The notes beneath the pieces were generated by a model that ran no database searches, had not been told where the DNA came from, and worked only from the letters and a program-made list of their open reading frames with translations. DNA of 64,000 nt from Sipunculus nudus (taxonomy: Eukaryota; Annelida; Sipuncula; Golfingiida; Sipunculidae). The stretch lies in assembly GCA_026874595.1 (NCBI GenBank), contig CM049313.1, positions 37,204,159 to 37,268,158 of the forward strand. The letters are read 5' to 3'. Both the position numbers and the translations under genes were made by a program. This document shows positions 1 to 64,000 of this stretch, piece by piece. Each line of letters begins with the position of its first letter. Position 1 is the first letter of the stretch.

Positions 1-610
1 CTTCAGTAAGCTGGCCAATGGCCCAATGTCTGCTCTATGTCATCACGGCCTGCCCAGCTGGTACAGGTGCTGTATATGCCCTGGTGGCTAAAGCAATTTT
101 TGTGTGCCTCAAGTCAAACAAGTTGCGCACACAAGTTGCGCAGGGACTCTGATGCACTGTCATCTGCTTGTCTTGTGAAAGCCTGTGACTCAGGTTCTGT
201 GAGAAATGGCCAGTATATAAAACACACAGAGGCCCGGGTGAACCTCAGGTATATTTGATACATGTGTTTTGACTAACCTAAACCAGGTATAGGGAAATAG
301 TTCTGTTAAGGATAAAGATCCTGCTCTATATGTTATGATTAAATATTAAGGAGTTAAGAATTTATATTTGTGTGTGTATTAGTAATTAAATGGATTATAT
401 CTGATACAACACAGAAGCAACAATTTTATTTGTATTTTCCTTATATTGTCAAGGCACTTTGTGAAGGATGTATTTGAAATGTCAGAAAATACCAGGTATT
501 TACCAGCATAATTTAACTGAACCATGGCATAATGAACTGAAAACGCAATAACAGTGTATTATTAAGCATGGAATATAAAAACTAAACAACACAGAAATCA
601 CAACACCAAC
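1..610. other. Host intron sequence downstream of MBD exon 2
   Basis: This lies 3' of exon 2 of the minus-strand MBD2/3-like gene, so it should be intron 2. The exon 2 donor reads AGAG|GTTGGTG on the minus strand at 601-614. I see no further exon, RNA gene or recognisable repeat. Later MBD exons must lie beyond the left edge. Confidence 0.6.
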
Positions 611-762
611 CTCTAGCAAGGTCATATCCCCTCGCTCGCTTACTTTTCCGTAGATTGCTGTGAAGAACCTTTCCGGACCGGAAATCAAAGCTCGCCAGGT
701 CGATCTTGGATCCAAGCGCTCTGGCCAGCTGAGGTTTACTGCGGATCTTCCTTCCATCTGGA
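611..762 (-). CDS. MBD2/3-like methyl-CpG-binding protein, exon 2 (partial gene)
   Basis: The minus strand encodes the second half of a methyl-CpG-binding domain, including the highly conserved RSKPQLARALG block followed by DLASFDFRSGK, as in animal MBD2/MBD3 proteins of the NuRD complex. A clear acceptor (CTACTTCACAG) precedes TCCAGATGG, and a GT donor follows at 610. The exon enters with one base completing a codon begun in exon 1 at 37275, so the join preserves frame and gives a continuous MBD (YYI-SPDGRK). The family reads or is linked to 5-methylcytosine; MBD3-type proteins bind it weakly. The remaining exons are outside the window. The unusual point is that the intron before this exon holds a 33.5-kb viral element. 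Identification rests on remembered family motifs and the matching splice phase. Confidence 0.9.
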
Positions 763-2490
763 CTGTGAAGTAGGTTGAAATGATTAAACATGGGAAATCT
801 TCTGTTCTTGAAATATGACCATTCAGATTGAAGAAAAGAAATGTATCAAATATAAACTGGTAATATTATCAATTATCACATAAATTTAGCAAGTCTGGAA
901 GTTGATTTTTCTAATCATGTATAACATGTTGGTTCCTGGCAGGTTTATCCGTACTCTAATTAAATAACAAGTCATATTTTTCTCCCATGATGTTCCAGTT
1001 CCATTGATCTTTCATGAAATAACAAAAATTATTTGTCACCATGTCTAATCCATGCAGCCGGCCCTGACACGGTTTGCATTTACCCAGGGTCAAACCTACT
1101 TTACCCAACCCAGTGGGTAAAACCTGTTGGTTGTACCCTTGTTTGACCCAGTTAATTACCCAAGTGTTTCACATGATTATAAATCTGCTTTTATAATTAA
1201 TAATACATGAGGATCCAACCTTGTTTCTTTCTGGTTGGTAAGCAGTGATTGTATATACATAAATTTGATAAATGTTGGTTGTAAGCTGAGTGGCTCTGAC
1301 CACATCACCCAAGTCAAGAAGCAGTCATTTTTGGGTCTAAAATATATATATGGGAAAATATGGGTCTGAATGGAGCCTGGGTAAATCCTATTTACCCAAC
1401 CCAGGTAAATGATGTGACAATCATTGTCCACCAACTACCAGACATGGGGTAATAGTAATAAGTAATAGTAATTGAGTCAAGCATGGGCCTGCTGCCACAT
1501 TGCTGGTGACCACTGGTGCTAATTACATAAGAGCACTAGACAGAGTAGGTGACAGCCAATAAGTTACCTGGCACAATCTGATATTTAACATATGCCAGGG
1601 CCTTTACGATGGGTTGTTTTTAAATCAATGTATTAAAGAGTTCATATAATAATCTTATAATTTCGACTTGAAATGCCCAAATAATGATTATTGAGGTTTA
1701 AAAATATATATATAAATAAACAATTAAAGAAGCTGAAATAATTAAAATATCCAGTATTATTAGGCTTCTTGTAAATAACAGACACAGTTTAAGAAAATTG
1801 TGTAGGTATAACTGGATGATTTAGGTGCTTGTAATATTATTTAAACATGTGACTGTAGTGCTAGTATATAGAACTCATGGCTGCGCAAGGTCTAGAATCC
1901 TCCCATCAGTTTAAGTAATAGTAATAGTAATAGTAATATCAGAAATTGAAAGTAATAGTAATAGAACAACTGTAATAGACCCAATGTCTGCCAACAACTA
2001 AACTCAACACAAAATGACATAAAAAATCTTTCCAAGGTTTATGTATGGTGCTTGATGTCCGACTGCCTGGGCCTGACCTCCTCTGGTATCGAATAAACCA
2101 CCCTGTTTTGTTAATCTCCCGATTGTGGGGTTTCACTCTATTTAACAGCTGCCTCACAAGTCTTCAATAAACAATATCAATAACCATTCACCCTTAAAAT
2201 TATTTATTTTAAAATAAAATAAATCTAGTAAAACTAATATGGGATTCCCTCACCAAAGGAAAGGCTGTGTACCAAGCAACTAGGCAGTGTCAGCAGCCTT
2301 CCCTTTTCTTTCAGGTCTGAAATAGCATCAGAATACTTTATTATCGTAATAAAACCTTGACACACCATATATATCATGTTTATAGAGATTTGAGCACCTG
2401 TGGTCCATCACATTGTACTTCCATCGAAGTACAGGCATACCACGAATGAACATGTGCCTCAAATGTAGGATGTACTACAATCTGTGGTCC
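763..2490. other. MBD intron 1, part left of the insertion
   Basis: This is noncoding host sequence. Around 1075-1420 there are scattered inverted copies of a TTTACCCAGG/CCTGGGTAAA motif that may be a decayed MITE. TAATAG microsatellite-like runs lie near 1445-1470 and 1916-1940. No ORF here resembles a gene. Confidence 0.6.
1073..1417. repeat. Possible decayed MITE with ACCCAG/CTGGGT ends
   Basis: CATTTACCCAGGGT near 1077 and CCAGGTAAATGATG near 1402 are imperfect inverted copies, and both contain nested TTTACCCAACCCAG. No target duplication could be fixed. The call is tentative. Confidence 0.3.
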
Positions 2491-2496
2491 TCCTCC
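2491..2496. repeat. 6-bp target-site duplication, left copy (TCCTCC)
   Basis: TCCTCC directly precedes the AGTAGTG terminus and is matched by TCCTCC at 36009-36014 directly after the right terminus. Six-base duplications are characteristic of Polinton/Maverick integration. Confidence 0.9.
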
Positions 2497-2587
2497 AGTA
2501 GTGTATAGACATTTAGTTGCCAAAATAATCCGGTTTATCTGCCACCCGTGACGTCACAGCACCCCAATCCGCCGTAACTGCCACTTT
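2497..2587 (+). repeat. Left terminal inverted repeat (91 bp perfect)
   Basis: It starts AGTAGTGTATAGAC and is exactly complementary to 35918-36008. It contains one copy of the AATCCGGTTTATCTGCCAC iteron and one variant copy, flanking a GTGACGTCAC palindrome (a CRE-like octamer, TGACGTCA). It probably serves as integrase recognition site and replication origin; that role is inferred from the family. Confidence 0.92.
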
Positions 2588-2629
2588 AATTAACTAATTC
2601 CATAAGGGTAGTGGTTAAGCCATATATCT

Positions 2630-2696
2630 ATCAGGTTTATCTGCCACTTTCACTCTCAATCCGGTTTATCTGCCACTGTCAGGTTTTTCTGCCACT
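2630..2696 (+). repeat. Left subterminal iterons
   Basis: Three further copies of the GGTTTATCTGCCAC motif lie here; 2658-2676 is perfect and the last carries a T change. They continue inward from the terminal repeat, as the direct repeats at the right end do, but are fewer and more degenerate. Confidence 0.75.
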
Positions 2697-3048
2697 CATT
2701 AATTAACATACTTATAGTATGTTAATTACTTTCATTCAGTGCATACATCATTCATACTAAGAACTTCACAAGTCAAGTAATGGAATATATAACAAATGTA
2801 TTCCAAAAAATCCTAAAAGAGCTAAATATGTAAGTGTATGTATGCCACAGTGTTCTTCTTATGTCTAGATATGTAATGCAGGATCCTGTGAGTATGTAAT
2901 GTTATGTTATGTAGGTGTAGCTAGCTAAAAGTGTAAGTGTAAAACCGCAAAAAACTAAAAGGAGGGTAACTTAAGAGAAAAAGGACTTAACACTAAAAAT
3001 ATCACAGCTGGTTTGACGGTACAACGCAAATTCAATTAACGAAACAGT
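2697..3048. other. Left subterminal noncoding region
   Basis: AT-rich sequence with no convincing ORF lies between the left iterons and the 3' end of the leftmost minus-strand gene. It includes TATGTAAGTGTATGTATG-like runs. Nothing else is recognised. Confidence 0.6.
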
Positions 3049-4320
3049 TCAATGAAAGTTAAAGTCTATGTAGATTCTGTCACGATCATGGAATGAGTAT
3101 TGGCTGACCTCTACCGCCTCAGTGTCCTTAATTAATTCTAGGATCATGAGCACAGCTTTTAATGGCGTGCTGGCGAGGGTGCTCATTGATACATCCGAAG
3201 AAATATCAATCACTTCTTCGTCCTCGCTGCTTTCTTGTTCTTCAAGCTGATGAATGGAATGATTTCCATCAACCCGCACACCGCCGTGATGAGTATGAAT
3301 CGGTCGGCCGGGCTCTCCATGCGATCTATGTACTTGTAGAGAAATGTCCTGATCGCACGGCACTGTTGCCTCTGAGACATCTCTTGAAGGTGGGGCACCG
3401 TCAGCTGCCGCGCTCTGTCCAAATAGTCTTGGAGGCTGGGACTGTTCATACAGCTGGGCTGCAAGACTATCATACTCTGCCTCGGCTGGGGTGATGGTCT
3501 CTGAGGCTGAGGTGACACTTCGCCTTCTTTTATGACAGGAAGGCTTGTCAGGGTATGGCCAGTCCCTGTACCGCTTACGGGAGGGCAATGCAGGAGGGGA
3601 CGTGGGTGGGGTACTTGGTGGGGGGGTCTGTAATGCGGGTGCCATTTCAGTTGGGGCAATGGGTCTACCACAAGCGGCGTGAACCCCGGTCTCATTAGAA
3701 ATGCTGGAGGGCATTGATACTGTGGGGGTTGGACATGGTGAACTTGGGGGGGATATGAATAGGATGTGGGGGGAATAGGGTACGTGCACACTAGTTGTGC
3801 ACGTACGGGTCGGGGAGCAGGGCGGGGAGCAGGGCGGGGAGTGGTCCGGGGAGCAGGGCGGGGAGCAGGACGGGGAGCGGGGGATATGGCCATACCCTGA
3901 CTTACCTCCTGTTGATATGCTGGTACGGGCCCCATTGGACGGATCTTGGCCACCTTGGGTGGAGGTGGTGCTGGTCGTATGGGCTTGAGGATAGTACAGG
4001 GCCGCTGCAAATTCCCTGTAACGCCGGCGTGTTTCTTGCTGGACCTGCTCTGGGGTGAACTTGATTGAGCTGGCCAGCTGAATGGTGTCGGTACTGCTGC
4101 CGGGCATGCCAATGCCCGACCCTCCCCCTCTTGTACGGTCTGCAAGATAACCGACTGAGTTGTAGGTAGAGCTTCCTCCAAGAGGAAATTCAACACTGAA
4201 TTCACCTCCAGGTCCTCTGTCAGATTGTGGGGTGCCTCTACCTGGACGCCCCTCAGCTTTCTCTTGATACTTTTGGTCTGCCACCATAGGCGAAGACGTT
4301 TGATGATGCCCATACTGCAT
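3049..4320 (-). CDS. 423-aa Ser/Pro/Gly-rich early-region protein with SUMO-interaction-like motif
   Basis: I do not recognise this protein. The middle is Cys/Ser/Pro-rich with repeated CSPPCSP units (about residues 155-175). A basic NLS-like CHKRRRS follows, and an acidic C-terminal stretch contains VIDISSD (about 370-376). A hydrophobic core followed by Ser/Asp is the usual form of a SUMO-interacting motif. It shares almost its whole length with a 367-aa ORF in another frame, and both end in protein-like rather than random sequence. The ATG at 4320 has a weak Kozak context (C at -3), while the ATG seven bases downstream is strong, so both could come from one mRNA by leaky scanning. It occupies the accessory position where adintoviruses carry regulatory genes; a regulatory role is inference only. 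Confidence 0.55.
   Translation of the reverse strand: MQYGHHQTSSPMVADQKYQEKAEGRPGRGTPQSDRGPGGEFSVEFPLGGSSTYNSVGYLADRTRGGGSGIGMPGSSTDTIQLASSIKFTPEQVQQETRRRYREFAAALYYPQAHTTSTTSTQGGQDPSNGARTSISTGGKSGYGHIPRSPSCSPPCSPDHSPPCSPPCSPTRTCTTSVHVPYSPHILFISPPSSPCPTPTVSMPSSISNETGVHAACGRPIAPTEMAPALQTPPPSTPPTSPPALPSRKRYRDWPYPDKPSCHKRRRSVTSASETITPAEAEYDSLAAQLYEQSQPPRLFGQSAAADGAPPSRDVSEATVPCDQDISLQVHRSHGEPGRPIHTHHGGVRVDGNHSIHQLEEQESSEDEEVIDISSDVSMSTLASTPLKAVLMILELIKDTEAVEVSQYSFHDRDRIYIDFNFH
3210..4313 (-). CDS. 367-aa overlapping protein (alternative frame of the leftmost gene)
   Basis: This ORF is nested in the 423-aa ORF in a different frame. The N-terminus is basic (IKRLRLWW), the middle is Arg/Pro-rich with RPAPRPAPR repeats (about 150-180), and the last 75 residues look like a folded helical domain with a hydrophobic stretch (FILITAVCGLMEIIPF) and a basic tail (KNKKAARTKK). 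Its ATG has A at -3 and G at +4, better than the upstream ATG of the other frame. It could be the main product, with the longer frame secondary, or the reverse. I find no known family. Confidence 0.5.
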   Translation of the reverse strand: MGIIKRLRLWWQTKSIKRKLRGVQVEAPHNLTEDLEVNSVLNFLLEEALPTTQSVILQTVQEGEGRALACPAAVPTPFSWPAQSSSPQSRSSKKHAGVTGNLQRPCTILKPIRPAPPPPKVAKIRPMGPVPAYQQEVSQGMAISPAPRPAPRPAPRTTPRPAPRPAPRPVRAQLVCTYPIPPTSYSYPPQVHHVQPPQYQCPPAFLMRPGFTPLVVDPLPQLKWHPHYRPPHQVPHPRPLLHCPPVSGTGTGHTLTSLPVIKEGEVSPQPQRPSPQPRQSMIVLQPSCMNSPSLQDYLDRARQLTVPHLQEMSQRQQCRAIRTFLYKYIDRMESPADRFILITAVCGLMEIIPFISLKNKKAARTKK

Positions 4321-4374
4321 TAGTGATTGTGATTGCTTAAGATCAAGAAGTGATTGCTAAATATGCAGTATGGG
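4309..4374 (-). promoter_or_regulatory. 12-bp inverted repeat around the leftmost start codons
   Basis: CCCATACTGCAT (4309-4320) is perfectly complementary to ATGCAGTATGGG (4363-4374). In minus-strand RNA the two start codons would pair with the 5' leader across a 42-nt loop. This could be a translational hairpin or an operator; the function is unknown. Confidence 0.45.
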
Positions 4375-4411
4375 TGGCTTGGCTGTAGACTTAGCAAAGC
4401 TGACTGGTGAC

Positions 4412-4472
4412 TTGGATGGCTGGCACGAAGCTGGCTACAACACGTACTTGGATGGCTGGCACGAAGCTGGCA
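4412..4472 (+). repeat. Short direct repeat in the left early region
   Basis: Two exact copies of CTTGGATGGCTGGCACGAAG, each followed by CTGGC, lie 37 bp apart upstream of the leftmost genes. They may be regulatory duplicates; there is no other evidence. Confidence 0.6.
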
Positions 4473-4549
4473 TGAACACTGGGTTGGCCTCTAAAAGAGT
4501 CAAGACGAGTGTACCGAATGTTCCAGAAACGGGGTTTAAGTATCCATGA

Positions 4550-4777
4550 CTAAAAATGGGAATTAGGTAGTGCAGGATAACTATAGTAACTTATTATCCA
4601 ATCAGAAACAAGGTCAAACGTAAAACACCCCCATTCGTGAATGTATTCGCCCACATGTACCTCAAGTTCATTCAAAGTCGAATGTTCTAGAATCACGTAT
4701 ACCGGAAGTATCATACATATTCTTTTAAAATACAACTTAAAATTAATATTTTTACAGAATTTGCATTGAAACGGCAT
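4550..4777 (-). CDS. Possible 75-aa small early protein
   Basis: This minus-strand ORF starts about 40 bp below a TATA-like ACTTATAGAC and 80 bp below a copy of the element's early promoter core (4859-4880). The product has CxFC near the N-terminus, a hydrophobic stretch (ICMILPVYVIL) and aromatic residues at the end. I do not recognise it. The case for it is its promoter; the segment could instead be a 5' leader for the leftmost genes. Confidence 0.4.
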   Translation of the reverse strand: MPFQCKFCKNINFKLYFKRICMILPVYVILEHSTLNELEVHVGEYIHEWGCFTFDLVSDWIISYYSYPALPNSHF

Positions 4778-4858
4778 AACATATTTTTTTGGCTTTGATA
4801 TTTTATCATTTTTATGTCTATAAGTCCTTTACTTATTGCAGAATACTTAAAATAAGGT

Positions 4859-4917
4859 ACCGGAAGTACCGTGCGCAAACTGCTATATACAGGTTAAATG
4901 AAGCGGGTACCGGAAAA
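4859..4917 (-). promoter_or_regulatory. Early promoter motif, copy 1
   Basis: On the minus strand it reads TTCCGGTAC ... GTTTGCGCACGGTACTTCCGGT, a one-base variant of the core found before other gene groups in the element. It faces the leftmost minus-strand genes. Confidence 0.65.
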
Positions 4918-4928
4918 ACTTGACATAT

Positions 4929-5018
4929 TCATAGGTTTACGACTACTAAACCTATAGCTAATCCCACTAAACTTCCCGTAACGATTCCGGCGTACAAACC
5001 ACTGACGAAAATATTCAT
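4929..5018 (-). CDS. Possible 29-aa membrane peptide
   Basis: A short ORF lies 15 bp after the stop of the 517-aa gene on the same strand. The product is almost entirely one hydrophobic segment rich in regularly spaced glycines (GLYAGIVTGSLVGLAIGL), like a single-pass helix with GxxxG-type packing. It has no promoter of its own that I can see, so it would need reinitiation or splicing. It may be a remnant or a true viroporin-sized peptide; this is uncertain. Confidence 0.35.
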   Translation of the reverse strand: MNIFVSGLYAGIVTGSLVGLAIGLVVVNL

Positions 5019-5033
5019 CAGAGCTTTTTCTAG

Positions 5034-6587
5034 TCAAGCTTTGTTATCCGTTTGGGTTCCTGTTTTGGTTTCTTCTTTCTCGTCATCTCCCGAATCATAA
5101 TCATGTTCCATGGATATTTCATGCCACCTGTTTTTATTGTTAAAAGCTCGTTTCTGGGCCATACGTGAATTACAGTTACAAACTGTAAATATCCGGTACG
5201 GGTCATCAGGGTTGTTGTCCACGTCTTCTCTGGTGATATGTGCCATGATCACTCGCAGGAACCTCTCTTGGTATTTGTCACCTAATACCCCATCAATGAA
5301 ATTGATCATACTTTCTGCCGAGAAAGCTTTCTTCTGTGCTGGTAGGATATGCATGTCGTAGGCATAATAGACTTGATGCGTGAACTCGAAACAGGCAAAT
5401 GTTTTGTTGTACACCCATAGGAAGCGTTCCCTGTTTGGTTGTATCACATCTAACACTTGCACGGTTTCTTTAAGTACAAACGAATCGTAACTTTCTCTTT
5501 CTTCTACACGCGGCTTGTACAGTTTACGTTCTTTACCGTATTCTTGATCGTTCAGGTAAGCTTCTTTCAATAGCCCCAAAGTTTTTTTGTGGAACAAGTA
5601 CTGACCCACACAGGTCGAGAGAATAATACCTTGCCAAGCGGCCTGTTGATTTTCAGGTGCTTGATTCGCCCAGTTTTCTGCAAAGATGATCTTGGTGGAA
5701 GGAATGGAACTCATACTTCCTTTAATCAAATCAATGGCATATTCATACTGAACGATCATGATGGTAGACTTGTATTCTGACATGAATTGCCCGACTTCTA
5801 ATCTAGCTCTCCATACCCCGTCTGCAGGAATTTGTGACGGATCATCGAACGTGGAGACGGCATTCAGATGAGCCAAAATGTGACATCTTTTGTTCAAATA
5901 TTTGTCTGGGATATAGACGTAAGGTACATCATCAATGTAATTCCTGCTCATACGTTCTTCCCGGTCTTCTTTCACGATGTACATCATAGACAGCAGAGCC
6001 CCTTCACCGAAACGATGATCTCGCATGGATTCCCATATAGCATCTTGGATTTTCTTTAACCCCAGCAGAGCTTTCTCCATGTAGGTTTTATGATTGAAGA
6101 AAACTTTGTCATAGCTCCAACAATCCATGTTACTCACATATTTTTCCAATTCAGACATGTCATAAGGGGGTTTATCTTCCCGTTTGGTTTTTCTTATTTC
6201 ATCACAGCCCGTTTCTTCCACCTTTATACCCGTCTCGATCTCCATATCACTGGTTTCTTCTTCTTTCACTTCAATAATTTCTTTTCCCTCATCAGAATCC
6301 ATGTCGGTGGTTTCTTCTTCTTTCACTTCAATTTCTTGCCCCACATCCGGTACTGTTATACCTTGGAACACCTTGTCTAATGGGCTAGGACGTATTTGCG
6401 ACCCTTGCATCCATTCAGCAGCTTCAGCTAATTCTTTATCTGTTAAAGGTTTATATTCTTCATCATTTTCTGCTGCTAATGAAGGCTGTATCTCATCATC
6501 AGAAGCCATGATAGTGGCAAAAGATTGATTACAGCCTTCTTCCAAGTTTTTATTTATTTTCTGGGTCCCACACAATCTCTGCCCCAT
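5034..6587 (-). CDS. 517-aa acidic protein with three SUMOylation-consensus sites
   Basis: I do not recognise this protein. After a non-globular N-terminus it has a duplicated acidic segment (about residues 85-130) in which EVKEEETTDM and EVKEEETSDM repeat, followed by IKVEE. That makes three psi-K-x-E sites. The remaining 370 residues look folded, with many aromatic residues, and end in a charged tail. The annotated ATG has a weak context; an ATG 26 codons on (MASDDE, about 6509) has a strong one and may be used. It diverges from the DNA polymerase gene across a shared early-type promoter (6623-6780), so an early replication or regulatory role is inferred. Confidence 0.8.
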   Translation of the reverse strand: MGQRLCGTQKINKNLEEGCNQSFATIMASDDEIQPSLAAENDEEYKPLTDKELAEAAEWMQGSQIRPSPLDKVFQGITVPDVGQEIEVKEEETTDMDSDEGKEIIEVKEEETSDMEIETGIKVEETGCDEIRKTKREDKPPYDMSELEKYVSNMDCWSYDKVFFNHKTYMEKALLGLKKIQDAIWESMRDHRFGEGALLSMMYIVKEDREERMSRNYIDDVPYVYIPDKYLNKRCHILAHLNAVSTFDDPSQIPADGVWRARLEVGQFMSEYKSTIMIVQYEYAIDLIKGSMSSIPSTKIIFAENWANQAPENQQAAWQGIILSTCVGQYLFHKKTLGLLKEAYLNDQEYGKERKLYKPRVEERESYDSFVLKETVQVLDVIQPNRERFLWVYNKTFACFEFTHQVYYAYDMHILPAQKKAFSAESMINFIDGVLGDKYQERFLRVIMAHITREDVDNNPDDPYRIFTVCNCNSRMAQKRAFNNKNRWHEISMEHDYDSGDDEKEETKTGTQTDNKA

Positions 6588-6622
6588 GAACTGGTAAAAT
6601 GTGCCGGCTTATTAGAAAAATT

Positions 6623-6780
6623 CGACTTTTATGCTGTTCAAACCGGAAGCGCCGTACGCAAACCGAGTTCAGGTCTTGGAACCCGGCCAGATCCAAATCC
6701 CGTACCGGAAATAGTTGACAGATTCTCATTCTAGAATGGCTATTTATAGCAAGGTCCACGTGAATTATTTCATTCGCAAC
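6623..6780. promoter_or_regulatory. Divergent early promoter between the 517-aa gene and the DNA polymerase
   Basis: Minus orientation: the GTTTGCGTACGGCGCTTCCGGT core (6641-6662, complement) is followed by an ATAAAA box near 6626-6631, close to the 517-aa start. An 80-bp stretch (6641-6720) recurs nearly unchanged at 29016-29095. Toward the polymerase, CTATTTATAGC at about 6739-6749 is a TATA candidate some 35 bp before the ATG. Confidence 0.75.
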
Positions 6781-6781
6781 T

Positions 6782-9700
6782 ATGAAGCCTTATACGGTTA
6801 AAGAAAAAGCCCGTTCTTATTTTAGGAAATTCAAGAAGAAGGGTGTGGTGTTACAAGTGCAGCCGGACTTGAAGACATTAAAAAACGAGAAACCTTATGA
6901 TGCCATGTATGCTATTTTTGAACCGTTGTTAGAAGAATGGAAAAAAAGTCAAGAAGACAATTCATATTTACAAGTAAATATGACAACTGCAGAATTAAAC
7001 AACAAAGCCTTCAATACTAAATGGTTAAGAAATGAAGATATGACTTTGGAATATATCATGACACAAGTGGAAAAGACTTTAAACAGTAATGAAAATTTTC
7101 ATTTGACTGAAGATTTTGAAATGGAATTAAAATCCGTAGAAGTACCGGAATCGGTAGGAGGATCAGACAACGGCAATATTCAACAGCAGTGCCCCAGAAC
7201 GTATTTAGACCCGGCAGTTATTTCTTGGCATTTTAATCACGACGATTGTTTTATCGCCAGTTGTGTTTTAATGGATTGGGTAATAGATAAAAAATTACCC
7301 TTACGCTGGCGTAAACGTAAATTTACTAAAACAAAAATAGATGATTTGAAAAAAGAAATCCGCCGTATAAAAAAAGAAACAGAAGTTTATACCGGGCGTA
7401 TTACAATTAAACACATGTTTGAAATCGCGAAAGCTTTTCCGGAACGTAATTTATTAGTATTTCATGGTCATGAAAAAGATGTTATGTTTCGTTCTAAAAA
7501 TTGGGATTCAAAAAAACCTACTATATTTATTATGGTGCGGGGATCACACGCGTGGGGGATTTTAAAAATTAAATCGCATTTAAATATCCGCAATAATTTT
7601 TGTTTTATGTGTTTTAAAACATATAAAAACTTACACATATGTATTGATACTTGTAAAATGTGCGGGTTTAGCCCACCTTGTAATTATACAAAAGAAAATA
7701 CGATACTGGGATGTGACGAATGTAATTGGTACGGGTTTTTTAATGAACAGTGTTTTCAAAATCATAAAATGGTTACTCCTAAAGGAGCCCCCATGTGTGA
7801 AAAAAGGCGCGTGTGTGTGAAATGTAACACAGTATCATGCACTACACGCCACGTGTGTGGGGAATACACGTGTAAAATATGTTACGGGAAAGCACATGCG
7901 GGGGGGTTTCATTCGTGCTATATGCAACCGCTAAAAGAAAAAGCCGTCAGTAAAAAACCACACCCTTTTATTTTTTGGGACACAGAATGTACACAATCAG
8001 AAAAAGACGGAAACGGGTTAAGTATACATACAGTAAATGCCGTAGTGGCACATTACGTGTGTGAAAATTGTTTGGGGTATAGCGAAGCTGCACATGTATT
8101 AAAAAGAAAATGGCAGGACTGTAAATGTTCACGGCATCAATTTGAAACGCATACCCTTTTTTTCGATTGGTTATTCGGTACAGTAATAACACGATCAAAG
8201 AAAAAACCTATATGTTTCGCTCATAATTTCGGAGGATACGACGGGGGTTTTTTACAACAATATTTAATTTCTAAAGGCTGGTATGCTTCTTCTATAATAA
8301 CACGGGGATTAAGAATTATTTCTTTAACTGTACGAGATATACTATTTAAAGACAGTTTAAATTTAATACCAATCGGATTAGCACGGTTTCCCAAAGCTTT
8401 TGGAATCGAGGAATTAAAAAAAGGATTTTTTCCTTATGTTTTTAACACCAAAGAAAATAAAAACTATTTCGGTTTCATGCCACCGAAAGATTCGTTTAAA
8501 CAAGTCGGTAATGCAGATTTCGAATATTGGTACGAACAGAAAATAAAAGAGGGGTACATGTGGGACCACCGCCAAGAATTATTCGAATATTGTAACAGTG
8601 ATGTAGAATTATTAAAACAGGGGTGTTTAAAATTCCGGGAAATGTACATGAAAAAAGCTAATTTTGATTTATTTCAATATAACATGACATTAGCTTCTGC
8701 ATGTATGATGGATTTCAGATTAAATTATTTACAGGAAAATCAAATCGCCATGATTCCCCCACAAATTTCACGCGTCCATTTATCACAAATGGCAGAATAT
8801 TGGTTAGCAGATATGCAGAAAGATTCATTGTTTTACATACACCGGGGTAACGATAACTGGAACGGAAAAGAATGCCAAATTCAATTAATTAACGGGAAAT
8901 ACGTTTCTGTGGACGGATACTGTCCTGAAACTCATACCGTGTATGAATTCAACGGGTGTGTGTGGCACGGGTGCCCGCTTTGTACTTCCCTGGAAGGTAA
9001 AGTCCCAAATTCAGATATACCTAATTTTGTGGCTTTTATAAAACAAAAAAATAAAGAAAAAGAATTGAGAAATTCGGGGTATAACGTAATAAGTATCTGG
9101 GAACATGAATACGAATGTTCAAAAACGGACATTTCACTGACACCGAGACTCCAACCCCGTGAAGCATTTTTTGGAGGAAGGACAAATGCCGTGACCTTGT
9201 ACAAATCTATTCAACCAGGAGAACGTATTGATTACTATGACGTGACGTCCTTGTACCCGTTTGTACAAAAAACAAACAAGTACCCCGTAGGTGAACCGGA
9301 AGTTATCATGCGCCCAGAGGAAAAAGATGTAAAAAACTCACCTGGAGGAATCGTGTGCGGGAAATTCTTACCACCCCGTCACTTGTTTCATCCCGTATTA
9401 CCGTACAGAGCTTGCGGAAAACTCATGTTCCCTTTATGCCGGACTTGTGCCGAAACATTGAACCAAAGAGAGAAATGTACACACAACGAAAACGAACGGT
9501 CTTTGGTGGGCTCTTGGTGTTTGCCTGAAGTCCTGAAAGCTTTAGAAAAAGGGTACACGCTGATAGAAGGATACGAAATGTGGAGTTGGGCAGAATGGGA
9601 AAATATATTCGAGCCCTATATCAATAAATGGTACCAAGAAAAAACCCAAGCGTCCGGTTGGCCTAGCGATCATCAAGAAGAACGGCGAGAATATATCAAA

Positions 9701-10501
9701 GAACTAGAAAAACAAAACATACCAGTGGATCCAGATAAAATCGCTCATAACCCGGCATTACGGTTCGTAGCGAAACAAGCTTTGAATACTCTATGGGGAA
9801 AATTCGGCCAAAGAGATGGGATGGCTCAGAAAATACAAGTCAATAATTACGACGATTTAATACAAGTTTTAGAAGACCCCATCAACGAAGTGTGTGAAAT
9901 TATTAATTTAGGAGAACAGATCTTACAAGTCGAATACAAACGAAAAGAAGAAGATTACGGCCTGGGTAAAACGAATAACGCGGCAGTGGCCGCTTTTACT
10001 ACTTGTTACGGTCGAATGGTATTGTATGATATTTTAGACGAGTTAAAAGAACGCGCATTATATTTTGATACGGACTCTGTGATTTTTATTACACGCCCTA
10101 ATGACGCACCCTTGAAAAAAGGTTCTTTATTAGGTGACTTAACAGATGAATTAAACGGGGGATATATTACAGATTTTATTAGCGGGGGGCCTAAAAATTA
10201 CGGGTACCTGGGCTACGACGGGAAAGGAAATCCTATGAAATGTCAAAAAGCTCGGGGGTTTCAAATTCATAATAGAATTGATTTTCACGATTTGAAAAAA
10301 ATGGTCGATGCTTTAATCGGGCAAAAAGAACAAGAACCTATTAATGTCCCTATAGAGTTTCATGTAGTCAGGGATAAACAAGGGTACGTCAAATCTAAGA
10401 AATTAGATAAAATGTATGTGGCCGTATACGAAAAACGCCGCTTTTGGCAAGAAGGTGATGTGGGAGATAAGTATACGACATTTCCATATGGTTACCAATA
10501 A
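6782..10501 (+). CDS. polB: Family B DNA polymerase (protein-primed type), Polinton/adintovirus
   Basis: This 1,239-aa replicative polymerase has an N-terminal extension and 3'-5' exonuclease and polymerase domains. Exo I is FWDTECTQ (D400, E402), Exo II is HNFGGYDGG (D487) and Exo III is YCNSDVELL. Polymerase motif A is YYDVTSLYPF (D820), motif B KQALNTLWGKFG (K998), and motif C YFDTDS (D1096, D1098). All catalytic acidic residues are present. The gap between exonuclease and motif A is long enough for TPR-type insertions, as in protein-primed enzymes. The N-terminal 380 residues hold a DDCFIASC...GSHAWG segment that vaguely recalls an OTU-like cysteine-protease fold, then a dense Cys/His zinc-binding region (about 275-375). 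It should copy the linear genome from the terminal repeats. The stop overlaps a CAATAAAA polyadenylation signal. Confidence 0.96.
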   Translation: MKPYTVKEKARSYFRKFKKKGVVLQVQPDLKTLKNEKPYDAMYAIFEPLLEEWKKSQEDNSYLQVNMTTAELNNKAFNTKWLRNEDMTLEYIMTQVEKTLNSNENFHLTEDFEMELKSVEVPESVGGSDNGNIQQQCPRTYLDPAVISWHFNHDDCFIASCVLMDWVIDKKLPLRWRKRKFTKTKIDDLKKEIRRIKKETEVYTGRITIKHMFEIAKAFPERNLLVFHGHEKDVMFRSKNWDSKKPTIFIMVRGSHAWGILKIKSHLNIRNNFCFMCFKTYKNLHICIDTCKMCGFSPPCNYTKENTILGCDECNWYGFFNEQCFQNHKMVTPKGAPMCEKRRVCVKCNTVSCTTRHVCGEYTCKICYGKAHAGGFHSCYMQPLKEKAVSKKPHPFIFWDTECTQSEKDGNGLSIHTVNAVVAHYVCENCLGYSEAAHVLKRKWQDCKCSRHQFETHTLFFDWLFGTVITRSKKKPICFAHNFGGYDGGFLQQYLISKGWYASSIITRGLRIISLTVRDILFKDSLNLIPIGLARFPKAFGIEELKKGFFPYVFNTKENKNYFGFMPPKDSFKQVGNADFEYWYEQKIKEGYMWDHRQELFEYCNSDVELLKQGCLKFREMYMKKANFDLFQYNMTLASACMMDFRLNYLQENQIAMIPPQISRVHLSQMAEYWLADMQKDSLFYIHRGNDNWNGKECQIQLINGKYVSVDGYCPETHTVYEFNGCVWHGCPLCTSLEGKVPNSDIPNFVAFIKQKNKEKELRNSGYNVISIWEHEYECSKTDISLTPRLQPREAFFGGRTNAVTLYKSIQPGERIDYYDVTSLYPFVQKTNKYPVGEPEVIMRPEEKDVKNSPGGIVCGKFLPPRHLFHPVLPYRACGKLMFPLCRTCAETLNQREKCTHNENERSLVGSWCLPEVLKALEKGYTLIEGYEMWSWAEWENIFEPYINKWYQEKTQASGWPSDHQEERREYIKELEKQNIPVDPDKIAHNPALRFVAKQALNTLWGKFGQRDGMAQKIQVNNYDDLIQVLEDPINEVCEIINLGEQILQVEYKRKEEDYGLGKTNNAAVAAFTTCYGRMVLYDILDELKERALYFDTDSVIFITRPNDAPLKKGSLLGDLTDELNGGYITDFISGGPKNYGYLGYDGKGNPMKCQKARGFQIHNRIDFHDLKKMVDALIGQKEQEPINVPIEFHVVRDKQGYVKSKKLDKMYVAVYEKRRFWQEGDVGDKYTTFPYGYQ

Positions 10502-10509
10502 AAGCTGTG

Positions 10510-10517
10510 TATATAAG
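10510..10517 (+). promoter_or_regulatory. TATA box for the packaging ATPase
   Basis: TATATAAG lies 30 bp before the ATG at 10547, and the ATG at 10523 lies only 6 bp after it. This favours the downstream start. Confidence 0.55.
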
Positions 10518-10546
10518 TCAATGTGTTTATGTGTTTCTATTTAATT

Positions 10547-11176
10547 ATGGGTGATATACCGTGGTATAAATTTAAACATCCTTTTACTATGTTAGTAGCG
10601 GGGCCTACTTCTTCCGGGAAAACCGTTTGGGTCACGAAATTATTATATAATATGAATAAAATGATATCTCCACCCCCTGAACGTATCCTTTGGTGTTATG
10701 CCGAAAAACAACCCATTTATTCTCAATTAAAAGAAACGTTTGGTGATAAAATTTTTTTCGAAGAAGGGTTACCGGCACGTAATATAAAAGCCGACACGTT
10801 ATTGATAATCGATGATTTGATGCGTGAGAGCGGACCCGAAACTGCAAAAATATTCGAAAAAGGAAGTCACCACCGAAACATTTCTATTATCTTTATCGTA
10901 CAAAATTTATTCCACGAAAAAAAAGAACAACGGAACATATCTTTAAATTCTCATTATATCGTATTATTAAAAAATCCCAGAGACCGGTTACAATTCGAAG
11001 TTTTAGCCCGGCAAATGTTCCCGACAAAAGCTAAAGAATTACGAGACGTGTACGACGACGCCACAAAAGAACCGCACGGTTATTTGTTATTGGATTTTAC
11101 ACAAAAGTGCCCAGACGAATACAGGCTCAGAACTTTAATTTTTCCAGGGGAAGAACACGTATACTATAACCTTTAA
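10547..11176 (+). CDS. Genome-packaging ATPase (FtsK/HerA, A32-like)
   Basis: A 209-aa P-loop ATPase. Walker A is GPTSSGKT (residues 19-26) and Walker B is TLLIIDD (DD at 89-90), with the compact length typical of Polinton, adintovirus and NCLDV A32-type packaging ATPases that pump genomic DNA into capsids. The ORF could begin 8 codons earlier at 10523, but a TATA box at 10510-10517 makes the later ATG (MGDIPWYKF) likelier. It follows the polymerase and is 3 bp from the next gene, a compact viral arrangement. Confidence 0.92.
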   Translation: MGDIPWYKFKHPFTMLVAGPTSSGKTVWVTKLLYNMNKMISPPPERILWCYAEKQPIYSQLKETFGDKIFFEEGLPARNIKADTLLIIDDLMRESGPETAKIFEKGSHHRNISIIFIVQNLFHEKKEQRNISLNSHYIVLLKNPRDRLQFEVLARQMFPTKAKELRDVYDDATKEPHGYLLLDFTQKCPDEYRLRTLIFPGEEHVYYNL

Positions 11177-11179
11177 AAT

Positions 11180-13642
11180 ATGCCTATTCCCATTATTGCC
11201 GTAGCCGGTGCTACTGTAATAGCAGCGTTTGAAATTTTAATTGATTTAGCTATTTCATACGGGTTAGACGAATTGATTAAATTTATACAATGGAAAATAG
11301 CCGGAGAACCATCACCTGCTGAACCATTCGTACGAAAGTCATGGTTACAATACCACGCTAATTACCGCGCCTTCTGGCCACCTACAGATTCTTTTGTTTT
11401 TAGTTTACATGATTTATACACACGAGGGCCAAAAACTACAGGGTTTTTAAAAACTAAATTAAAATACGTATTAAATAAAAAAGGATATTATGAAATTAAA
11501 TTTGTACACGAAAGGGTAAAAAATTTATGGGGGCGGGCTCAAACGGAGAATAAACCGGGACGTAAAATTTTTTTGAATGCTGAAGAAACACAAAAAGTTT
11601 TATCTTGGTTTAACAGAAGCGGAATAGTAAAAGAATGGATAAAAGTGAATACTTTACTTTTAATTTATTTACACTTTCCATGGACGTTATGGGCCGAAGC
11701 TATTATAGACGAACCGGAAGATTTAGCCGCCGGTGAAAAGTATAAAGAAAAATGGGCTAACAGAGATCCTCGATGGCAATTGATTTATGACCGGTATAAT
11801 AAAAAAGGTAAAGATTATAAAGCATATCATAAAACTATAAACGGTCAACTTTATATGAAAGTAGATATCCCATTACCGTTTTTTGAATTGAGTACCAAAG
11901 GGTTTATGACTCAAGGAAAACAAGTACCGTGTTTAACACGGGACCCCACTTCCCGGGAATTCCTGGAAGTAGGAAGAAGATTATGGTGGCATCCCCATTT
12001 CGCTGAACGAACAGACGAATATGAATTTTACAATATCCGGCACAAGTTTATGACATTATTAACAGAAGACGAATTTATGCAAGGTACACCTTTTCAAGGT
12101 CATACCAATTTACAAGATTTCGGTATCAGACCCGTGCCGGCAATATGGTCCGGAAACCGTATTACTCATTACGGATGGGAATACAGGAAAATAGGTCATT
12201 GGTTACGTGAAAAAGACGTGGGAAAGCCCCGACCTCCTTCATACATGAAAGACTATTCATGGTACAAACAAAAAGTTCACGAAAAACATATAGAAATGGG
12301 AAAAGATATGCAAATGGAATTACAAAAAAGAATTATCGATTTATGGAAACCTGTTTGGTGGAAAATCAACGGTCCCGATGCACCAGGATACGAAAACATA
12401 AACGAAGGTGAACCGTTCTGGGGAATAAATTTTAAAAACCACGGAAACGGGGCAGAATTACCTATGCCCCATTATTATCACCCTCCACATTTACGTACAC
12501 GTTTATTGGAATTACGAGAAGAATTCGGGTACGATGCAAAAATGTTAAAATCAATTATTCAAATGACTAGGCCAAAAAGTAAATCATACAAATATTTTAA
12601 AGAACTCGAACCTTACAGTGAAATGGCTTGGTATTTACTCGACCCGGAAAGAAACCCCGAAAAAATGTATCCTTTGGCTATCACACCCCCATCTCCCACA
12701 ACTAAAAAACCAAAAACACCGGCGGCGTTTACTGAGCAAGGTAGAATGATTTTACAACATATTCTTACAGATCAAACAGTTACTTTAGATACTTCTAAAA
12801 GTCCTTGGTATAAATATTTTCATTTATCGAAACTTTTACCTTACAAAGCTAAATACATGAAAGTTAAAAAATACGAATTAGTTTTAAAATTATTTCACGA
12901 TTACGAAAAAATAGCCGTGGCAGATTTAGATGTTTTAAAAAAAGCCGTGGGTGACGATAATTTTATCGGGACCCCTGATTGGGATCCTTTAAATTTACCG
13001 CACGAAATTCCCGAACTGTATCCTTCCTGGGAAAAAATGCAACAATTGGAACGTCAAGTATGGTTAAACGAACAAGAAATAAAATTAGCTCAAGAAGCTT
13101 TGATTCAAGTCAACCGGTTTTTCCGAAAATATCAATTCGAAGACGATGATGAAAAAGTGCAAACTACTACAAAAGCCAAAAAATGGGCTAGATTATATAA
13201 GAAAATGAATAATTGGTTAGAAGAATTATGGAAATTTGAAAAAGATGTTTATTTAATAGCGGGGTATCCCGAACCCGGGTTCTGGAAAAAACCTGTGGTC
13301 CAACAAACACCTGATTTGGAATATTGGAAAAACCAGGAAAAAGATTTAAATAAAAAATTTCTTACGAAAGTCGCGGCTTTAGCCCACGCGAAAAATAAAG
13401 CTTGGGATTGGTCAAAATACAAAGATCCTTGGTTTTATATCCGAGAAGAACATTTACGGACTAATGATATAATGAGTCAAAAAATCCGGGTCCGGGAAAG
13501 AATCGATGAAATGGAAGACACTCCCGAAAAACAAAAAGCACGAGCATTGTTCCGAGAACAATTAAAAAATTGGTATTCGGTAGGAAAATCTGAATTGAGA
13601 CCTTACGTGGATACGGGTCCTGGAAGGATTGTAGGAGTATAA
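11180..13642 (+). CDS. 820-aa protein, hydrophobic N-terminus, probable virion component
   Basis: I do not recognise this protein. The first 40 residues form a hydrophobic or amphipathic helix-like segment (IAVAGATVIAAFEILIDLAI). The rest is very rich in Trp, Tyr, Lys and Pro, with helical stretches (about residues 560-700) separated by proline-rich linkers such as TPPSPTTKKPKTP. It starts 3 bp after the ATPase stop and has no obvious TATA box, so it may be translated from the same transcript. The position among morphogenesis genes suggests a structural or membrane-active role. A terminal protein for replication is another possibility that cannot be tested by eye. Confidence 0.85.
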   Translation: MPIPIIAVAGATVIAAFEILIDLAISYGLDELIKFIQWKIAGEPSPAEPFVRKSWLQYHANYRAFWPPTDSFVFSLHDLYTRGPKTTGFLKTKLKYVLNKKGYYEIKFVHERVKNLWGRAQTENKPGRKIFLNAEETQKVLSWFNRSGIVKEWIKVNTLLLIYLHFPWTLWAEAIIDEPEDLAAGEKYKEKWANRDPRWQLIYDRYNKKGKDYKAYHKTINGQLYMKVDIPLPFFELSTKGFMTQGKQVPCLTRDPTSREFLEVGRRLWWHPHFAERTDEYEFYNIRHKFMTLLTEDEFMQGTPFQGHTNLQDFGIRPVPAIWSGNRITHYGWEYRKIGHWLREKDVGKPRPPSYMKDYSWYKQKVHEKHIEMGKDMQMELQKRIIDLWKPVWWKINGPDAPGYENINEGEPFWGINFKNHGNGAELPMPHYYHPPHLRTRLLELREEFGYDAKMLKSIIQMTRPKSKSYKYFKELEPYSEMAWYLLDPERNPEKMYPLAITPPSPTTKKPKTPAAFTEQGRMILQHILTDQTVTLDTSKSPWYKYFHLSKLLPYKAKYMKVKKYELVLKLFHDYEKIAVADLDVLKKAVGDDNFIGTPDWDPLNLPHEIPELYPSWEKMQQLERQVWLNEQEIKLAQEALIQVNRFFRKYQFEDDDEKVQTTTKAKKWARLYKKMNNWLEELWKFEKDVYLIAGYPEPGFWKKPVVQQTPDLEYWKNQEKDLNKKFLTKVAALAHAKNKAWDWSKYKDPWFYIREEHLRTNDIMSQKIRVRERIDEMEDTPEKQKARALFREQLKNWYSVGKSELRPYVDTGPGRIVGV

Positions 13643-13673
13643 AAGTAAGACTCCATCCTTGATATTTTAAACC

Positions 13674-16550
13674 ATGGTGCTACGAAGCGTTGGAAGTTTC
13701 GCCGCTAAGCGAGCCGGTAATATCGGCAGCCGTGTCAAGAGCACAGGTGATAAATTATTACGTTCCGGATTAAAAATGAAAAAACCCGCTTTGAGTACGG
13801 CTCAAAAACGAGCTTTTGCACAAGCAAAACCAAAACCTCCTATCGCTCCTAAACCAAAAATCGTCCCGCAACCCAAACCCCGGGCCGCTCCTCCGAGACC
13901 GAAAGCAGCTCCCCCACCACCTCCCGTAGCTGCGAAACCGAAAAAAATTCCTTTTGACGCCAGTAAACCTTTACCGCCTACACCCAAACAACCTTCTTTA
14001 CGTGAACGAATGGTTGCTTTCCGTAGGCGCCCTTCTGCTCCTCCTTCGACCAGTGCAAAGAGACCTAGTATATTAGACAATTGGCGTCAAAGAAGAGAAA
14101 TTCGTAATTTACAAAAACAAATTGGTCAATCCGCTACGAGCAGATATTCATCAAAAAAATCAGGACCGATAGGCCGTTATTTTAAAAAAAGAAAAGCTGC
14201 TCGTAAAGAAAAAAAAGAAATTGCGCGTTTAAAAAAACAAATGAAAAAATCATCTTTGCATAAATATGGAAGAACAAGTAGAAGTATAACACAAAAAATA
14301 AAAGATAGATTTAAAAAATTTAAACAAACAAGAAAAGAAAAAAAATTAGCTAGTAAAACAAAGAAAAAAGAAGCAAAAGCTAAAAAAGCTGAAAAAAAGG
14401 CAAAAGCAAAAAAAGAAAAAGCTGAAAAAAGTGCATTAAAAAAAGCAGAAAAAAAAGCTAAAAAACAAGCAAAAGCCAAAAAAAAAGCAGCAGAAAAAAG
14501 TAAAAAAGCAGAAAAAGCAAAAACTGATAAATTAACTAAAAAAGAACAAAAAGCTATTGAAAAAGCTACAAAAAAAAGTAAAAAAGCTGAAAAAGCATCA
14601 AAAGCCGCCGCTAAAAAACAAGCAAAAAAACAAGCCAAAGAATTAGATAAAATAGCAAAAAAAGAAGCTAAAGCTTTAAAAAAGCAAGCAAAAAAATTAA
14701 AAGGTGAAAGAAAAAAAGAAGCAACGGAAATAATTGAAAAATTAAAATCTAGTTCTGATTCAATGAAAAAAGCACAAACTACTGGCGATATAAAAAATAA
14801 ATTTAAAGTAACAGAAAAAATGTTACAAGATGCTAGAACTTCATTAAAAACAAGTCGCGGAAAAGCTAGAGATAGTATTTTAGCTGCTAAACGTAAACCC
14901 CCACCCGTCCCTCCAAAACCGAAAGCGCCGGCGCCGCCCGTCCCTCCAAAACCGAAAAAACCGGCCCCGCCCGTCCCTCCAAAACCGAAAAAACCGGCCC
15001 CGCCCGGCCCTCCAAAACCGAAAAAACCGGCCCCGCCCGTCCCTCCAAAACCGAAAAAACCGGCCCCGCCCGTCCCTCCAAAACCGAAAAAACCGGCCCC
15101 GCCCGTCCCTAAAAAACCGAAAAAACCGGTTCCCGCACCACGAAAATCGTTAAAAGCAAGAAAAAAAGCACAAAAAGCGGCAGAAAAAGCACAAAAAAAG
15201 GCAGAAAAAACGCAAAAAGCGACAGAAAAAGCACAAATGAAAGCCGCAAAAAAAGCTGAAGCAAAAACTGCCAAAGCTGAAGCAAAAACTGCAAAAGCCG
15301 AAGCAAAAACGCAAAAAGCTGCAGAAAAAGCACAAATAAAAGCCGAAGCGAAAAATGCTAAAAAAGCTGCGGCGGCAGAAAAAGCTACTAAATTAGCCGA
15401 AAAAGCAAAAGCTAAAGCTGCAGAAAAAACAGCAAAAGCCGCAGATAAAGCTAAAGCTTACGCTGCAGAAAAAGCCGCTAAACTGGCAAAACAAGCCGAA
15501 AAGAAAACTGCTCAACTCGCAAAACAAGCTAAAAAGCACGCCGAAAAAGAAGCGATGAAATTAGCTACAAAAGCAGAAAAAGCAGCTAAAGAACAAGCTA
15601 AAAAATTAACAAAACAAATAAAAGCCGAAGCATTACAACAAGTAGAAAAAACAAGTTTGGGTAAAAAATTAAAAAATTTATTTAAAAAAGATCAAACATT
15701 ACCAGACCCGAAAATCACCAAAGCTGATTTAGCAGAATTAAAAAGATTAAGTAAAATTAAAAAAGGTCCCGCACCACTTCCACCGACAACTAAAGCTAAA
15801 AAATCTTTTAGAGAAAAATTAGGATTAGGAAAATCTGCTACACCTGAAGAAATCGCTACTAAACTCGTCGAAAAAGGAAAAAAGAAAGCTGCAAAAGAAG
15901 CTTCTAAATTAGCTAAAAAAGCACAAGACGAAGCTACAAAAGCAGCCAAAGCTCTAGCTAAACAAGCTAAAGCCGAAGCTAAAAAACAAGCTAAAGAACT
16001 CGCGAAAAGAGCTAAAGCCGAAGCTAAACAACGTTTAGGAAAATACGGCGATCTGATTTTTGGAAAAGAAACGACAAATAAATTAGCCGCACAAGATAAA
16101 TTAATTACGAAAAGCGATATTGCTCAATTAGAAAAATTGAGTAAACATACAAAAGGACCTGCTCCATTACCTCCCGGAAGTAAACCGGGAGCACCTATAG
16201 GTAACAGCGCTACAACCAATGCGGTTTTACCGGGAGCTAACGTTCCGGCCGGCCGTGCAACTAATGTTATGGACGGGTTGACTAATCCTTCCATGAGTGA
16301 TAATTTAGCCGCACAAGCGGCCTACCAACCTCCTGGCGTATGGTCTTCGAACTTGGCGCAAGGAGCAGCGGCAGCATTAACGCAATTACCACAAATGGGA
16401 TTTGGTATAACTCAATCTTGGATCCAAGCCACTACCCAAGGTACGACCAGTATAAAAGTCGACGTGGACGTCGACGATGATGACGAAGACGATAAAAAGA
16501 AAGAAGAAGAAAAGAAAAAAGAAGATAAAAAAGAAGAGAAGAAAGCATAA
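13674..16550 (+). CDS. 958-aa Lys/Ala/Pro-rich core-like protein
   Basis: An extremely basic low-complexity protein. A Pro-rich N-terminal part (residues 1-130) is followed by long Lys/Ala coiled or H1-like stretches. A tandem array with an 11-aa unit (KPKKPAPPVPP; about seven units, 33-bp period, about 14898-15130) comes next, then AKAEAKTAKAEAK-type repeats. Two copies of a KADLAELKRLSKIKKGPAPLPP-like module lie near 680-705 and 820-845; in the second the basic residues differ. The C-terminal tail switches to acidic DVDDDDEDD then KKEEEKK. This composition suits a DNA-condensing virion core protein (histone H1-like or adenovirus core-like); that is an inference from composition. PxxPKP units could bind SH3 domains. 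ATG context is good (ACCATGG). Confidence 0.85.
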   Translation: MVLRSVGSFAAKRAGNIGSRVKSTGDKLLRSGLKMKKPALSTAQKRAFAQAKPKPPIAPKPKIVPQPKPRAAPPRPKAAPPPPPVAAKPKKIPFDASKPLPPTPKQPSLRERMVAFRRRPSAPPSTSAKRPSILDNWRQRREIRNLQKQIGQSATSRYSSKKSGPIGRYFKKRKAARKEKKEIARLKKQMKKSSLHKYGRTSRSITQKIKDRFKKFKQTRKEKKLASKTKKKEAKAKKAEKKAKAKKEKAEKSALKKAEKKAKKQAKAKKKAAEKSKKAEKAKTDKLTKKEQKAIEKATKKSKKAEKASKAAAKKQAKKQAKELDKIAKKEAKALKKQAKKLKGERKKEATEIIEKLKSSSDSMKKAQTTGDIKNKFKVTEKMLQDARTSLKTSRGKARDSILAAKRKPPPVPPKPKAPAPPVPPKPKKPAPPVPPKPKKPAPPGPPKPKKPAPPVPPKPKKPAPPVPPKPKKPAPPVPKKPKKPVPAPRKSLKARKKAQKAAEKAQKKAEKTQKATEKAQMKAAKKAEAKTAKAEAKTAKAEAKTQKAAEKAQIKAEAKNAKKAAAAEKATKLAEKAKAKAAEKTAKAADKAKAYAAEKAAKLAKQAEKKTAQLAKQAKKHAEKEAMKLATKAEKAAKEQAKKLTKQIKAEALQQVEKTSLGKKLKNLFKKDQTLPDPKITKADLAELKRLSKIKKGPAPLPPTTKAKKSFREKLGLGKSATPEEIATKLVEKGKKKAAKEASKLAKKAQDEATKAAKALAKQAKAEAKKQAKELAKRAKAEAKQRLGKYGDLIFGKETTNKLAAQDKLITKSDIAQLEKLSKHTKGPAPLPPGSKPGAPIGNSATTNAVLPGANVPAGRATNVMDGLTNPSMSDNLAAQAAYQPPGVWSSNLAQGAAAALTQLPQMGFGITQSWIQATTQGTTSIKVDVDVDDDDEDDKKKEEEKKKEDKKEEKKA
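14898..15130 (+). repeat. 33-bp tandem repeat coding PPKPKKPAPPV units
   Basis: About seven in-frame copies of a GC-rich 33-bp unit lie inside the AT-rich core-protein gene. One copy has GGC for GTC (Gly for Val), and the first units have GCG variants. Confidence 0.85.
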
Positions 16551-16583
16551 ATAGTAGACGTGAAATAAAAACCATACACAAAA

Positions 16584-17975
16584 ATGAATGAAGACCACGT
16601 GTACGCGTATTGCAGGTTTGATCCGAACGATCAAGTGTTTGTAGCTAATTTAACTCACCCATTGTATAACCCAGACCAATCGTGGGAAATGGCCTGTGAT
16701 TTAATTACATACCCTAAACAAAAAGGTCTTTGTTTTCCGAACAATACATATATACAACCTGTAATATATAAATTTAAATCCGGTAATACGGATATTGTCA
16801 AAGAACCTTTATTCTCTGATTTAGAAACCACCATGCAATTCACCAACCCTGAAGAATCATTAGGACAAAAGATTCATTGTAAAGTATTGGATAATGAACA
16901 ATTAACAGATCCAAAAGTGAATTTTAATTTAGGCTGTGTGAATTTTACCCCGGAAGAATATGTCCATTATATAAATGCGGCATTACATTCTATGTTCCAT
17001 CGGAAACTTTGTTTATTACAAACGGAATCAGATCCCCCTGGAGGCGGGTGGGAAACTGGTAAACAATATATCAATGATGGGAGAATAGAACCCCAATATG
17101 ACCGAGATTTTACATTTAAATTTGAGTACAATAAAAGCACAGAAGAATTATTTTTAACAATGGAATTTACCGAAGATGAAGGGCAAGTCACCAATACTAA
17201 AAAAGGTAAAAATGGGCTTCATCATGTAGATTATTTTGACCGATATATTTATGGACTATATTGTTCGAAAGGGGTCTTGATTCCTTTTGGGGTACATGAT
17301 GCAGTGACTTTATTTTTCCCTTTGAATAATTTTAAATCAAATCATCCTTTATTCAAATACAATACTCGAAATATAGTGGCGAATTTTATCAAACCTCCGG
17401 AACAGAAAAAATTAACGACTGTACCTGCTAAAGTATTAGGTAAAGTCTTAATTCAAAAAAATAAATCCTGGCATACTAGTATAAGTTCTTCTGGATGGCG
17501 AATCTATGAACGAGTGACAATATCGTACGTGTTTAAACGGGCGGATTATACGACGCCGCACCGGGCGTTTGTATTATCGTGTAATTTAATTACACCGACC
17601 TATATTTGGGGACATGATGAAGAAACTGCTGGGAAACGTATGGATATGTACCCGTTACTGGTGTGGCCGTCTTCGGCCGACGGGTATTATGAACCGCAAA
17701 ATTTAAAATTTTTTACCGTGCACAGTACGGTGGAAACCAGTGTCGTACTTTTTAAATTACAAGATATGAATACGGAACATTCTTTATTCATTGAAGGTGG
17801 AGATGTAGTTATCGGATTAGTATTCCGATATAATCCATCGACTAACCGAAGTATTTTTTATCAACCTATTACTTATCCCCGTAATTGGAAAGAAGGGATG
17901 GATTGGTCTGAAATGGTACAAGCGTATGACGAACAACCACAACCGGCGGAATCGGCTTTGAAAGTATTTTCCTAA
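16584..17975 (+). CDS. 463-aa structural protein, possible penton/minor-capsid family member
   Basis: A folded, beta-rich-looking protein without low-complexity stretches. An early segment (QSWEMACDLITYP) weakly resembles the WEVALTRLSFP signature of the two paralogous proteins at 29820-32423. The segment VNFTPEEYVHYINAAL and later beta-like blocks resemble minor capsid proteins of Polintons that I recall. It sits between the core-like protein and the integrase region, 33 bp from the upstream stop. It is probably a jelly-roll virion protein; the assignment to penton is tentative. Confidence 0.75.
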   Translation: MNEDHVYAYCRFDPNDQVFVANLTHPLYNPDQSWEMACDLITYPKQKGLCFPNNTYIQPVIYKFKSGNTDIVKEPLFSDLETTMQFTNPEESLGQKIHCKVLDNEQLTDPKVNFNLGCVNFTPEEYVHYINAALHSMFHRKLCLLQTESDPPGGGWETGKQYINDGRIEPQYDRDFTFKFEYNKSTEELFLTMEFTEDEGQVTNTKKGKNGLHHVDYFDRYIYGLYCSKGVLIPFGVHDAVTLFFPLNNFKSNHPLFKYNTRNIVANFIKPPEQKKLTTVPAKVLGKVLIQKNKSWHTSISSSGWRIYERVTISYVFKRADYTTPHRAFVLSCNLITPTYIWGHDEETAGKRMDMYPLLVWPSSADGYYEPQNLKFFTVHSTVETSVVLFKLQDMNTEHSLFIEGGDVVIGLVFRYNPSTNRSIFYQPITYPRNWKEGMDWSEMVQAYDEQPQPAESALKVFS

Positions 17976-17977
17976 GC

Positions 17978-17985
17978 TATATAAA
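17978..17985 (+). promoter_or_regulatory. Late-type TATA box (18015 gene)
   Basis: TATATAAA starts just after the 463-aa stop and ends 29 bp before the next ATG, the same layout as the other structural genes. Confidence 0.65.
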
Positions 17986-18014
17986 CACCGAGTATTTTCA
18001 TCACACCAGGCAAA

Positions 18015-18737
18015 ATGGATTTGACAAAGAAAGCCGAACAATACGCTCCCGTTTACGCCGGACAAAAAGTTTTAAATAAAGGCGAAGTGAATTTCGCTTG
18101 TAACATGTTGTACAATTGGATAAAAGGGAAAGTGCCGTTACAAAAATCCGTTTCTGACCAACTGTATAAATACGGGGCGGAAAAGCTCATTGTAGAAGAT
18201 TCGCCTTACATGAGCAGGAAAGAATTCTTAAACAAAACTCCTGAAGGTCAAAAAATCAGAAATATCATATCGAAAGAATTATGCAAAAATTGGTGTACAA
18301 CCACGCCGACGAACCCGTCCCCCGGAGTATCATCGAAAATTTCGAAACCCCTTTCCCAGAAACCGGTACACGAAGAAGACGCGTTTTACGAGACGCCCCC
18401 GCCAGAAAGGTACACGCCCCTACCGGCCGAAGAACAGTACCGGGAAAAACACGGGCATTACCCCCATCCCGAACCTCAACAACAGGCCGTCGGGTACCCA
18501 AGAAGAAAAAGCCGGCAATACCCCCCGGTTATCCACCGGCAAAGTACGTTCAGACGAAAACCACGAGAACCAGAGAGCGACGAGGAAGAGTACATGAGTT
18601 TGAGCGAAGCGAGCGAAGACGACGACGAACCGATGAGTACGGAAGAGGAGGACTCGGAAGAATGGGACAGCGACGAAGACGAGTACGAACAGTTACCCCC
18701 ACCCCAGTCAAAGAAACGCCGGTACAAAAACCAATAA
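18015..18737 (+). CDS. 240-aa protein with folded N-terminus and acidic tail
   Basis: I do not recognise this protein. Residues 1-95 look globular (DLTKKAEQYAPVYAGQ..., then a Cys-containing helical region). The middle is Pro/Tyr-rich. The last 60 residues are strongly acidic (SEASEDDDEPMSTEEEDSEE) before a basic SKKRRYKNQ end. The TATA box is 30 bp upstream. The C-terminal two thirds overlaps a second, Arg-rich ORF. The acidic tail could bind or chaperone basic core proteins, but that is speculation from charge. Confidence 0.7.
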   Translation: MDLTKKAEQYAPVYAGQKVLNKGEVNFACNMLYNWIKGKVPLQKSVSDQLYKYGAEKLIVEDSPYMSRKEFLNKTPEGQKIRNIISKELCKNWCTTTPTNPSPGVSSKISKPLSQKPVHEEDAFYETPPPERYTPLPAEEQYREKHGHYPHPEPQQQAVGYPRRKSRQYPPVIHRQSTFRRKPREPESDEEEYMSLSEASEDDDEPMSTEEEDSEEWDSDEDEYEQLPPPQSKKRRYKNQ

Positions 18738-18817
18738 AAGCCCCGCAGAAACAAGAAACCGTTAAAACTCCTCCTCGGGAAGCTAAACGAGAAGTCGAAT
18801 TTTATTTCCCGTTTTAA
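18281..18817 (+). CDS. 178-aa Arg-rich overlapping protein
   Basis: This second frame overlaps the acidic 240-aa gene from 18281 to 18737, continues 80 bp past its stop, and ends 5 bp before the integrase ATG. That leaves no gap, as expected for a real gene. It is protamine-like, with runs such as ERSERRRRRTDEYGR and GQRRRRVRTVTPTP, and ends in VEFYFPF. The acidic and basic pair in two frames of the same DNA is striking but could follow from GAC/CGA codon composition. Expression by leaky scanning, frameshift or a separate transcript is unknown. Confidence 0.45.
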   Translation: MQKLVYNHADEPVPRSIIENFETPFPETGTRRRRVLRDAPARKVHAPTGRRTVPGKTRALPPSRTSTTGRRVPKKKKPAIPPGYPPAKYVQTKTTRTRERRGRVHEFERSERRRRRTDEYGRGGLGRMGQRRRRVRTVTPTPVKETPVQKPIKAPQKQETVKTPPREAKREVEFYFPF

Positions 18818-18822
18818 TCATC

Positions 18823-19923
18823 ATGGAAAAAGTATTTCGTAAAGGACCCTACGCATACACGGGAGACGCACGGAAATTAGCTAAACAAGCCGGAGTCAGT
18901 AAAGAAGAAGCCGAAGATTATTTAGGAAAACAAAATGCTTATACTTTATTCAAACCTGTGCGTCGGAAATATAAACGCAGTAAAACATTGGTGGGAGGAA
19001 TAGACGAACAATGGCAAGCCGATTTAGCCGATATGCAAACTTTAGCCCGGGATAATAAAAATTACCGATATATTTTAACAGTCATTGATATTTTAAGCCG
19101 GTACGCTTGGGCCGTACCCGTAAAAGATAAAACGGGTCCTCATGTGAAAGAAGCTCTGGAAAGTATTTTTAACGAATCGGGACGGGTGCCTGAAAAATTA
19201 CAAACGGATGAAGGGACGGAATTCAGAAATAAACACGTTAAAGATTTATTGGATAAAAACGAAATCATATGGTTCGCTACCGGGAACCGGGATGTGAAAG
19301 CTAGTTTAGTAGAAAGGTTTAACCGCACTTTAAAACGGCGGTTGTTTGCCGCGATGAACGCGGAAAACCGTCGGCAATGGTACAAGGATTTACCCGTGGC
19401 CGTAGAAGAATATAATGCGAGACCTCATACTTCACACGGCGTACCGCCTAATTCCGTGACGTCACAAAACCAATCGAAAATATGGCGGAAATTATACGGG
19501 CACCCGAAAGATTTACACGAATCGGCGTCCGGCAGTAAAACCCGGCACCGGCCTCCATTACCCGTCGGGACATCGGTGGTATTGAGCAGTTTGAAAAAGA
19601 ATACTTTCGCCGAAAAAGGATACGTGCCACGTTGGACAGAAGAAACATTCATCGTGAAACGCGTGTACAGGGAAGTGGGTGGCGCAGACGTGTATAAATT
19701 AGAAGACGAGACCGGTGAACCTATAAAAGGCAGGTTTTACAGAGAAGAATTACAACGGGTTAGTACACCTCGCCCTGATAAAGTCGAAGAACGTATCGTG
19801 AAACGTCACAAAGGGTGGAAATTAGTAAAATGGCGGGGATATCCGGAAAAATACAACACATGGGTTCCGATAAAAAGGAAATCGAGACGGCGGAGACGTC
19901 GTCGTGGTGCACAAAGAGTATAA
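18823..19923 (+). CDS. RVE (retroviral-type DDE) integrase with C-terminal chromodomain
   Basis: A 366-aa integrase. The catalytic triad is D67 (WQADLADM), D129 (LQTDEGTEF) and E164 (ASLVERFNRTLK), with exact D-35-E spacing, so it appears catalytically complete. The C-terminus (about 322-353) reads ERIVKRHKGWKLVKWRGYPEKY..TWVP, the chromodomain signature with its aromatic residues, followed by an Arg-rich tail. It should cut the AG...CT termini and make the 6-bp target duplication. A chromodomain in some integrases steers insertion to marked chromatin. Note that this element sits in a gene for a chromatin reader. The start lies 5 bp after the preceding Arg-rich ORF. Confidence 0.95.
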   Translation: MEKVFRKGPYAYTGDARKLAKQAGVSKEEAEDYLGKQNAYTLFKPVRRKYKRSKTLVGGIDEQWQADLADMQTLARDNKNYRYILTVIDILSRYAWAVPVKDKTGPHVKEALESIFNESGRVPEKLQTDEGTEFRNKHVKDLLDKNEIIWFATGNRDVKASLVERFNRTLKRRLFAAMNAENRRQWYKDLPVAVEEYNARPHTSHGVPPNSVTSQNQSKIWRKLYGHPKDLHESASGSKTRHRPPLPVGTSVVLSSLKKNTFAEKGYVPRWTEETFIVKRVYREVGGADVYKLEDETGEPIKGRFYREELQRVSTPRPDKVEERIVKRHKGWKLVKWRGYPEKYNTWVPIKRKSRRRRRRRGAQRV

Positions 19924-20117
19924 TTTTATTTTGTACGCAATTGTTTATCATTTGTGTTTTAATTATTACAGCGTTAACTATTTTAGCCGGAGAGTATTGT
20001 ACACCCGAACACCGGACTTATTGGGCCGGGATTTTATCGGCGTCTACGGGATACATGATGCCTACACCTAAACTAAAACGTATAAAAAGAAACGGTGACG
20101 ATGCTTCCTTTCAGTAA
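19815..20117 (+). CDS. 100-aa single-pass membrane protein
   Basis: Residues about 35-59 form one clear transmembrane segment (SIILFCTQLFIICVLIITAL), followed by a second weakly hydrophobic region and a basic end (KLKRIKRNG). The N-terminus overlaps the integrase C-terminus by about 109 bp in another frame; an internal Met could be the true start. It overlaps the next gene by 23 bp. Small membrane proteins are common in this virus group, but the role here is unknown. Confidence 0.65.
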   Translation: MEISKMAGISGKIQHMGSDKKEIETAETSSWCTKSIILFCTQLFIICVLIITALTILAGEYCTPEHRTYWAGILSASTGYMMPTPKLKRIKRNGDDASFQ

Positions 20118-20700
20118 CACTATGTTATTTAAACAAACAACCGGGACGGGATTCGGTGTACGTAAAGTCCGGAATTTAGCCGGTAATCTAGGTTCACCCG
20201 CCCGTATTAATTTAATGGAAACTGCTTTCGCTCAACCGGTACAAATTCAAAATCCTAAACAAAATTTCACTTCTCCGGAACCATTACCCGTGCAAGGTAA
20301 AGGCGGAGAAGTACCTCTAGTGCCGGAAGATACTTTATTTTCTCCGGCGTACCGCGTACCTAAAACCCACGTGGATTTCGAACGGTCCGGAATCGGGCCG
20401 TTGACCAGCAACCAATTGAGAGATGCGGCCATGTTTAATAATTTCAGAAAAAAAGCTTTAGACCCAAACGCCACGTACCTACCTTACGACGATATGTTTA
20501 GATTACCGTACCGGCAAAACCAGCAACTCGACCAGTCCCCTTACGGGACAGAAGCTTCACCGGCGGAAATGTACGGGGCAGAACCTGAGGGAATACCAGT
20601 CAGAGAATTGGAACGGGAAGAAGACGATGTAGTACCTATAAAAAGACCACGGTCCAACGGCGGAAGATATCGTAGTAAACGTGTTAAATTGTATTATTGA
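20095..20700 (+). CDS. 201-aa probable minor virion protein
   Basis: I do not recognise this protein. It starts with a short Thr/Gly-rich segment (FKQTTGTGFGVRKVRNLAGN), has a Pro-rich middle and ends in a basic tail (RSNGGRYRSKRVKLYY). A second in-frame ATG lies two codons after the first. Its place between the integrase/membrane genes and a run of small basic proteins fits a pVI- or pVIII-like cement protein; this is inference from context only. Confidence 0.7.
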   Translation: MTMLPFSNTMLFKQTTGTGFGVRKVRNLAGNLGSPARINLMETAFAQPVQIQNPKQNFTSPEPLPVQGKGGEVPLVPEDTLFSPAYRVPKTHVDFERSGIGPLTSNQLRDAAMFNNFRKKALDPNATYLPYDDMFRLPYRQNQQLDQSPYGTEASPAEMYGAEPEGIPVRELEREEDDVVPIKRPRSNGGRYRSKRVKLYY

Positions 20701-20706
20701 AAAAAG

Positions 20707-20713
20707 TATAAAA
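20707..20713 (+). promoter_or_regulatory. Late-type TATA box (20754 gene)
   Basis: TATAAAAGGCC lies 40 bp before the ATG at 20754. An ATG at 20721 is too close to be within the mRNA, which supports the downstream start. Confidence 0.65.
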
Positions 20714-20753
20714 GGCCCTCATGTGCTTGTTTTGTTGTTTAGTCCTTTTTAGA

Positions 20754-20903
20754 ATGGCTAAGAGAAAGTATAAAAGCGCGAGAAAACTTACCCGTCCTAC
20801 TAAAATCGGTAAAGATAAAACCGGTACTTTAAGGGATAAAGGGGTCATTACTATTCAAGGAAAACGTTGGTATACAGGTCCGACATGGTATACTCAAAGA
20901 TAA
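20754..20903 (+). CDS. 49-aa highly basic protein (core peptide-like)
   Basis: Starts MAKRKYKSARKLTRP and ends GPTWYTQR. About a third of the residues are Lys or Arg. An in-frame ATG at 20721 would add 11 hydrophobic residues (CLFCCLVLF), but the TATA spacing favours 20754. It resembles the small basic condensing peptides (mu/pX-like) of adenovirus-related virions in size and charge. The homology is not established. The 3' end overlaps the start of the next gene. Confidence 0.65.
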   Translation: MAKRKYKSARKLTRPTKIGKDKTGTLRDKGVITIQGKRWYTGPTWYTQR

Positions 20904-21361
20904 AAAAATTTCAAAAACAATGTAAACGGAAAATAAAAAATAAAGGGAAAAAAGCTATTAAACAATTAACCCGTACTAAAAAACAATTAAATAAAGAAGC
21001 CCGCAGTTGTTACGGAACAAACGAACCACGGCCTGAATGGTTTAATAAAATCATGAACAGGCTAGGTGGAGGAACGGGTGGTGGTGACCGGGGAAATTAT
21101 AAAAATATCAGACCTCCTCCTGAAGCTGTCGAACAAGAAAAATGGTTACAACGAAAAGATCCTAGATTCGCCCTGCAACAGCAATTACAACCTTACAGGG
21201 GTGCCATAGGTGATGAAAACGAACCCCAATGGGAAACCGCGCCGACAGAATCGTCTTTATTAATGACGCCTCGGGTACGGACACCCGTCATGACCCGGGA
21301 ACGCGAACAATTACCCCAATACGATACCCAAAATGGATATTACGATATCACACCTCGGTAA
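20867..21361 (+). CDS. 164-aa basic N-terminus protein, probable virion component
   Basis: I do not recognise this protein. It is very Lys-rich over the first 50 residues (KKFQKQCKRKIKNKGKKAIK), with a Gly-rich hinge (GGGTGGGDRGN) and a neutral Pro/Gln/Tyr-rich C-terminus. The start could be 20867 or the ATG at 20885; the ORF overlaps the previous small basic gene by 19-37 bp. Likely DNA-associated in the particle, inferred from charge and place. Confidence 0.7.
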   Translation: MVYRSDMVYSKIKKFQKQCKRKIKNKGKKAIKQLTRTKKQLNKEARSCYGTNEPRPEWFNKIMNRLGGGTGGGDRGNYKNIRPPPEAVEQEKWLQRKDPRFALQQQLQPYRGAIGDENEPQWETAPTESSLLMTPRVRTPVMTREREQLPQYDTQNGYYDITPR

Positions 21362-21370
21362 TAAAAAAAG

Positions 21371-21378
21371 TATAAATA
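21371..21378 (+). promoter_or_regulatory. Late-type TATA box (614-aa gene)
   Basis: GTATAAATAGCC lies 39 bp before the ATG at 21418. Confidence 0.65.
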
Positions 21379-21417
21379 GCCTCGGTCATTATTTTTTATT
21401 TGTAATAATCATTCATC

Positions 21418-23262
21418 ATGGCGCCTAAAAAACCACCCAAATCTCCTAAAGAAATAAAACCTAAAAATAAAGGCGGGCGCAAACCTAAAGCAGAATCAGA
21501 ATTAACTCGACCTCGGGGCAGGCCATTAAAACTAAGAGATTTACCTTCTCCTGCTCACCCTGTACATTCTACGGAATTAAAATCCTTATTGACCGGAAAG
21601 AAAAAAACTGTCACTATACCCCCACCACCTCAAACAGCACCTCCACTTCCTCAAAATGTATCTTTACAAACAAAATCCCCTATGCTGTTCAATAGACCTT
21701 TAGACGATTACCTGAATAAAAGTACTGTGACTACCGATTACAGCGATATAACTGATTTTTTAAATTTCGCTAGCGGTTCTCCCGCTAAACCGTCTCCTGT
21801 TAAAACGACTTCTTCTGCGGTATTGTACCGGACGTTAGGCCGCGTCCCCGGTAAACCCTTACCGGCACCTACTCCTCCGCCTTCTGCCTCTCCTGCACCT
21901 CCTCCTACACCGGTAACTTTTGCGAGATTTTCACCCGTACAACAAAAAAATAAAGGTGGACCTTTTAAATCAAAATTGAGTTTAAAAAAAAAGAAAGTAG
22001 CTATGAATACACCCGCACCCGTGCCCGCTCAAGCTTCCGGGACCATGCATGCGGCTATGGGAAACGTTAGAATCACCGCTAAAGGTGTACGTACTCTAGT
22101 CCCTAAAACCGGTAAAAGTAAAGGACCGAGTATAACTCAACGAGTTTTAGCAGAAATTATGACTGAAGAAGATATGCAAGCTCCTACCCCACAACTGATT
22201 GCTAAACCCGCTACACCTAAACCGGTTAAAAAACCCAAATTAGCTACGGAAGAAAATGTGCGAGTAGTACGCCCTACTCCCAAAACCATTACCGCTCGCC
22301 CTCCCATGACTAAAATGTACAAAATACAGGTGGGAGGGGAAAGACCGATCTCTTCGGTTTTACCTCCACCCCCCACCCCCGTCGCCCCGCCATGGCTAAG
22401 CACCGTATACGGTGTCAGTGGTGGTAGCGGGGGCGGCGGTGGAGGCATAGGGAGTGGTAGTGGCGGTGTTGGAAATCAACAAATTCATCGACCTACAGCT
22501 CAAAAAAGTCAAATCGTTCAAACAGATCCTGTCGCAGCAACCGTACAAACAACAGGAATGCAAACTTTAATTCCGAGTACTTCAGATGCCACTACACAAA
22601 TCATCGCACCGGTTTCCCGTGAAATAGAAACACAAACTTCTCCCGTAGAAATGGAAACGGCAGAAACTCAAACTACCGGTCCTGAAACACAAACTATCGG
22701 TACGCAAATAGGTCCGGGCTTAAATTTACCTCCGGCAAACGCTTATGTTTTTTCTAGAGATATCCGAGAAAATTTCCGTAAACATAAAGCTATTTTACAA
22801 CATATGGGTACACAACCGAAATTATTTTTAACGGGACAATTACGGCGAGATACGTTTGGAAAAAGCCCGGAAGAATTTATTATTTTATTAGCTTTAGCTT
22901 TAGCCGTGACTGAAGAATCTTTAATGTGTATTCGCGAAGAACAAAATAAAAATACGTTTTGGTCGTTCGTACGATCAAAAGCAAATACTAGTCCTTATTA
23001 CATAATTAACCGAGGATTAGGACAAATCATGCACCAGCATACGGGACAACCGGAACAAGCTATTCAAAACATGAGCCGTAGAATCCCGCAATGGGACAGT
23101 CATACCTTAAACGTCGCCAGGGAATGTTTAGAGAATCCTAGCGGTCGAATCTGGTACATGCGTTTGATTTTAGAAAGTGCTGACGATGCGGTATTAAACG
23201 ATCTTTTACTGGTAGCTATTCGATACTTTACGGCGATCATGGATGACCTCCAAACTATATAA
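21418..23262 (+). CDS. 614-aa protein: AT-hook N-terminus, Pro-rich middle, helical C-terminus
   Basis: The N-terminus is basic with a canonical AT-hook core RPRGRP (residues 31-36) flanked by GGRKPK. Residues 60-430 are Pro/Thr-rich low complexity, including a Gly-rich GGSGGGGGGIGSGSGG stretch and QTxTTGxQT repeats. The last 180 residues are helical and appear folded (from AYVFSRDIRENFRKH onward). The DNA-binding hook plus a folded tail suggests a link between genome and capsid; it is not a family I know. Its last bases overlap the TATA box of the first capsid gene. Confidence 0.8.
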   Translation: MAPKKPPKSPKEIKPKNKGGRKPKAESELTRPRGRPLKLRDLPSPAHPVHSTELKSLLTGKKKTVTIPPPPQTAPPLPQNVSLQTKSPMLFNRPLDDYLNKSTVTTDYSDITDFLNFASGSPAKPSPVKTTSSAVLYRTLGRVPGKPLPAPTPPPSASPAPPPTPVTFARFSPVQQKNKGGPFKSKLSLKKKKVAMNTPAPVPAQASGTMHAAMGNVRITAKGVRTLVPKTGKSKGPSITQRVLAEIMTEEDMQAPTPQLIAKPATPKPVKKPKLATEENVRVVRPTPKTITARPPMTKMYKIQVGGERPISSVLPPPPTPVAPPWLSTVYGVSGGSGGGGGGIGSGSGGVGNQQIHRPTAQKSQIVQTDPVAATVQTTGMQTLIPSTSDATTQIIAPVSREIETQTSPVEMETAETQTTGPETQTIGTQIGPGLNLPPANAYVFSRDIRENFRKHKAILQHMGTQPKLFLTGQLRRDTFGKSPEEFIILLALALAVTEESLMCIREEQNKNTFWSFVRSKANTSPYYIINRGLGQIMHQHTGQPEQAIQNMSRRIPQWDSHTLNVARECLENPSGRIWYMRLILESADDAVLNDLLLVAIRYFTAIMDDLQTI

Positions 23263-23264
23263 AA
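23256..23264 (+). promoter_or_regulatory. Late-type TATA box (major capsid gene 1)
   Basis: TATATAAAAGGGGG overlaps the stop codon of the 614-aa gene and ends 35 bp before the capsid ATG at 23300. Confidence 0.7.
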
Positions 23265-23299
23265 GGGGGAACGGCATACGTCTTTTACCACACATCGCC

Positions 23300-24925
23300 A
23301 TGGTAGACGCCTCGACAGATATCGTCCAGCAAACAGCTCTGTTTGCTGGCGGTATGAAACAAGATTCTATCAGTCAAGGACGATGGGTGAAAACCGATCC
23401 TTTGACTCCTTCATACAAAACGGGAGGACCGGTTAATTTTTTTATCAGCGGGAACAGTCACGAATATATCGATTTAACTAATACGATGATGGTAATTAAA
23501 ATGGGGATTTTTACCGCCGACGGTCACCCGTGTCAAAAAGTCACGGATGATTTTATTTCCCCAATTAATAATATCATACACAGTATATGGCGGCAAATTA
23601 ATATTAAACTTAACGGGACGGAATTGAATACGCAAGATAACATGTACCCGTACCGGGCTTATTTAGATAATTTATTAGGGTACAGTCAAGAATACAAAGA
23701 AACGTGTTTATCAGCTATGACAGGGTGGTATAAGGATACGGCCGGTAAATTTAATGAATTGCCCGCCGCCATGGACGGAGGCAGCAGCGGCAACGGCAAC
23801 ATAGAATACACGATCAGCGAGGCCGAGACCAGCGGCGGCCACAAATGGGGCGCAGAAGACGGGGGAACCACAGGCAGCACCAGACCGTACGCCATGTACA
23901 CATTCAACAAGGACACGGCCGGCACCACGCAGGCCGGGGCAGAAATCCATCGAACTTATTTGATCCCGACCGCTAATGGCATGATCGGTTTAACGGGAAA
24001 AGATAAAATAAAAGAATCAATTATAACAGCCTGTTTGAATAAGAATTATGGAATGATGAATAGATTTTTACAATTTTTCCCGAATAACGCATTACCTACC
24101 AAGGATGCCGGAACGAACATTGAAACATCAAAATACATTACGTTTAAAGCCCCTATTCATTGCGATTTCACGGGTCAAAATAAACTGATAGTTAATGGTA
24201 TTGATGTCGGGATCGAATTCGATTTCACAGGTTCATCGGAATTTCCTATTATGCAATTTGCCGGGAAAAATAACCAATTGAAAGTTATGAGTATGTATTT
24301 AGAAGTAAGAAAAGTTACACCGTCAAAACGATTTGCCGATGCGGTGAATCAAAATCTCGCTAGAAATATGCCTATCCGTTGGCCGTTAAAACATTCGTTT
24401 TTGCGCACGTACGATCTACCTGTGAACGGAACACAAGCATCTTTACCCAATATGTTACAAGGACAAATGCCAAGAAGAATGGTCTTTGGATTTGTAGAAA
24501 GTAGAGCCTTTGCCGGTGACGAAACGAAAAACCCGTTTGAATTAAAAAATCTAAACGTTAATAAACTCCAAGTCCATATGAACGGGCATCCCGTCCCCAC
24601 GTACCCTTACGAACCGAAATGGGATAAAGACTGGAAACGGGAATACATTGATTTCCTGAACGGAGTCGGAGTCGTGAGAGGCGGTCTAGGTGTAGATATC
24701 ACGTACCAAGAATTTAAAAAAGGATACACGCTGTTCGCTACAGATTTCTCCCCTACATTAACTTCCGATGAAAAATACGTGCAGGATCCGACAGTGGGTG
24801 TCTTGAGGATGGATTTAGGATTCGATAAGGTCATCTCTACACAACATATAGTTATAGTATATTATGAAATGGACGGGGAAGTGACCATGGGTAATTCACG
24901 CGAAGTTTTGAAATCATACACTTAG
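23300..24925 (+). CDS. Major capsid protein 1 (double jelly-roll), with switchable insert
   Basis: A 541-aa hexon-like protein. It aligns along its length with the second capsid protein, from MVDASTDIVQQTALFAGG to the shared C-terminal DEKYVQDPTVGVLRM...YYEMDGE block, which matches Polinton MCPs as I recall them. The start at 23300 is chosen because it matches the start of the paralogue and the TATA spacing; the ORF is open from 23243. Residues 158-213 (23771-23938) are a Gly/Ser/Thr-rich insert with GC-rich codons unlike the rest of the gene. Near-identical silent copies of this insert lie at 35180-35735. The position, just after GWYKDTAGKFNELP, corresponds to the variable insert of the second capsid protein and is probably a surface loop. 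Confidence 0.95.
   Translation: MVDASTDIVQQTALFAGGMKQDSISQGRWVKTDPLTPSYKTGGPVNFFISGNSHEYIDLTNTMMVIKMGIFTADGHPCQKVTDDFISPINNIIHSIWRQINIKLNGTELNTQDNMYPYRAYLDNLLGYSQEYKETCLSAMTGWYKDTAGKFNELPAAMDGGSSGNGNIEYTISEAETSGGHKWGAEDGGTTGSTRPYAMYTFNKDTAGTTQAGAEIHRTYLIPTANGMIGLTGKDKIKESIITACLNKNYGMMNRFLQFFPNNALPTKDAGTNIETSKYITFKAPIHCDFTGQNKLIVNGIDVGIEFDFTGSSEFPIMQFAGKNNQLKVMSMYLEVRKVTPSKRFADAVNQNLARNMPIRWPLKHSFLRTYDLPVNGTQASLPNMLQGQMPRRMVFGFVESRAFAGDETKNPFELKNLNVNKLQVHMNGHPVPTYPYEPKWDKDWKREYIDFLNGVGVVRGGLGVDITYQEFKKGYTLFATDFSPTLTSDEKYVQDPTVGVLRMDLGFDKVISTQHIVIVYYEMDGEVTMGNSREVLKSYT
23771..23938 (+). other. Expressed variable cassette inside capsid gene 1
   Basis: A 168-bp in-frame segment from ATGGACGGAGGC to CAGGCCGGG. 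The GC content is clearly higher than in adjoining coding sequence. The last 94 bp of homology (from TGGGGCGCAGAAGACGG, running 1 bp past the cassette end) are identical to silent cassette A. The first 24 bp also match A. The middle (ATAGAATACACG; GCCGAGACCAGCGGCGGCC) matches silent cassette C instead. It therefore looks like a recombinant patchwork. Confidence 0.88.
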
Positions 24926-24931
24926 AAAAAC

Positions 24932-24938
24932 TATAAAA
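24932..24938 (+). promoter_or_regulatory. Late-type TATA box (major capsid gene 2)
   Basis: CTATAAAAGGCC lies 34 bp before the ATG at 24973. Confidence 0.7.
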
Positions 24939-24972
24939 GGCCAGGAATTCAAATATTAATTCACAGTCCACG

Positions 24973-26679
24973 ATGGTGGACGCGGCGGGGGACATAGTCC
25001 AGAACACGGCTTTTTTTGCCGGGGGTACAAAACAAGATTCGATTTCTAAAGGGAGATGGGTAAAAAAGAAACCCGTTACAGCTTCGTATAAAACGGGTGG
25101 TCCGGTAGAATTTGTAATTGAAGGTAACGACACGGAATATATCGATTTGGGCAATACGACCTTAGTTTTAAAATTAGGTATATTTACTCCTGCCGGCCAC
25201 CCGTGTCAAAAATGGCTCAAAGATTATGTTTCTCCCGTTAATAATATAGCACACAGTTTATGGAAACAAGTCCGTTTAGAAATAAACGGGGTAGAAGTCA
25301 ATACGTTGGATAATATGTACGCGTATCGGGCCTATATGGAAAATTTATTTTCGTACAATGCGGAATTTAAACGTAGTATCTTATCTGGAATGACAGGTTG
25401 GTATAACGATACCCCGGAGAAATTTAATGCTATGCCAGATGAAACGAATTTTAAAACTAAAAATAATCATTGGGAAGAAACCATAAAAGGTGAAAAAAAT
25501 AATGATACAAACAGTAGTCATAAAGATTTATACGCATGGTCTCGAACCGCGTCTGACAAAAAAAAAGAATGTAAAACAAGCAATAACAAGAAAAACAACA
25601 ACAAAATAGATTGTAGTGACTGGCGACCTTATGTAAAAGTTTTCTTTAGTAAAGAGTCTGATAACACAAAAGTATACATAATTCCCACAGATCAAGGAAA
25701 AATAGGGTTAGGAAAAAAAGATGATAAAGCCAAATATTCTATTTTAACTGCTTCCTTGGATAAAAATTACGGGATGTTGAATAGATTTTTACAATTTTTT
25801 CCCGAAAATGACCCGTTCTGTGAAAATACAGAAATCTCACAAGAAATCACATTCAAAACCCCTTTGCATACAGATATCACACGACAAAATAAATTCATAC
25901 CAAATAATGTAGACATAAAATTTATTTTCGATATGAATCACAATCATGAATTTTATGTTATGCAAGATAGCCAAACTAGTACAACTACTATTAAACAAAC
26001 AGGAGTATTAAAAATAACTGATATGTATATGGAAGTAAGACGAGTTACTCCCACAGAAGGATTTAAAAATGCAGTCGAACAAAATTTAAGTCAAGGCTTA
26101 CCTGTACGTTATCCTGTAAAACATGCATTTTTAAGAACATATGATATACCCACACAAGCAAAAGAAGCCAACATGATGAATTTATTAAACGGGCAAATGC
26201 CACGAAGAATGATCTTTTGTTTTGTAAAAAGTTCGGCTTTTAAAGGAAAAGAAAAAGAAAACCCTTTTGAATTTCTTAATTTAAATACCAATAAAGTCCA
26301 AGTATACATGAACAATTACCCCGTTCCTGCTTATCCTTTTGAACCCGATTGGAATTCAAATTGGAAAAACATATTCATAGATTCATTAAACACATTAGGC
26401 ATCGTCAGAGGTTCATTAGGTATAAATGTTGATTATCAAGCATACAGAAAAGGCTATACATTTTACACCGCGGATTTTTCACCCTTGCTAGCTTCAGATG
26501 AAAAATACGTCCAAGACCCTACAGTCGGTGTTATCCGTATGGAATTAGGTTTTAAAGAAACATTAGACGACAAGCAAAAAATGATGCTAGCTTATTATGA
26601 AATGGACGGTGAAATCACCATAAACGTTGACCCTAACGATGAAAATAAAAAACGTCAAATCCTGAAAACTTTTGTATAA
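24973..26679 (+). CDS. Major capsid protein 2 (paralogue of capsid protein 1)
   Basis: A 568-aa double-jelly-roll protein, colinear with capsid protein 1 (SISKGRWVKKKP, NGQMPRRM, SDEKYVQDPTVGV). The region matching the cassette site of protein 1 (about residues 155-240; 25436-25690) is longer and quite different: Lys/Asn/Ser-rich, strongly AT-rich, with runs such as NNKKNNNK. No silent copies of this insert are seen in the element. Two capsid genes could make mixed capsomers, or be alternative shells. It has its own TATA box. Confidence 0.93.
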   Translation: MVDAAGDIVQNTAFFAGGTKQDSISKGRWVKKKPVTASYKTGGPVEFVIEGNDTEYIDLGNTTLVLKLGIFTPAGHPCQKWLKDYVSPVNNIAHSLWKQVRLEINGVEVNTLDNMYAYRAYMENLFSYNAEFKRSILSGMTGWYNDTPEKFNAMPDETNFKTKNNHWEETIKGEKNNDTNSSHKDLYAWSRTASDKKKECKTSNNKKNNNKIDCSDWRPYVKVFFSKESDNTKVYIIPTDQGKIGLGKKDDKAKYSILTASLDKNYGMLNRFLQFFPENDPFCENTEISQEITFKTPLHTDITRQNKFIPNNVDIKFIFDMNHNHEFYVMQDSQTSTTTIKQTGVLKITDMYMEVRRVTPTEGFKNAVEQNLSQGLPVRYPVKHAFLRTYDIPTQAKEANMMNLLNGQMPRRMIFCFVKSSAFKGKEKENPFEFLNLNTNKVQVYMNNYPVPAYPFEPDWNSNWKNIFIDSLNTLGIVRGSLGINVDYQAYRKGYTFYTADFSPLLASDEKYVQDPTVGVIRMELGFKETLDDKQKMMLAYYEMDGEITINVDPNDENKKRQILKTFV

Positions 26680-26816
26680 TGCTTCGTTGCTACAATATGG
26701 TTTGTTAATGTCTTACTTATTACTGCTGCTTTTACACTATGTTTTTTCTTGATGACTCATGCTTGTATCACTATTTTTTTCTTCTTTTTGAATATCTTTT
26801 GTATTAAAAATTCGTT
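26680..26816. other. Convergent intergenic region
   Basis: A 137-bp AT-rich gap between the stops of capsid protein 2 (plus) and the RING-like gene (minus). It contains TTTT-rich and ATTAAAA stretches that may serve as polyadenylation signals for one or both genes. Confidence 0.5.
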
Positions 26817-28946
26817 TCACTGAGCATAATACGCATTAGCATTCTCGTTCTCAAAATCAGAGTCCTCATCAAAATCTTCTTCCGACGTAGTTTCATCCAA
26901 AAAATCGAAATCATCATTTTCTCTGTATTCTAACTGCACGTCACTTTGGTCCACAGCTTCTATTTTAATCAACATTTTCTCGGGTTTTTCGCAATCAGGA
27001 TTCGCCACATTTTTCCAAAAAACCCCGCATTGTGACACGTTAATTAATTCACCCGTTTTCTTTTTGAATTGTTCAAATTTATTGTAAGTCCCGTCGGTGG
27101 ATCTCACCATCACGTGATAATTCATATCTTCTTCTGTGTGTTTGAAACCGGGTTGGGGGTACACGAACGAATACGGTCCGGAACTCCTCGCGGCCCATAC
27201 TCTTTCCCGGCACTGTAGTTTGCACCATAACCAAGCGGCTTCTTTCTCCACGTACATTTGCAAGAGAATAGTTTGTGTCGCTTCAGGTCCCATGTACCAT
27301 GTCATCATTGATTTCATATCTTTGAAATCTGCCGGTAATTTCGCCATGGCGAAACTTTGTAACGACGGGGGTTCTTGTCTCCATTTAGGTTCGGGTCCTA
27401 AATTCACTTTAGTCAATTCCGGCGGGGCGACGTCTCCGAACATCACGAGTTTCCCGCTACGCAGCAGCAATTGGTTGAATGCCACGGAATGTATTTCTTG
27501 TGTTTCTTTGTAATACTCGTTCATCAACCGCCATAATTCCGGTACGGAAATATCCACGGGGCGTACTTTTTCTTTCATGCCCGTGACCTTGACTTTCTTG
27601 TGGAGGTACTTGGTACAAATACTCCCGTACAAACACGACATGTATTCATCTTCTTTCATTTCAGGAACGTATTCTACCATTTCAGGCGTGACAAAACACA
27701 TGTGCCCTAACCACGTGTTGTATGCGTACCGAGGTACGGGCAAAGTCTCCGGCACATCCGGGACCACTTGCGATACGATTAACACTCTTCTATTCCGTTC
27801 GAAATTCACAAACATGAAATCCACGTGTGAAGGGTTACCATACGTCATGTAGTTGGTATGCCACGTCTGCCAGAAATTGGGTGGGCTTTCTTTAGCGCGA
27901 GCCATCCTTTTCAAGTACACGTCTCCTGAAAATATAGATTTCATCATAACATCCAATTGTTCGCGGGGTACAAACTGTGTATCTCGCATGACCTTCTCCA
28001 CTTCTGGTGACATTTCATCTTTATCTGATAAATTTAATTTCAAACAATGTGTAGCATCCGTTAAACTAAACGGTGTCCCCCGCATCATTTTCTGAAACTG
28101 GAACGGTGTGACGTTCGGTGAATGTCCCAGTAATAAGCTGACGACTTTCGCCATATTGTTATAGCATGTCGTACAAATGCTCCATATCCCATAAACGGGG
28201 AAACGCACCGCTAAATTTTCTTCCTGGCTCATCAAACGTACTTGACACATGATATCCGCCACGTTCTCGCACTGTGCTCCTTCTCCTTCACTTTCACAGA
28301 AAAAATACCGTATCCAGTCACTGGCATAGGTAACGGTATTATGCCCGAACCGTTCTTCAAAAATATCGCCTTTCGGTTTATTGTGTTTATAAACCACATG
28401 TTTCCACATATCTCTGTAAAATGTATCCACACATTCTTGCCGTTTTTTCAAAGTCTCTTCTGTCATATCTTCAGGATCCAATAAATCAGCGACTTCTTTC
28501 GTCAGATATTTACGCGTATCACAAACTCTGTAGCGCATATAGTCACTGATGACCAATCCCAATACGGGAGTCAATTCCCCGCAATCAGGACATACAGTCC
28601 GGTAATTATCTTCGTCAATATGCACCAATCTGTTCACGACACACGCATTACACGCCGCCGTATGACACCCGGTCAATACATTAGCTCTTCTAGACCGGCA
28701 AATCAAACAAATGTTCTTGGTAGTGAACACGTACTTTTCATTTTCTTCTGCACTACCTTCACGTAATTTCATCCGGCGGTAAAATTTACGAGCAGGAGGA
28801 ATACTTTGCCTGTTAAAGTATTTAGTTGATTTCATGTGGTAAGGTTTCTCCATATGTTCTTTCCTCAATCCTCTGTATGGTGTATCAGTCCATATATTAC
28901 TTAACATCCCACTCCATATTTCTGCTTTATGATTGTTTCGCCACAT
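26817..28946 (-). CDS. 709-aa RING-like zinc-finger protein
   Basis: Residues 80-122 carry a C-x2-C-x10-C-H-x3-C-x2-C-x16-C-x2-C cluster (CLIC ... CHTAACNAC ... CPDC), close to a C3HC4 RING finger. A RING-type ubiquitin ligase is therefore likely, although the adjacent Cys-His pair departs from the strict RING spacing. The rest (130-650) is a large unrecognised domain with additional Cys pairs. The C-terminus is acidic (DETTSEEDFDEDSDFENEN). It diverges from the PC4-like gene across a shared early-type promoter. Ubiquitin ligases of this sort commonly remove host defence factors in DNA viruses; that role here is inference. Confidence 0.75.
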   Translation of the reverse strand: MWRNNHKAEIWSGMLSNIWTDTPYRGLRKEHMEKPYHMKSTKYFNRQSIPPARKFYRRMKLREGSAEENEKYVFTTKNICLICRSRRANVLTGCHTAACNACVVNRLVHIDEDNYRTVCPDCGELTPVLGLVISDYMRYRVCDTRKYLTKEVADLLDPEDMTEETLKKRQECVDTFYRDMWKHVVYKHNKPKGDIFEERFGHNTVTYASDWIRYFFCESEGEGAQCENVADIMCQVRLMSQEENLAVRFPVYGIWSICTTCYNNMAKVVSLLLGHSPNVTPFQFQKMMRGTPFSLTDATHCLKLNLSDKDEMSPEVEKVMRDTQFVPREQLDVMMKSIFSGDVYLKRMARAKESPPNFWQTWHTNYMTYGNPSHVDFMFVNFERNRRVLIVSQVVPDVPETLPVPRYAYNTWLGHMCFVTPEMVEYVPEMKEDEYMSCLYGSICTKYLHKKVKVTGMKEKVRPVDISVPELWRLMNEYYKETQEIHSVAFNQLLLRSGKLVMFGDVAPPELTKVNLGPEPKWRQEPPSLQSFAMAKLPADFKDMKSMMTWYMGPEATQTILLQMYVEKEAAWLWCKLQCRERVWAARSSGPYSFVYPQPGFKHTEEDMNYHVMVRSTDGTYNKFEQFKKKTGELINVSQCGVFWKNVANPDCEKPEKMLIKIEAVDQSDVQLEYRENDDFDFLDETTSEEDFDEDSDFENENANAYYAQ

Positions 28947-28949
28947 GTT

Positions 28950-29146
28950 GGATTTTTAATTTTCCTATATTAAAACTCGCATTTATAAAGCCCTAGACGA
29001 GTCCATTATTAAAATCTGTCAACTATTTCCGGTACGGGACTTGGATCTGGCCGGGTTCCAAGACCTGAACTCGGTTTGCGTACGGCACTTCCGGTCCGCC
29101 CCCTATATTAGAATGAGCCCGTCCTAAATCGGTACCAGTCGTCACC
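28950..29146. promoter_or_regulatory. Divergent early promoter (RING-like and PC4-like genes)
   Basis: The 80-bp early motif (29016-29095) has its GTTTGCGTACGGCACTTCCGGT core at 29074-29095 facing the PC4-like gene, with CCTATATTAG just after it as TATA candidate. It is nearly identical to the complement of 6641-6720. Toward the RING-like gene, TTTATAAATGC on the minus strand near 28981-28990 is a second TATA box. Confidence 0.75.
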
Positions 29147-29701
29147 ATGGCTACCAAAGAGAAACGTGCCCGTCCTGCATACAGTGAAATTGATGAATGC
29201 AATGCTACCCGTAAAGTCTTTTTAGGGGGTGTCCCCTACAGTTGGTGGTTTGCTACACCTATGGGTAATAATATCAGGATCGCTTCATGGAGTGAAGGTA
29301 TAGTGAACCAGAATAAAAGTGTGGTATTGAATAATGCAGAAATCCAGAAACTTCAACGTAACATAAAAAAAATTAATGAAAATATTTCCTCTGCCGTCCA
29401 TGCCTCTAACCAAGAGTACCGGTTTACCTTATCTGAAGGTGCTTTCAACGACCCGAAAGCCAAAATAACCGTGCTGACCTGTTCCAGTGAATGGCCCAAT
29501 GTCATCAATATCCGAGAATGGTATTACGACAAGAAAGACCGTACCCGCTACCCCAGCCGTATCGGTGCCGCCATATACATTGATATCTGGAACCAATTAG
29601 TAGAAAACATCAAAGACGTCTGTGGTTTATTCTGCCAACCCCCGAAAGAAGCTGGCGCTTTTGTCGATTGGTTGAACGACGACAGTCAAGACAATTATTG
29701 A
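29147..29701 (+). CDS. PC4-like single-stranded DNA-binding protein
   Basis: A 184-aa protein. Residues about 105-157 (KITVL...NVINIREWYYD...AIYIDIWNQLVENI) match the pattern of the transcription coactivator PC4/p15 fold: beta strands, a VxIREYW-like core, then a helix beginning at a W/Q-L position. The first half (about 42-78, NIRIASWSEG...NNAEIQKLQRNI) looks like a second, diverged copy of the same unit. PC4 folds bind ssDNA as a dimer. In a protein-primed strand-displacement system this would be the natural SSB. It is transcribed divergently from the RING-like gene from an early-type promoter. Confidence 0.75.
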   Translation: MATKEKRARPAYSEIDECNATRKVFLGGVPYSWWFATPMGNNIRIASWSEGIVNQNKSVVLNNAEIQKLQRNIKKINENISSAVHASNQEYRFTLSEGAFNDPKAKITVLTCSSEWPNVINIREWYYDKKDRTRYPSRIGAAIYIDIWNQLVENIKDVCGLFCQPPKEAGAFVDWLNDDSQDNY

Positions 29702-29819
29702 TAAATTATTTGTATATTGTATATATTGTATATATGTTTGAAAGAAAAAAATAAAATTTGTGTTTAAAAGAATTTTGGTGTTGGGAGTAATACTATATAA
29801 ATGAAGAAGGGATGTAAGT
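29702..29819 (+). promoter_or_regulatory. Leader with late-type TATA box (penton-like gene 1)
   Basis: TATATAAA at 29794-29801 lies only 18 bp before the ATG at 29820 and 30 bp before the ATG at 29832, which may be the actual start. Confidence 0.6.
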
Positions 29820-31121
29820 ATGCACACAGTTATGATGGAAACCATATCGGATAGTACATTAATCCAAACCCGGCCGTTTTATTTAAATTTAAAAGCCCCG
29901 CCCACCACCGTTGATGGTGATAAAGAACTTAAAATTAAACTCGACCCGACCCTTTACTTAGACCCCAAAGTCGGGGCTTGGGAAGTAGCTTTAACCCGAT
30001 TAAGTTTCCCGAGTGCTTGGTACAATATCCACGAAAAAGAATGCTGGGTCCGATTAACCCATTATGATATAGAAAAAGATAAAACCTATAATACATCCTA
30101 TAGTATTGAAAGCTATATACCGGCCGGTTACTACCCCCGCATCTTCATGTATGCCGACACGAATTCCAAAACCCAAAAATTTAATATAGCTTCTCAATTT
30201 GGCTTATGGAAAGCATTAAATAGATGTTTTATAAATTTAAATGCTCAATATAAAACTTTACATTTAGAAGGTTCAGAACAAGAGCAATCACCCACCGCAA
30301 GTGGTACTGGTGGTAAATTAATCAACCCGGAACTCGTCCGGCTCGCCCCTAAATCCTACAAAGGCACCACCGGTACAACAAGTATTGATAAAAAACAAAA
30401 TATGGTCATGGGAATTCAAATCCCTAGAGATGAAGAAAACAAACATGAATACGTGTTAGAAATGCATCCTAAATTACAGTTCATGATCGGCTTCACCCGC
30501 CCCCGTTTAAGAAAACGAAGCAACAATAAATGCAAAGAATTAAAATTTGTGATGTCCAATACGGGTACCGCAGCGAAACCCATAAACACAATGATTATAC
30601 CTTCCAATACTGCTCAAACAGAATGGGAAGAATCAGAAGCGACTTTCAATATGTCAGCAAGAAGCAGCAATTACAAATACAAGTATCAAACCTTTTACCC
30701 TTGTGTAAATCAAACAGATTTACGCCCGAACGAAATGGAAACCATTATGGAAATTCATACGAATTTTACCGCCGCCGATACGTTCCACACGGGCACAGAG
30801 CACGAAGGTCCTGCCCGGGTCTTAGCCACGTTCCATGCCCGTGCCGAAGCCAATGCCAACCGTCCTGAAGACCAAAGTTTTACCAAAAGTGTATATGAAT
30901 ACCCCGTTGTAGGTTTCAATGCCCCGTACAGTTCAGTCCGGCAACACATATCCGGTTCGGCCCATTATAGTTCGAGTTTTCACCAGTACCATCCCTGCCT
31001 TACAGGCTGGTATTCCGAAATGAAATTTCAATTCAAACACCCTACCGGGTATAAAACGTATTTCATTCCAGGCGGAGATTTATTCATGCAATTATATTTC
31101 AAACCGTGCCGTAGACGGTAA
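29820..31121 (+). CDS. Penton/minor-capsid-like structural protein 1
   Basis: A 433-aa protein with the signature LYLDPKVGAWEVALTRL followed by FPSAWYNIHEKEC near the N-terminus. I recall this pattern from Polinton and adintovirus structural proteins (penton or minor capsid). Other shared blocks with its neighbour are IESYIPAGYYPR, LEMHPKLQ, NANRPEDQSF and the C-terminal GWYSEMKFQFKHPTGY...PGGDLFMQL. The translation start may be 29832 or 29835, given the TATA box at 29794. A less conserved AT-rich stretch lies at about 30170-30290. It is probably a virion vertex or spike-base component. Confidence 0.82.
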   Translation: MHTVMMETISDSTLIQTRPFYLNLKAPPTTVDGDKELKIKLDPTLYLDPKVGAWEVALTRLSFPSAWYNIHEKECWVRLTHYDIEKDKTYNTSYSIESYIPAGYYPRIFMYADTNSKTQKFNIASQFGLWKALNRCFINLNAQYKTLHLEGSEQEQSPTASGTGGKLINPELVRLAPKSYKGTTGTTSIDKKQNMVMGIQIPRDEENKHEYVLEMHPKLQFMIGFTRPRLRKRSNNKCKELKFVMSNTGTAAKPINTMIIPSNTAQTEWEESEATFNMSARSSNYKYKYQTFYPCVNQTDLRPNEMETIMEIHTNFTAADTFHTGTEHEGPARVLATFHARAEANANRPEDQSFTKSVYEYPVVGFNAPYSSVRQHISGSAHYSSSFHQYHPCLTGWYSEMKFQFKHPTGYKTYFIPGGDLFMQLYFKPCRRR

Positions 31122-31124
31122 AGC

Positions 31125-31132
31125 TATATAAA
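31125..31132 (+). promoter_or_regulatory. Late-type TATA box (penton-like gene 2)
   Basis: TATATAAA lies 28 bp before the ATG at 31161, just after the stop of the paralogous upstream gene. Confidence 0.68.
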
Positions 31133-31160
31133 GTCGGAACACCGGGCACTCTTCAAAAAA

Positions 31161-32423
31161 ATGGCCACACCAACGGACCCGACGGCACACCGTAGCACGG
31201 AATTTTTCGTGGCGGTAGACGAATTTATCGACCGAATCCGACCTGCCACATTCAATGTAGCTTTAACCCCTCCTTTGTATTTAGACCCCCGCGCCGGTCG
31301 ATGGGAAGTGAGTTTAACCAAATTAGCCTACCCCTCATCCTGGTACACAGTCCATGAAAAGGAATGTTACATGCGTTTAATCCATAAACAAACCCATGAA
31401 GGTCAAACCAAAACCCAAAGCATAGAATCCTATTTCCCTGCCGGCTACTACCCCAGACATTACATGTTTCGCAAATACAAAAACAAGAAACAGGAAATAG
31501 ATCGCAACATTAATACCAATTCATTTGCTGCCCTGAAAAAAACCCTCAAAGATATAAATGCTAAAAAACGCGAATTGGATTTAACCAATACAACATTAAA
31601 AGACATACAAGACAATTTCGACCTCGTAATATTAAATAATTGGTCTATGTCAGGTACTGATGATAATAACGACAAAATATATATGAATGTATACATGGGC
31701 CTAAGCTTGCCTGGTACAGAATGCCATTCCTCCAGGGACAAAAATGTCGTAACAGCAATCCCCGGTTATACCAATGAATACAGATTAGAACTACACCCCA
31801 AACTACGTCAAATATTAGGTTGTACTGATGATTTGTACGAATACGATAAAAAAACTGCTCCCAATATAGACATGATGTATGTCATCGCCAAAAATGAAGA
31901 ATGGGTAGCTAAATATTTAAATTTACCCGCATACTTTCACACTCATTTTCCAATTACCAAAAGTACAGCAGGCACTGGAAAATCCAATGCAAAAAAAGCA
32001 TGTTTCCAAATGCATTACCAGTACCTGAATTTCAGCCAATTAAAAATCAACGATATTGAAAATATATTAGAAATCCATACAGATTTTACCCGACCGGATA
32101 CGTTTTCTCACAATCAAGGCCCGCAACGAATTTTAGCCACAATCCACACCAATCCCGAAGTCAATGCCAATCGGCCAGAAGACGAATATTTCGGAAAAAG
32201 TATAGTAGAAAACCCTAGTTTAGCTTTTAATAAACCGTATAGTCAAATCCGAGAATTTATTTCATCCACACACCACCATAAACTAACCAATACGAATTAC
32301 CACCCATGTAAATCTGGCTGGTATTCCAAATTAAAATTTCAATTCAAACACCCTTCCGGGCATAATACGACCTTCGTTCCCGGTGGAAAAGTATTCATGC
32401 AATTACATTTCAGACCCTATTAA
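31161..32423 (+). CDS. Penton/minor-capsid-like structural protein 2 (paralogue)
   Basis: A 420-aa tandem paralogue of the upstream gene. It shares YLDPRAGRWEVSLTKLAYP, HEKECYMRL, ESYFPAGYYPR, LELHPKLRQ, NANRPEDEYF and the C-terminal GWYSKLKFQFKHPSG block. The middle (about residues 105-290) has diverged strongly and is richer in Asn, Asp and Lys. As with the two capsid genes, the conserved frame and divergent middle suggest selection on exposed parts. Its own TATA box lies 29 bp upstream. Confidence 0.82.
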   Translation: MATPTDPTAHRSTEFFVAVDEFIDRIRPATFNVALTPPLYLDPRAGRWEVSLTKLAYPSSWYTVHEKECYMRLIHKQTHEGQTKTQSIESYFPAGYYPRHYMFRKYKNKKQEIDRNINTNSFAALKKTLKDINAKKRELDLTNTTLKDIQDNFDLVILNNWSMSGTDDNNDKIYMNVYMGLSLPGTECHSSRDKNVVTAIPGYTNEYRLELHPKLRQILGCTDDLYEYDKKTAPNIDMMYVIAKNEEWVAKYLNLPAYFHTHFPITKSTAGTGKSNAKKACFQMHYQYLNFSQLKINDIENILEIHTDFTRPDTFSHNQGPQRILATIHTNPEVNANRPEDEYFGKSIVENPSLAFNKPYSQIREFISSTHHHKLTNTNYHPCKSGWYSKLKFQFKHPSGHNTTFVPGGKVFMQLHFRPY

Positions 32424-32440
32424 CTGGCAACGAGCCAATT

Positions 32441-32505
32441 GGCCGGGTTCCAAGAGCTGAACTCGGTTTGCGTACGGCGCTTCCGGTTTAGAAGGCATAA
32501 AAACC
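32441..32505 (+). promoter_or_regulatory. Early promoter motif, copy 4
   Basis: GGCCGGGTTCCAAGAGCTGA and the core GTTTGCGTACGGCGCTTCCGGT (32466-32487) are followed by CATAAAAAC at 32495-32503, 27 bp before the next ATG. Confidence 0.75.
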
Positions 32506-32529
32506 CCCGAACTAATCTATTATACCACT

Positions 32530-33039
32530 ATGCGGTTAACCCGGCACAAGCCGTGCCACGAATGTCACTTGCACAATGACCATCTAATAACGTGTAAATC
32601 AGCAGATTACTACCGACAATGTGATAGACTAACAAACATTCAAGTTTTTCATGAAATCCTCTGGGGTTTATGCCCGAAAGATACTTTGGACTTAGTAGAA
32701 TTTTCACAGTACCATTTAGATGCGGTTCATCTAACAGAACAACGCTTGGGTGAATACAAGATCACCAACACCCCTTACATCGAGAAACGAATAATTTTAA
32801 ATCAGCAACACGATTTCTGGACTGAAAGCAATAATTACGATTTCGAAGAACCTGAATTTGTAAGAAGATTTACCAATCCTGAACATCACATGTTCATCGT
32901 ATACGCTCCCGAACCACACACCGTTCCTGATTTCTACGAGGAGGAAACATACAAATGGAACGCTGTCATGATAACAAGATTAGAATCTACAAACGTAAAA
33001 AGAAATACAGGGCCGGCTACGAACGCTGTAACTGGGTAA
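32530..33039 (+). CDS. 169-aa early-type protein with N-terminal Cys/His cluster
   Basis: I do not recognise this protein. The N-terminus (HKPCHECHLHNDHLITCKS) could bind a zinc ion. The middle looks globular, and the C-terminus is polar. It is the first gene of a short compact cluster whose members overlap or nearly touch. The strong early motif upstream and small size suit a regulatory or host-interaction protein; there is no direct evidence for any function. Confidence 0.65.
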   Translation: MRLTRHKPCHECHLHNDHLITCKSADYYRQCDRLTNIQVFHEILWGLCPKDTLDLVEFSQYHLDAVHLTEQRLGEYKITNTPYIEKRIILNQQHDFWTESNNYDFEEPEFVRRFTNPEHHMFIVYAPEPHTVPDFYEEETYKWNAVMITRLESTNVKRNTGPATNAVTG

Positions 33040-33107
33040 AAATCGTGAAAACCCTGAAAATCAGAAAACTTTCTGTACCGCCTTTCATCTACTACAGGTA
33101 CCGATGA
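32955..33107 (+). CDS. Possible 50-aa very basic protein
   Basis: A short ORF starting inside the 3' end of the 169-aa gene in another frame. It begins MERCHDNKIRIYKRKKKY and ends VPPFIYYRYR. Its TGA overlaps the ATG of the next gene (ATGA), a pattern often seen with translational reinitiation, and it fills the gap between the two genes. It is too short to judge by composition alone. Confidence 0.4.
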   Translation: MERCHDNKIRIYKRKKKYRAGYERCNWVKIVKTLKIRKLSVPPFIYYRYR

Positions 33108-33343
33108 AGAAAAGGAAGAAAATCTACATCGTCTACAAAATAATTAATTGTAAAGACAAATGCCAGTATGTTTTTCATCGACATCATCAAAAACAAACAG
33201 AAGAACTCGAAATAGTCCCCTACTTCCGGTATGAATATCCAAATTTCCATCCTCGCACTCCGCGCCATACCAGCTGTTCATCAGAAAATGATATAGCAGA
33301 AGATAAAGAAAAATGTTGCTGGATATCCATAAGAATGAATTAA
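33104..33343 (+). CDS. 79-aa Lys/His/Cys-rich small protein
   Basis: Unrecognised. It starts KKRKKIYIVYKIINCKDKCQ, has an HRHHQK stretch, and ends with CCWISIRMN. The start overlaps the preceding 50-aa ORF by 4 bp, and the C-terminus overlaps the next gene. The repeated YxVYKxxN phrase also occurs in the next product (KFYVMYKLLNR), which hints that the two are related by duplication. Confidence 0.55.
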   Translation: MKKRKKIYIVYKIINCKDKCQYVFHRHHQKQTEELEIVPYFRYEYPNFHPRTPRHTSCSSENDIAEDKEKCCWISIRMN

Positions 33344-33354
33344 AAAATATCATT

Positions 33355-33786
33355 ATGGAAAAAAAGAATAATATGAAATTTTATGTGATGTACAAACTAT
33401 TGAACAGACGTTGTTGCACAAAACGGTGCAATACAAAATTAATGCAAGGTTACATTTCACATTACCGGCATGTATGTTCTCAACAAAACCCTGAATCGAA
33501 ATGTTTCCAATACCGGACATGGGGAAAAAGTTTATGTTTGAGTGAAAGCCGTTTAACAAAATCCCCGGCTTTGAGTTACTTTGCCGTATTGACAAATTAC
33601 AACACCCCCATAAAAAAATCCGGTACGAAAAAATATTTAGTAGTACGTGAATCTGCCGGCGCGTATTACCAAGACACTCCTAATATTTACATTTGTCATA
33701 CCAAAGAAGTAGCTGATTATCTACAAGAATGGTATAGACGTAAAAACCCTACATTAGTGAGTTTCCAAGGTGAATCGTACGATTGA
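33355..33786 (+). CDS. 143-aa small basic Cys-containing protein
   Basis: Unrecognised. The likely start is MEKKNNMKFYVMYKLLNRR (33355) or the ATG at 33373; the ORF is open upstream to 33313, overlapping the previous gene. A cluster of Cys (RRCCTKRCNT ... VCSQQ ... KCF) may bind metal. The KYLVVRESAGAYYQ to EWYRRKNPT region looks folded. It ends just before another early motif. Confidence 0.6.
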   Translation: MEKKNNMKFYVMYKLLNRRCCTKRCNTKLMQGYISHYRHVCSQQNPESKCFQYRTWGKSLCLSESRLTKSPALSYFAVLTNYNTPIKKSGTKKYLVVRESAGAYYQDTPNIYICHTKEVADYLQEWYRRKNPTLVSFQGESYD

Positions 33787-33793
33787 GAAAACG

Positions 33794-33862
33794 ATTTCCG
33801 GTTTGGCTCGATGCCAAATGAGTTTGCGTACGGGACTTCCGGTGAATAGAGGATATAAACCG
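33794..33862 (+). promoter_or_regulatory. Early promoter motif, copy 5
   Basis: TTTCCGGT, then the core GTTTGCGTACGGGACTTCCGGT (33822-33843), then GATATAAACC at 33851-33860, about 43 bp before the ATG at 33903. The upstream half differs from the other copies, while the core is kept. Confidence 0.75.
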
Positions 33863-33902
33863 CGCACTGGTATAAAGCGGATCATAACGGCGATTCGTCA
33901 CC

Positions 33903-34316
33903 ATGGCACAAGCAGCAAGCAATTCGTTCACAGATGCAGCTCCACCTCTCGACTTGTACGAGATATTGAACAACAGTGCACCGCCAGTACCTGCAGACAT
34001 CCCGCTACCTGAAGACATCCCGCTACCTACACCGAAAATAACTGTACCGGTTACCGTGGATGAAGTGTTGATGCCCCCACCACCCCCTCCGTCAACTGAA
34101 CCCAGTACTTCAGCACCTAAACCGCGCAAACGTAGGAGACCTGTACCTGCCAAAACACCGAAAAGAGAAACAAAGAGACGCACTTCTGCAGCTTCCAAAA
34201 AAATCTACACTGTTGTTGAAATCACCCAATTAATTGAAAACTACTTGGAACAAATCAACGACATCATCAAATGTGTAACGGAACAGATCGCTAGATTAGA
34301 AAAACTGGACTCATGA
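33903..34316 (+). CDS. 137-aa Pro-rich early-type protein with nuclear-localisation-like segment and coiled end
   Basis: Unrecognised. The N-terminal half is Pro/Ala-rich and acidic, with DIPLPEDIPLP in tandem and a PPPPPP run. The middle carries basic clusters KPRKRRRPVP and KRETKRR that look like nuclear localisation signals. The last 40 residues (VVEITQLIENYLEQIN..) form a predicted amphipathic helix or coiled coil. Kozak context is good (ACCATGG). Its stop overlaps the next start (ATGA). Dimerising nuclear protein is the natural guess; function unknown. Confidence 0.7.
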   Translation: MAQAASNSFTDAAPPLDLYEILNNSAPPVPADIPLPEDIPLPTPKITVPVTVDEVLMPPPPPPSTEPSTSAPKPRKRRRPVPAKTPKRETKRRTSAASKKIYTVVEITQLIENYLEQINDIIKCVTEQIARLEKLDS

Positions 34317-34579
34317 TTTATTTCACTCTACGTTATGGTGTTGAACCTTTGGAACAAAACCCTCACGTGAACATTCGCAAAATAATACGTGAAAAAAACC
34401 TCACCAATTATTTAGTACTGGGAATCGCCGCCTTCGACTTAAAATATCAACCCGGGACAATTATAGAACACACCTACTTGGCTCCAATCTACGATTCATC
34501 TGAATGGCGCTACATGAAAGAAAAGAAATTCACTAACCGGGAAATACTGAATAAACATTTACTTCAATTAGAGATATAA
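34313..34579 (+). CDS. 88-aa small early-cluster protein
   Basis: Unrecognised. A compact globular-looking product (MIYFTLRYGVEPLEQNP ... LLQLEI). The start overlaps the preceding stop by 4 bp (ATGA), suggesting coupled translation or reinitiation. The next gene begins 12 bp after its stop. Confidence 0.6.
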   Translation: MIYFTLRYGVEPLEQNPHVNIRKIIREKNLTNYLVLGIAAFDLKYQPGTIIEHTYLAPIYDSSEWRYMKEKKFTNREILNKHLLQLEI

Positions 34580-34591
34580 TAGCTTTTTTCA

Positions 34592-34969
34592 ATGGACCTA
34601 GACGAAAAAAGCCGTTACCCGTATTTGAACTATATCTTAACCGTAGGTGGAGTTAAAACTAGAACTCCCAGGAACCCTTTTGATCTTGAGAATACGGACA
34701 TCAATAGTTGGGATTTTTCTGGTGTATACAAACATTCCTTAGACAGGCAAAGAACACAATGTGTGATAATGAAAAAATATTGCGATTGTCGCAATAAGAT
34801 ATGTGTAGAGAGTATAGTAATTGATCCTATAAAAGATGTTGTGGATGGAACTATACATGTATTTTCTAAGTGGGAACCTATGAATGTGATAGGATCAACG
34901 AAAGGACGTTTTAGAAAGAAACTAGATATTCATCATTTTAAAATATTGAACAATGACTTCGTTTCATAA
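34592..34969 (+). CDS. 125-aa small early-cluster protein
   Basis: Unrecognised. It has a short Cys cluster (KKYCDCRNKICVE) and otherwise looks globular. It overlaps the following basic ORF by 17 bp. It is the last clear gene before the silent cassette array. Confidence 0.6.
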   Translation: MDLDEKSRYPYLNYILTVGGVKTRTPRNPFDLENTDINSWDFSGVYKHSLDRQRTQCVIMKKYCDCRNKICVESIVIDPIKDVVDGTIHVFSKWEPMNVIGSTKGRFRKKLDIHHFKILNNDFVS

Positions 34970-35123
34970 AGTTAAAAAACGTTATGTGAAAGTTAATGAT
35001 AAAATATATCAATTCGTCACAAAAGAAGTTTTATTGTTAAGAAGCAATCATAATATTTCTAGCTTAAGTATGCGTTGTGTAAAAAAGAAAAAAGATGTTC
35101 ATTTGAAAAAGCTGTGTAAATAA
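34953..35123 (+). CDS. Possible 56-aa basic protein
   Basis: A short ORF starting inside the end of the 125-aa gene. It begins MTSFHKVKKRYVKVNDK, has a weakly hydrophobic centre and ends in a Lys-rich tail. The overlap with its neighbour follows the pattern of the cluster. Without comparison it cannot be told from chance. Confidence 0.4.
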   Translation: MTSFHKVKKRYVKVNDKIYQFVTKEVLLLRSNHNISSLSMRCVKKKKDVHLKKLCK

Positions 35124-35179
35124 GTTGGAATAAAATTCATTTGTGTATTATATTTCCGGTCTCTGTTTTTCTTTACTCC

Positions 35180-35341
35180 CCCGGCCTGCGTGGTGCCGGC
35201 CGTGTCCTTGTTGAATGTGTACATGGCGTACGGTCTGGTGCTGCCTGTGGTTCCCCCGTCTTCTGCGCCCCAGGTGTGGCTGCCGCTGGTGGCCTCGCTG
35301 ATCGAGTATTCTTTGTCGTTGCCGCTGCTGCCTCCGTCCAT
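35180..35341 (-). other. Silent capsid cassette A (162 bp)
   Basis: A reverse-oriented homologue of the 23771-23938 segment of capsid gene 1. In that frame it has no stop (54 codons). From TGGGGCGCAGAAGACGG onward, the last 94 bp of homology are identical to the expressed copy. The first 24 bp also match, while the stretch between differs and is shorter by two codons. It is followed by GGAGTAAAGAAAAACAG, not by capsid sequence, so it is promoterless and cannot make capsid protein in place. Confidence 0.88.
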
Positions 35342-35374
35342 GGCGTCGGTCCAGCACACGGTGCGCTTTTCTCT
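35342..35374 (-). repeat. Spacer repeat of the cassette array
   Basis: The minus strand reads AGAGAAAAGCGCACCGTGTG then CTGGACCGACGCC. The same sequence plus one base separates B and C (35534-35567), and a diverged copy precedes C (35736-35755, TGTGCTGGACCGACGCC). The regular unit suggests the array grew by tandem duplication of cassette plus spacer. Confidence 0.82.
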
Positions 35375-35533
35375 CCCGGCCTGCGTGCCGCTGCCCGTGG
35401 CCTGGTCGAATGTGTACATGGCGTACGGTCTGGTGCTGTCTTTGGTTCCCCCGTCTGCTGTGCCCCATTTGTGGCTGCCGCCGCTTTCGGCCGTGGTGAC
35501 CGTGTATTCGTTGCCGCTGTCGCCTCCGTCCAT
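35375..35533 (-). other. Silent capsid cassette B (159 bp)
   Basis: The second silent copy, 53 codons without stop. It keeps ATGGACGGAGGC, AGCACCAGACCGTACGCCAT and ACGCAGGCCGGG but differs between them, encoding for example TFDQATGSGTQAG where the expressed copy has TFNKDTAGTTQAG. It is separated from A by a 33-bp spacer. Confidence 0.88.
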
Positions 35534-35567
35534 GGCGTCGGTCCAGCACACGGTGCGCTTTTCTCTC

Positions 35568-35735
35568 CCCGGCCTGCGTGCTGCTGGCCGCGTCCTTGTC
35601 GAATGTGTACATGGCGTACGGTCTGGTGCTGTCTTTGGTTCCCCCGTCTGCTGTGCCCCATTTGTGGCCGCCGCTGGTCTCGGCCTTGCTGGTCGTGTAT
35701 TCTATGTTGCCGTCGCTGCTTTCGCCTCCGGTCAT
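35568..35735 (-). other. Silent capsid cassette C (168 bp)
   Basis: The third silent copy, 56 codons without stop, the same length as the expressed copy. It shares ATAGAATACACG and GCCGAGACCAGCGGCGGCC with the expressed copy, where A and B differ. Its second half is of the B type (ACAGCAGACGGGGGAACCAAA). The 34-bp spacer between B and C is one base longer than the A/B spacer, so B and C are not in one frame. Confidence 0.88.
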
Positions 35736-35782
35736 GGCGTCGGTCCAGCACAGTGTGCACCCCCAAAAAATTGGCAGTGAAA

Positions 35783-35916
35783 GTGGCAGATAAACCGGAT
35801 TGAGAGTGAAAGTGGCAGATAAACCGGATTGAGAGTGAAAGTGGCAGATAAACCGGATTAATCAAAAAGTGGCAGATAAACCGGATTGGCAGTAAAAGTG
35901 GCAGATAAACCGGATT
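35783..35916 (+). repeat. Right subterminal iteron array
   Basis: Five perfect copies of the 19-mer GTGGCAGATAAACCGGATT start at 35783, 35812, 35841, 35869 and 35898, spaced 28-29 bp, with GAGAGTGAAA-type spacers. One more perfect copy (35960) and one variant (35921) are in the terminal repeat. They could be binding sites for integrase or a replication initiator. Confidence 0.85.
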
Positions 35917-35917
35917 G

Positions 35918-36008
35918 AAAGTGGCAGTTACGGCGGATTGGGGTGCTGTGACGTCACGGGTGGCAGATAAACCGGATTATTTTGGCAACTAAATGTCTAT
36001 ACACTACT
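35918..36008 (-). repeat. Right terminal inverted repeat (91 bp perfect)
   Basis: Exact complement of 2497-2587, ending GTCTATACACTACT. It includes the GTGACGTCAC palindrome near 35949-35958. Confidence 0.92.
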
Positions 36009-36014
36009 TCCTCC
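36009..36014. repeat. 6-bp target-site duplication, right copy (TCCTCC)
   Basis: It immediately follows the right terminus and is identical to 2491-2496. Confidence 0.9.
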
Positions 36015-37274
36015 ATCTGTTTACAGCCTGTATTATAACTCAAAACCCTTGTCTGCATGTTTTTGCAATAATTATTTTAAGAATATTCTTTAAAAATGCT
36101 CTTTGGTCGGAAGTAAATAAACAGATATTCCGCCCATTTTGTGTAAATTAATAGTTATATATCATGTAAAACATATTAACTTATTGCAACTCTTATGCAT
36201 TTTTTATGCTGAAATACTGTGGATGGCGTCATCCTGGCTCTGCTGGACAGTACATTTCTCCAGTGTAAACTGCTGTGTTGCATGAATGGGTTGGTCAGGC
36301 TGGACGCTAGGGGGCCCTTGGTTGTTTGCCTGCAGTTTATTAAACAGGCAGTCATTTACTGCCTCCACACATGGGAGTATCAGTATTAGCGATATCCCGT
36401 GTTGAACCGTTGTGGTGCTCAACAGGCCTGGTTTTTGGCCATTTGGATATTGCTTCGTTTGAAGATGGACTTTTTAGTATCATGAATGGCTCCTATGCAG
36501 CCCCAGGGCAGCACCTACACTCGTACTTGCACTCGTTCTCGCACTGAGTGATTTATTGATTTGGAGACACACCAACATCGCTTCACGATAAGTATTCTGT
36601 TTATATTAATATGGGTGTCTCACTTGGACAGACTTTTATGTGAACCTAAACATGTTGTATTCTTGTATATATTGTATATAATGATTTGTTTATTATAAAT
36701 ATTATCATTTAACAAGTCTTTCTTCAGTTGAGTTGGTTGTGTGTGGAACCGGGATGAAAATTTAATTACACATAACAGCTGTAAAAGCTCCTGCAACATT
36801 TCGACAAGAAAGGTTTACACTGTTTTACTTGTATAAAAAATTATCCAGGGTAAACATGCAGACACAAGTACTGGGACGGACTATAGTATACATGTTCACC
36901 TTTTACCTCATATTTTGGTAATATTTTAGGATTCATGTAATGGAGAATTAAGAGGCATGTTGATGTCATATCATCAGGCATGTCATGGCTTATGTTGATT
37001 ACTACTAAAATGAGACGGTCTGTCAGTTTAGACCCTTCTTCAGGTTCTTGGAAATGTAGACCAGATTCTATACTCGGGCCCTTTTTTTGCAATTTTATTT
37101 TGTTTGAAAAATCAATTCTAGTTAAATTCAAATTAATGTGAAAACTATGTTTCATAAACCAACACCATTAGTTACAACAGACTCCTCTTAATAAATAACG
37201 AAAATGAAATAAAATCACAAAGTACAATATTCGAAAGATGCACGTGGGCGATAAAACAAGTTTTTGCATGATAC
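36015..37274. other. MBD intron 1, part right of the insertion
   Basis: AT-rich noncoding host sequence between the element and exon 1 of the minus-strand MBD gene. No gene or clear repeat is recognised. Without the element the intron would be about 3.0 kb. Confidence 0.65.
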
Positions 37275-37384
37275 CTGATATAATAGACATCTGTTTTGCC
37301 CGCTGAGAGCCCCGACTTCCGGATGATTTCCTCTCTGTGCCATCCAGGAGGCAGACCGTTCACCTCGTTCCTCCTCTTCTCCAT
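37275..37384 (-). CDS. MBD2/3-like methyl-CpG-binding protein, exon 1
   Basis: The minus strand starts MEKRRNEVNGLPPGWHREE and continues through IIRKSGLSAGKTDVYYI, the first half of a methyl-CpG-binding domain; the GLPPGWxRE and RKSGLSAGKxDVYY motifs are diagnostic of the MBD2/3 group. It ends at ATCAG|GTATC, a consensus donor in phase 2 that joins exactly to exon 2 at 762. Starting the protein directly with the MBD is MBD3-like, lacking the long Gly/Arg N-terminus of vertebrate MBD2. The gene product would act in NuRD-type chromatin repression. Confidence 0.93.
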
Positions 37385-37580
37385 TTTTGATGCCTTAATT
37401 AGAGAAATTAACTAAACTTTAGCACAATGCAAGATCGGTGTCGCGACCACAACAAGCGAATCCCTTAATTAATATTCATGATGAACTGCCTTCTACCGGC
37501 AGTGCTGCCATCTGTTGGGGATAAGAGAAATCAAAAGTCACCATCGCCAGGCGGGAGTTGAAGTAAAACTGTGACAATAA
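37385..37580 (-). promoter_or_regulatory. Probable 5' leader and promoter region of the MBD gene
   Basis: Sequence directly upstream (on the minus strand) of the MBD start codon, with some CpG sites (TCGGTGTCGCGACC). No TATA box was identified, as is common for such genes. The assignment rests on position. Confidence 0.4.
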
Positions 37581-37922
37581 GGCCAAAAAAATAAAAAGGT
37601 ATGGTTCTCAGGCACCGCCCGCATCAATTTTAAACCCCCGCATCAAAAATTTTTATTTTGATTTTCAATAGAAACTCAACAATTTTGAGCTGCAGCCGTT
37701 TAGACATTTCTTTCAAGAGGTTAAAATCATACAATTTCCTTTGTTATGTAGTGCTTTTACCTGTTTAGCAAAATAAATATTTTATTATCATGCTTTTTCC
37801 TTATCATTTGATATTTTTATCGAAACATACCAAAAAAATAAAAATTAAAAAAAAAACCGCCCGCCCGCATTGATTTATGAAAAATAGTGCCTGAGAACCA
37901 TACCTTTGTTTTTATTTTGGCC
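37581..37922. repeat. 342-bp inverted-repeat element (MITE-like)
   Basis: GGCCAAAAAAATAAAAAGGTATGG... at the left end is complementary to ...CCATACCTTTGTTTTTATTTTGGCC at the right end. The pairing arms contain GGTTCTCAGGCAC/GTGCCTGAGAACC and CGCCCGCAT-type blocks, with an AT-rich centre. No coding capacity. Confidence 0.7.
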
Positions 37923-39180
37923 TAATTGGGCGGGGTTTTTTTGTGGAACATCTCAGAAGAAATCGATTTTGAAAAAAAAAATTCACCGACAAATAACGTT
38001 CCAAGGAAGATGTAACCAGGCTAGTTCCCTCACTAATATTCTGCCAAACACTGGTTTAGCTTGGCATAGGCCTGCAATAGGCCAGGGTAACGAAGTAATA
38101 TGCTTGCCAGACCAACAAGCGTGAACAAGACGGTCCTCATTTTCTTAAAAGAAGGAATCAAATAAACCAGATTTGTTCTGTTTGTTGGGATTCAAGCGCT
38201 GTTGGTCATATTTTAAGAAAGATTAGATATATTGTGCATGTTCTCACTAAGTTGATAATTAAATAGATAAGTCAGTCTTTTAAAACTATGAATAAGATGG
38301 AGCAAGTATTTAGAGGAAAATTCTTTAAGATTGTCACAGACGAGAGAACTAGAGGGCATAGTGAGACATTTTAAACCAAGGCTTCATAAAGGGCTGCTCA
38401 TATAAAAAGAAAAACTGTGCTTTAAATAACACTAGCTGCCCCCACGTGGAAAATCCACGGGTCTGTCTGATGCATATTTTTGTAATGAGCTGATAGGAAC
38501 TAAACGACGCATATTTTAATCCTTAGTTTTTTGCAGGAACTTTTGTCATGTATTTCACTTATATGATATAAAGATTACTTCTGCTAGAATTCTCTAGGAA
38601 CACCCTCCACCAAAATATTAACATAGAAAGAAAAGTTATTCTATTCCAGAAATCGCACAAAAAATAAAATTTGGAAAGAGACGTAAGGCATATATAAGGT
38701 GTACGAATTTTTAAGTGAGAATTTTTTTCCCCCGATAAACAACGTAGGTCCGACAGCTTCATTGCTTGAGAAATATCGTAGATATAACGTTTTTATAAAG
38801 AAGCATTCTATCGTGAAATTATATGAAAGATGCTTTGTATTAGTTGAAGCTCAGGCGACATCGTGAAACACGATGTTTATTCAGTGTAGTCAGTTGATGG
38901 TATAGTCTAAGGCATGTTAACAGACACAAGCGTTATTTGTATACACATTCATATGTCATGGAAGTCGCTTGTACGCAAACGTACAGCTGCCAATGTGAAA
39001 AAGATAGGCCCAGAAAAATCTAATCCAACAGTATTAAATTTTGGTTTAAGTACTGTAAATTGTCATGAAATAAGCAGGTCTGATGCAAAATGGACAACTT
39101 CCCCAGGTACAAAGAAACCTCTTCAGCCTCGGTTCTTTGCATTGTCTTTCAGCAAATTAACGCAAAATGTATTATACATA
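37923..39180. other. Noncoding host sequence
   Basis: No gene, RNA or clear repeat recognised. Short ORFs in it have no protein-like character. Confidence 0.5.
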
Positions 39181-40710
39181 TTTTGCTGAAACTTTGTAGA
39201 GGGGTATAGAGTTAAACTGCATCCGTAATCCATTACATTTTTGGAGGTAATCGGAATCACCATAATATATTTTTTTCTTAAGTGCCATAATCACAATTCC
39301 ACAAGGGAATAATTTAAAGGGGCTATTCCTTTTTCCCCGAGTAGAAGTCGCCCATTCGTATGCAGTTGTTCTGCCACTCGCCTGGTGAACCCATGTTTCT
39401 GAACCATGAAAGTGTTTTACATGAAACGTGCACGTATGAACGAACGACTGATTACTAGATTCTGGCTGGGGTCTCAAAGTCCCCAAGAGATTTGGGACCC
39501 TTAGAAGTGTGTGCAATCCCCCCCCCCCCCCCCCCCGGGGCTTCCTTTTGAAAAAAAAAACTTTATTCAAACAACCCATAAATCGGCCGAACTATTAAAA
39601 CCATAGTTATAATTGAAATATACTTCTGAATGTAAAAAAAATCTCAGCTCTTTATGTCCACTCAACGGAAAAGTGCTCCCTATTAAAAGATTCATGTAGA
39701 CGTGTTTGGCGCTTGAATTTAAAATCTTTACTTCCTTTTGACAGAGTAAAATTTCTTAACAGGCGATATAACGGAAATGGGGTTCAGTGTGGATAACAGG
39801 TCGCCTCCTGAAAAAGGGTGACAGGCGAAAAATGTTTTGCTGAACATTTGTACAGGTTTAGGGTAAAGACCTATCAATAGTCCACTTCATTTTGGAGGTA
39901 ATAAGAATCACCATGATATATATTTTCGTATAAACCATTATGACAAAGGACCATTCCTTTGTCCCCCTGTGGAAGCCACCCATTCGTATTTATTTGTTCA
40001 GTCACTCGCAAGGTGAACTCGTGTTACTGAAGCCTGACATTGTTCACACATGAAACGCATACACGTTAACACATGCATGAATGATATTAAAGGAGATTCT
40101 GGTGGAGGTCTGTATACACCCTGACTACAGATTCTAGTTTGTTATCAATTTAAAGATGTACTGGTGATATTTTTTTTCATGTTCCACCGTCCCTACAGAC
40201 AATAGATCTTAACAAATATATGTGCCCCCCCCCCCCCCAGACCCCACCCCCACCCAACCCGAATGATAATGAAGTTGTGGGGCTTCTTTTTGAAAAAAAA
40301 AAAAACTTCATAAAACACATGACTTGGCCGAACATTTGAAACCATGGTTATCATGGAAAGATATTTTTGAATGTATAAAAATCAACATACCTGTAAATCA
40401 TAAAAAAAATTGTCAAACGGTGGTCACATCACTGGACTCAGTGCCCATTGTTGACTTAACAGAAAGGCCCTCGCATTGAAAGCGGAGTCATGTGGTCTTT
40501 GGATTAAAACCTTTACTTCCTTTTGAGAGAAAAATAAAATCCTTTTGAGGCGTTACAATGGATATGGGGGATCCATGGGGATTATAGTGGATCCGCGTGA
40601 CTGCGTATTGCACGGAAATGCCTTTTGGGCAGGACATGCGCCCTGGCCACGGTCTTAAAAGGCCAGTAAAAATCCCCGAGGAGCCTCCTGAATAAGCGTC
40701 ACAGGCATGG
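39181..40710. repeat. Diverged tandem duplication (two copies, about 650 and 870 bp)
   Basis: Copy 1 (39181-39829) and copy 2 (39835-40710) share ordered blocks: TTTTGCTGAA..TTTGTA, GGAGGTAAT..GAATCACCAT, CCCATTCGTAT, GGGGCTTC.TTTTGAAAAAA and GCCTCCTGAA. Both contain a poly-C tract (39518-39535 and 40226-40238). Probably two copies of an unknown interspersed repeat. Confidence 0.65.
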
Positions 40711-43700
40711 AGGACCTTGCAGCACAAAAGAAATAGGGGCACCTAATGGGGAAATATTAAAATTATTAAATATTTAGCTTAATAGGACATAATCCCGCAA
40801 AGTAAAACAAACTTGTCCAAGGAGAGCGCACAACCGATACGTCTGCCGAATTTGGAGAGTCAAATCAGAACGAAAGCAGGTAAAACGTGGTCTAGAAAAA
40901 CCCAACTCCGTATTAATTATATGAAGCTAGGCTAAGAGCTTGGAACAGCCTGTCGTAATTTGTATTGGACAGTGGGTCTGTGAACCAATTCAGACCTATG
41001 CATCTTAATGCGAAACATCGTTTTAAAAATTATTGGTTCCCATAGAAGGATAAGCCGACTAATACACGACTAAGCAGGCATTTTATTGGGCTGGTAAGCC
41101 TATAAATTTCGCTGGCCGTGGACTCTCCAATGTCAGGGGACCGAAATGGCACTAATAGGCTAAAGGGTCTTCTGATACCCGTGACCACTTAATTGCCTCC
41201 CCCGGGAGTGTATGCTTACATTAAACAAACTTTCTCATTGCCATTCGTATGTGTGTTTGTGTGTTTGTACACAACATATATCACACGATAATGAACGGAA
41301 TCTCTTGAAATTTGAAATTTTTGGGCATATCGGGAATGGGCCACGGAAGGAGCGAATACATATTGGTTTGGATCCAGAACATGATCCGGAATCAGGAATG
41401 TCATCAAGGTATATTCACAAATGTAGTCACTTATGCACGAATGAACCTGACAATATTGGTCGAATAAGTGAATGCAAACACGGGTTTTGGAGCATCGCGG
41501 TTGTAAATTAAAAATATCGTGATTGCAGATAATGAATCACAGCCTCGCACCACATTATATCGCAACACACAATGCTTTTTTTTAAATATCGTAGCTATAC
41601 AGCTAAATTTAACGTGTAAGGCTATATCATAACAGTCACCGAGGAAGCCAAACAAAAACCAATTTAATCGCTCATACTGTGTAAAAGAGTTTTTAAAATT
41701 TTCCCATATAACCAGGAAAATTGCATGCATATTTTAAGACTAAGGCAATGCCTTAAGAATATAAAAATCAGATAAATTTAGGGGCTTTTGTGTCGCTTGA
41801 TTTTTGTGGATACAATATTATGAAACACCATAAGATACACTAAGAAGGAATTTTCTTCGATGACGTCACCGCCACGTCCGCTTTTGCGGCTTATTTGCCT
41901 TTCATGTTTGACAAGTCAGACTCGAAATAACAAAAAACTGCTTATATTTATTGATATAGGCGAAGATGATAGGAATAATTACATCACAATTCTACATATT
42001 ATATTACCTGGTTAAGATCAATATCAACAAAATCAATACTTTAAATAGGGAGCATTTTGCACTATCAATTGAGTTTACAGAGAATATTAGTTTTTTTATT
42101 TACATCACAACTAAATGTAAAAATTACGATCCGTTGGCCTCCATTGGTGTGGATTACCCATAACAAAACCATACAGCGTCCGAAAATAACTTGTTCTGCT
42201 GAATTACTGAAGGAAGATGCACCCATACGACTCTTAAATAATTTTAGTTTTTCCAAAAAGACATGCCCCTTAACAAACCACTATTAAAACCAGACATTTA
42301 GGTTTGTTTAAGCGATGTCAAGTGCCATAACTCTTACATTCATCACCATAATGATTATTCAATTTCCAAATGCTGTCATATGGCGGAAATAAAAGCTGTC
42401 TTAACTGTAAGCCTACCTTGTAATAGACAGAATCGGAAAAACCCCTTGTAATATCAATATCAACATCAGAGGAATTTTGTTGAGGTATTCGTGTGTTTCT
42501 ATGTGTCTCATTATATAAAAGTAATGATTTTGTTTCGATGTCATTAAGGATGAAAAAATATCTTGTACTTTTGTAATTTGTCTATTTTTATCATATTTAA
42601 TCACTCGCAGTTAAACGTGTTGTCAAGTATTTGTTGTGTACAATATCTAGAAATTAACCCTCAATTTTCATGAAAAATAAACAGAAAGATAAATTGTTTT
42701 CATCTCTTTCATTTAAGAAAAAAATGGACACTAAAAAAACTGAATCGCTAAGACATAGAGAACATTGGAGATGGGTGAGGTATACCCGTGGGTTTGTCCG
42801 AGCTTTCGGAAGAAACCCGCAGAGTTCAAGACCTTAATTAAACCATTCTGAGATGTCACACGCACTACGTTTTAATTTCCGGCACAGCTTGGAATTCCTC
42901 CAGCACATTTTGGTCATCATTCGGCGGTCTTAATCTCGTCACTCTGGTCAGAATGGGAATCAAAAGAGTACGGCTCTGCTGGCTTTGGTTTATAAGCGAT
43001 GAAATACACCGTGGCTTCTTCATAACTGCAAAGAAGAGGGCAATGAAAATAGTCCGTTCAAATATGTTGGTTTAGAAATGTTTCAAGGCAAATAACGTAA
43101 ACATGGGTGTTTTTGTTGGACTTCATGGTATACATAATATATTGTGAGCATACAAATTTGCAATATAAATAGGTGTTTCCTTTATATATAACAACTTTTG
43201 ATATTTAGGTTTGACAGTTGAGACAGTAGTCCCGGCCATCCCCACAATTCCAAACCGAAACCTCTGGCGCAAGGATGTAATCTTATGTGATTCAGCATAA
43301 CATGAATCGCCGTCGCGGAGTATGAACATTTTAAAAATTGAAAATATCCTTTTTTTATGTATTTACCATTCAATATACAGACATAATATCTGAAATGTTT
43401 AAAATAACACGCACTATATTGCTTGATTGATATTCCTTTTTTCCTCCAGAAACTGAAGATTACAGTCAGTATTTGTACAAAAGTATTATATGAATAAACA
43501 AAATACATGTACATGTAAACAGAAAAAATGGGATAAATATCCTGTAACAATATAAACAGAGTATACAGGTTCAATCAACAGCGATCATTATAGAAATTTG
43601 CACACTACACAGTATAAAGTGAGAGGGTAGGAGACAATACAGAACTATGGGTCTGAAAATTATACACAATGTTGTCTTAAATGGGACAGAGAACACCGCA

Positions 43701-44829
43701 AACGGGCATTATCCGCAGAGACCATATTTTGATAACGCTGTTCCGTGCTAAATGGGCTATTGATATGCAAGATATATTTATGATTATAATACAGAATCAA
43801 AGAAGAAACAAATCTAAACCGTTAATTATCAAACAGTGCAAAAATTAAAGACAGCGCAATTTACTTGAGGGATCGGTAGTCCAAAGGAAGCTCAAGTCCT
43901 TATAGGCCACAGATAAAAAATGCTCACAAAATGCTCATATAAATACTTCCGGTCTGTGCATCAGTTTTTTTTATTAACGGTGAAATCTGAAAAACTCTAT
44001 AGTTGGTAGGCATAACATTATATTAAACATCTGTTCTTCTTCTAGGCTAAAGAGAAAAAAACTATCCTATACAGGCAACATATCAGTAAAATTATCCCAC
44101 AAGTTATCTCTCTCTGGCTTTGTTACACAACACAGTAATGAGGCATGGAAAATTGGATTAGTGTACAAATGACCACACATATGACAAAGATAAGATGAAC
44201 AATAATCGTCAAACAAACCACAGTAGGCAAGTAATTTAATCAAGAACAAGAACAAGCCAAAAGTTCCTGGGATCTGTTCTGCATATTGCCATATAACAGT
44301 GATGGTGCGAAATAATCCTCTTTTACGATACAAAAGCGTTTACATACTGGAAAATCCATTAAACTGTTAAAGAACATGTTTTCTTCATTTAATACTACTT
44401 AACTTGTAACAAGTTCGTCCCATTGCCACTTAGAAGGAAAATGCCAGTACATGTACAAAGAAAACTTATTAAAGTGGAATCAAACCCATACTTAAAAATG
44501 AACGACACAAACTCAGCAACGCTATACCTAACGAGCACTTGCGCGATAGCGTATTGAATATGAATTCTGATTATAAGAATACAAAAAGGAACCATAGCTG
44601 TCGACTTCTGCACAACCGTCCGAAATAAAGTAGCTTCAATCTATCCAAAAAATACAGATAAGCGTGGTGCTGCTAAAAAACTTAAAGCTATGTTAGTGGG
44701 GGTTCTCTTATGAAGATCTTGCATTACTTTAAGGCAAAAGCGATGCATCCTCTCAAGCGAAATAATTTGATTGTGAACACCAAAGTTCACTTTCGTACAG
44801 GGCTCTAGGAAGCACAACCGTTTTATTTA
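40711..44829. other. Noncoding host sequence
   Basis: I see no convincing gene. Short ORFs here lack protein-like composition or splice-flanked continuity. The segment is AT-rich with no clear repeat structure that I can delimit. Confidence 0.45.
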
Positions 44830-46760
44830 ATTTTAAACTAGTAAGAGGATTGAGGCCAGATGGCCGTACCCCAGTCCCAATCAGTGACATCAGAGAACCT
44901 TTACCTTTTCTACAGGCATCCATAACACATTTTTTCGAAGATAGACTAGCTTCTTATGTAATACCGAGTGTTTATGAGAACATACCTGTTTTATAACATT
45001 AGGCCCAAGGGCCGAAAGCGTCGCGAATGTAGAAGGACTGCACAGACTCTCCAAATACGGTGACAGCAGATTTATCAGAGTTAAAATTCAATCTCCACTT
45101 ACATGAATAATTAGAGCAAATGTTAATCATAGTTTGCAAACCTCCTGGCGAGAGGAACACAATTGATATATATTATTCGCCTGAGTGGGTGAACCTACAT
45201 AAATACATGTCATCTACAAGTGCCCCTTGTTGGGACTGACGAAGTTAAATTAAAAGGTCATTTATGAACAACAAATAAAGCCAAGGCAAGAAAATACCCC
45301 CTTAACGTACCGACTGTCTAACATTAAAAAGAGGACTTGTTCTGTTCAAAAACATTACAGTGCTTTCATTTCTGTGTATGCATTAAGTATAAGGCGTCAT
45401 ATAAAACAACATATACCGAAATGGTAGAGTTTAACAAAAAGGCCTGTGTGCCACACAACATCAAATGCTTTAGAACTGTCTAATATACATACATGTACTA
45501 CTGCCGTTCGATATTAAAGAATATAGTCTCCTTTAAGCTGAAAGAAGTATTATCGGGCACCGGTGCCTTTCGAATAGGCAAACTGCATTGGATCTGGAAA
45601 CCTAATTCCCTTATACACAGTACAAATTGAGATACGTCGAAGAATTCTCTTTTCTAGCAATTTATACACACAGGGGAATAGCGTAATACATCTGTAATTA
45701 TCAGGTAAAGAATAACTCTTTAAATGATTTTTTAAGATTGGTACAACTAACACTATCTTCATGGAAGATTCATCAAATCCAGTAGTAATACACATATTAA
45801 ATAAGTTTACTAGATGGAAAATGACAGCTGTTTCACTATATATTATATGCTTATTTGTTAAATTATCTAATCCTTCTGTCTTTACTGTTTTAATCACAGA
45901 TAATACCTCGTTCTCTGTACATGGGTCATCCAAGATAGGCACGTTATTGTGTTGCGATTGTTATTGTAGAATCTGAAATACCAATTTTATTATAGAAGTC
46001 TCCATCGAAAGATTCAGAGCATAATGGCGTATACAATTTGAAAAAATAATCAGCAAAACCATTCCAGATATCACGTAGAGTTACATTATCAAAATTCATG
46101 CCTTTTGAAACCTTGGTAGCAATTTTCCTTCACTTTCTAACCCGTGTCCAAAATTTATTCATATCGACATCCGAATCCCTGTCTATCTCTTCAAACACTT
46201 CCCGCTCAATAATAGATAAATACTGTCTAAGGTTGCATCTTAAATCCCTTTTAGCAGCTTTATATTTAACACATGAAGTGAAGAATTCGCCACTAGAACG
46301 ACCCTCATCAACCCATACACGTCTTAGTCTCCTCACATTATCGTGCAACGGTTTTAATTCTTCCCGCCACCTGGGCTTTAAGTGGGGACAAAACTCGGTA
46401 TTCTGAGCTGTGTTCACTAGAGCTTGGACCAGTTCAGATTAATACTCGTTAATGGATTCCATACTTAAGGTATCTTGGGCTGGTATTGCTAACTGTTCCA
46501 GCTTGGTCCGTGAAGTATTGCTATAATTACTAATCACTGGATATTTTTGGACCTTTCTCCAGTAAGTATATTTATTGTGAATAGGCTTATCCACTGGTAC
46601 TTGCGCTATGATTAAACCAGCTACTACTGGTAAATGATCAGAAGTATTTAATGATTCATCATCTACAATGATACAGTACTCGAACTGCAGCTCGTGTTTT
46701 TTTTAATTAAAGTATGATCTATAAGTGATCGTGCGTGGCCAGGGATCGAATGTGTATCGA
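44830..46760 (-). pseudogene. Decayed non-LTR retrotransposon (APE endonuclease + reverse transcriptase)
   Basis: On the minus strand, 5' to 3': an endonuclease C-terminal motif SDHLPVVAGL (about 46615-46645), the linker region RRLRRVWVDEGRSSGEFF..CVKYKAAKRDLRCNLRQ (46130-46417), the RT start VPILK...LPDNYRCITLFPCVYKLLEKRIL (45550-45942), RT motif A LDSSKAFDVVWHTGL (about 45440-45487), motif B SVR.GG..P.LYLLFINDL (about 45250-45320) and a degraded motif C VDDMYL (YADD position, about 45205). Stops and frameshifts separate these pieces, so it is inactive. The organisation fits a Jockey/CR1-type element; the 5' and 3' ends are not determined. Confidence 0.82.
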
Positions 46761-47132
46761 GGGTCACGACATATATCCTGCATACACATAGAACCAGGTC
46801 CGCCTCTTCCAGAAACGTGTGCAAGTATTAAACTCTACTATTTAATGTGACAAAATCCCCCTGACATTAAAGGTCGCAATATATTATTTGTCACACATAT
46901 TTTGTTTTCGTACAATATCTAGTTTCTAATGTAAACCCCCCTGGCCAAAAGTTCATGGTCATTCAGATACACATATGAGACCACCTTTAAACTTTTTATC
47001 TTTACCCCTCAGCATTCTTAATTGATCCACCACAAGTGGCTAAATACCACATGCAATGTAGTCTATCACAGAATCTCGTGTGACATCTTGTGAGATTTTA
47101 CCAACATAAAAGAGTCTCTCTCTAGAATTCTA
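46761..47132. other. Noncoding host sequence, possibly more retrotransposon remnant
   Basis: It may include the decayed 5' part of the endonuclease domain of the adjacent retrotransposon, but no motif is clear. Confidence 0.35.
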
Positions 47133-48488
47133 TACAGTGGAACCTCTCCTAGTGGGCATCTCTATAAAGTGGGCACCTCTATAAAGTGGGTACTTTTGGG
47201 CAGTCCCGTTTTTTTTTCTCCTCTTAATATGTTTAGCTAATATGGGCACCTCTATATTCTGTAAAGTGGGCAGGTTTCCAGAGCAAATGTGGGCACTTCA
47301 CGGATTTTCGAGGTTGAACTATCTCCTTACAGCAATTTTGTAAGCCGTCTTATAGCACTTTAAAAGTTACAAGATAATATTAGTTCTTAATTTTTTAATA
47401 ACAATATTCATAAATTTTAATTATAACAATCAAAACAAATGAACCAAATTCAGAGGTGTACAAGTGAACATTGCATAATAATATTCATACTTAACTCAAA
47501 GACTTAGCTTGGGATGCATGCATACAATTAGATTAATATGCCTGCACCGGCTCAAGTCAGAGATCACCCCAGACTAGATGCCCTTGTGCTAATTCATTAA
47601 TATTTGTTTGTTTGGCTACCAAGAGTGGAAAGAAGCCCTGTTCATTCATCCAATTAATACTCTGTGATAAAGTGACACAGCTACATGTCCCTCCTGCCCA
47701 TTACAGGTAGTCAGGTAGATGCCCACCAGACCAGGGCAGTGTTTATGTAACAGTTGTTACAAAACGATTCATACTGTCGAAATGGTGTTCAATCCGGACT
47801 CTCTAAATGCAAATGTAAAGCTACAATGTGCACTTTGCTAAAAAAAAAAGCTACAATCACAGACTTTTTCACCAAGAATAAGAATTGTGACAATTTAACA
47901 CATTCATTCAAGGTGTATCACACACTTTAAATGTTTAATGGATTTCCAGTGACTGGATTAATGTTTGTGTCTTACTTTTCTTGATATTGAATGTTTTCTT
48001 AAGATGATAGTATTTAGATTAGTGACGCACCGTCTTTGCTTTTTCACATGTGTATTTTTTCATCAGAAAATCACTAGTTTTCAAAGAATATATAATTAAG
48101 AATTATTTCTTCTCATGGTAATGCTAAATACTGCATGCTGCTTTGCCATTTTGTGCTTATAAAATATAAAAAAATGAATTATAGACTTATAGACCATCTG
48201 CGCACAGTTTTGTTTTATTGTGCTTTTTTTCGTACTTTTATGTAATAAAATACATATTTTCTAACAAATGTCTTGAAAATTTAAAATAAATTGTCACTGA
48301 AAAACTTGTTAGTAAATAAAGAGATGATACATGAAATAAGTTAATTTTGTAATCTCAAAACTTGAGTAATTATAGTAATATATCTTACTATGGGGCAGCA
48401 CTCATTACCTCCATATAGTGGGCACCTCTATAAAGTGGGTACTTTGGGCCAGTCCCAAGGATGCCCACATTATAGAGGTTCGACTGTA
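47133..48488. mobile_element. Nonautonomous pogo/Tigger-like element
   Basis: The left end TACAGTGGAACCTC and right end AGAGGTTCGACTGTA are inverted with one mismatch and flanked by TA, the target of Tc1/mariner-pogo elements. Both ends carry subterminal copies of GTGGGCACCTCTATAAAGTG. The interior has no transposase ORF. Confidence 0.6.
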
Positions 48489-49000
48489 CATTCTCCTGCC
48501 TGCCGGTAATATGTACTCCGACGGGTGCCTCAGTCGACACAGAAAACGGAGCACTGTCTATATCGCGGTTTGCAGTCGGGACCCTACAGTCAATCCGTGG
48601 GTTCCCCGAATCCCTGGTTTGGTCTAGCGTAAGCTCTTAATACGGAGGATGTGCTCCTCGCGTCTGGGAGGGAGACTGGCGACGGAACGAATTACCTTCG
48701 TTAAACAGGGGGGGGGGGGGGGGGGGACTCGAAAATTTTATAGTTTTGTCGTGATCTCATTCGTTAGGTGTACATTAACGAGAAAACAACGAGAATCAAA
48801 CGAGAAAACAACGAGCGTAACTCGAAACCCTTCGTTTTTGTCTCGTTATATGTATCCACATTTTAAGTAACGAAGCAGCGTTAGCCTCTTTCGTTGCCGT
48901 TTCTAATAAGGTTCTTTGAAGCATGTAATGCCAATATTCCTATACTTTTCTGAATCACGTGCTAGTTGTGAGAGATTATAACCATTTCTTGGGCTTGGGA

Positions 49001-49053
<53 letters not shown>

Positions 49054-51909
49054 CCTTTCCCCTAATAATCCCAATGATTTGTTAGCTGGTTTTAATGTGC
49101 ATACATAAAAGCTTCACTTGACGCAATACAAAGCGTTCCTCTATTTACAAGATGGAAGTCTTTGTTGGTGTCCTGCTACCAAACCATGTTTACAAACTAT
49201 AAACATTGTTTTAAAAGACACATTATGATGACGATTGAAACCGAAAGCAAAGGGAATACTTTTACATCAGTTTGGAGGGACTGTATACGAGCTTATATTG
49301 TGAAGTGTCTGAATTATTCTTGTCAGTGTCAAAATGCCCAAATTCCTCATCTATATTATCAGATGAATAATAATAAAAAAAAAACACGGCAAAGAAATAA
49401 AGCTTTTTTGTTAATTTTTAAATATCCGCCAATCGTAATCCAAAAAGGCCATCTGTAGGCAAACAATACGGAACTATACAAGATTGCAAACGGCAGAAGA
49501 AGACATTGCTGGATTTACTTGTGCAAACAGCTACTTCCGGTCATTCTCAACACGGGTTCGTGTCCGGCGTTCATGGTGATCAAAAGAATGGTTTCACTTA
49601 ATGGCTAGCAGGTATTAAGCGAGATTTGTAAAGCTCTAACATTTACGATGTGTGCTCTGCTACAGGATGTCTCAAAATGTCTGAAAGTTAGAAAAGCTCA
49701 TAACAATAAATTGCATATTTAGAAAAAATGGGCATTCCATGATGGTAGACCAAAAGCGATTTGATTAAACATTCTTTAAAGGGGCCCAGTCACCTATAAA
49801 GCATGTTGAATAAACACGAAAAATAGATTTTTTTCTTTTAAATAAATCTGTACTTGCCAAAAATTTCCCTTGAAATTATTCAAAACAGTGGACCAAAGGT
49901 GTAAACATAAACACAGCATATATGCATCGCCGGGCCACAACATGTGTACACTAGGAGATGCCCTGCCTGACTTGGCATAAAAAATGTAATACATGTTCCC
50001 ACTGGCTGAAACATCACGTTTGCGCCTCACATTCAGACTTCCGGTTAGACAGCCTTGTTATGGTAAACAGAAACACACGGACTGTATTTACAAACACGCG
50101 GAGTCATATAAAGTTATCAAACAACCATAGACTGAGACTGAGACTGTGTGCCGGGATGGTGTAGGCCCGAAACTTTTGTAAAAAGCAAAACAGAATTGAT
50201 AGTGTGAAAGAACACTCATAATATAGCTTCTAATTATGTCCCTTAACTTCAACACCTTTAATGTGTGTTTTTAAATCATGATTATTTGTATTATATTTAT
50301 AATGAATAACATCAAAATGGTGTTGTATGGTGTTATAAATCCTGTTTTATTTCTAATTGTGTAATTGTAAAGGTTGTTTCCATATGCGCGTGTATGCAGA
50401 CTGGCAGACGTATATTTGTGTACAATGGTATCGAGCAGGCCTTCTACAAAAAAAAAGTGTGACGTGATTTTAGCCCGAATCCCTGAGTTCACGCAGATCC
50501 TATGCGTGAAAATCGCTCCTGTGACGATTTTCATGTATACACGCACATTCGCAAATACAATGACGAATACATGGAAACACCCATATGAGCGATGTTTTAC
50601 ACATATACGCGCGCACATGGAAACACATCTATGCTTACGGTTGAAATGAACGCTTATTCTGAGATTATTATGTATGGGAGAAATAAAAACACATGCACAT
50701 TTTCTACTTATATGTATACAAATTATCCGTTCTACGTTTCAAAACTGAGATGTGATATCAGTATTATAAAATTTGTTTAAAATACGTTTTAACTAGTTTT
50801 ATATTCTTTCAGGAAAACTATCTTTATTATGATTACATTCCCCTCGGTCATTTAAAATTGGTTCCATCGATAATTATACGTGATGGAACGTTTTGCAGTA
50901 AATTATATTTTATACCGAAATATTTATCGTGGATTTTACACACTCATTCTTCATTGCATAAATTACTGAATTAAATATTACAACCAGGGACTAATTGCAC
51001 AATGTCCATCTACAATAAGGGACTGAAGGGACATTCTCAGCTCGTCCTTTATTATATGGCTGATTTTGCCTCTTATTTTCCATTCTCATGCAAGCAATAT
51101 AGATAAATGCAACACAACAAAAATATCCTTATACCGGTATGCATTTAGAAATTATTTGCACCATAATCACGAGCAATATTCCTCAATAATTCCTAAGATT
51201 AAGAAAACGGCAGCTTATATGTGAACATGAATCGACAAATCAAGAGTGGATCCTAAGGGAATGTTTTATATATATTTGCAATGATTTCGTTTCCAGGCGA
51301 GGACATTTTTCCTTATGGTTTATAACGATTAACACATTTAATTCTGGGATACCCCAACTAAAATGTACGTCGTTGCTCTCCAGACCCAATCCGCGTTTAA
51401 ATTTTGTTATTAGACGGGTCGCTATATGATCCGCGTTTTTTGGCCGATGTCCGATGAGGCCGGATATGTTCTACAACCGAATAAAAGGAAATGGTACCTC
51501 ATAAAATCATAATTTTGACTCGATCCACAATCACGCTCGTACCGCATCCGCAACCCCTTAAAGGATTCGTAGCTCTGGGTATATATATGTTAATATTTAA
51601 ATGAGTTAAATGCTGTTAAATGTTATCTGCTTTCCCAACTTTGAACAAGAAGGGATAAAAAAACCGATAGCCGTCATACATATAATTAATATTTTACAAT
51701 AAAATATTTTTCTTCCGTTGTCGCACTATTTATTACGAATAATGGTATTTTCATTCGCTTGCAGCTCTAAAATCTGTATTACATAGAGACAAAGGTATAT
51801 ACAATGTATATAAATTGTCATCACAACTATTGCAATAAACTTCCATGCATGGATGATTGCGTTCGGTTCTCTAGGAAAAGAAGGATATATCAGATATATC
51901 AATATATAT

Positions 51910-51910
<1 letters not shown>
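48489..51910. other. Noncoding host sequence with simple repeats
   Basis: It contains a poly-G tract (48707-48726) and a GA microsatellite (49004-49051). No gene recognised. Confidence 0.45.
49004..49051 (+). repeat. (GA)n microsatellite
   Basis: About 24 uninterrupted GA units. Confidence 0.95.

Positions 51911-51911
<1 letters not shown>

Positions 51912-51952
<41 letters not shown>
51912..51952. repeat. (TA)n microsatellite
   Basis: A TA run immediately left of an ACACTGTTAAAAGTTG repeat end; the same association is seen at 59537. Confidence 0.95.
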
Positions 51953-51955
<3 letters not shown>

Positions 51956-52330
51956 TGTTAAAAGTTGCACGTAAAATAACGGTGCTTTGCACTGGCAGCA
52001 AAGTTGACAGTGCAATGCACCGTTATTTTACGTGCAAAGAAATAACGCAGTGCGTTAAATAACGTCGCATTGCACCGTAATTTTACAGCGCTTTGGTACG
52101 TAAATAAACGGTGCTTAGCCACGGGAAATAACGGACATCTGTTATTTTACGGGACAATATGCCGTTATTTTACATTGCTAAGAGACGTGAATAAACAGTG
52201 TTTTCAACTGGAATCAGGGCATTGCACCGTTATTTCACGGTGCTTTGATATGTAGAATAACAAAACATTGTTACTTTATAATAAATAACAGTGCTTTGCA
52301 CTTGGAGCTATACACTGTTACAGGTTTCCA
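51953..52330. repeat. Repeat with ACACTGTTAAAA end and many CGTTATTTTAC motifs
   Basis: It begins ACACTGTTAAAAGTTGCACG TAAAATAACGG next to the TA run and holds at least five direct or inverted copies of the CCGTTATTTTAC motif. A related end occurs in reverse orientation at 59505-59538, so this is a dispersed family, probably a MITE or satellite-like element. Confidence 0.6.
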
Positions 52331-53279
52331 TAATCTTTCTCAAAACGTTTCTGTCTTGTCACTCCGGACGAACCCTTTATTTATATCTGTGTACTTCAAG
52401 TTTCTCATAACATGTTTTTTAGAGTTTACCAGTAAAAATATTATGAAGTCAGACCTCCTTATGATGATAGAGTTGTAACTTTCTGTTTGACAGTCAAGTG
52501 TCCCGAAAATCAAATCAGGATATCCACAGATGGAAATGCATCTTGGCTAATTTGGGAAATGGCATTAAAAATGCAAGCTCACACATAATATCAAACCACT
52601 TCTTTATTGTATGAAATATTCAACAGATCATCAACATGTATAACACGTGTACTTAATGTATATAGTTATTCAGATTATACTGATCTTCCAAAAGGCATCA
52701 TTAGGAAGCAAACATATTTACACATTTTGATCACACTGCATGGCAGTTAAATCGTCTCCAACTAAACATATAAAATTTGGCAATTAGTGCAATATTAAAA
52801 TGATTACTATTATGAATGCTGTGTGTTATCTCATTAAGGTTGCTGATCTTTTAAAAAATGGGACCCAAATCTATTTATAATGTATCTTTGAAAAATAGAT
52901 AAAAGTGCTTCAATAAATTTATAGTGTTGTAAATTAATGGTATCTTTAAAGTAAAAGATGGTCAGAACACAAGTCAAACAATTGAAATGGATTTAACTTA
53001 TATGTCATCAAATCTTTCTACAGTAAAGGCATCTACTTTGTGTGAAGCTTCTGATAATGAATTCCAAAATAAAGGTCCTTGGTAAATAAATGATTTTTGC
53101 ATCAATTAAATTCGAACTGGGAGTTGAAGAGAATGCCTACACTGTAACAAGGGTGCAAATGTAAACGTTTTTCCATAAAAATAAAAAGATAATTACCTGA
53201 TTTAATTAAGGTACTTAAACACAAGAATATTAAAAGTGAAATAGTCGTTGACTGATATCCTATATTGTTGATACATTAT
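52331..53279. other. Noncoding host sequence
   Basis: AT-rich, no gene recognised. A TTTATT at about 52603 could be the reverse of a polyadenylation signal for the exon-like segments upstream on the minus strand. Confidence 0.4.
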
Positions 53280-53563
53280 AGAGGAAAATGCAGCATTAAA
53301 ACATTAAATCTGACCAACCAGCTCTATTGACAGTGGGAGGGCAGTTAGAGGTGCATTCAATTACCCCAAAATCAAGAAACCTGAAGGTCTTTTTAGTCCC
53401 TTGGGATACTCCAGGGTAAATATCCAAAATGACGCATAGCAAGCCTCCAGTGGAAGTAGAAATAACTTGCATGGGTTGACAGTTTCTGGCCATCCACCAT
53501 ATGTTACAGTGATGTTACAGTCCCAATCTTGAACATTCACAGGTGTTGGAGATCTCATTCCCT
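53280..53563 (-). other. Exon-like segment, minus strand (candidate terminal exon)
   Basis: A pyrimidine-rich acceptor (TTATTATTTTGTATGCAG) precedes GGAATGAGATCTCC. The following frame is open for about 65 codons (PTPVNVQDWDCNITVTYGGW). No protein family recognised; it may belong to a noncoding transcript. Confidence 0.3.
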
Positions 53564-54006
53564 GCATACAAAATAATAAACAGAAAAGAGAGATTGTAAA
53601 TGTAAGAAACATGAGAGAAATATTCAAGAATATAGTTCAGTGCAATTATCCCTTTAATTTTTATATTTTTTTAGATTTTTTTCAAAGTCTGACGCTCTAT
53701 CAATTTACATTACAGAAAATAAACTTTTGTTCTTTCTTCACAAAATTTAAACAATAACTACAAAATTAGTTTTCTTATGGTCAATTGGAACCTTTAGAAG
53801 TGAAAATAATTATACATTATTATATCAAATATATCTTTACATTTACATTACAGACAATAACTGGCCAAGACTTTGTTCTATCTCCACAAAAAATAAACAA
53901 TTTCAACATTTTTGTTTATATATGTATTTACTTAAAGAAAGGTTAAAACTATCTTTAATACTTGCTGAATATATTAACACAAATATAATAGTTTTGAAAG
54001 AATTAC

Positions 54007-54087
54007 CTCTCCTCCATCTGCAATCCCAAATTATCCTTGCATTCTCCAAACAGTGAAGGCAGTATCCTGTATAAAGGAGCTTTGCTT
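54007..54087 (-). other. Exon-like segment, minus strand (81 bp)
   Basis: Flanked by an acceptor (TACTTGCAG) and donor (GAGAG|GTAATT). Two of three frames are open. It could be an internal exon joined to 53280-53563. Confidence 0.3.
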
Positions 54088-54115
54088 CTGCAAGTACAAA
54101 TACACAGACAATGCA

Positions 54116-54119
<4 letters not shown>

Positions 54120-54170
<51 letters not shown>
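54120..54170. repeat. (TA)n microsatellite
   Basis: An uninterrupted TA run of about 25 units. Confidence 0.95.
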
Positions 54171-54175
<5 letters not shown>

Positions 54176-55142
54176 AATGTGATACAAATCAGTTTTAATA
54201 TCATACTCAATGACTGAAAGTTGATCGATTAATAATCATTTTTTAGCTCAGCTGACTATAAGTCATCTGAGCTATAGTCGTGGTCCATTGTCCGTCGTCC
54301 GTCCGTCTGTCCGTCCGTCCGTCCGTCCGTCCGTCCGTAGATGTGGCACGTTTTGAAACCGTAAGACCTAGGAATCCAAAATTCAGCATTATGTTAGATG
54401 TCCCTAAGATCTCCTACCAAGCCGAAAACTGGATCTTTGCAACTTCGTTCCTTTGAGAAATTAAGGAAAAACCTCAATTTTTTATTAAAATCCTATTTTC
54501 ACACTTCAGGACTGCCTAATATCAAAACCACTCATCTGTTTTTCCTCATATTTTCCATAAATATTCTTCTATATTGTTTCTATGTACATGCCAGAAATTA
54601 AGTCTGTTAAGTATAAATTCTTTAAGTTATGGGCCCAAATATAATGGACTTTGTAAAAAATCAGGAAAAATATTTACTCACTTAACATGAAAAATTTTGA
54701 AACTAGAGTCTATTTTCCCAAGTATATAACTATGTTTAATTAAGATTCAATTGTTTACCCAAAATTAGATCTGAATTTTGTAAATTTTTTGAGTAATTAG
54801 CTTTAAAATAAAATCAGTACCTTAAATTTTGCCCAACTTTGACCATGGCACGTTTTTTTCCTGTAAGTACCATTGATTTAATTTTCACAGCATGTAAACA
54901 TAAATATTTAATTTGTTTAAATCTGAAATTTGGAAGTAAAAGCTTAAAAATTAAGCTAGTTATTGATTTTTTTCTTGAGGCTCTATTGTAGTCATTTGCT
55001 TTGATTACAGATTACAGATGCAGGGTCCCACTCCAGGTCACTGGAAGTCAGCTATGCCAGGGTTTCTGATTTGTTACAGTCACTGGGGGAGATCCCCTGC
55101 TGTGACAGGTGTACAGTTATTCTCATATCACCACCCCAATCA

Positions 55143-55164
55143 CCCCCCCCCCCCCCCCCCCCCC
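55143..55164 (+). repeat. Poly-C tract
   Basis: A run of about 22 C residues. Confidence 0.95.
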
Positions 55165-55516
55165 GCAAACCCAACCCACCAAGTGTTCACTGTATCTCCT
55201 TAATTGTAATGCTGTTTCCACTCTGATATGCAAAAACTTTCCTTGAAAAAGTAATTCAAGGTGTAATCCAGAAGATGCAATGTTGTGTAATGTAGCATTT
55301 TTAAAGAAATCATTTTTCTTTTAAATGATTTTACCAATCATGATGGAACCCATCAGTATGCTAAAAATTATTATAAAATATGAAGCACATTATGGATAAA
55401 TAAAGACACAATTAAAAATTGAGAAATCTAAATCAAGTATTTTTTTAGATATTTATTGTTTTGCAGATATAAAAGATATAGTTTTGTGGTAAAAAATAAA
55501 GAAACATTTGTATGCA

Positions 55517-55701
55517 TGATGTGGTGTTCTGACAAAATTGGATTTATGATGATGCAATCGAGAATTATGAATCAACTTTTATATTCAGATATATATGTTA
55601 TATTGAAAATGATGTGGTGATCTGACAAAATTGGATTTATGATGATGCAATTGAGAATTATGAATCAACTTTTATATTCAGATATATATGTTATATTGAA
55701 A
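55517..55701 (+). repeat. 92-bp tandem duplication (two copies)
   Basis: ATGATGTGGTG..CTGACAAAATTGGA and the following 70 bp occur twice with only a few differences. Confidence 0.9.
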
Positions 55702-56983
55702 ATGTATAGAAATATAAACTTAAATTTAAAAAAAAATTGATGTGATAAAAAAATTAGGATTTATTACAAACATTTGTTCATTATTTTCCTGCATCAGCAG
55801 AATTTGAGATCAGGCTTTGTTTGCCATGTTTTATGTTGTTAATTAGTTATATTTCAGCTGTATACATTTCATAAAAAAAACATATTTAATAATATATATT
55901 ATACAAAGAAAGATTCGATTGAACAAATGTGTAAACTACTGAAATGTCAACAGTTAATCGAAAAGCCAACTAATGATCATGGTAATTGTACAGATCATTT
56001 GTTCACAAACTGCTCACATGCTTCAGTTTCAACATTAGGAAACACATGGTCAGGTCACAAAATATTATTTGCAACAATTTCTTGCTCATCAATACAAACC
56101 AATCATATAAACCAACCATGGCCTTTATTACCTCTTCCTCTTACACTTTATCTCCATTTGATATTATTTTAGATTTTTACCTTCAAGGTTAACGTCAGCT
56201 GAGCACAGTGACCCATAGGTCCCTTGTTTCATTTTATGTGCCATATTATTAACATAAAATCTGTTGTATAGGTAAATAAATATTGACAGAGTAAATTAAG
56301 CCTAGCATGTACATCACACTGAAAGGTCAAGACTATACTTGTTAATACTTATTCACTGCACAAGGATAACATTAATACTGTTTCCTGTTAAGTGCCCATC
56401 TTTCTAAAATCTATAAGAGAGTTAGAATAAAGAGACTTCTTTTGAATGTGCATACCTGATCGTATATGAAAGGTTATGGAAAAAAAATATGAAATGTCCT
56501 TTTCCAGAATGATTCTACAGACAATAGACCTGACAATGTATTTTTAAAGGTACAAATGAAAGTATGTGTAAATATGAAGTAATTAACAGTAAGGCTATGG
56601 GCCTGGATTTATTTATTGTAACTGTAAATAATTATATTATGAATATTTGATAACCAGAATATCTGCAATGTTTTATAGGGAGTAAACATGTTCCAAACTG
56701 CAAAAAATTAAAAAAATAGCCAATAATCAGCAGGTTTGACAAATGACACTGTAAGGTTAGAGATGGTCAGGTTAGCGTGGCTCAGCTCCATCAAGCAGCA
56801 AGCCAAAAAGTTTATTAGAATAAAAATGAATGGAGAGAATGAGAAACAGGCAGGCGAATTTAGGTCAGCATCACTGCTAATGTTCAATATGCAAGATACT
56901 TGTTTCACAGATTATTAAACTCATCAGCTTATTCAAATTGCCATGGACTTTACAAAAGAAAATATGATCAAATTCAAACTTAC

Positions 56984-57133
56984 CTTGGTGTACCTTTTCT
57001 GCAATGTTCTCTGCTAGGAATTTACCCTGCAACTGCTTGCCAGTGTAGTTGTGCACCTTGCACATCTTGCATTTGTACTTTGTTCACAGCTCTAAGTTTG
57101 GTAAGGCGTGGAACATTTACGTCATCTTTCCTC
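56984..57133 (-). other. Exon-like segment, minus strand (candidate first or internal exon)
   Basis: It ends with a strong donor CACCAAG|GTAAGTTTG. One frame reads CKMCKVHNYTGKQLQGKFLA and is open to the donor. It may be upstream of the segments at 54007 and 53280; coding status unclear. Confidence 0.3.
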
Positions 57134-58113
57134 TAATCATTGATGCATGTATGGCTCTCTGAACACCTGCACACGTAGAACAAATTCTAGGAGTATATAA
57201 AAACAGAACTGATAAACATGTAACCAACGAAAGAGAATCTCAGCACCAGGCATATTAATAATATTTACAAAGTAAGTGCAGGTATATAAATTAATAAACA
57301 AAAGTGCTATATTGCATATAAAAATGGTAAATATTGGGTCAACAAATGTTTTTACTCATTGTATAAACAGAAAGGTGCAAAAACAGCATCACATGTGTAC
57401 GAGGATTTATAAATAGGAAGCAATATATATGCAGTACAGCCTTTATATTACAAAATGATGTAACATTTGTAATTGCATTTACATATACTAGCTATTATAA
57501 TATAACAAGGGCTACAGGCATAATGCAAACCTGCGTAATCTTCCCTGGTTCCCTGATGATAAACTTGACTATTATTTGAAAAGTTATTATTTTTTAAGGT
57601 GTGACAAGTACATGTATAAAGCCAATTTTGAATCTTAGTACAAGTATAAATGCGCTCAGTCTGATGCATACTGATGGATGAGATATGGTATACCCCATTA
57701 CAAAGGCCTATAAACGAGTGAGGGGGTGTCAAAAACCCCATCCAACCCACATTATGAATGGAAATTGCAACCCTGTACAACAGAGTTGGGGGAGGGTCTC
57801 TGGAAAATTTCCAGCTATGTTTTCCAACAAAAGTTCAATACCAACTTTAGTACTGGTATCAGTGAACGACAGTGACAGAGGTGTTGTGTTCCCTGTAGCT
57901 CAAATGACTTACAGTCAGCTGAGCTAAAAAGGCAGTTTATTATTATGTAATGTTTAAACTTACATAATTCCTATTCTTAAGAAATAGTAAAGTTGCCATG
58001 ATGGTATCCAAATCTTCTTTGAATTTGCCACACTGATGGAAATGCTTGACCATTTTCTTAAAACATAAACAGTATTTGGCTGTGTCTTAGCAGCCTTAAT
58101 TTTAAGGCTCTCT

Positions 58114-58161
<48 letters not shown>

Positions 58162-58440
58162 AAGACTGGCTAAAATGTTAGCACTTTGGCCAGCATGGTA
58201 TGTTTTTTTTCTTCTAAAACATGTTAAGAAATTAAGGAAATTGTCTCAAAGCTGTTAATTATTTGTTTGGTCTGTGTTAACTCTCTGTTTAAGCATGTTA
58301 AAAATATTTAAAAAAAAATAAAGGGACTTTGATATCTTAATTTCTCTGGTTGACATGTAAGTGGGAAAACCTTATTCAAGGCCTCATTTAAAATCTAGTA
58401 AATAAATAATTCAAAACTGTTTTCAGTGGTGCCTTTACCA
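57134..58440. other. Noncoding host sequence
   Basis: No gene recognised. It includes a (CT)n tract at 58113-58158. Confidence 0.45.
58113..58158 (+). repeat. (CT)n microsatellite
   Basis: About 22 CT units. Confidence 0.95.
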
Positions 58441-58453
58441 ATATTTCACCTTT

Positions 58454-58459
<6 letters not shown>

Positions 58460-58513
<54 letters not shown>
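58460..58513. repeat. (TA)n microsatellite
   Basis: An uninterrupted TA run of about 26 units. Confidence 0.95.
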
Positions 58514-58514
<1 letters not shown>

Positions 58515-58578
58515 CATGTATATTTATACCATTCATGCATGATATATACCCAGACATGGCCAGGTGTGTGTTTGTGGG

Positions 58579-58603
58579 TCGGGGGGGGGGGGGGGGGGGG
58601 GGG
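58579..58603 (+). repeat. Poly-G tract
   Basis: A run of over 20 G residues. Poly-C tracts follow at 58705-58718 and 59069-59092. Confidence 0.9.
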
Positions 58604-59389
58604 TTTGCTTCCTTTTTCCTAATTGGCAATTCCCTGAAACTAAAAAAGACTTAATCATTAATGATAAACATTGGCATCAATGCAGGGAATGGGGGTTATA
58701 TATCCCCCCCCCCCCCCACTTTTTTAACAAGGGGGGATTGGTCAATGTAATAATCCCCAACACTGATACTGAGCAAGTAACAATTACTTTTATATATTGG
58801 ACATGTAATATATTAATACTTAGAAAACTTGACTTTGTTTCCATTTCTGAGTTAACTGAAATATAAGGTTATCTTTATAATAATCTAAACATGGTTTAGA
58901 GTTGATATTTAATGGAAACATAAAACCTGCACTTAATTAATATATAATATAAACATCACACAAATGTCACACATTATAAAATGTGTATATATAATATATA
59001 TACACATATATAGCCTACATAATATATATTTCCAACTCAATCACTCTTCTACCTCTGCCAGTGACAATCCCCCCCCCCCCCCCCCCCCCCCCAAACACTG
59101 AGGGAACACATGAACGAGACTAGCCTCGTACCACTATACCATTACCAACGTACACTATTACACAGTATTAAAATAACAACTAACACAGTATACAGATTTA
59201 TGGCTACATATTAAAGAAGAACATTTTACCAATAAAGATGCTGGGTAACTTCTGTGACTTTCAGCAGCCAGCGGACGGACAAAAATGGCTTCTCTTCCCG
59301 CCGTGGAGTCAAAAGATCCAGGATGTTGACGTCATGAGTGGCCCCGCTGATCACATGACGCGCGGTTAATTTCATCTGTACCGTCTGCT

Positions 59390-59532
59390 TTACACACGTG
59401 TCACACCATTTTCACAGACGCTCATCATTTGACGTTGCATTTGCGCGTTATTCAACGCACAAGAGCGTCTACATTGCAAAGCGGCGTAAATTTACAGTCT
59501 TATGCGCCGTTATTTTACGGCAATTTTTAACA

Positions 59533-59538
<6 letters not shown>
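59390..59538 (-). repeat. Second copy of the ACACTGTTAAAA repeat family
   Basis: It ends CGTTATTTTACGGCAATTTT then TAACAGTGTA, the complement of the repeat start at 51953, and like that copy directly abuts a TA microsatellite (59537-59571). The inner boundary is not defined. Confidence 0.5.
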
Positions 59539-59577
<39 letters not shown>

Positions 59578-61115
59578 AGTGTGTGTTTTTGTGTGAAAAT
59601 GAAGTTATAGGTTGTAATAATTTGTTATTATTTACACATGTCATTACATATGGTAGGCACGGCACAAGAAATGTATTAGGTTGACTAATCTCAGTCGAGT
59701 AAGTAGAAAAATACCGTCTGAAGACACTTTTACACGTTTTCGTTACCGTAACGGATGGTCCGGACCGTCCGTTAAAATAACGAAAAAATTGAGGCATTTA
59801 TGAACGAGAAGAATTTAAAGAAAGTTTCGAGTTACCCAAAAAATGTGTAATGATGGAGTAACGAGTTCGTTATGCATTCGTTCGGCTTATGAATGCTTCG
59901 AGTTCACTCCCCCCCCCCCCCCCCCCCCCCGAATTAACCTTTACACTTTGTTCTAAATCAGACTTTGTCTAATTGAAGGTTTTCTTAAAATTCTTTAACA
60001 TAGTCTACACTCAGTTCTGCTCTTATTTGAACTACACAAATTGTCTATAGGTAACTGAATGTCCCTCGTTCTCTCAGTCTGAACTCTAGTATCTGTCCGC
60101 AGTTCACAAATCATTTGATTAATTCCTTCTTTGAATGAGTCAAAGGATGAATTGATTAGTTTGACTTCAGCTTTAAGCAGTTCATTCTTTACTATTGGTA
60201 ATTTGCCTCACATCACAGGTTTTCCTGTTTTCTAGTTGTTCATATGATACCACATTAATTTTGTTACTAATAGCAGCCCTGGAGTCACAAAAATATAAGA
60301 ATTCTCACTGACCCATGTTGCAATATGTGACACTTGAAGCCGCACTAACACTTTTTAACCTCGTGTAACTGTAACAACTCAACACGCTTTTTTATGTTCT
60401 CACTGTGTTCACCATATATAAAATAAACCAAAACAAAACGGCCTCCCTGATGAACGATATTTCTATACCAGCGTCTGTGGCTGCACGAACAAGGGGGGAA
60501 GTAAAGGATTCTTTCGGCAACTGTAAAACGGTCTGATGAAACTTTCAAGCAAGAACGCATGACACTCAGTGTCATTTAAATTAGCCGTTGGGTCATTCAA
60601 GACAGCCAGAGACTGAAGGATTAAATTGCCAGTGGACATGTCACGCTCCATTGCCCAGGGGAAATTACTGGTGACCGAGGTCCTATCCAGTTGCATTGTG
60701 GAACAAAACACTGGTATTTGCCATGTGTCACATACAATTAATAATAAATTAGGTCATTTTTAAGCTTTTCCTATTAAACACCCGTATATTTAATCAATTA
60801 AGGATTCTTTAAAAATACCATAATTACGACGACATGTCTTGGTGGAACAGTAAGTTGAACGTGGTCACGATGGCAGTTCCTTTAAGTATATTTACTCACA
60901 AAATGTCTAAACAATATGGAGATGGGGTTGGGGGGGGGGGGGTCCAGGCAGCTGAAATCTTTAAAAAATGTTACGACTGAAATGGGGGGGGGGGGATCCG
61001 CTTCTGAGAATCATAATCTTTATGTAAAAATAATTACTGTTAGAACATGTGTTTCTTTATCAAATGAGGAAATTTAATTATAGATTCGAGATCTGATAAC
61101 AAATTATCTGTTACA

Positions 61116-61158
<43 letters not shown>

Positions 61159-61329
61159 ATTTTATAACCTTATATTTGACCATATTTAGGTAACGGAGGT
61201 TTAGAACTGTGATTTAAAATGGGACCAATTTCACCTCCGTGTCTCTTTGACCTGTGAACCACGTTTCAACAAGGATGCTTAAATTATTCTCCATACAAGT
61301 TAATGATTGTGATTTAATTATGTTTAAAT

Positions 61330-61418
<89 letters not shown>

Positions 61419-62357
61419 GATAAATTTGTTTTCGTGGGCTCACATGTAAATTTATTTTTATAGTTATTTACTTTATTCCAAATTGCCCTGCGCCTGCTCC
61501 TTTGATGACTTTTGTGATTCTGCTTCTCACATTGCTTTAATTATGTCAATTATTAATTAAAGCTTTCATGAACGGGATTGTAAAGCACTAAATGCTCACG
61601 CGCAAGTTCCAACCTTTCATACTGAAAATCAACCGCTTTTGGCATTTTTAATCGAGGGGAAAACACAAGGACATTCCAGAATATCCCCTATTATATGACG
61701 TCATGGTCGGATTCCCCCCACGCACGCGTCGTCCGTCGTCCGTGAATCGGTCTGGGATTTGTGCGGACGGTGAGACGGATGCGGGTGCGGAAGTGAATAG
61801 GTGTGGATGCCCTATGTATTTTTAACTGAGTCGAATTTGATGGATGACGGAAGCGGTGCGGAAGGAAAAAAATGGATTGGTGTAAACGGTTTACTACCAA
61901 TGAACCTTAATTGGTTTCAAACCTTCCATACCTTGGGGCCTGAAACCATGATGGGTAAACACGGCCATAACTCATTTTAAAGGTTATTGTTCCCAGTGGC
62001 GGATCTAGAGAGGGCACCCCCCCCCCCCCCCGTGAGCTCTAACATCTCTCATTTTTATCCATTTCTTTTTCCAGTTATTCGTAATTAAATTTTATTTTTA
62101 AATTTTTTTTTATTCCCTAGCAATTAAATTATTAATTTGCTCACAGGTTATAACATTTTTTTCATAAGGTGAGGAAATTAATTAACAGCCCTGTGGTTAA
62201 GATGTTGTTATAACGAGGAAGGGAGTCTCTCCGTTATTACACTCTGCTGGGTCATAACACCGAGAACTCTCCAGGTGAACGTGGCTTTAGATTTAATTCA
62301 TATACTTCACGAAAATGAGAAAAAAAACCAAATATTTATATTTTTCATAGGCTGAAA

Positions 62358-62407
<50 letters not shown>

Positions 62408-63999
62408 TCTCTGAATCGCGTAGCGTATGACACTGTGCTATACCTCTTTTTAAAGGGTAATTGTCTCCGCAGTGAACTCATCAATATGAGAATAAATAAT
62501 TTTTCAGATACACATCATTTTGAGTGATTTTTCATGGTTTCCCACTTGCGTGGAGGCTATTATGCACCGAGAACAGCCGAACTGCCTTCGGCAGTGACCA
62601 GTCTACCCGCTAACAAGGACACCACCTGACACAGAAACCTCAAGGGCAGGATTAAGCATGCACTATTGTGCACCTGAATAACCGCGTCGGTGGCGGATTC
62701 AAGCATGTTTGACCTGACATTTGATCCAAATTCTGACCCACGTGCATGGTCAGTAAATGTGAAAACATAGCACTCAATTCTAATGTCAGCAAGCAAAAAT
62801 GATTTATCTCACAATTCATTAAGGTAATCCTATTACTTAATGTCGCTGCACTATCACCTAGCGTTTACATCTCATATGATCACTTCTGGATCGAAACAGA
62901 TGTATCACGTAAACCCTCTATAAGAAATCACGTGTATAAGTTTTGTATTTATTTACAACACCGCGTCACTGATATTACACCGTTGAATAGATCTACTGGT
63001 TTATCAATAAACAAAATATGTTTCACGGAAGAATACCGTCTGTTGGTTATATTTGGAATGTATATTGTCGATGCATACTCTATGTTTGGTCTAGCCATGA
63101 CAACATGACATTCAGGCCTTCGGAAATAAACTGATAGGGCCTGGAGTCATGATGGCAGTCACAACAGAACGCCCATTCTAAGGGTCGGATCAAAATATTT
63201 ACTGTCTGGTATTATTTGGCATCACAGGCATATAAAGTCGTATTATATGTGCTTAATATCGAAGAAGAACTGTTGTTTCACAAAAATAATTACATTTATT
63301 ACCTCCTTTCATCACTGTGGCACCGATTCACGTGAAGCGATACTTCTCATTCAAAACTAAATGTGTCATGGCGCGGTCGTGTATGTAAACTTGGAAGTCG
63401 GAAGCCGGAAGCCGGAAACCAAGGAATTGTCTTATAAATAAAGCAGTTTAAAGCATGTACAAAATGCTAACGCTTCAAAACCGTTTTGTTTTTCCCCGAT
63501 AGAATAAGATCTTCATTATCATTCTGTGAAGAATAATAGTGATCCATTCTTTAATCTGAAAGTTATGGATGATTTTGTGCTCGGAAGCAATCTCGGAAGT
63601 CAGTCAGAAGTGCTGGGATGTGATCCAATGTGTATAACTCGGAAGTCACAGAGACGCACTGGTTAACTTGTGGTCAGTTAGAGCCACAGCCCAAATGCAG
63701 TTACATTATAATTATAGTTGCATGCATATATTAAAATTGTTTATGCATGATTCTGCTTTTAATTAGTGTATAATACAATATACATGATACATACGTAATT
63801 GAAAAACTATAAATTTTTTTATTTGTAAATTTAATATATATATATGTGTAGGTGTATTTTCACGTAATATATTTCGCCCCATCTAGAGCTATATTTTTGT
63901 TAAAGATATTTATAATTACATGGGGAATGTATGGAAAGGGATTAATTTTTAAAATATGCAATGTAAAGAGGACATTTTGAGGCACCTTAAACAAATGAT
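59539..63999. other. Noncoding host sequence with simple repeats
   Basis: TA runs at 59537-59571, 61119-61156 and 61338-61416, poly-C at 59909-59930 and 62019-62031, and a TATA/TG run at 62358-62406. Short ORFs are either microsatellite translations or lack protein-like features. No gene or RNA recognised. Confidence 0.45.
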
Positions 64000-64000
64000 T

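What the first reader, a model, noticed from the sequence alone, without database searches (positions are those of the whole stretch)
35180..35735. Array of silent capsid-loop cassettes next to the terminal repeat: candidate antigenic-variation system in a Polinton
Seen: three reverse-oriented copies (162, 159, 168 bp) of a segment that is in frame inside capsid gene 1 (23771-23938, 168 bp). All four lengths are multiples of three, none has a stop in the capsid frame, and all share exact anchors (GGAGGC at the start, AGCACCAGACCGTACGCCAT in the middle, ACGCAGGCCGGG at the end) with variation between. The copies lack a promoter and the rest of the capsid gene. Known parallels: silent archives with one expression site in Borrelia vls, Neisseria pilS/pilE and trypanosome VSG, often near chromosome ends. 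Inference: gene conversion from the array into capsid gene 1 changes an exposed loop. I know of no such system described for Polintons or adintoviruses.
Basis: partly seen in the sequence, partly recalled or inferred. Interest (0 to 1): 0.96.

Follow-up and report, generated by a model that had tools for sequence, protein, structure and literature searches.

The report
Capsid-loop archive in a Polinton
A virus-like transposon in a large eukaryotic genome carries, next to its end, spare silent versions of one loop of its shell protein, and comparing sister copies of the transposon indicates that these spares are copied into the working gene to change the virus's coat, as some bacteria and parasites do.

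Summary
In detail: three tandem, reverse-oriented, in-frame partial copies (168, 159, 162 bp) of a 168-bp piece of capsid gene 1 lie beside the right terminal repeat of a 33.5-kb Polinton/adintovirus-type element. All 10 right ends found for this family carry an array (23 cassettes). Nine capsid inserts were recovered; each is closest to its own element's array (two, a duplicated pair, tie with each other's), although capsid backbones follow another tree. Sisters E1 and E2 differ at 62 of 4448 positions outside the insert and 35 of 150 inside. E2's insert is a mosaic of its own three cassettes (1 mismatch; best single cassette 9). Mosaicism is significant in 3 of 6 elements tested. Inserts have few private states (4, against 112 in cassettes of the same four elements), suggesting array-to-gene transfer. 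No array was found for a related family whose loop is nearly constant. This is a silent-cassette gene-conversion system on a double-jelly-roll capsid loop. Surface exposure, an immune role and present activity are untested.

The parts
2491..2496 (.). target site duplication, left (TCCTCC)
   Evidence: read from the sequence printed; same 6 bp at 36009-36014
2497..2587 (+). left terminal inverted repeat (outer 91 bp)
   Evidence: 100% complementary to 35918-36008
6782..10501 (+). family B DNA polymerase
   Evidence: DNA_pol_B_2, E 2.6e-48
10523..11176 (+). A32-like ATPase
   Evidence: Pox_A32, E 3.4e-06
18823..19923 (+). rve integrase with chromodomain
   Evidence: rve E 7.2e-12, Chromo E 1.5e-05
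23303..24925 (+). capsid gene 1 (double jelly-roll capsid protein), the presumed expression site
23771..23938 (+). variable cassette inside capsid gene 1
   Evidence: hypervariable between sister elements
24973..26679 (+). capsid gene 2, paralogue; no copies of its loop found elsewhere in the window
35180..35341 (-). silent cassette C (E1_3), 162 bp
35342..35374 (-). spacer between cassettes B and C
35375..35533 (-). silent cassette B (E1_2), 159 bp
35534..35567 (-). spacer between cassettes A and B
35568..35735 (-). silent cassette A (E1_1), 168 bp
35776..35923 (.). 29-bp subterminal repeats
35918..36008 (-). right terminal inverted repeat (outer 91 bp)
36009..36014 (.). target site duplication, right (TCCTCC)
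   Evidence: read from the sequence printed

Best explanation
The element is a Polinton/adintovirus-type provirus with a silent-cassette archive. One complete capsid gene (capsid gene 1) is the expression site. A tandem array of one to three partial copies of one loop of that protein, head-to-head with the gene some 9-12 kb away beside the right terminal repeat, is the store. Segments of cassettes are copied by homologous recombination (gene conversion), guided by conserved anchors at the start, middle and end, into capsid gene 1. This makes mosaic loops on an otherwise conserved shell protein. Shown by comparison: family-wide architecture, loop hypervariability, own-array identity, mosaicism in some elements, and few private states in the gene. 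Inferred: transfer mainly from array to gene, recombination in the viral phase, surface exposure, and selection by host recognition (immune or receptor).
For: (1) Array at 10 of 10 family right ends found; 23 cassettes, 20 of 23 with length a multiple of three; flanks and spacers conserved. (2) Nearest cassette in the own array in 9 of 9 elements (E3 and E6, a duplicated pair, tie with each other's); with E6 dropped, the own assignment has the lowest summed distance of all 40320 permutations. (3) E1 and E2 are sisters by backbone (FastTree support 0.996), yet each insert groups with its own cassettes; 62/4448 differences outside the insert, 35/150 inside, Fisher P 9e-29. (4) Mosaics: E2 1 mismatch against 9/28/41 for single cassettes, order shuffle 0/5000; E4 3 against 11/37/22 (38/5000); E5 6 against 20/38/22 (31/5000). 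E3's insert equals its only cassette over 162 bp. (5) Private states: 4 in capsid inserts, 112 in the 12 cassettes of E1, E2, E4, E5 (binomial P 3e-10 against 1/4, sites treated as independent). (6) Within-array pN/pS 1.7-5.3 in the six arrays with at least two in-frame cassettes; capsid backbone after the insert 0.22. (7) Family F2: loop at 30 places, none within 20 kb of another by the listed coordinates; loop windows 4 and 6 variable columns per 100 in 15 aligned copies, other windows 0-6.
Against: Mosaicism is not significant in E1 (336/5000) and E9 (266/5000) and is absent in E7 (5000/5000; 10 mismatches remain). E8's capsid insert has a deletion and frameshift, its nearest own cassette leads only 78.2 to 75.3%, and E4's array explains slightly more of its variable columns (0.848) than its own (0.829). 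Over all pairs of 19 in-frame cassettes pN/pS is 1.02, and extreme third-position bias may deflate pS. Direction rests on an indirect count; E8, with 6 private states in the broken capsid copy and 18 in its cassettes, was left out of it. F2 copies are young, and a strongly diverged F2 array could have escaped a 166-bp DNA query. No expression, virion or switching event was seen; the loop is modelled at pLDDT below 50. Several capsid copies are broken (E4, E7, E8, E9). One assembly only.
Confidence: 0.86

Rival explanations
1. Host-mediated gene conversion after integration: the inverted pair of similar sequences in the provirus is homogenised by the host's own repair, with no role in the viral life cycle.
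For: Own-array similarity would also arise this way; E3 is fully homogenised.
Against: It does not explain why loop and cassettes are far more divergent than their flanks between E1 and E2, why 20 of 23 cassettes keep the frame, why pN/pS is above 1 within arrays, or why the capsid copy has few private states.
Confidence: 0.08
2. The array is a passive tandem duplicate of a capsid piece, kept by chance; the copies diverged without function.
For: Three of 23 cassettes are frameshifted; some capsid copies are broken.
Against: Present at 10 of 10 right ends found, with conserved spacers; own-array tracking and mosaics; 30 of 33 variable columns in the window at codon positions 1-2.
Confidence: 0.03
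3. The array is itself expressed, as a small repeat protein (decoy) or as antisense RNA against capsid gene 1.
For: Each cassette begins with an ATG in a context that I recall as favourable for initiation; cassettes B and C of the window are in frame with each other.
Against: Cassette A is out of frame with B in the window, and spacers vary from 33 to 35 nt between and within arrays, so no constant frame runs across cassettes. Antisense use is not tested.
Confidence: 0.03
4. A diversity-generating retroelement-like, adenine-targeted mutagenesis makes the variation.
For: 28 of 33 variable columns contain A.
Against: No reverse transcriptase domain in the 23 element ORFs scanned with Pfam; no single invariant template; among changes without T, A/C (9) and C/G (4) are not clearly different (counts).
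Confidence: 0.01

Closest known systems
Borrelia vls (vlsE and vlsS silent cassettes)
   Same: Contiguous partial cassettes in opposite orientation to one expressed gene, near a telomere, frames mostly kept, frameshifts between cassettes common in some strains, raised G+C, high dN/dS in variable regions, segmental transfer described as unidirectional (PMC11499132, passages seen). Ours.
   Different: Bacterial surface lipoprotein on a plasmid, 15 cassettes in strain B31; here a capsid protein of a eukaryotic element, 1-3 cassettes 9-12 kb away. vls has a strong GC skew; here G and C are about equal and T is depleted.
Neisseria pilS/pilE and trypanosome VSG archives (recalled, not tested)
   Same: Silent copies feed one expressed surface protein by gene conversion.
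   Different: Cellular organisms; no shared sequence or machinery was tested.
Adenovirus hexon variable loops
   Same: Double jelly-roll capsid; DE1 is described as externally exposed with epitopes of neutralising antibodies (PMC6642145, passage seen).
   Different: I recall hexon variation as mutation and recombination between viruses, with no silent cassettes.
Phage diversity-generating retroelements, tail-fibre inversion and shufflons (recalled)
   Same: Mobile elements that diversify a surface protein.
   Different: Those use a reverse transcriptase or a site-specific recombinase; neither domain was found in the ORFs scanned.

Membership tests
Silent-cassette gene-conversion system (vls/pilS type, by mechanism) | One complete gene plus partial silent copies in an array | tested here: met
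Silent-cassette gene-conversion system (vls/pilS type, by mechanism) | The complete copy tracks and recombines with its own archive | tested here: met
   9 of 9 nearest own, two of them tied; best of 40320 permutations; mosaics significant in 3 of 6
Silent-cassette gene-conversion system (vls/pilS type, by mechanism) | Transfer from archive to expression site, not the reverse | tested here: inconclusive
   private states 4 against 112 favour it; no direct observation
Silent-cassette gene-conversion system (vls/pilS type, by mechanism) | Silent copies lack a promoter and are not expressed | not testable with these tools
   no expression data
Silent-cassette gene-conversion system (vls/pilS type, by mechanism) | Variable part is on the surface | tested here: inconclusive
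   DE-loop position by strand order; residues 145-276 at pLDDT below 50
Silent-cassette gene-conversion system (vls/pilS type, by mechanism) | Switching observed during infection; immune escape | not testable with these tools
   none
Polinton/adintovirus | Family B polymerase, rve integrase with chromodomain, A32-type ATPase | tested here: met
   protein priming and the OTU-like domain of adintovirus polymerases were not tested
Polinton/adintovirus | Double jelly-roll major capsid protein | tested here: met
Polinton/adintovirus | Terminal inverted repeats and 6-bp target duplication | tested here: met
Polinton/adintovirus | Adenain-type protease | tested here: inconclusive
   no Pfam hit in the ORFs scanned
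Diversity-generating retroelement | Reverse transcriptase with one invariant template repeat | tested here: not met
   no such domain in the 23 element ORFs scanned; copies diverge from each other
Shufflon / invertible tail-fibre segment | Site-specific serine or tyrosine recombinase with fixed crossover sites | tested here: not met
   only an rve integrase found in the ORFs scanned; inferred joints lie at different positions in E1, E2, E4, E5

The most novel reading that the evidence does not exclude
A eukaryotic DNA virus/transposon lineage carries an on-board, programmed archive for switching its capsid surface by gene conversion during the viral life cycle, convergent in detail with Borrelia vls, and the archives themselves turn over between elements through recombination.
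Probability: 0.7. Interest if true: 0.97.

Novelty: new variant of a known kind. Interest (0 to 1): 0.93.

Why it matters
Archive-based surface switching is known from bacteria and protists. I recall none in a virus, and the listings of the paper searches (listings are capped: 3 of 4, 1 of 1, 20 of 85 and 10 of 162 papers) showed none by title or start of abstract. It would show that Polintons face selection on their shell, which bears on the open question whether they make infectious virions, and it offers a testable case of convergent design: opposite orientation, terminal position, raised G+C, frame kept inside but not between cassettes.

Tried and rejected
Chance: rejected by E-values. Adenine-targeted mutagenesis: considered because 28 of 33 variable columns contain A; not needed. 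Mosaicism from the window alone was not significant (permutation P 0.22 for cassette C, 0.05 for A); only the other elements settled it. GC-biased conversion as the cause of high GC3: in the insert third-position T is 0 of 56 codons while A stays at 0.18, so plain GC bias does not describe it; left open. Over the family T3 is low but not zero: 19 of 1031 in cassettes, 7 of 381 in inserts. Homology of the insert with the capsid 2 loop is weak (shuffle P 0.04-0.05). The match of capsid 1 to 43659-43742 in the flank (E 0.018) was taken as chance. The figures for the backbone before the insert are distorted by out-of-frame rows (E4, E9) and are not used; the nucleotide figures are.

No relatives outside the genome: six scans of viral contigs, one of genome contigs and a phage tblastn confirmed none; two protein searches gave five distant capsid proteins, and the four in the alignment lack the loop. 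PDB by sequence profile: none up to E 1. PHROGs: one weak hit for another protein. Rfam: none. Structure libraries gave double jelly-roll capsids at the top.

The F3 loop genome search did not complete; one F3 right-end piece gave one weak cassette hit (27% identity, E 0.003), one F2 right-end piece none up to E 1; whether these pieces hold the true element ends was not checked. E10's capsid was not found in the one 3.5-kb piece fetched.

Full report

THE ARRAY. Between the last gene and the right terminal repeat lie three minus-strand copies of a 168-bp piece of capsid gene 1, separated by 33-34 bp spacers. In the alignment of insert and copies 33 columns vary, 30 of them at codon positions 1 or 2 (P 0.0013). 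The insert has no state that is not in one of the copies. Third codon positions contain no T in any of the four sequences, against 0.30 T in the rest of capsid gene 1; third-position G+C of the insert is 0.82, while the highest of 6306 windows in 16 other ORFs was 0.66. Insert and array thus share a composition that the flanking codons of the same gene do not have.

THE FAMILY TEST. After several unanswered requests the window's genome became searchable. Ten right ends of this family were found by their conserved flank (a lower bound), and at all ten an array abuts the flank. From them 23 cassettes were read, 1-3 per element, 20 of 23 with a length that keeps the frame. Spacers are strongly conserved between elements while cassettes differ widely. 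Nine capsid inserts were recovered (end points corrected). E3 and E6, 337 kb apart on one contig, are a near-identical pair.

OWN-ARRAY TRACKING. For 9 of 9 inserts the closest cassette lies in the own array; E3 and E6 tie with each other's. By share of variable columns explained, the own array is best or tied in 8 of 9; in E8, whose insert has a deletion, E4's array is slightly better, 0.848 against 0.829. With E6 dropped, the own assignment has the lowest summed distance of all 40320 permutations. The capsid backbone tree pairs E1 with E2 (0.996), but their inserts join their own cassettes. E1 and E2 differ at 62 of 4448 positions around the insert but at 35 of 150 inside it; the 300 bp beyond their arrays agree at 98.3%, while the best pair of cassettes agrees at 81.0% and the inserts at 76.0%. 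Two sister elements thus carry different cassette sets and different loops in nearly the same capsid.

MOSAICS. The E2 insert is E2_1, then E2_2, then E2_3, then E2_1 again, with one mismatch; single cassettes give 9, 28 and 41. Shuffling the order of variable sites gave an equally cheap mosaic in 0 of 5000 trials for E2, 38 for E4, 31 for E5, 336 for E1, 266 for E9 and 5000 for E7. Three of the six tested are significant, two borderline, one shows nothing. E3's insert equals its single cassette over 162 bp; E6's differs from its own at one base. E8 was left out of the shuffle test because of its deletion.

DIRECTION AND SELECTION. In E1, E2, E4 and E5 the capsid copies have 4 private states and the 12 cassettes 112, which fits a recipient that samples the store; sites are not independent, so the P of 3e-10 is indicative. 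E8, left out of the sum, has 6 in its broken capsid copy and 18 in its cassettes. Within-array pN/pS is 5.25 (E1), 1.72 (E2), 2.66 (E4), 3.75 (E5), 3.92 (E8) and 1.77 (E9); over all 171 pairs of 19 in-frame cassettes it is 1.02, for capsid inserts 0.93, and in the capsid backbone after the insert 0.22. Silent DNA alone should give about 1, so values above 1 inside arrays suggest that cassettes have been selected through expression; codon bias may lower pS and weaken this.

CONTROL. In family F2 (capsid about 74% identical to capsid 1) the loop was found at 30 places, none within 20 kb of another by the coordinates listed, so no archive was found. In 15 aligned copies the loop windows hold 4 and 6 variable columns per 100, other windows 0-6. 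These copies are very similar throughout, so the control says little about variability, and a strongly diverged array could have been missed. F3 was not tested genome-wide.

WHERE THE LOOP LIES. By strand order the insert falls between strand 96-103 with its following helices and strand 278-284, the DE position of the first jelly roll (naming of strands is mine). In adenovirus hexon DE1 is described as externally exposed with epitopes of neutralising antibodies (PMC6642145, passage seen). The loop itself is not confidently modelled.

COMPARISON. The closest system by design is Borrelia vls: opposite orientation, no promoter on the array, frameshifts between cassettes common in some strains and rarer within them, raised G+C (49.1% against about 28.6% for chromosomes), high dN/dS in variable regions, unidirectional segmental transfer (PMC11499132, passages seen). 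Here insert and cassettes have 63-65% G+C against about 40% for the rest of capsid gene 1. It works like vls; common descent was not tested and is not claimed. Inverted orientation means that an accidental crossover would invert, rather than delete, the DNA between gene and array (inference).

VERDICT. 'Antigenic' remains a hypothesis; receptor choice is an equal candidate, since the host and its defences are unknown here.

Noticed in passing
6642-6729 / 29008-29095 and 6627-6689 / 32440-32502: Intergenic inverted repeats of 88 bp (95%) and 63 bp (92%), possibly shared control regions.
   Followed up: no
29820-31121 and 31161-32423: A second pair of related genes (repeat of 119 bp at 79%); possible duplicate minor capsid genes, not tested.
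   Followed up: no
3049-4320 and 3210-4313, minus strand: Two long overlapping ORFs in different frames in a G+C-rich stretch near the left end; no Pfam hit.
   Followed up: partly
23771-23938 and 35180-35735: No T at third codon positions in any of the four cassette sequences; no explanation found.
   Followed up: partly
G000: At least two further related Polinton families in the same genome, about 15 and about 11 capsid genes of near-equal length and identity, most of them without stops.
   Followed up: partly
13674-16550: 958-aa Lys/Ala/Pro-rich repeat protein with a 33-bp tandem repeat.
   Followed up: no
L042: Degraded single cassette followed by a capsid-like flank on contig C17, probably a decayed capsid copy.
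   Followed up: partly
Best match in the viral structure library is a bracovirus protein (R9XLG5), which may be a captured Polinton capsid gene.
   Followed up: no
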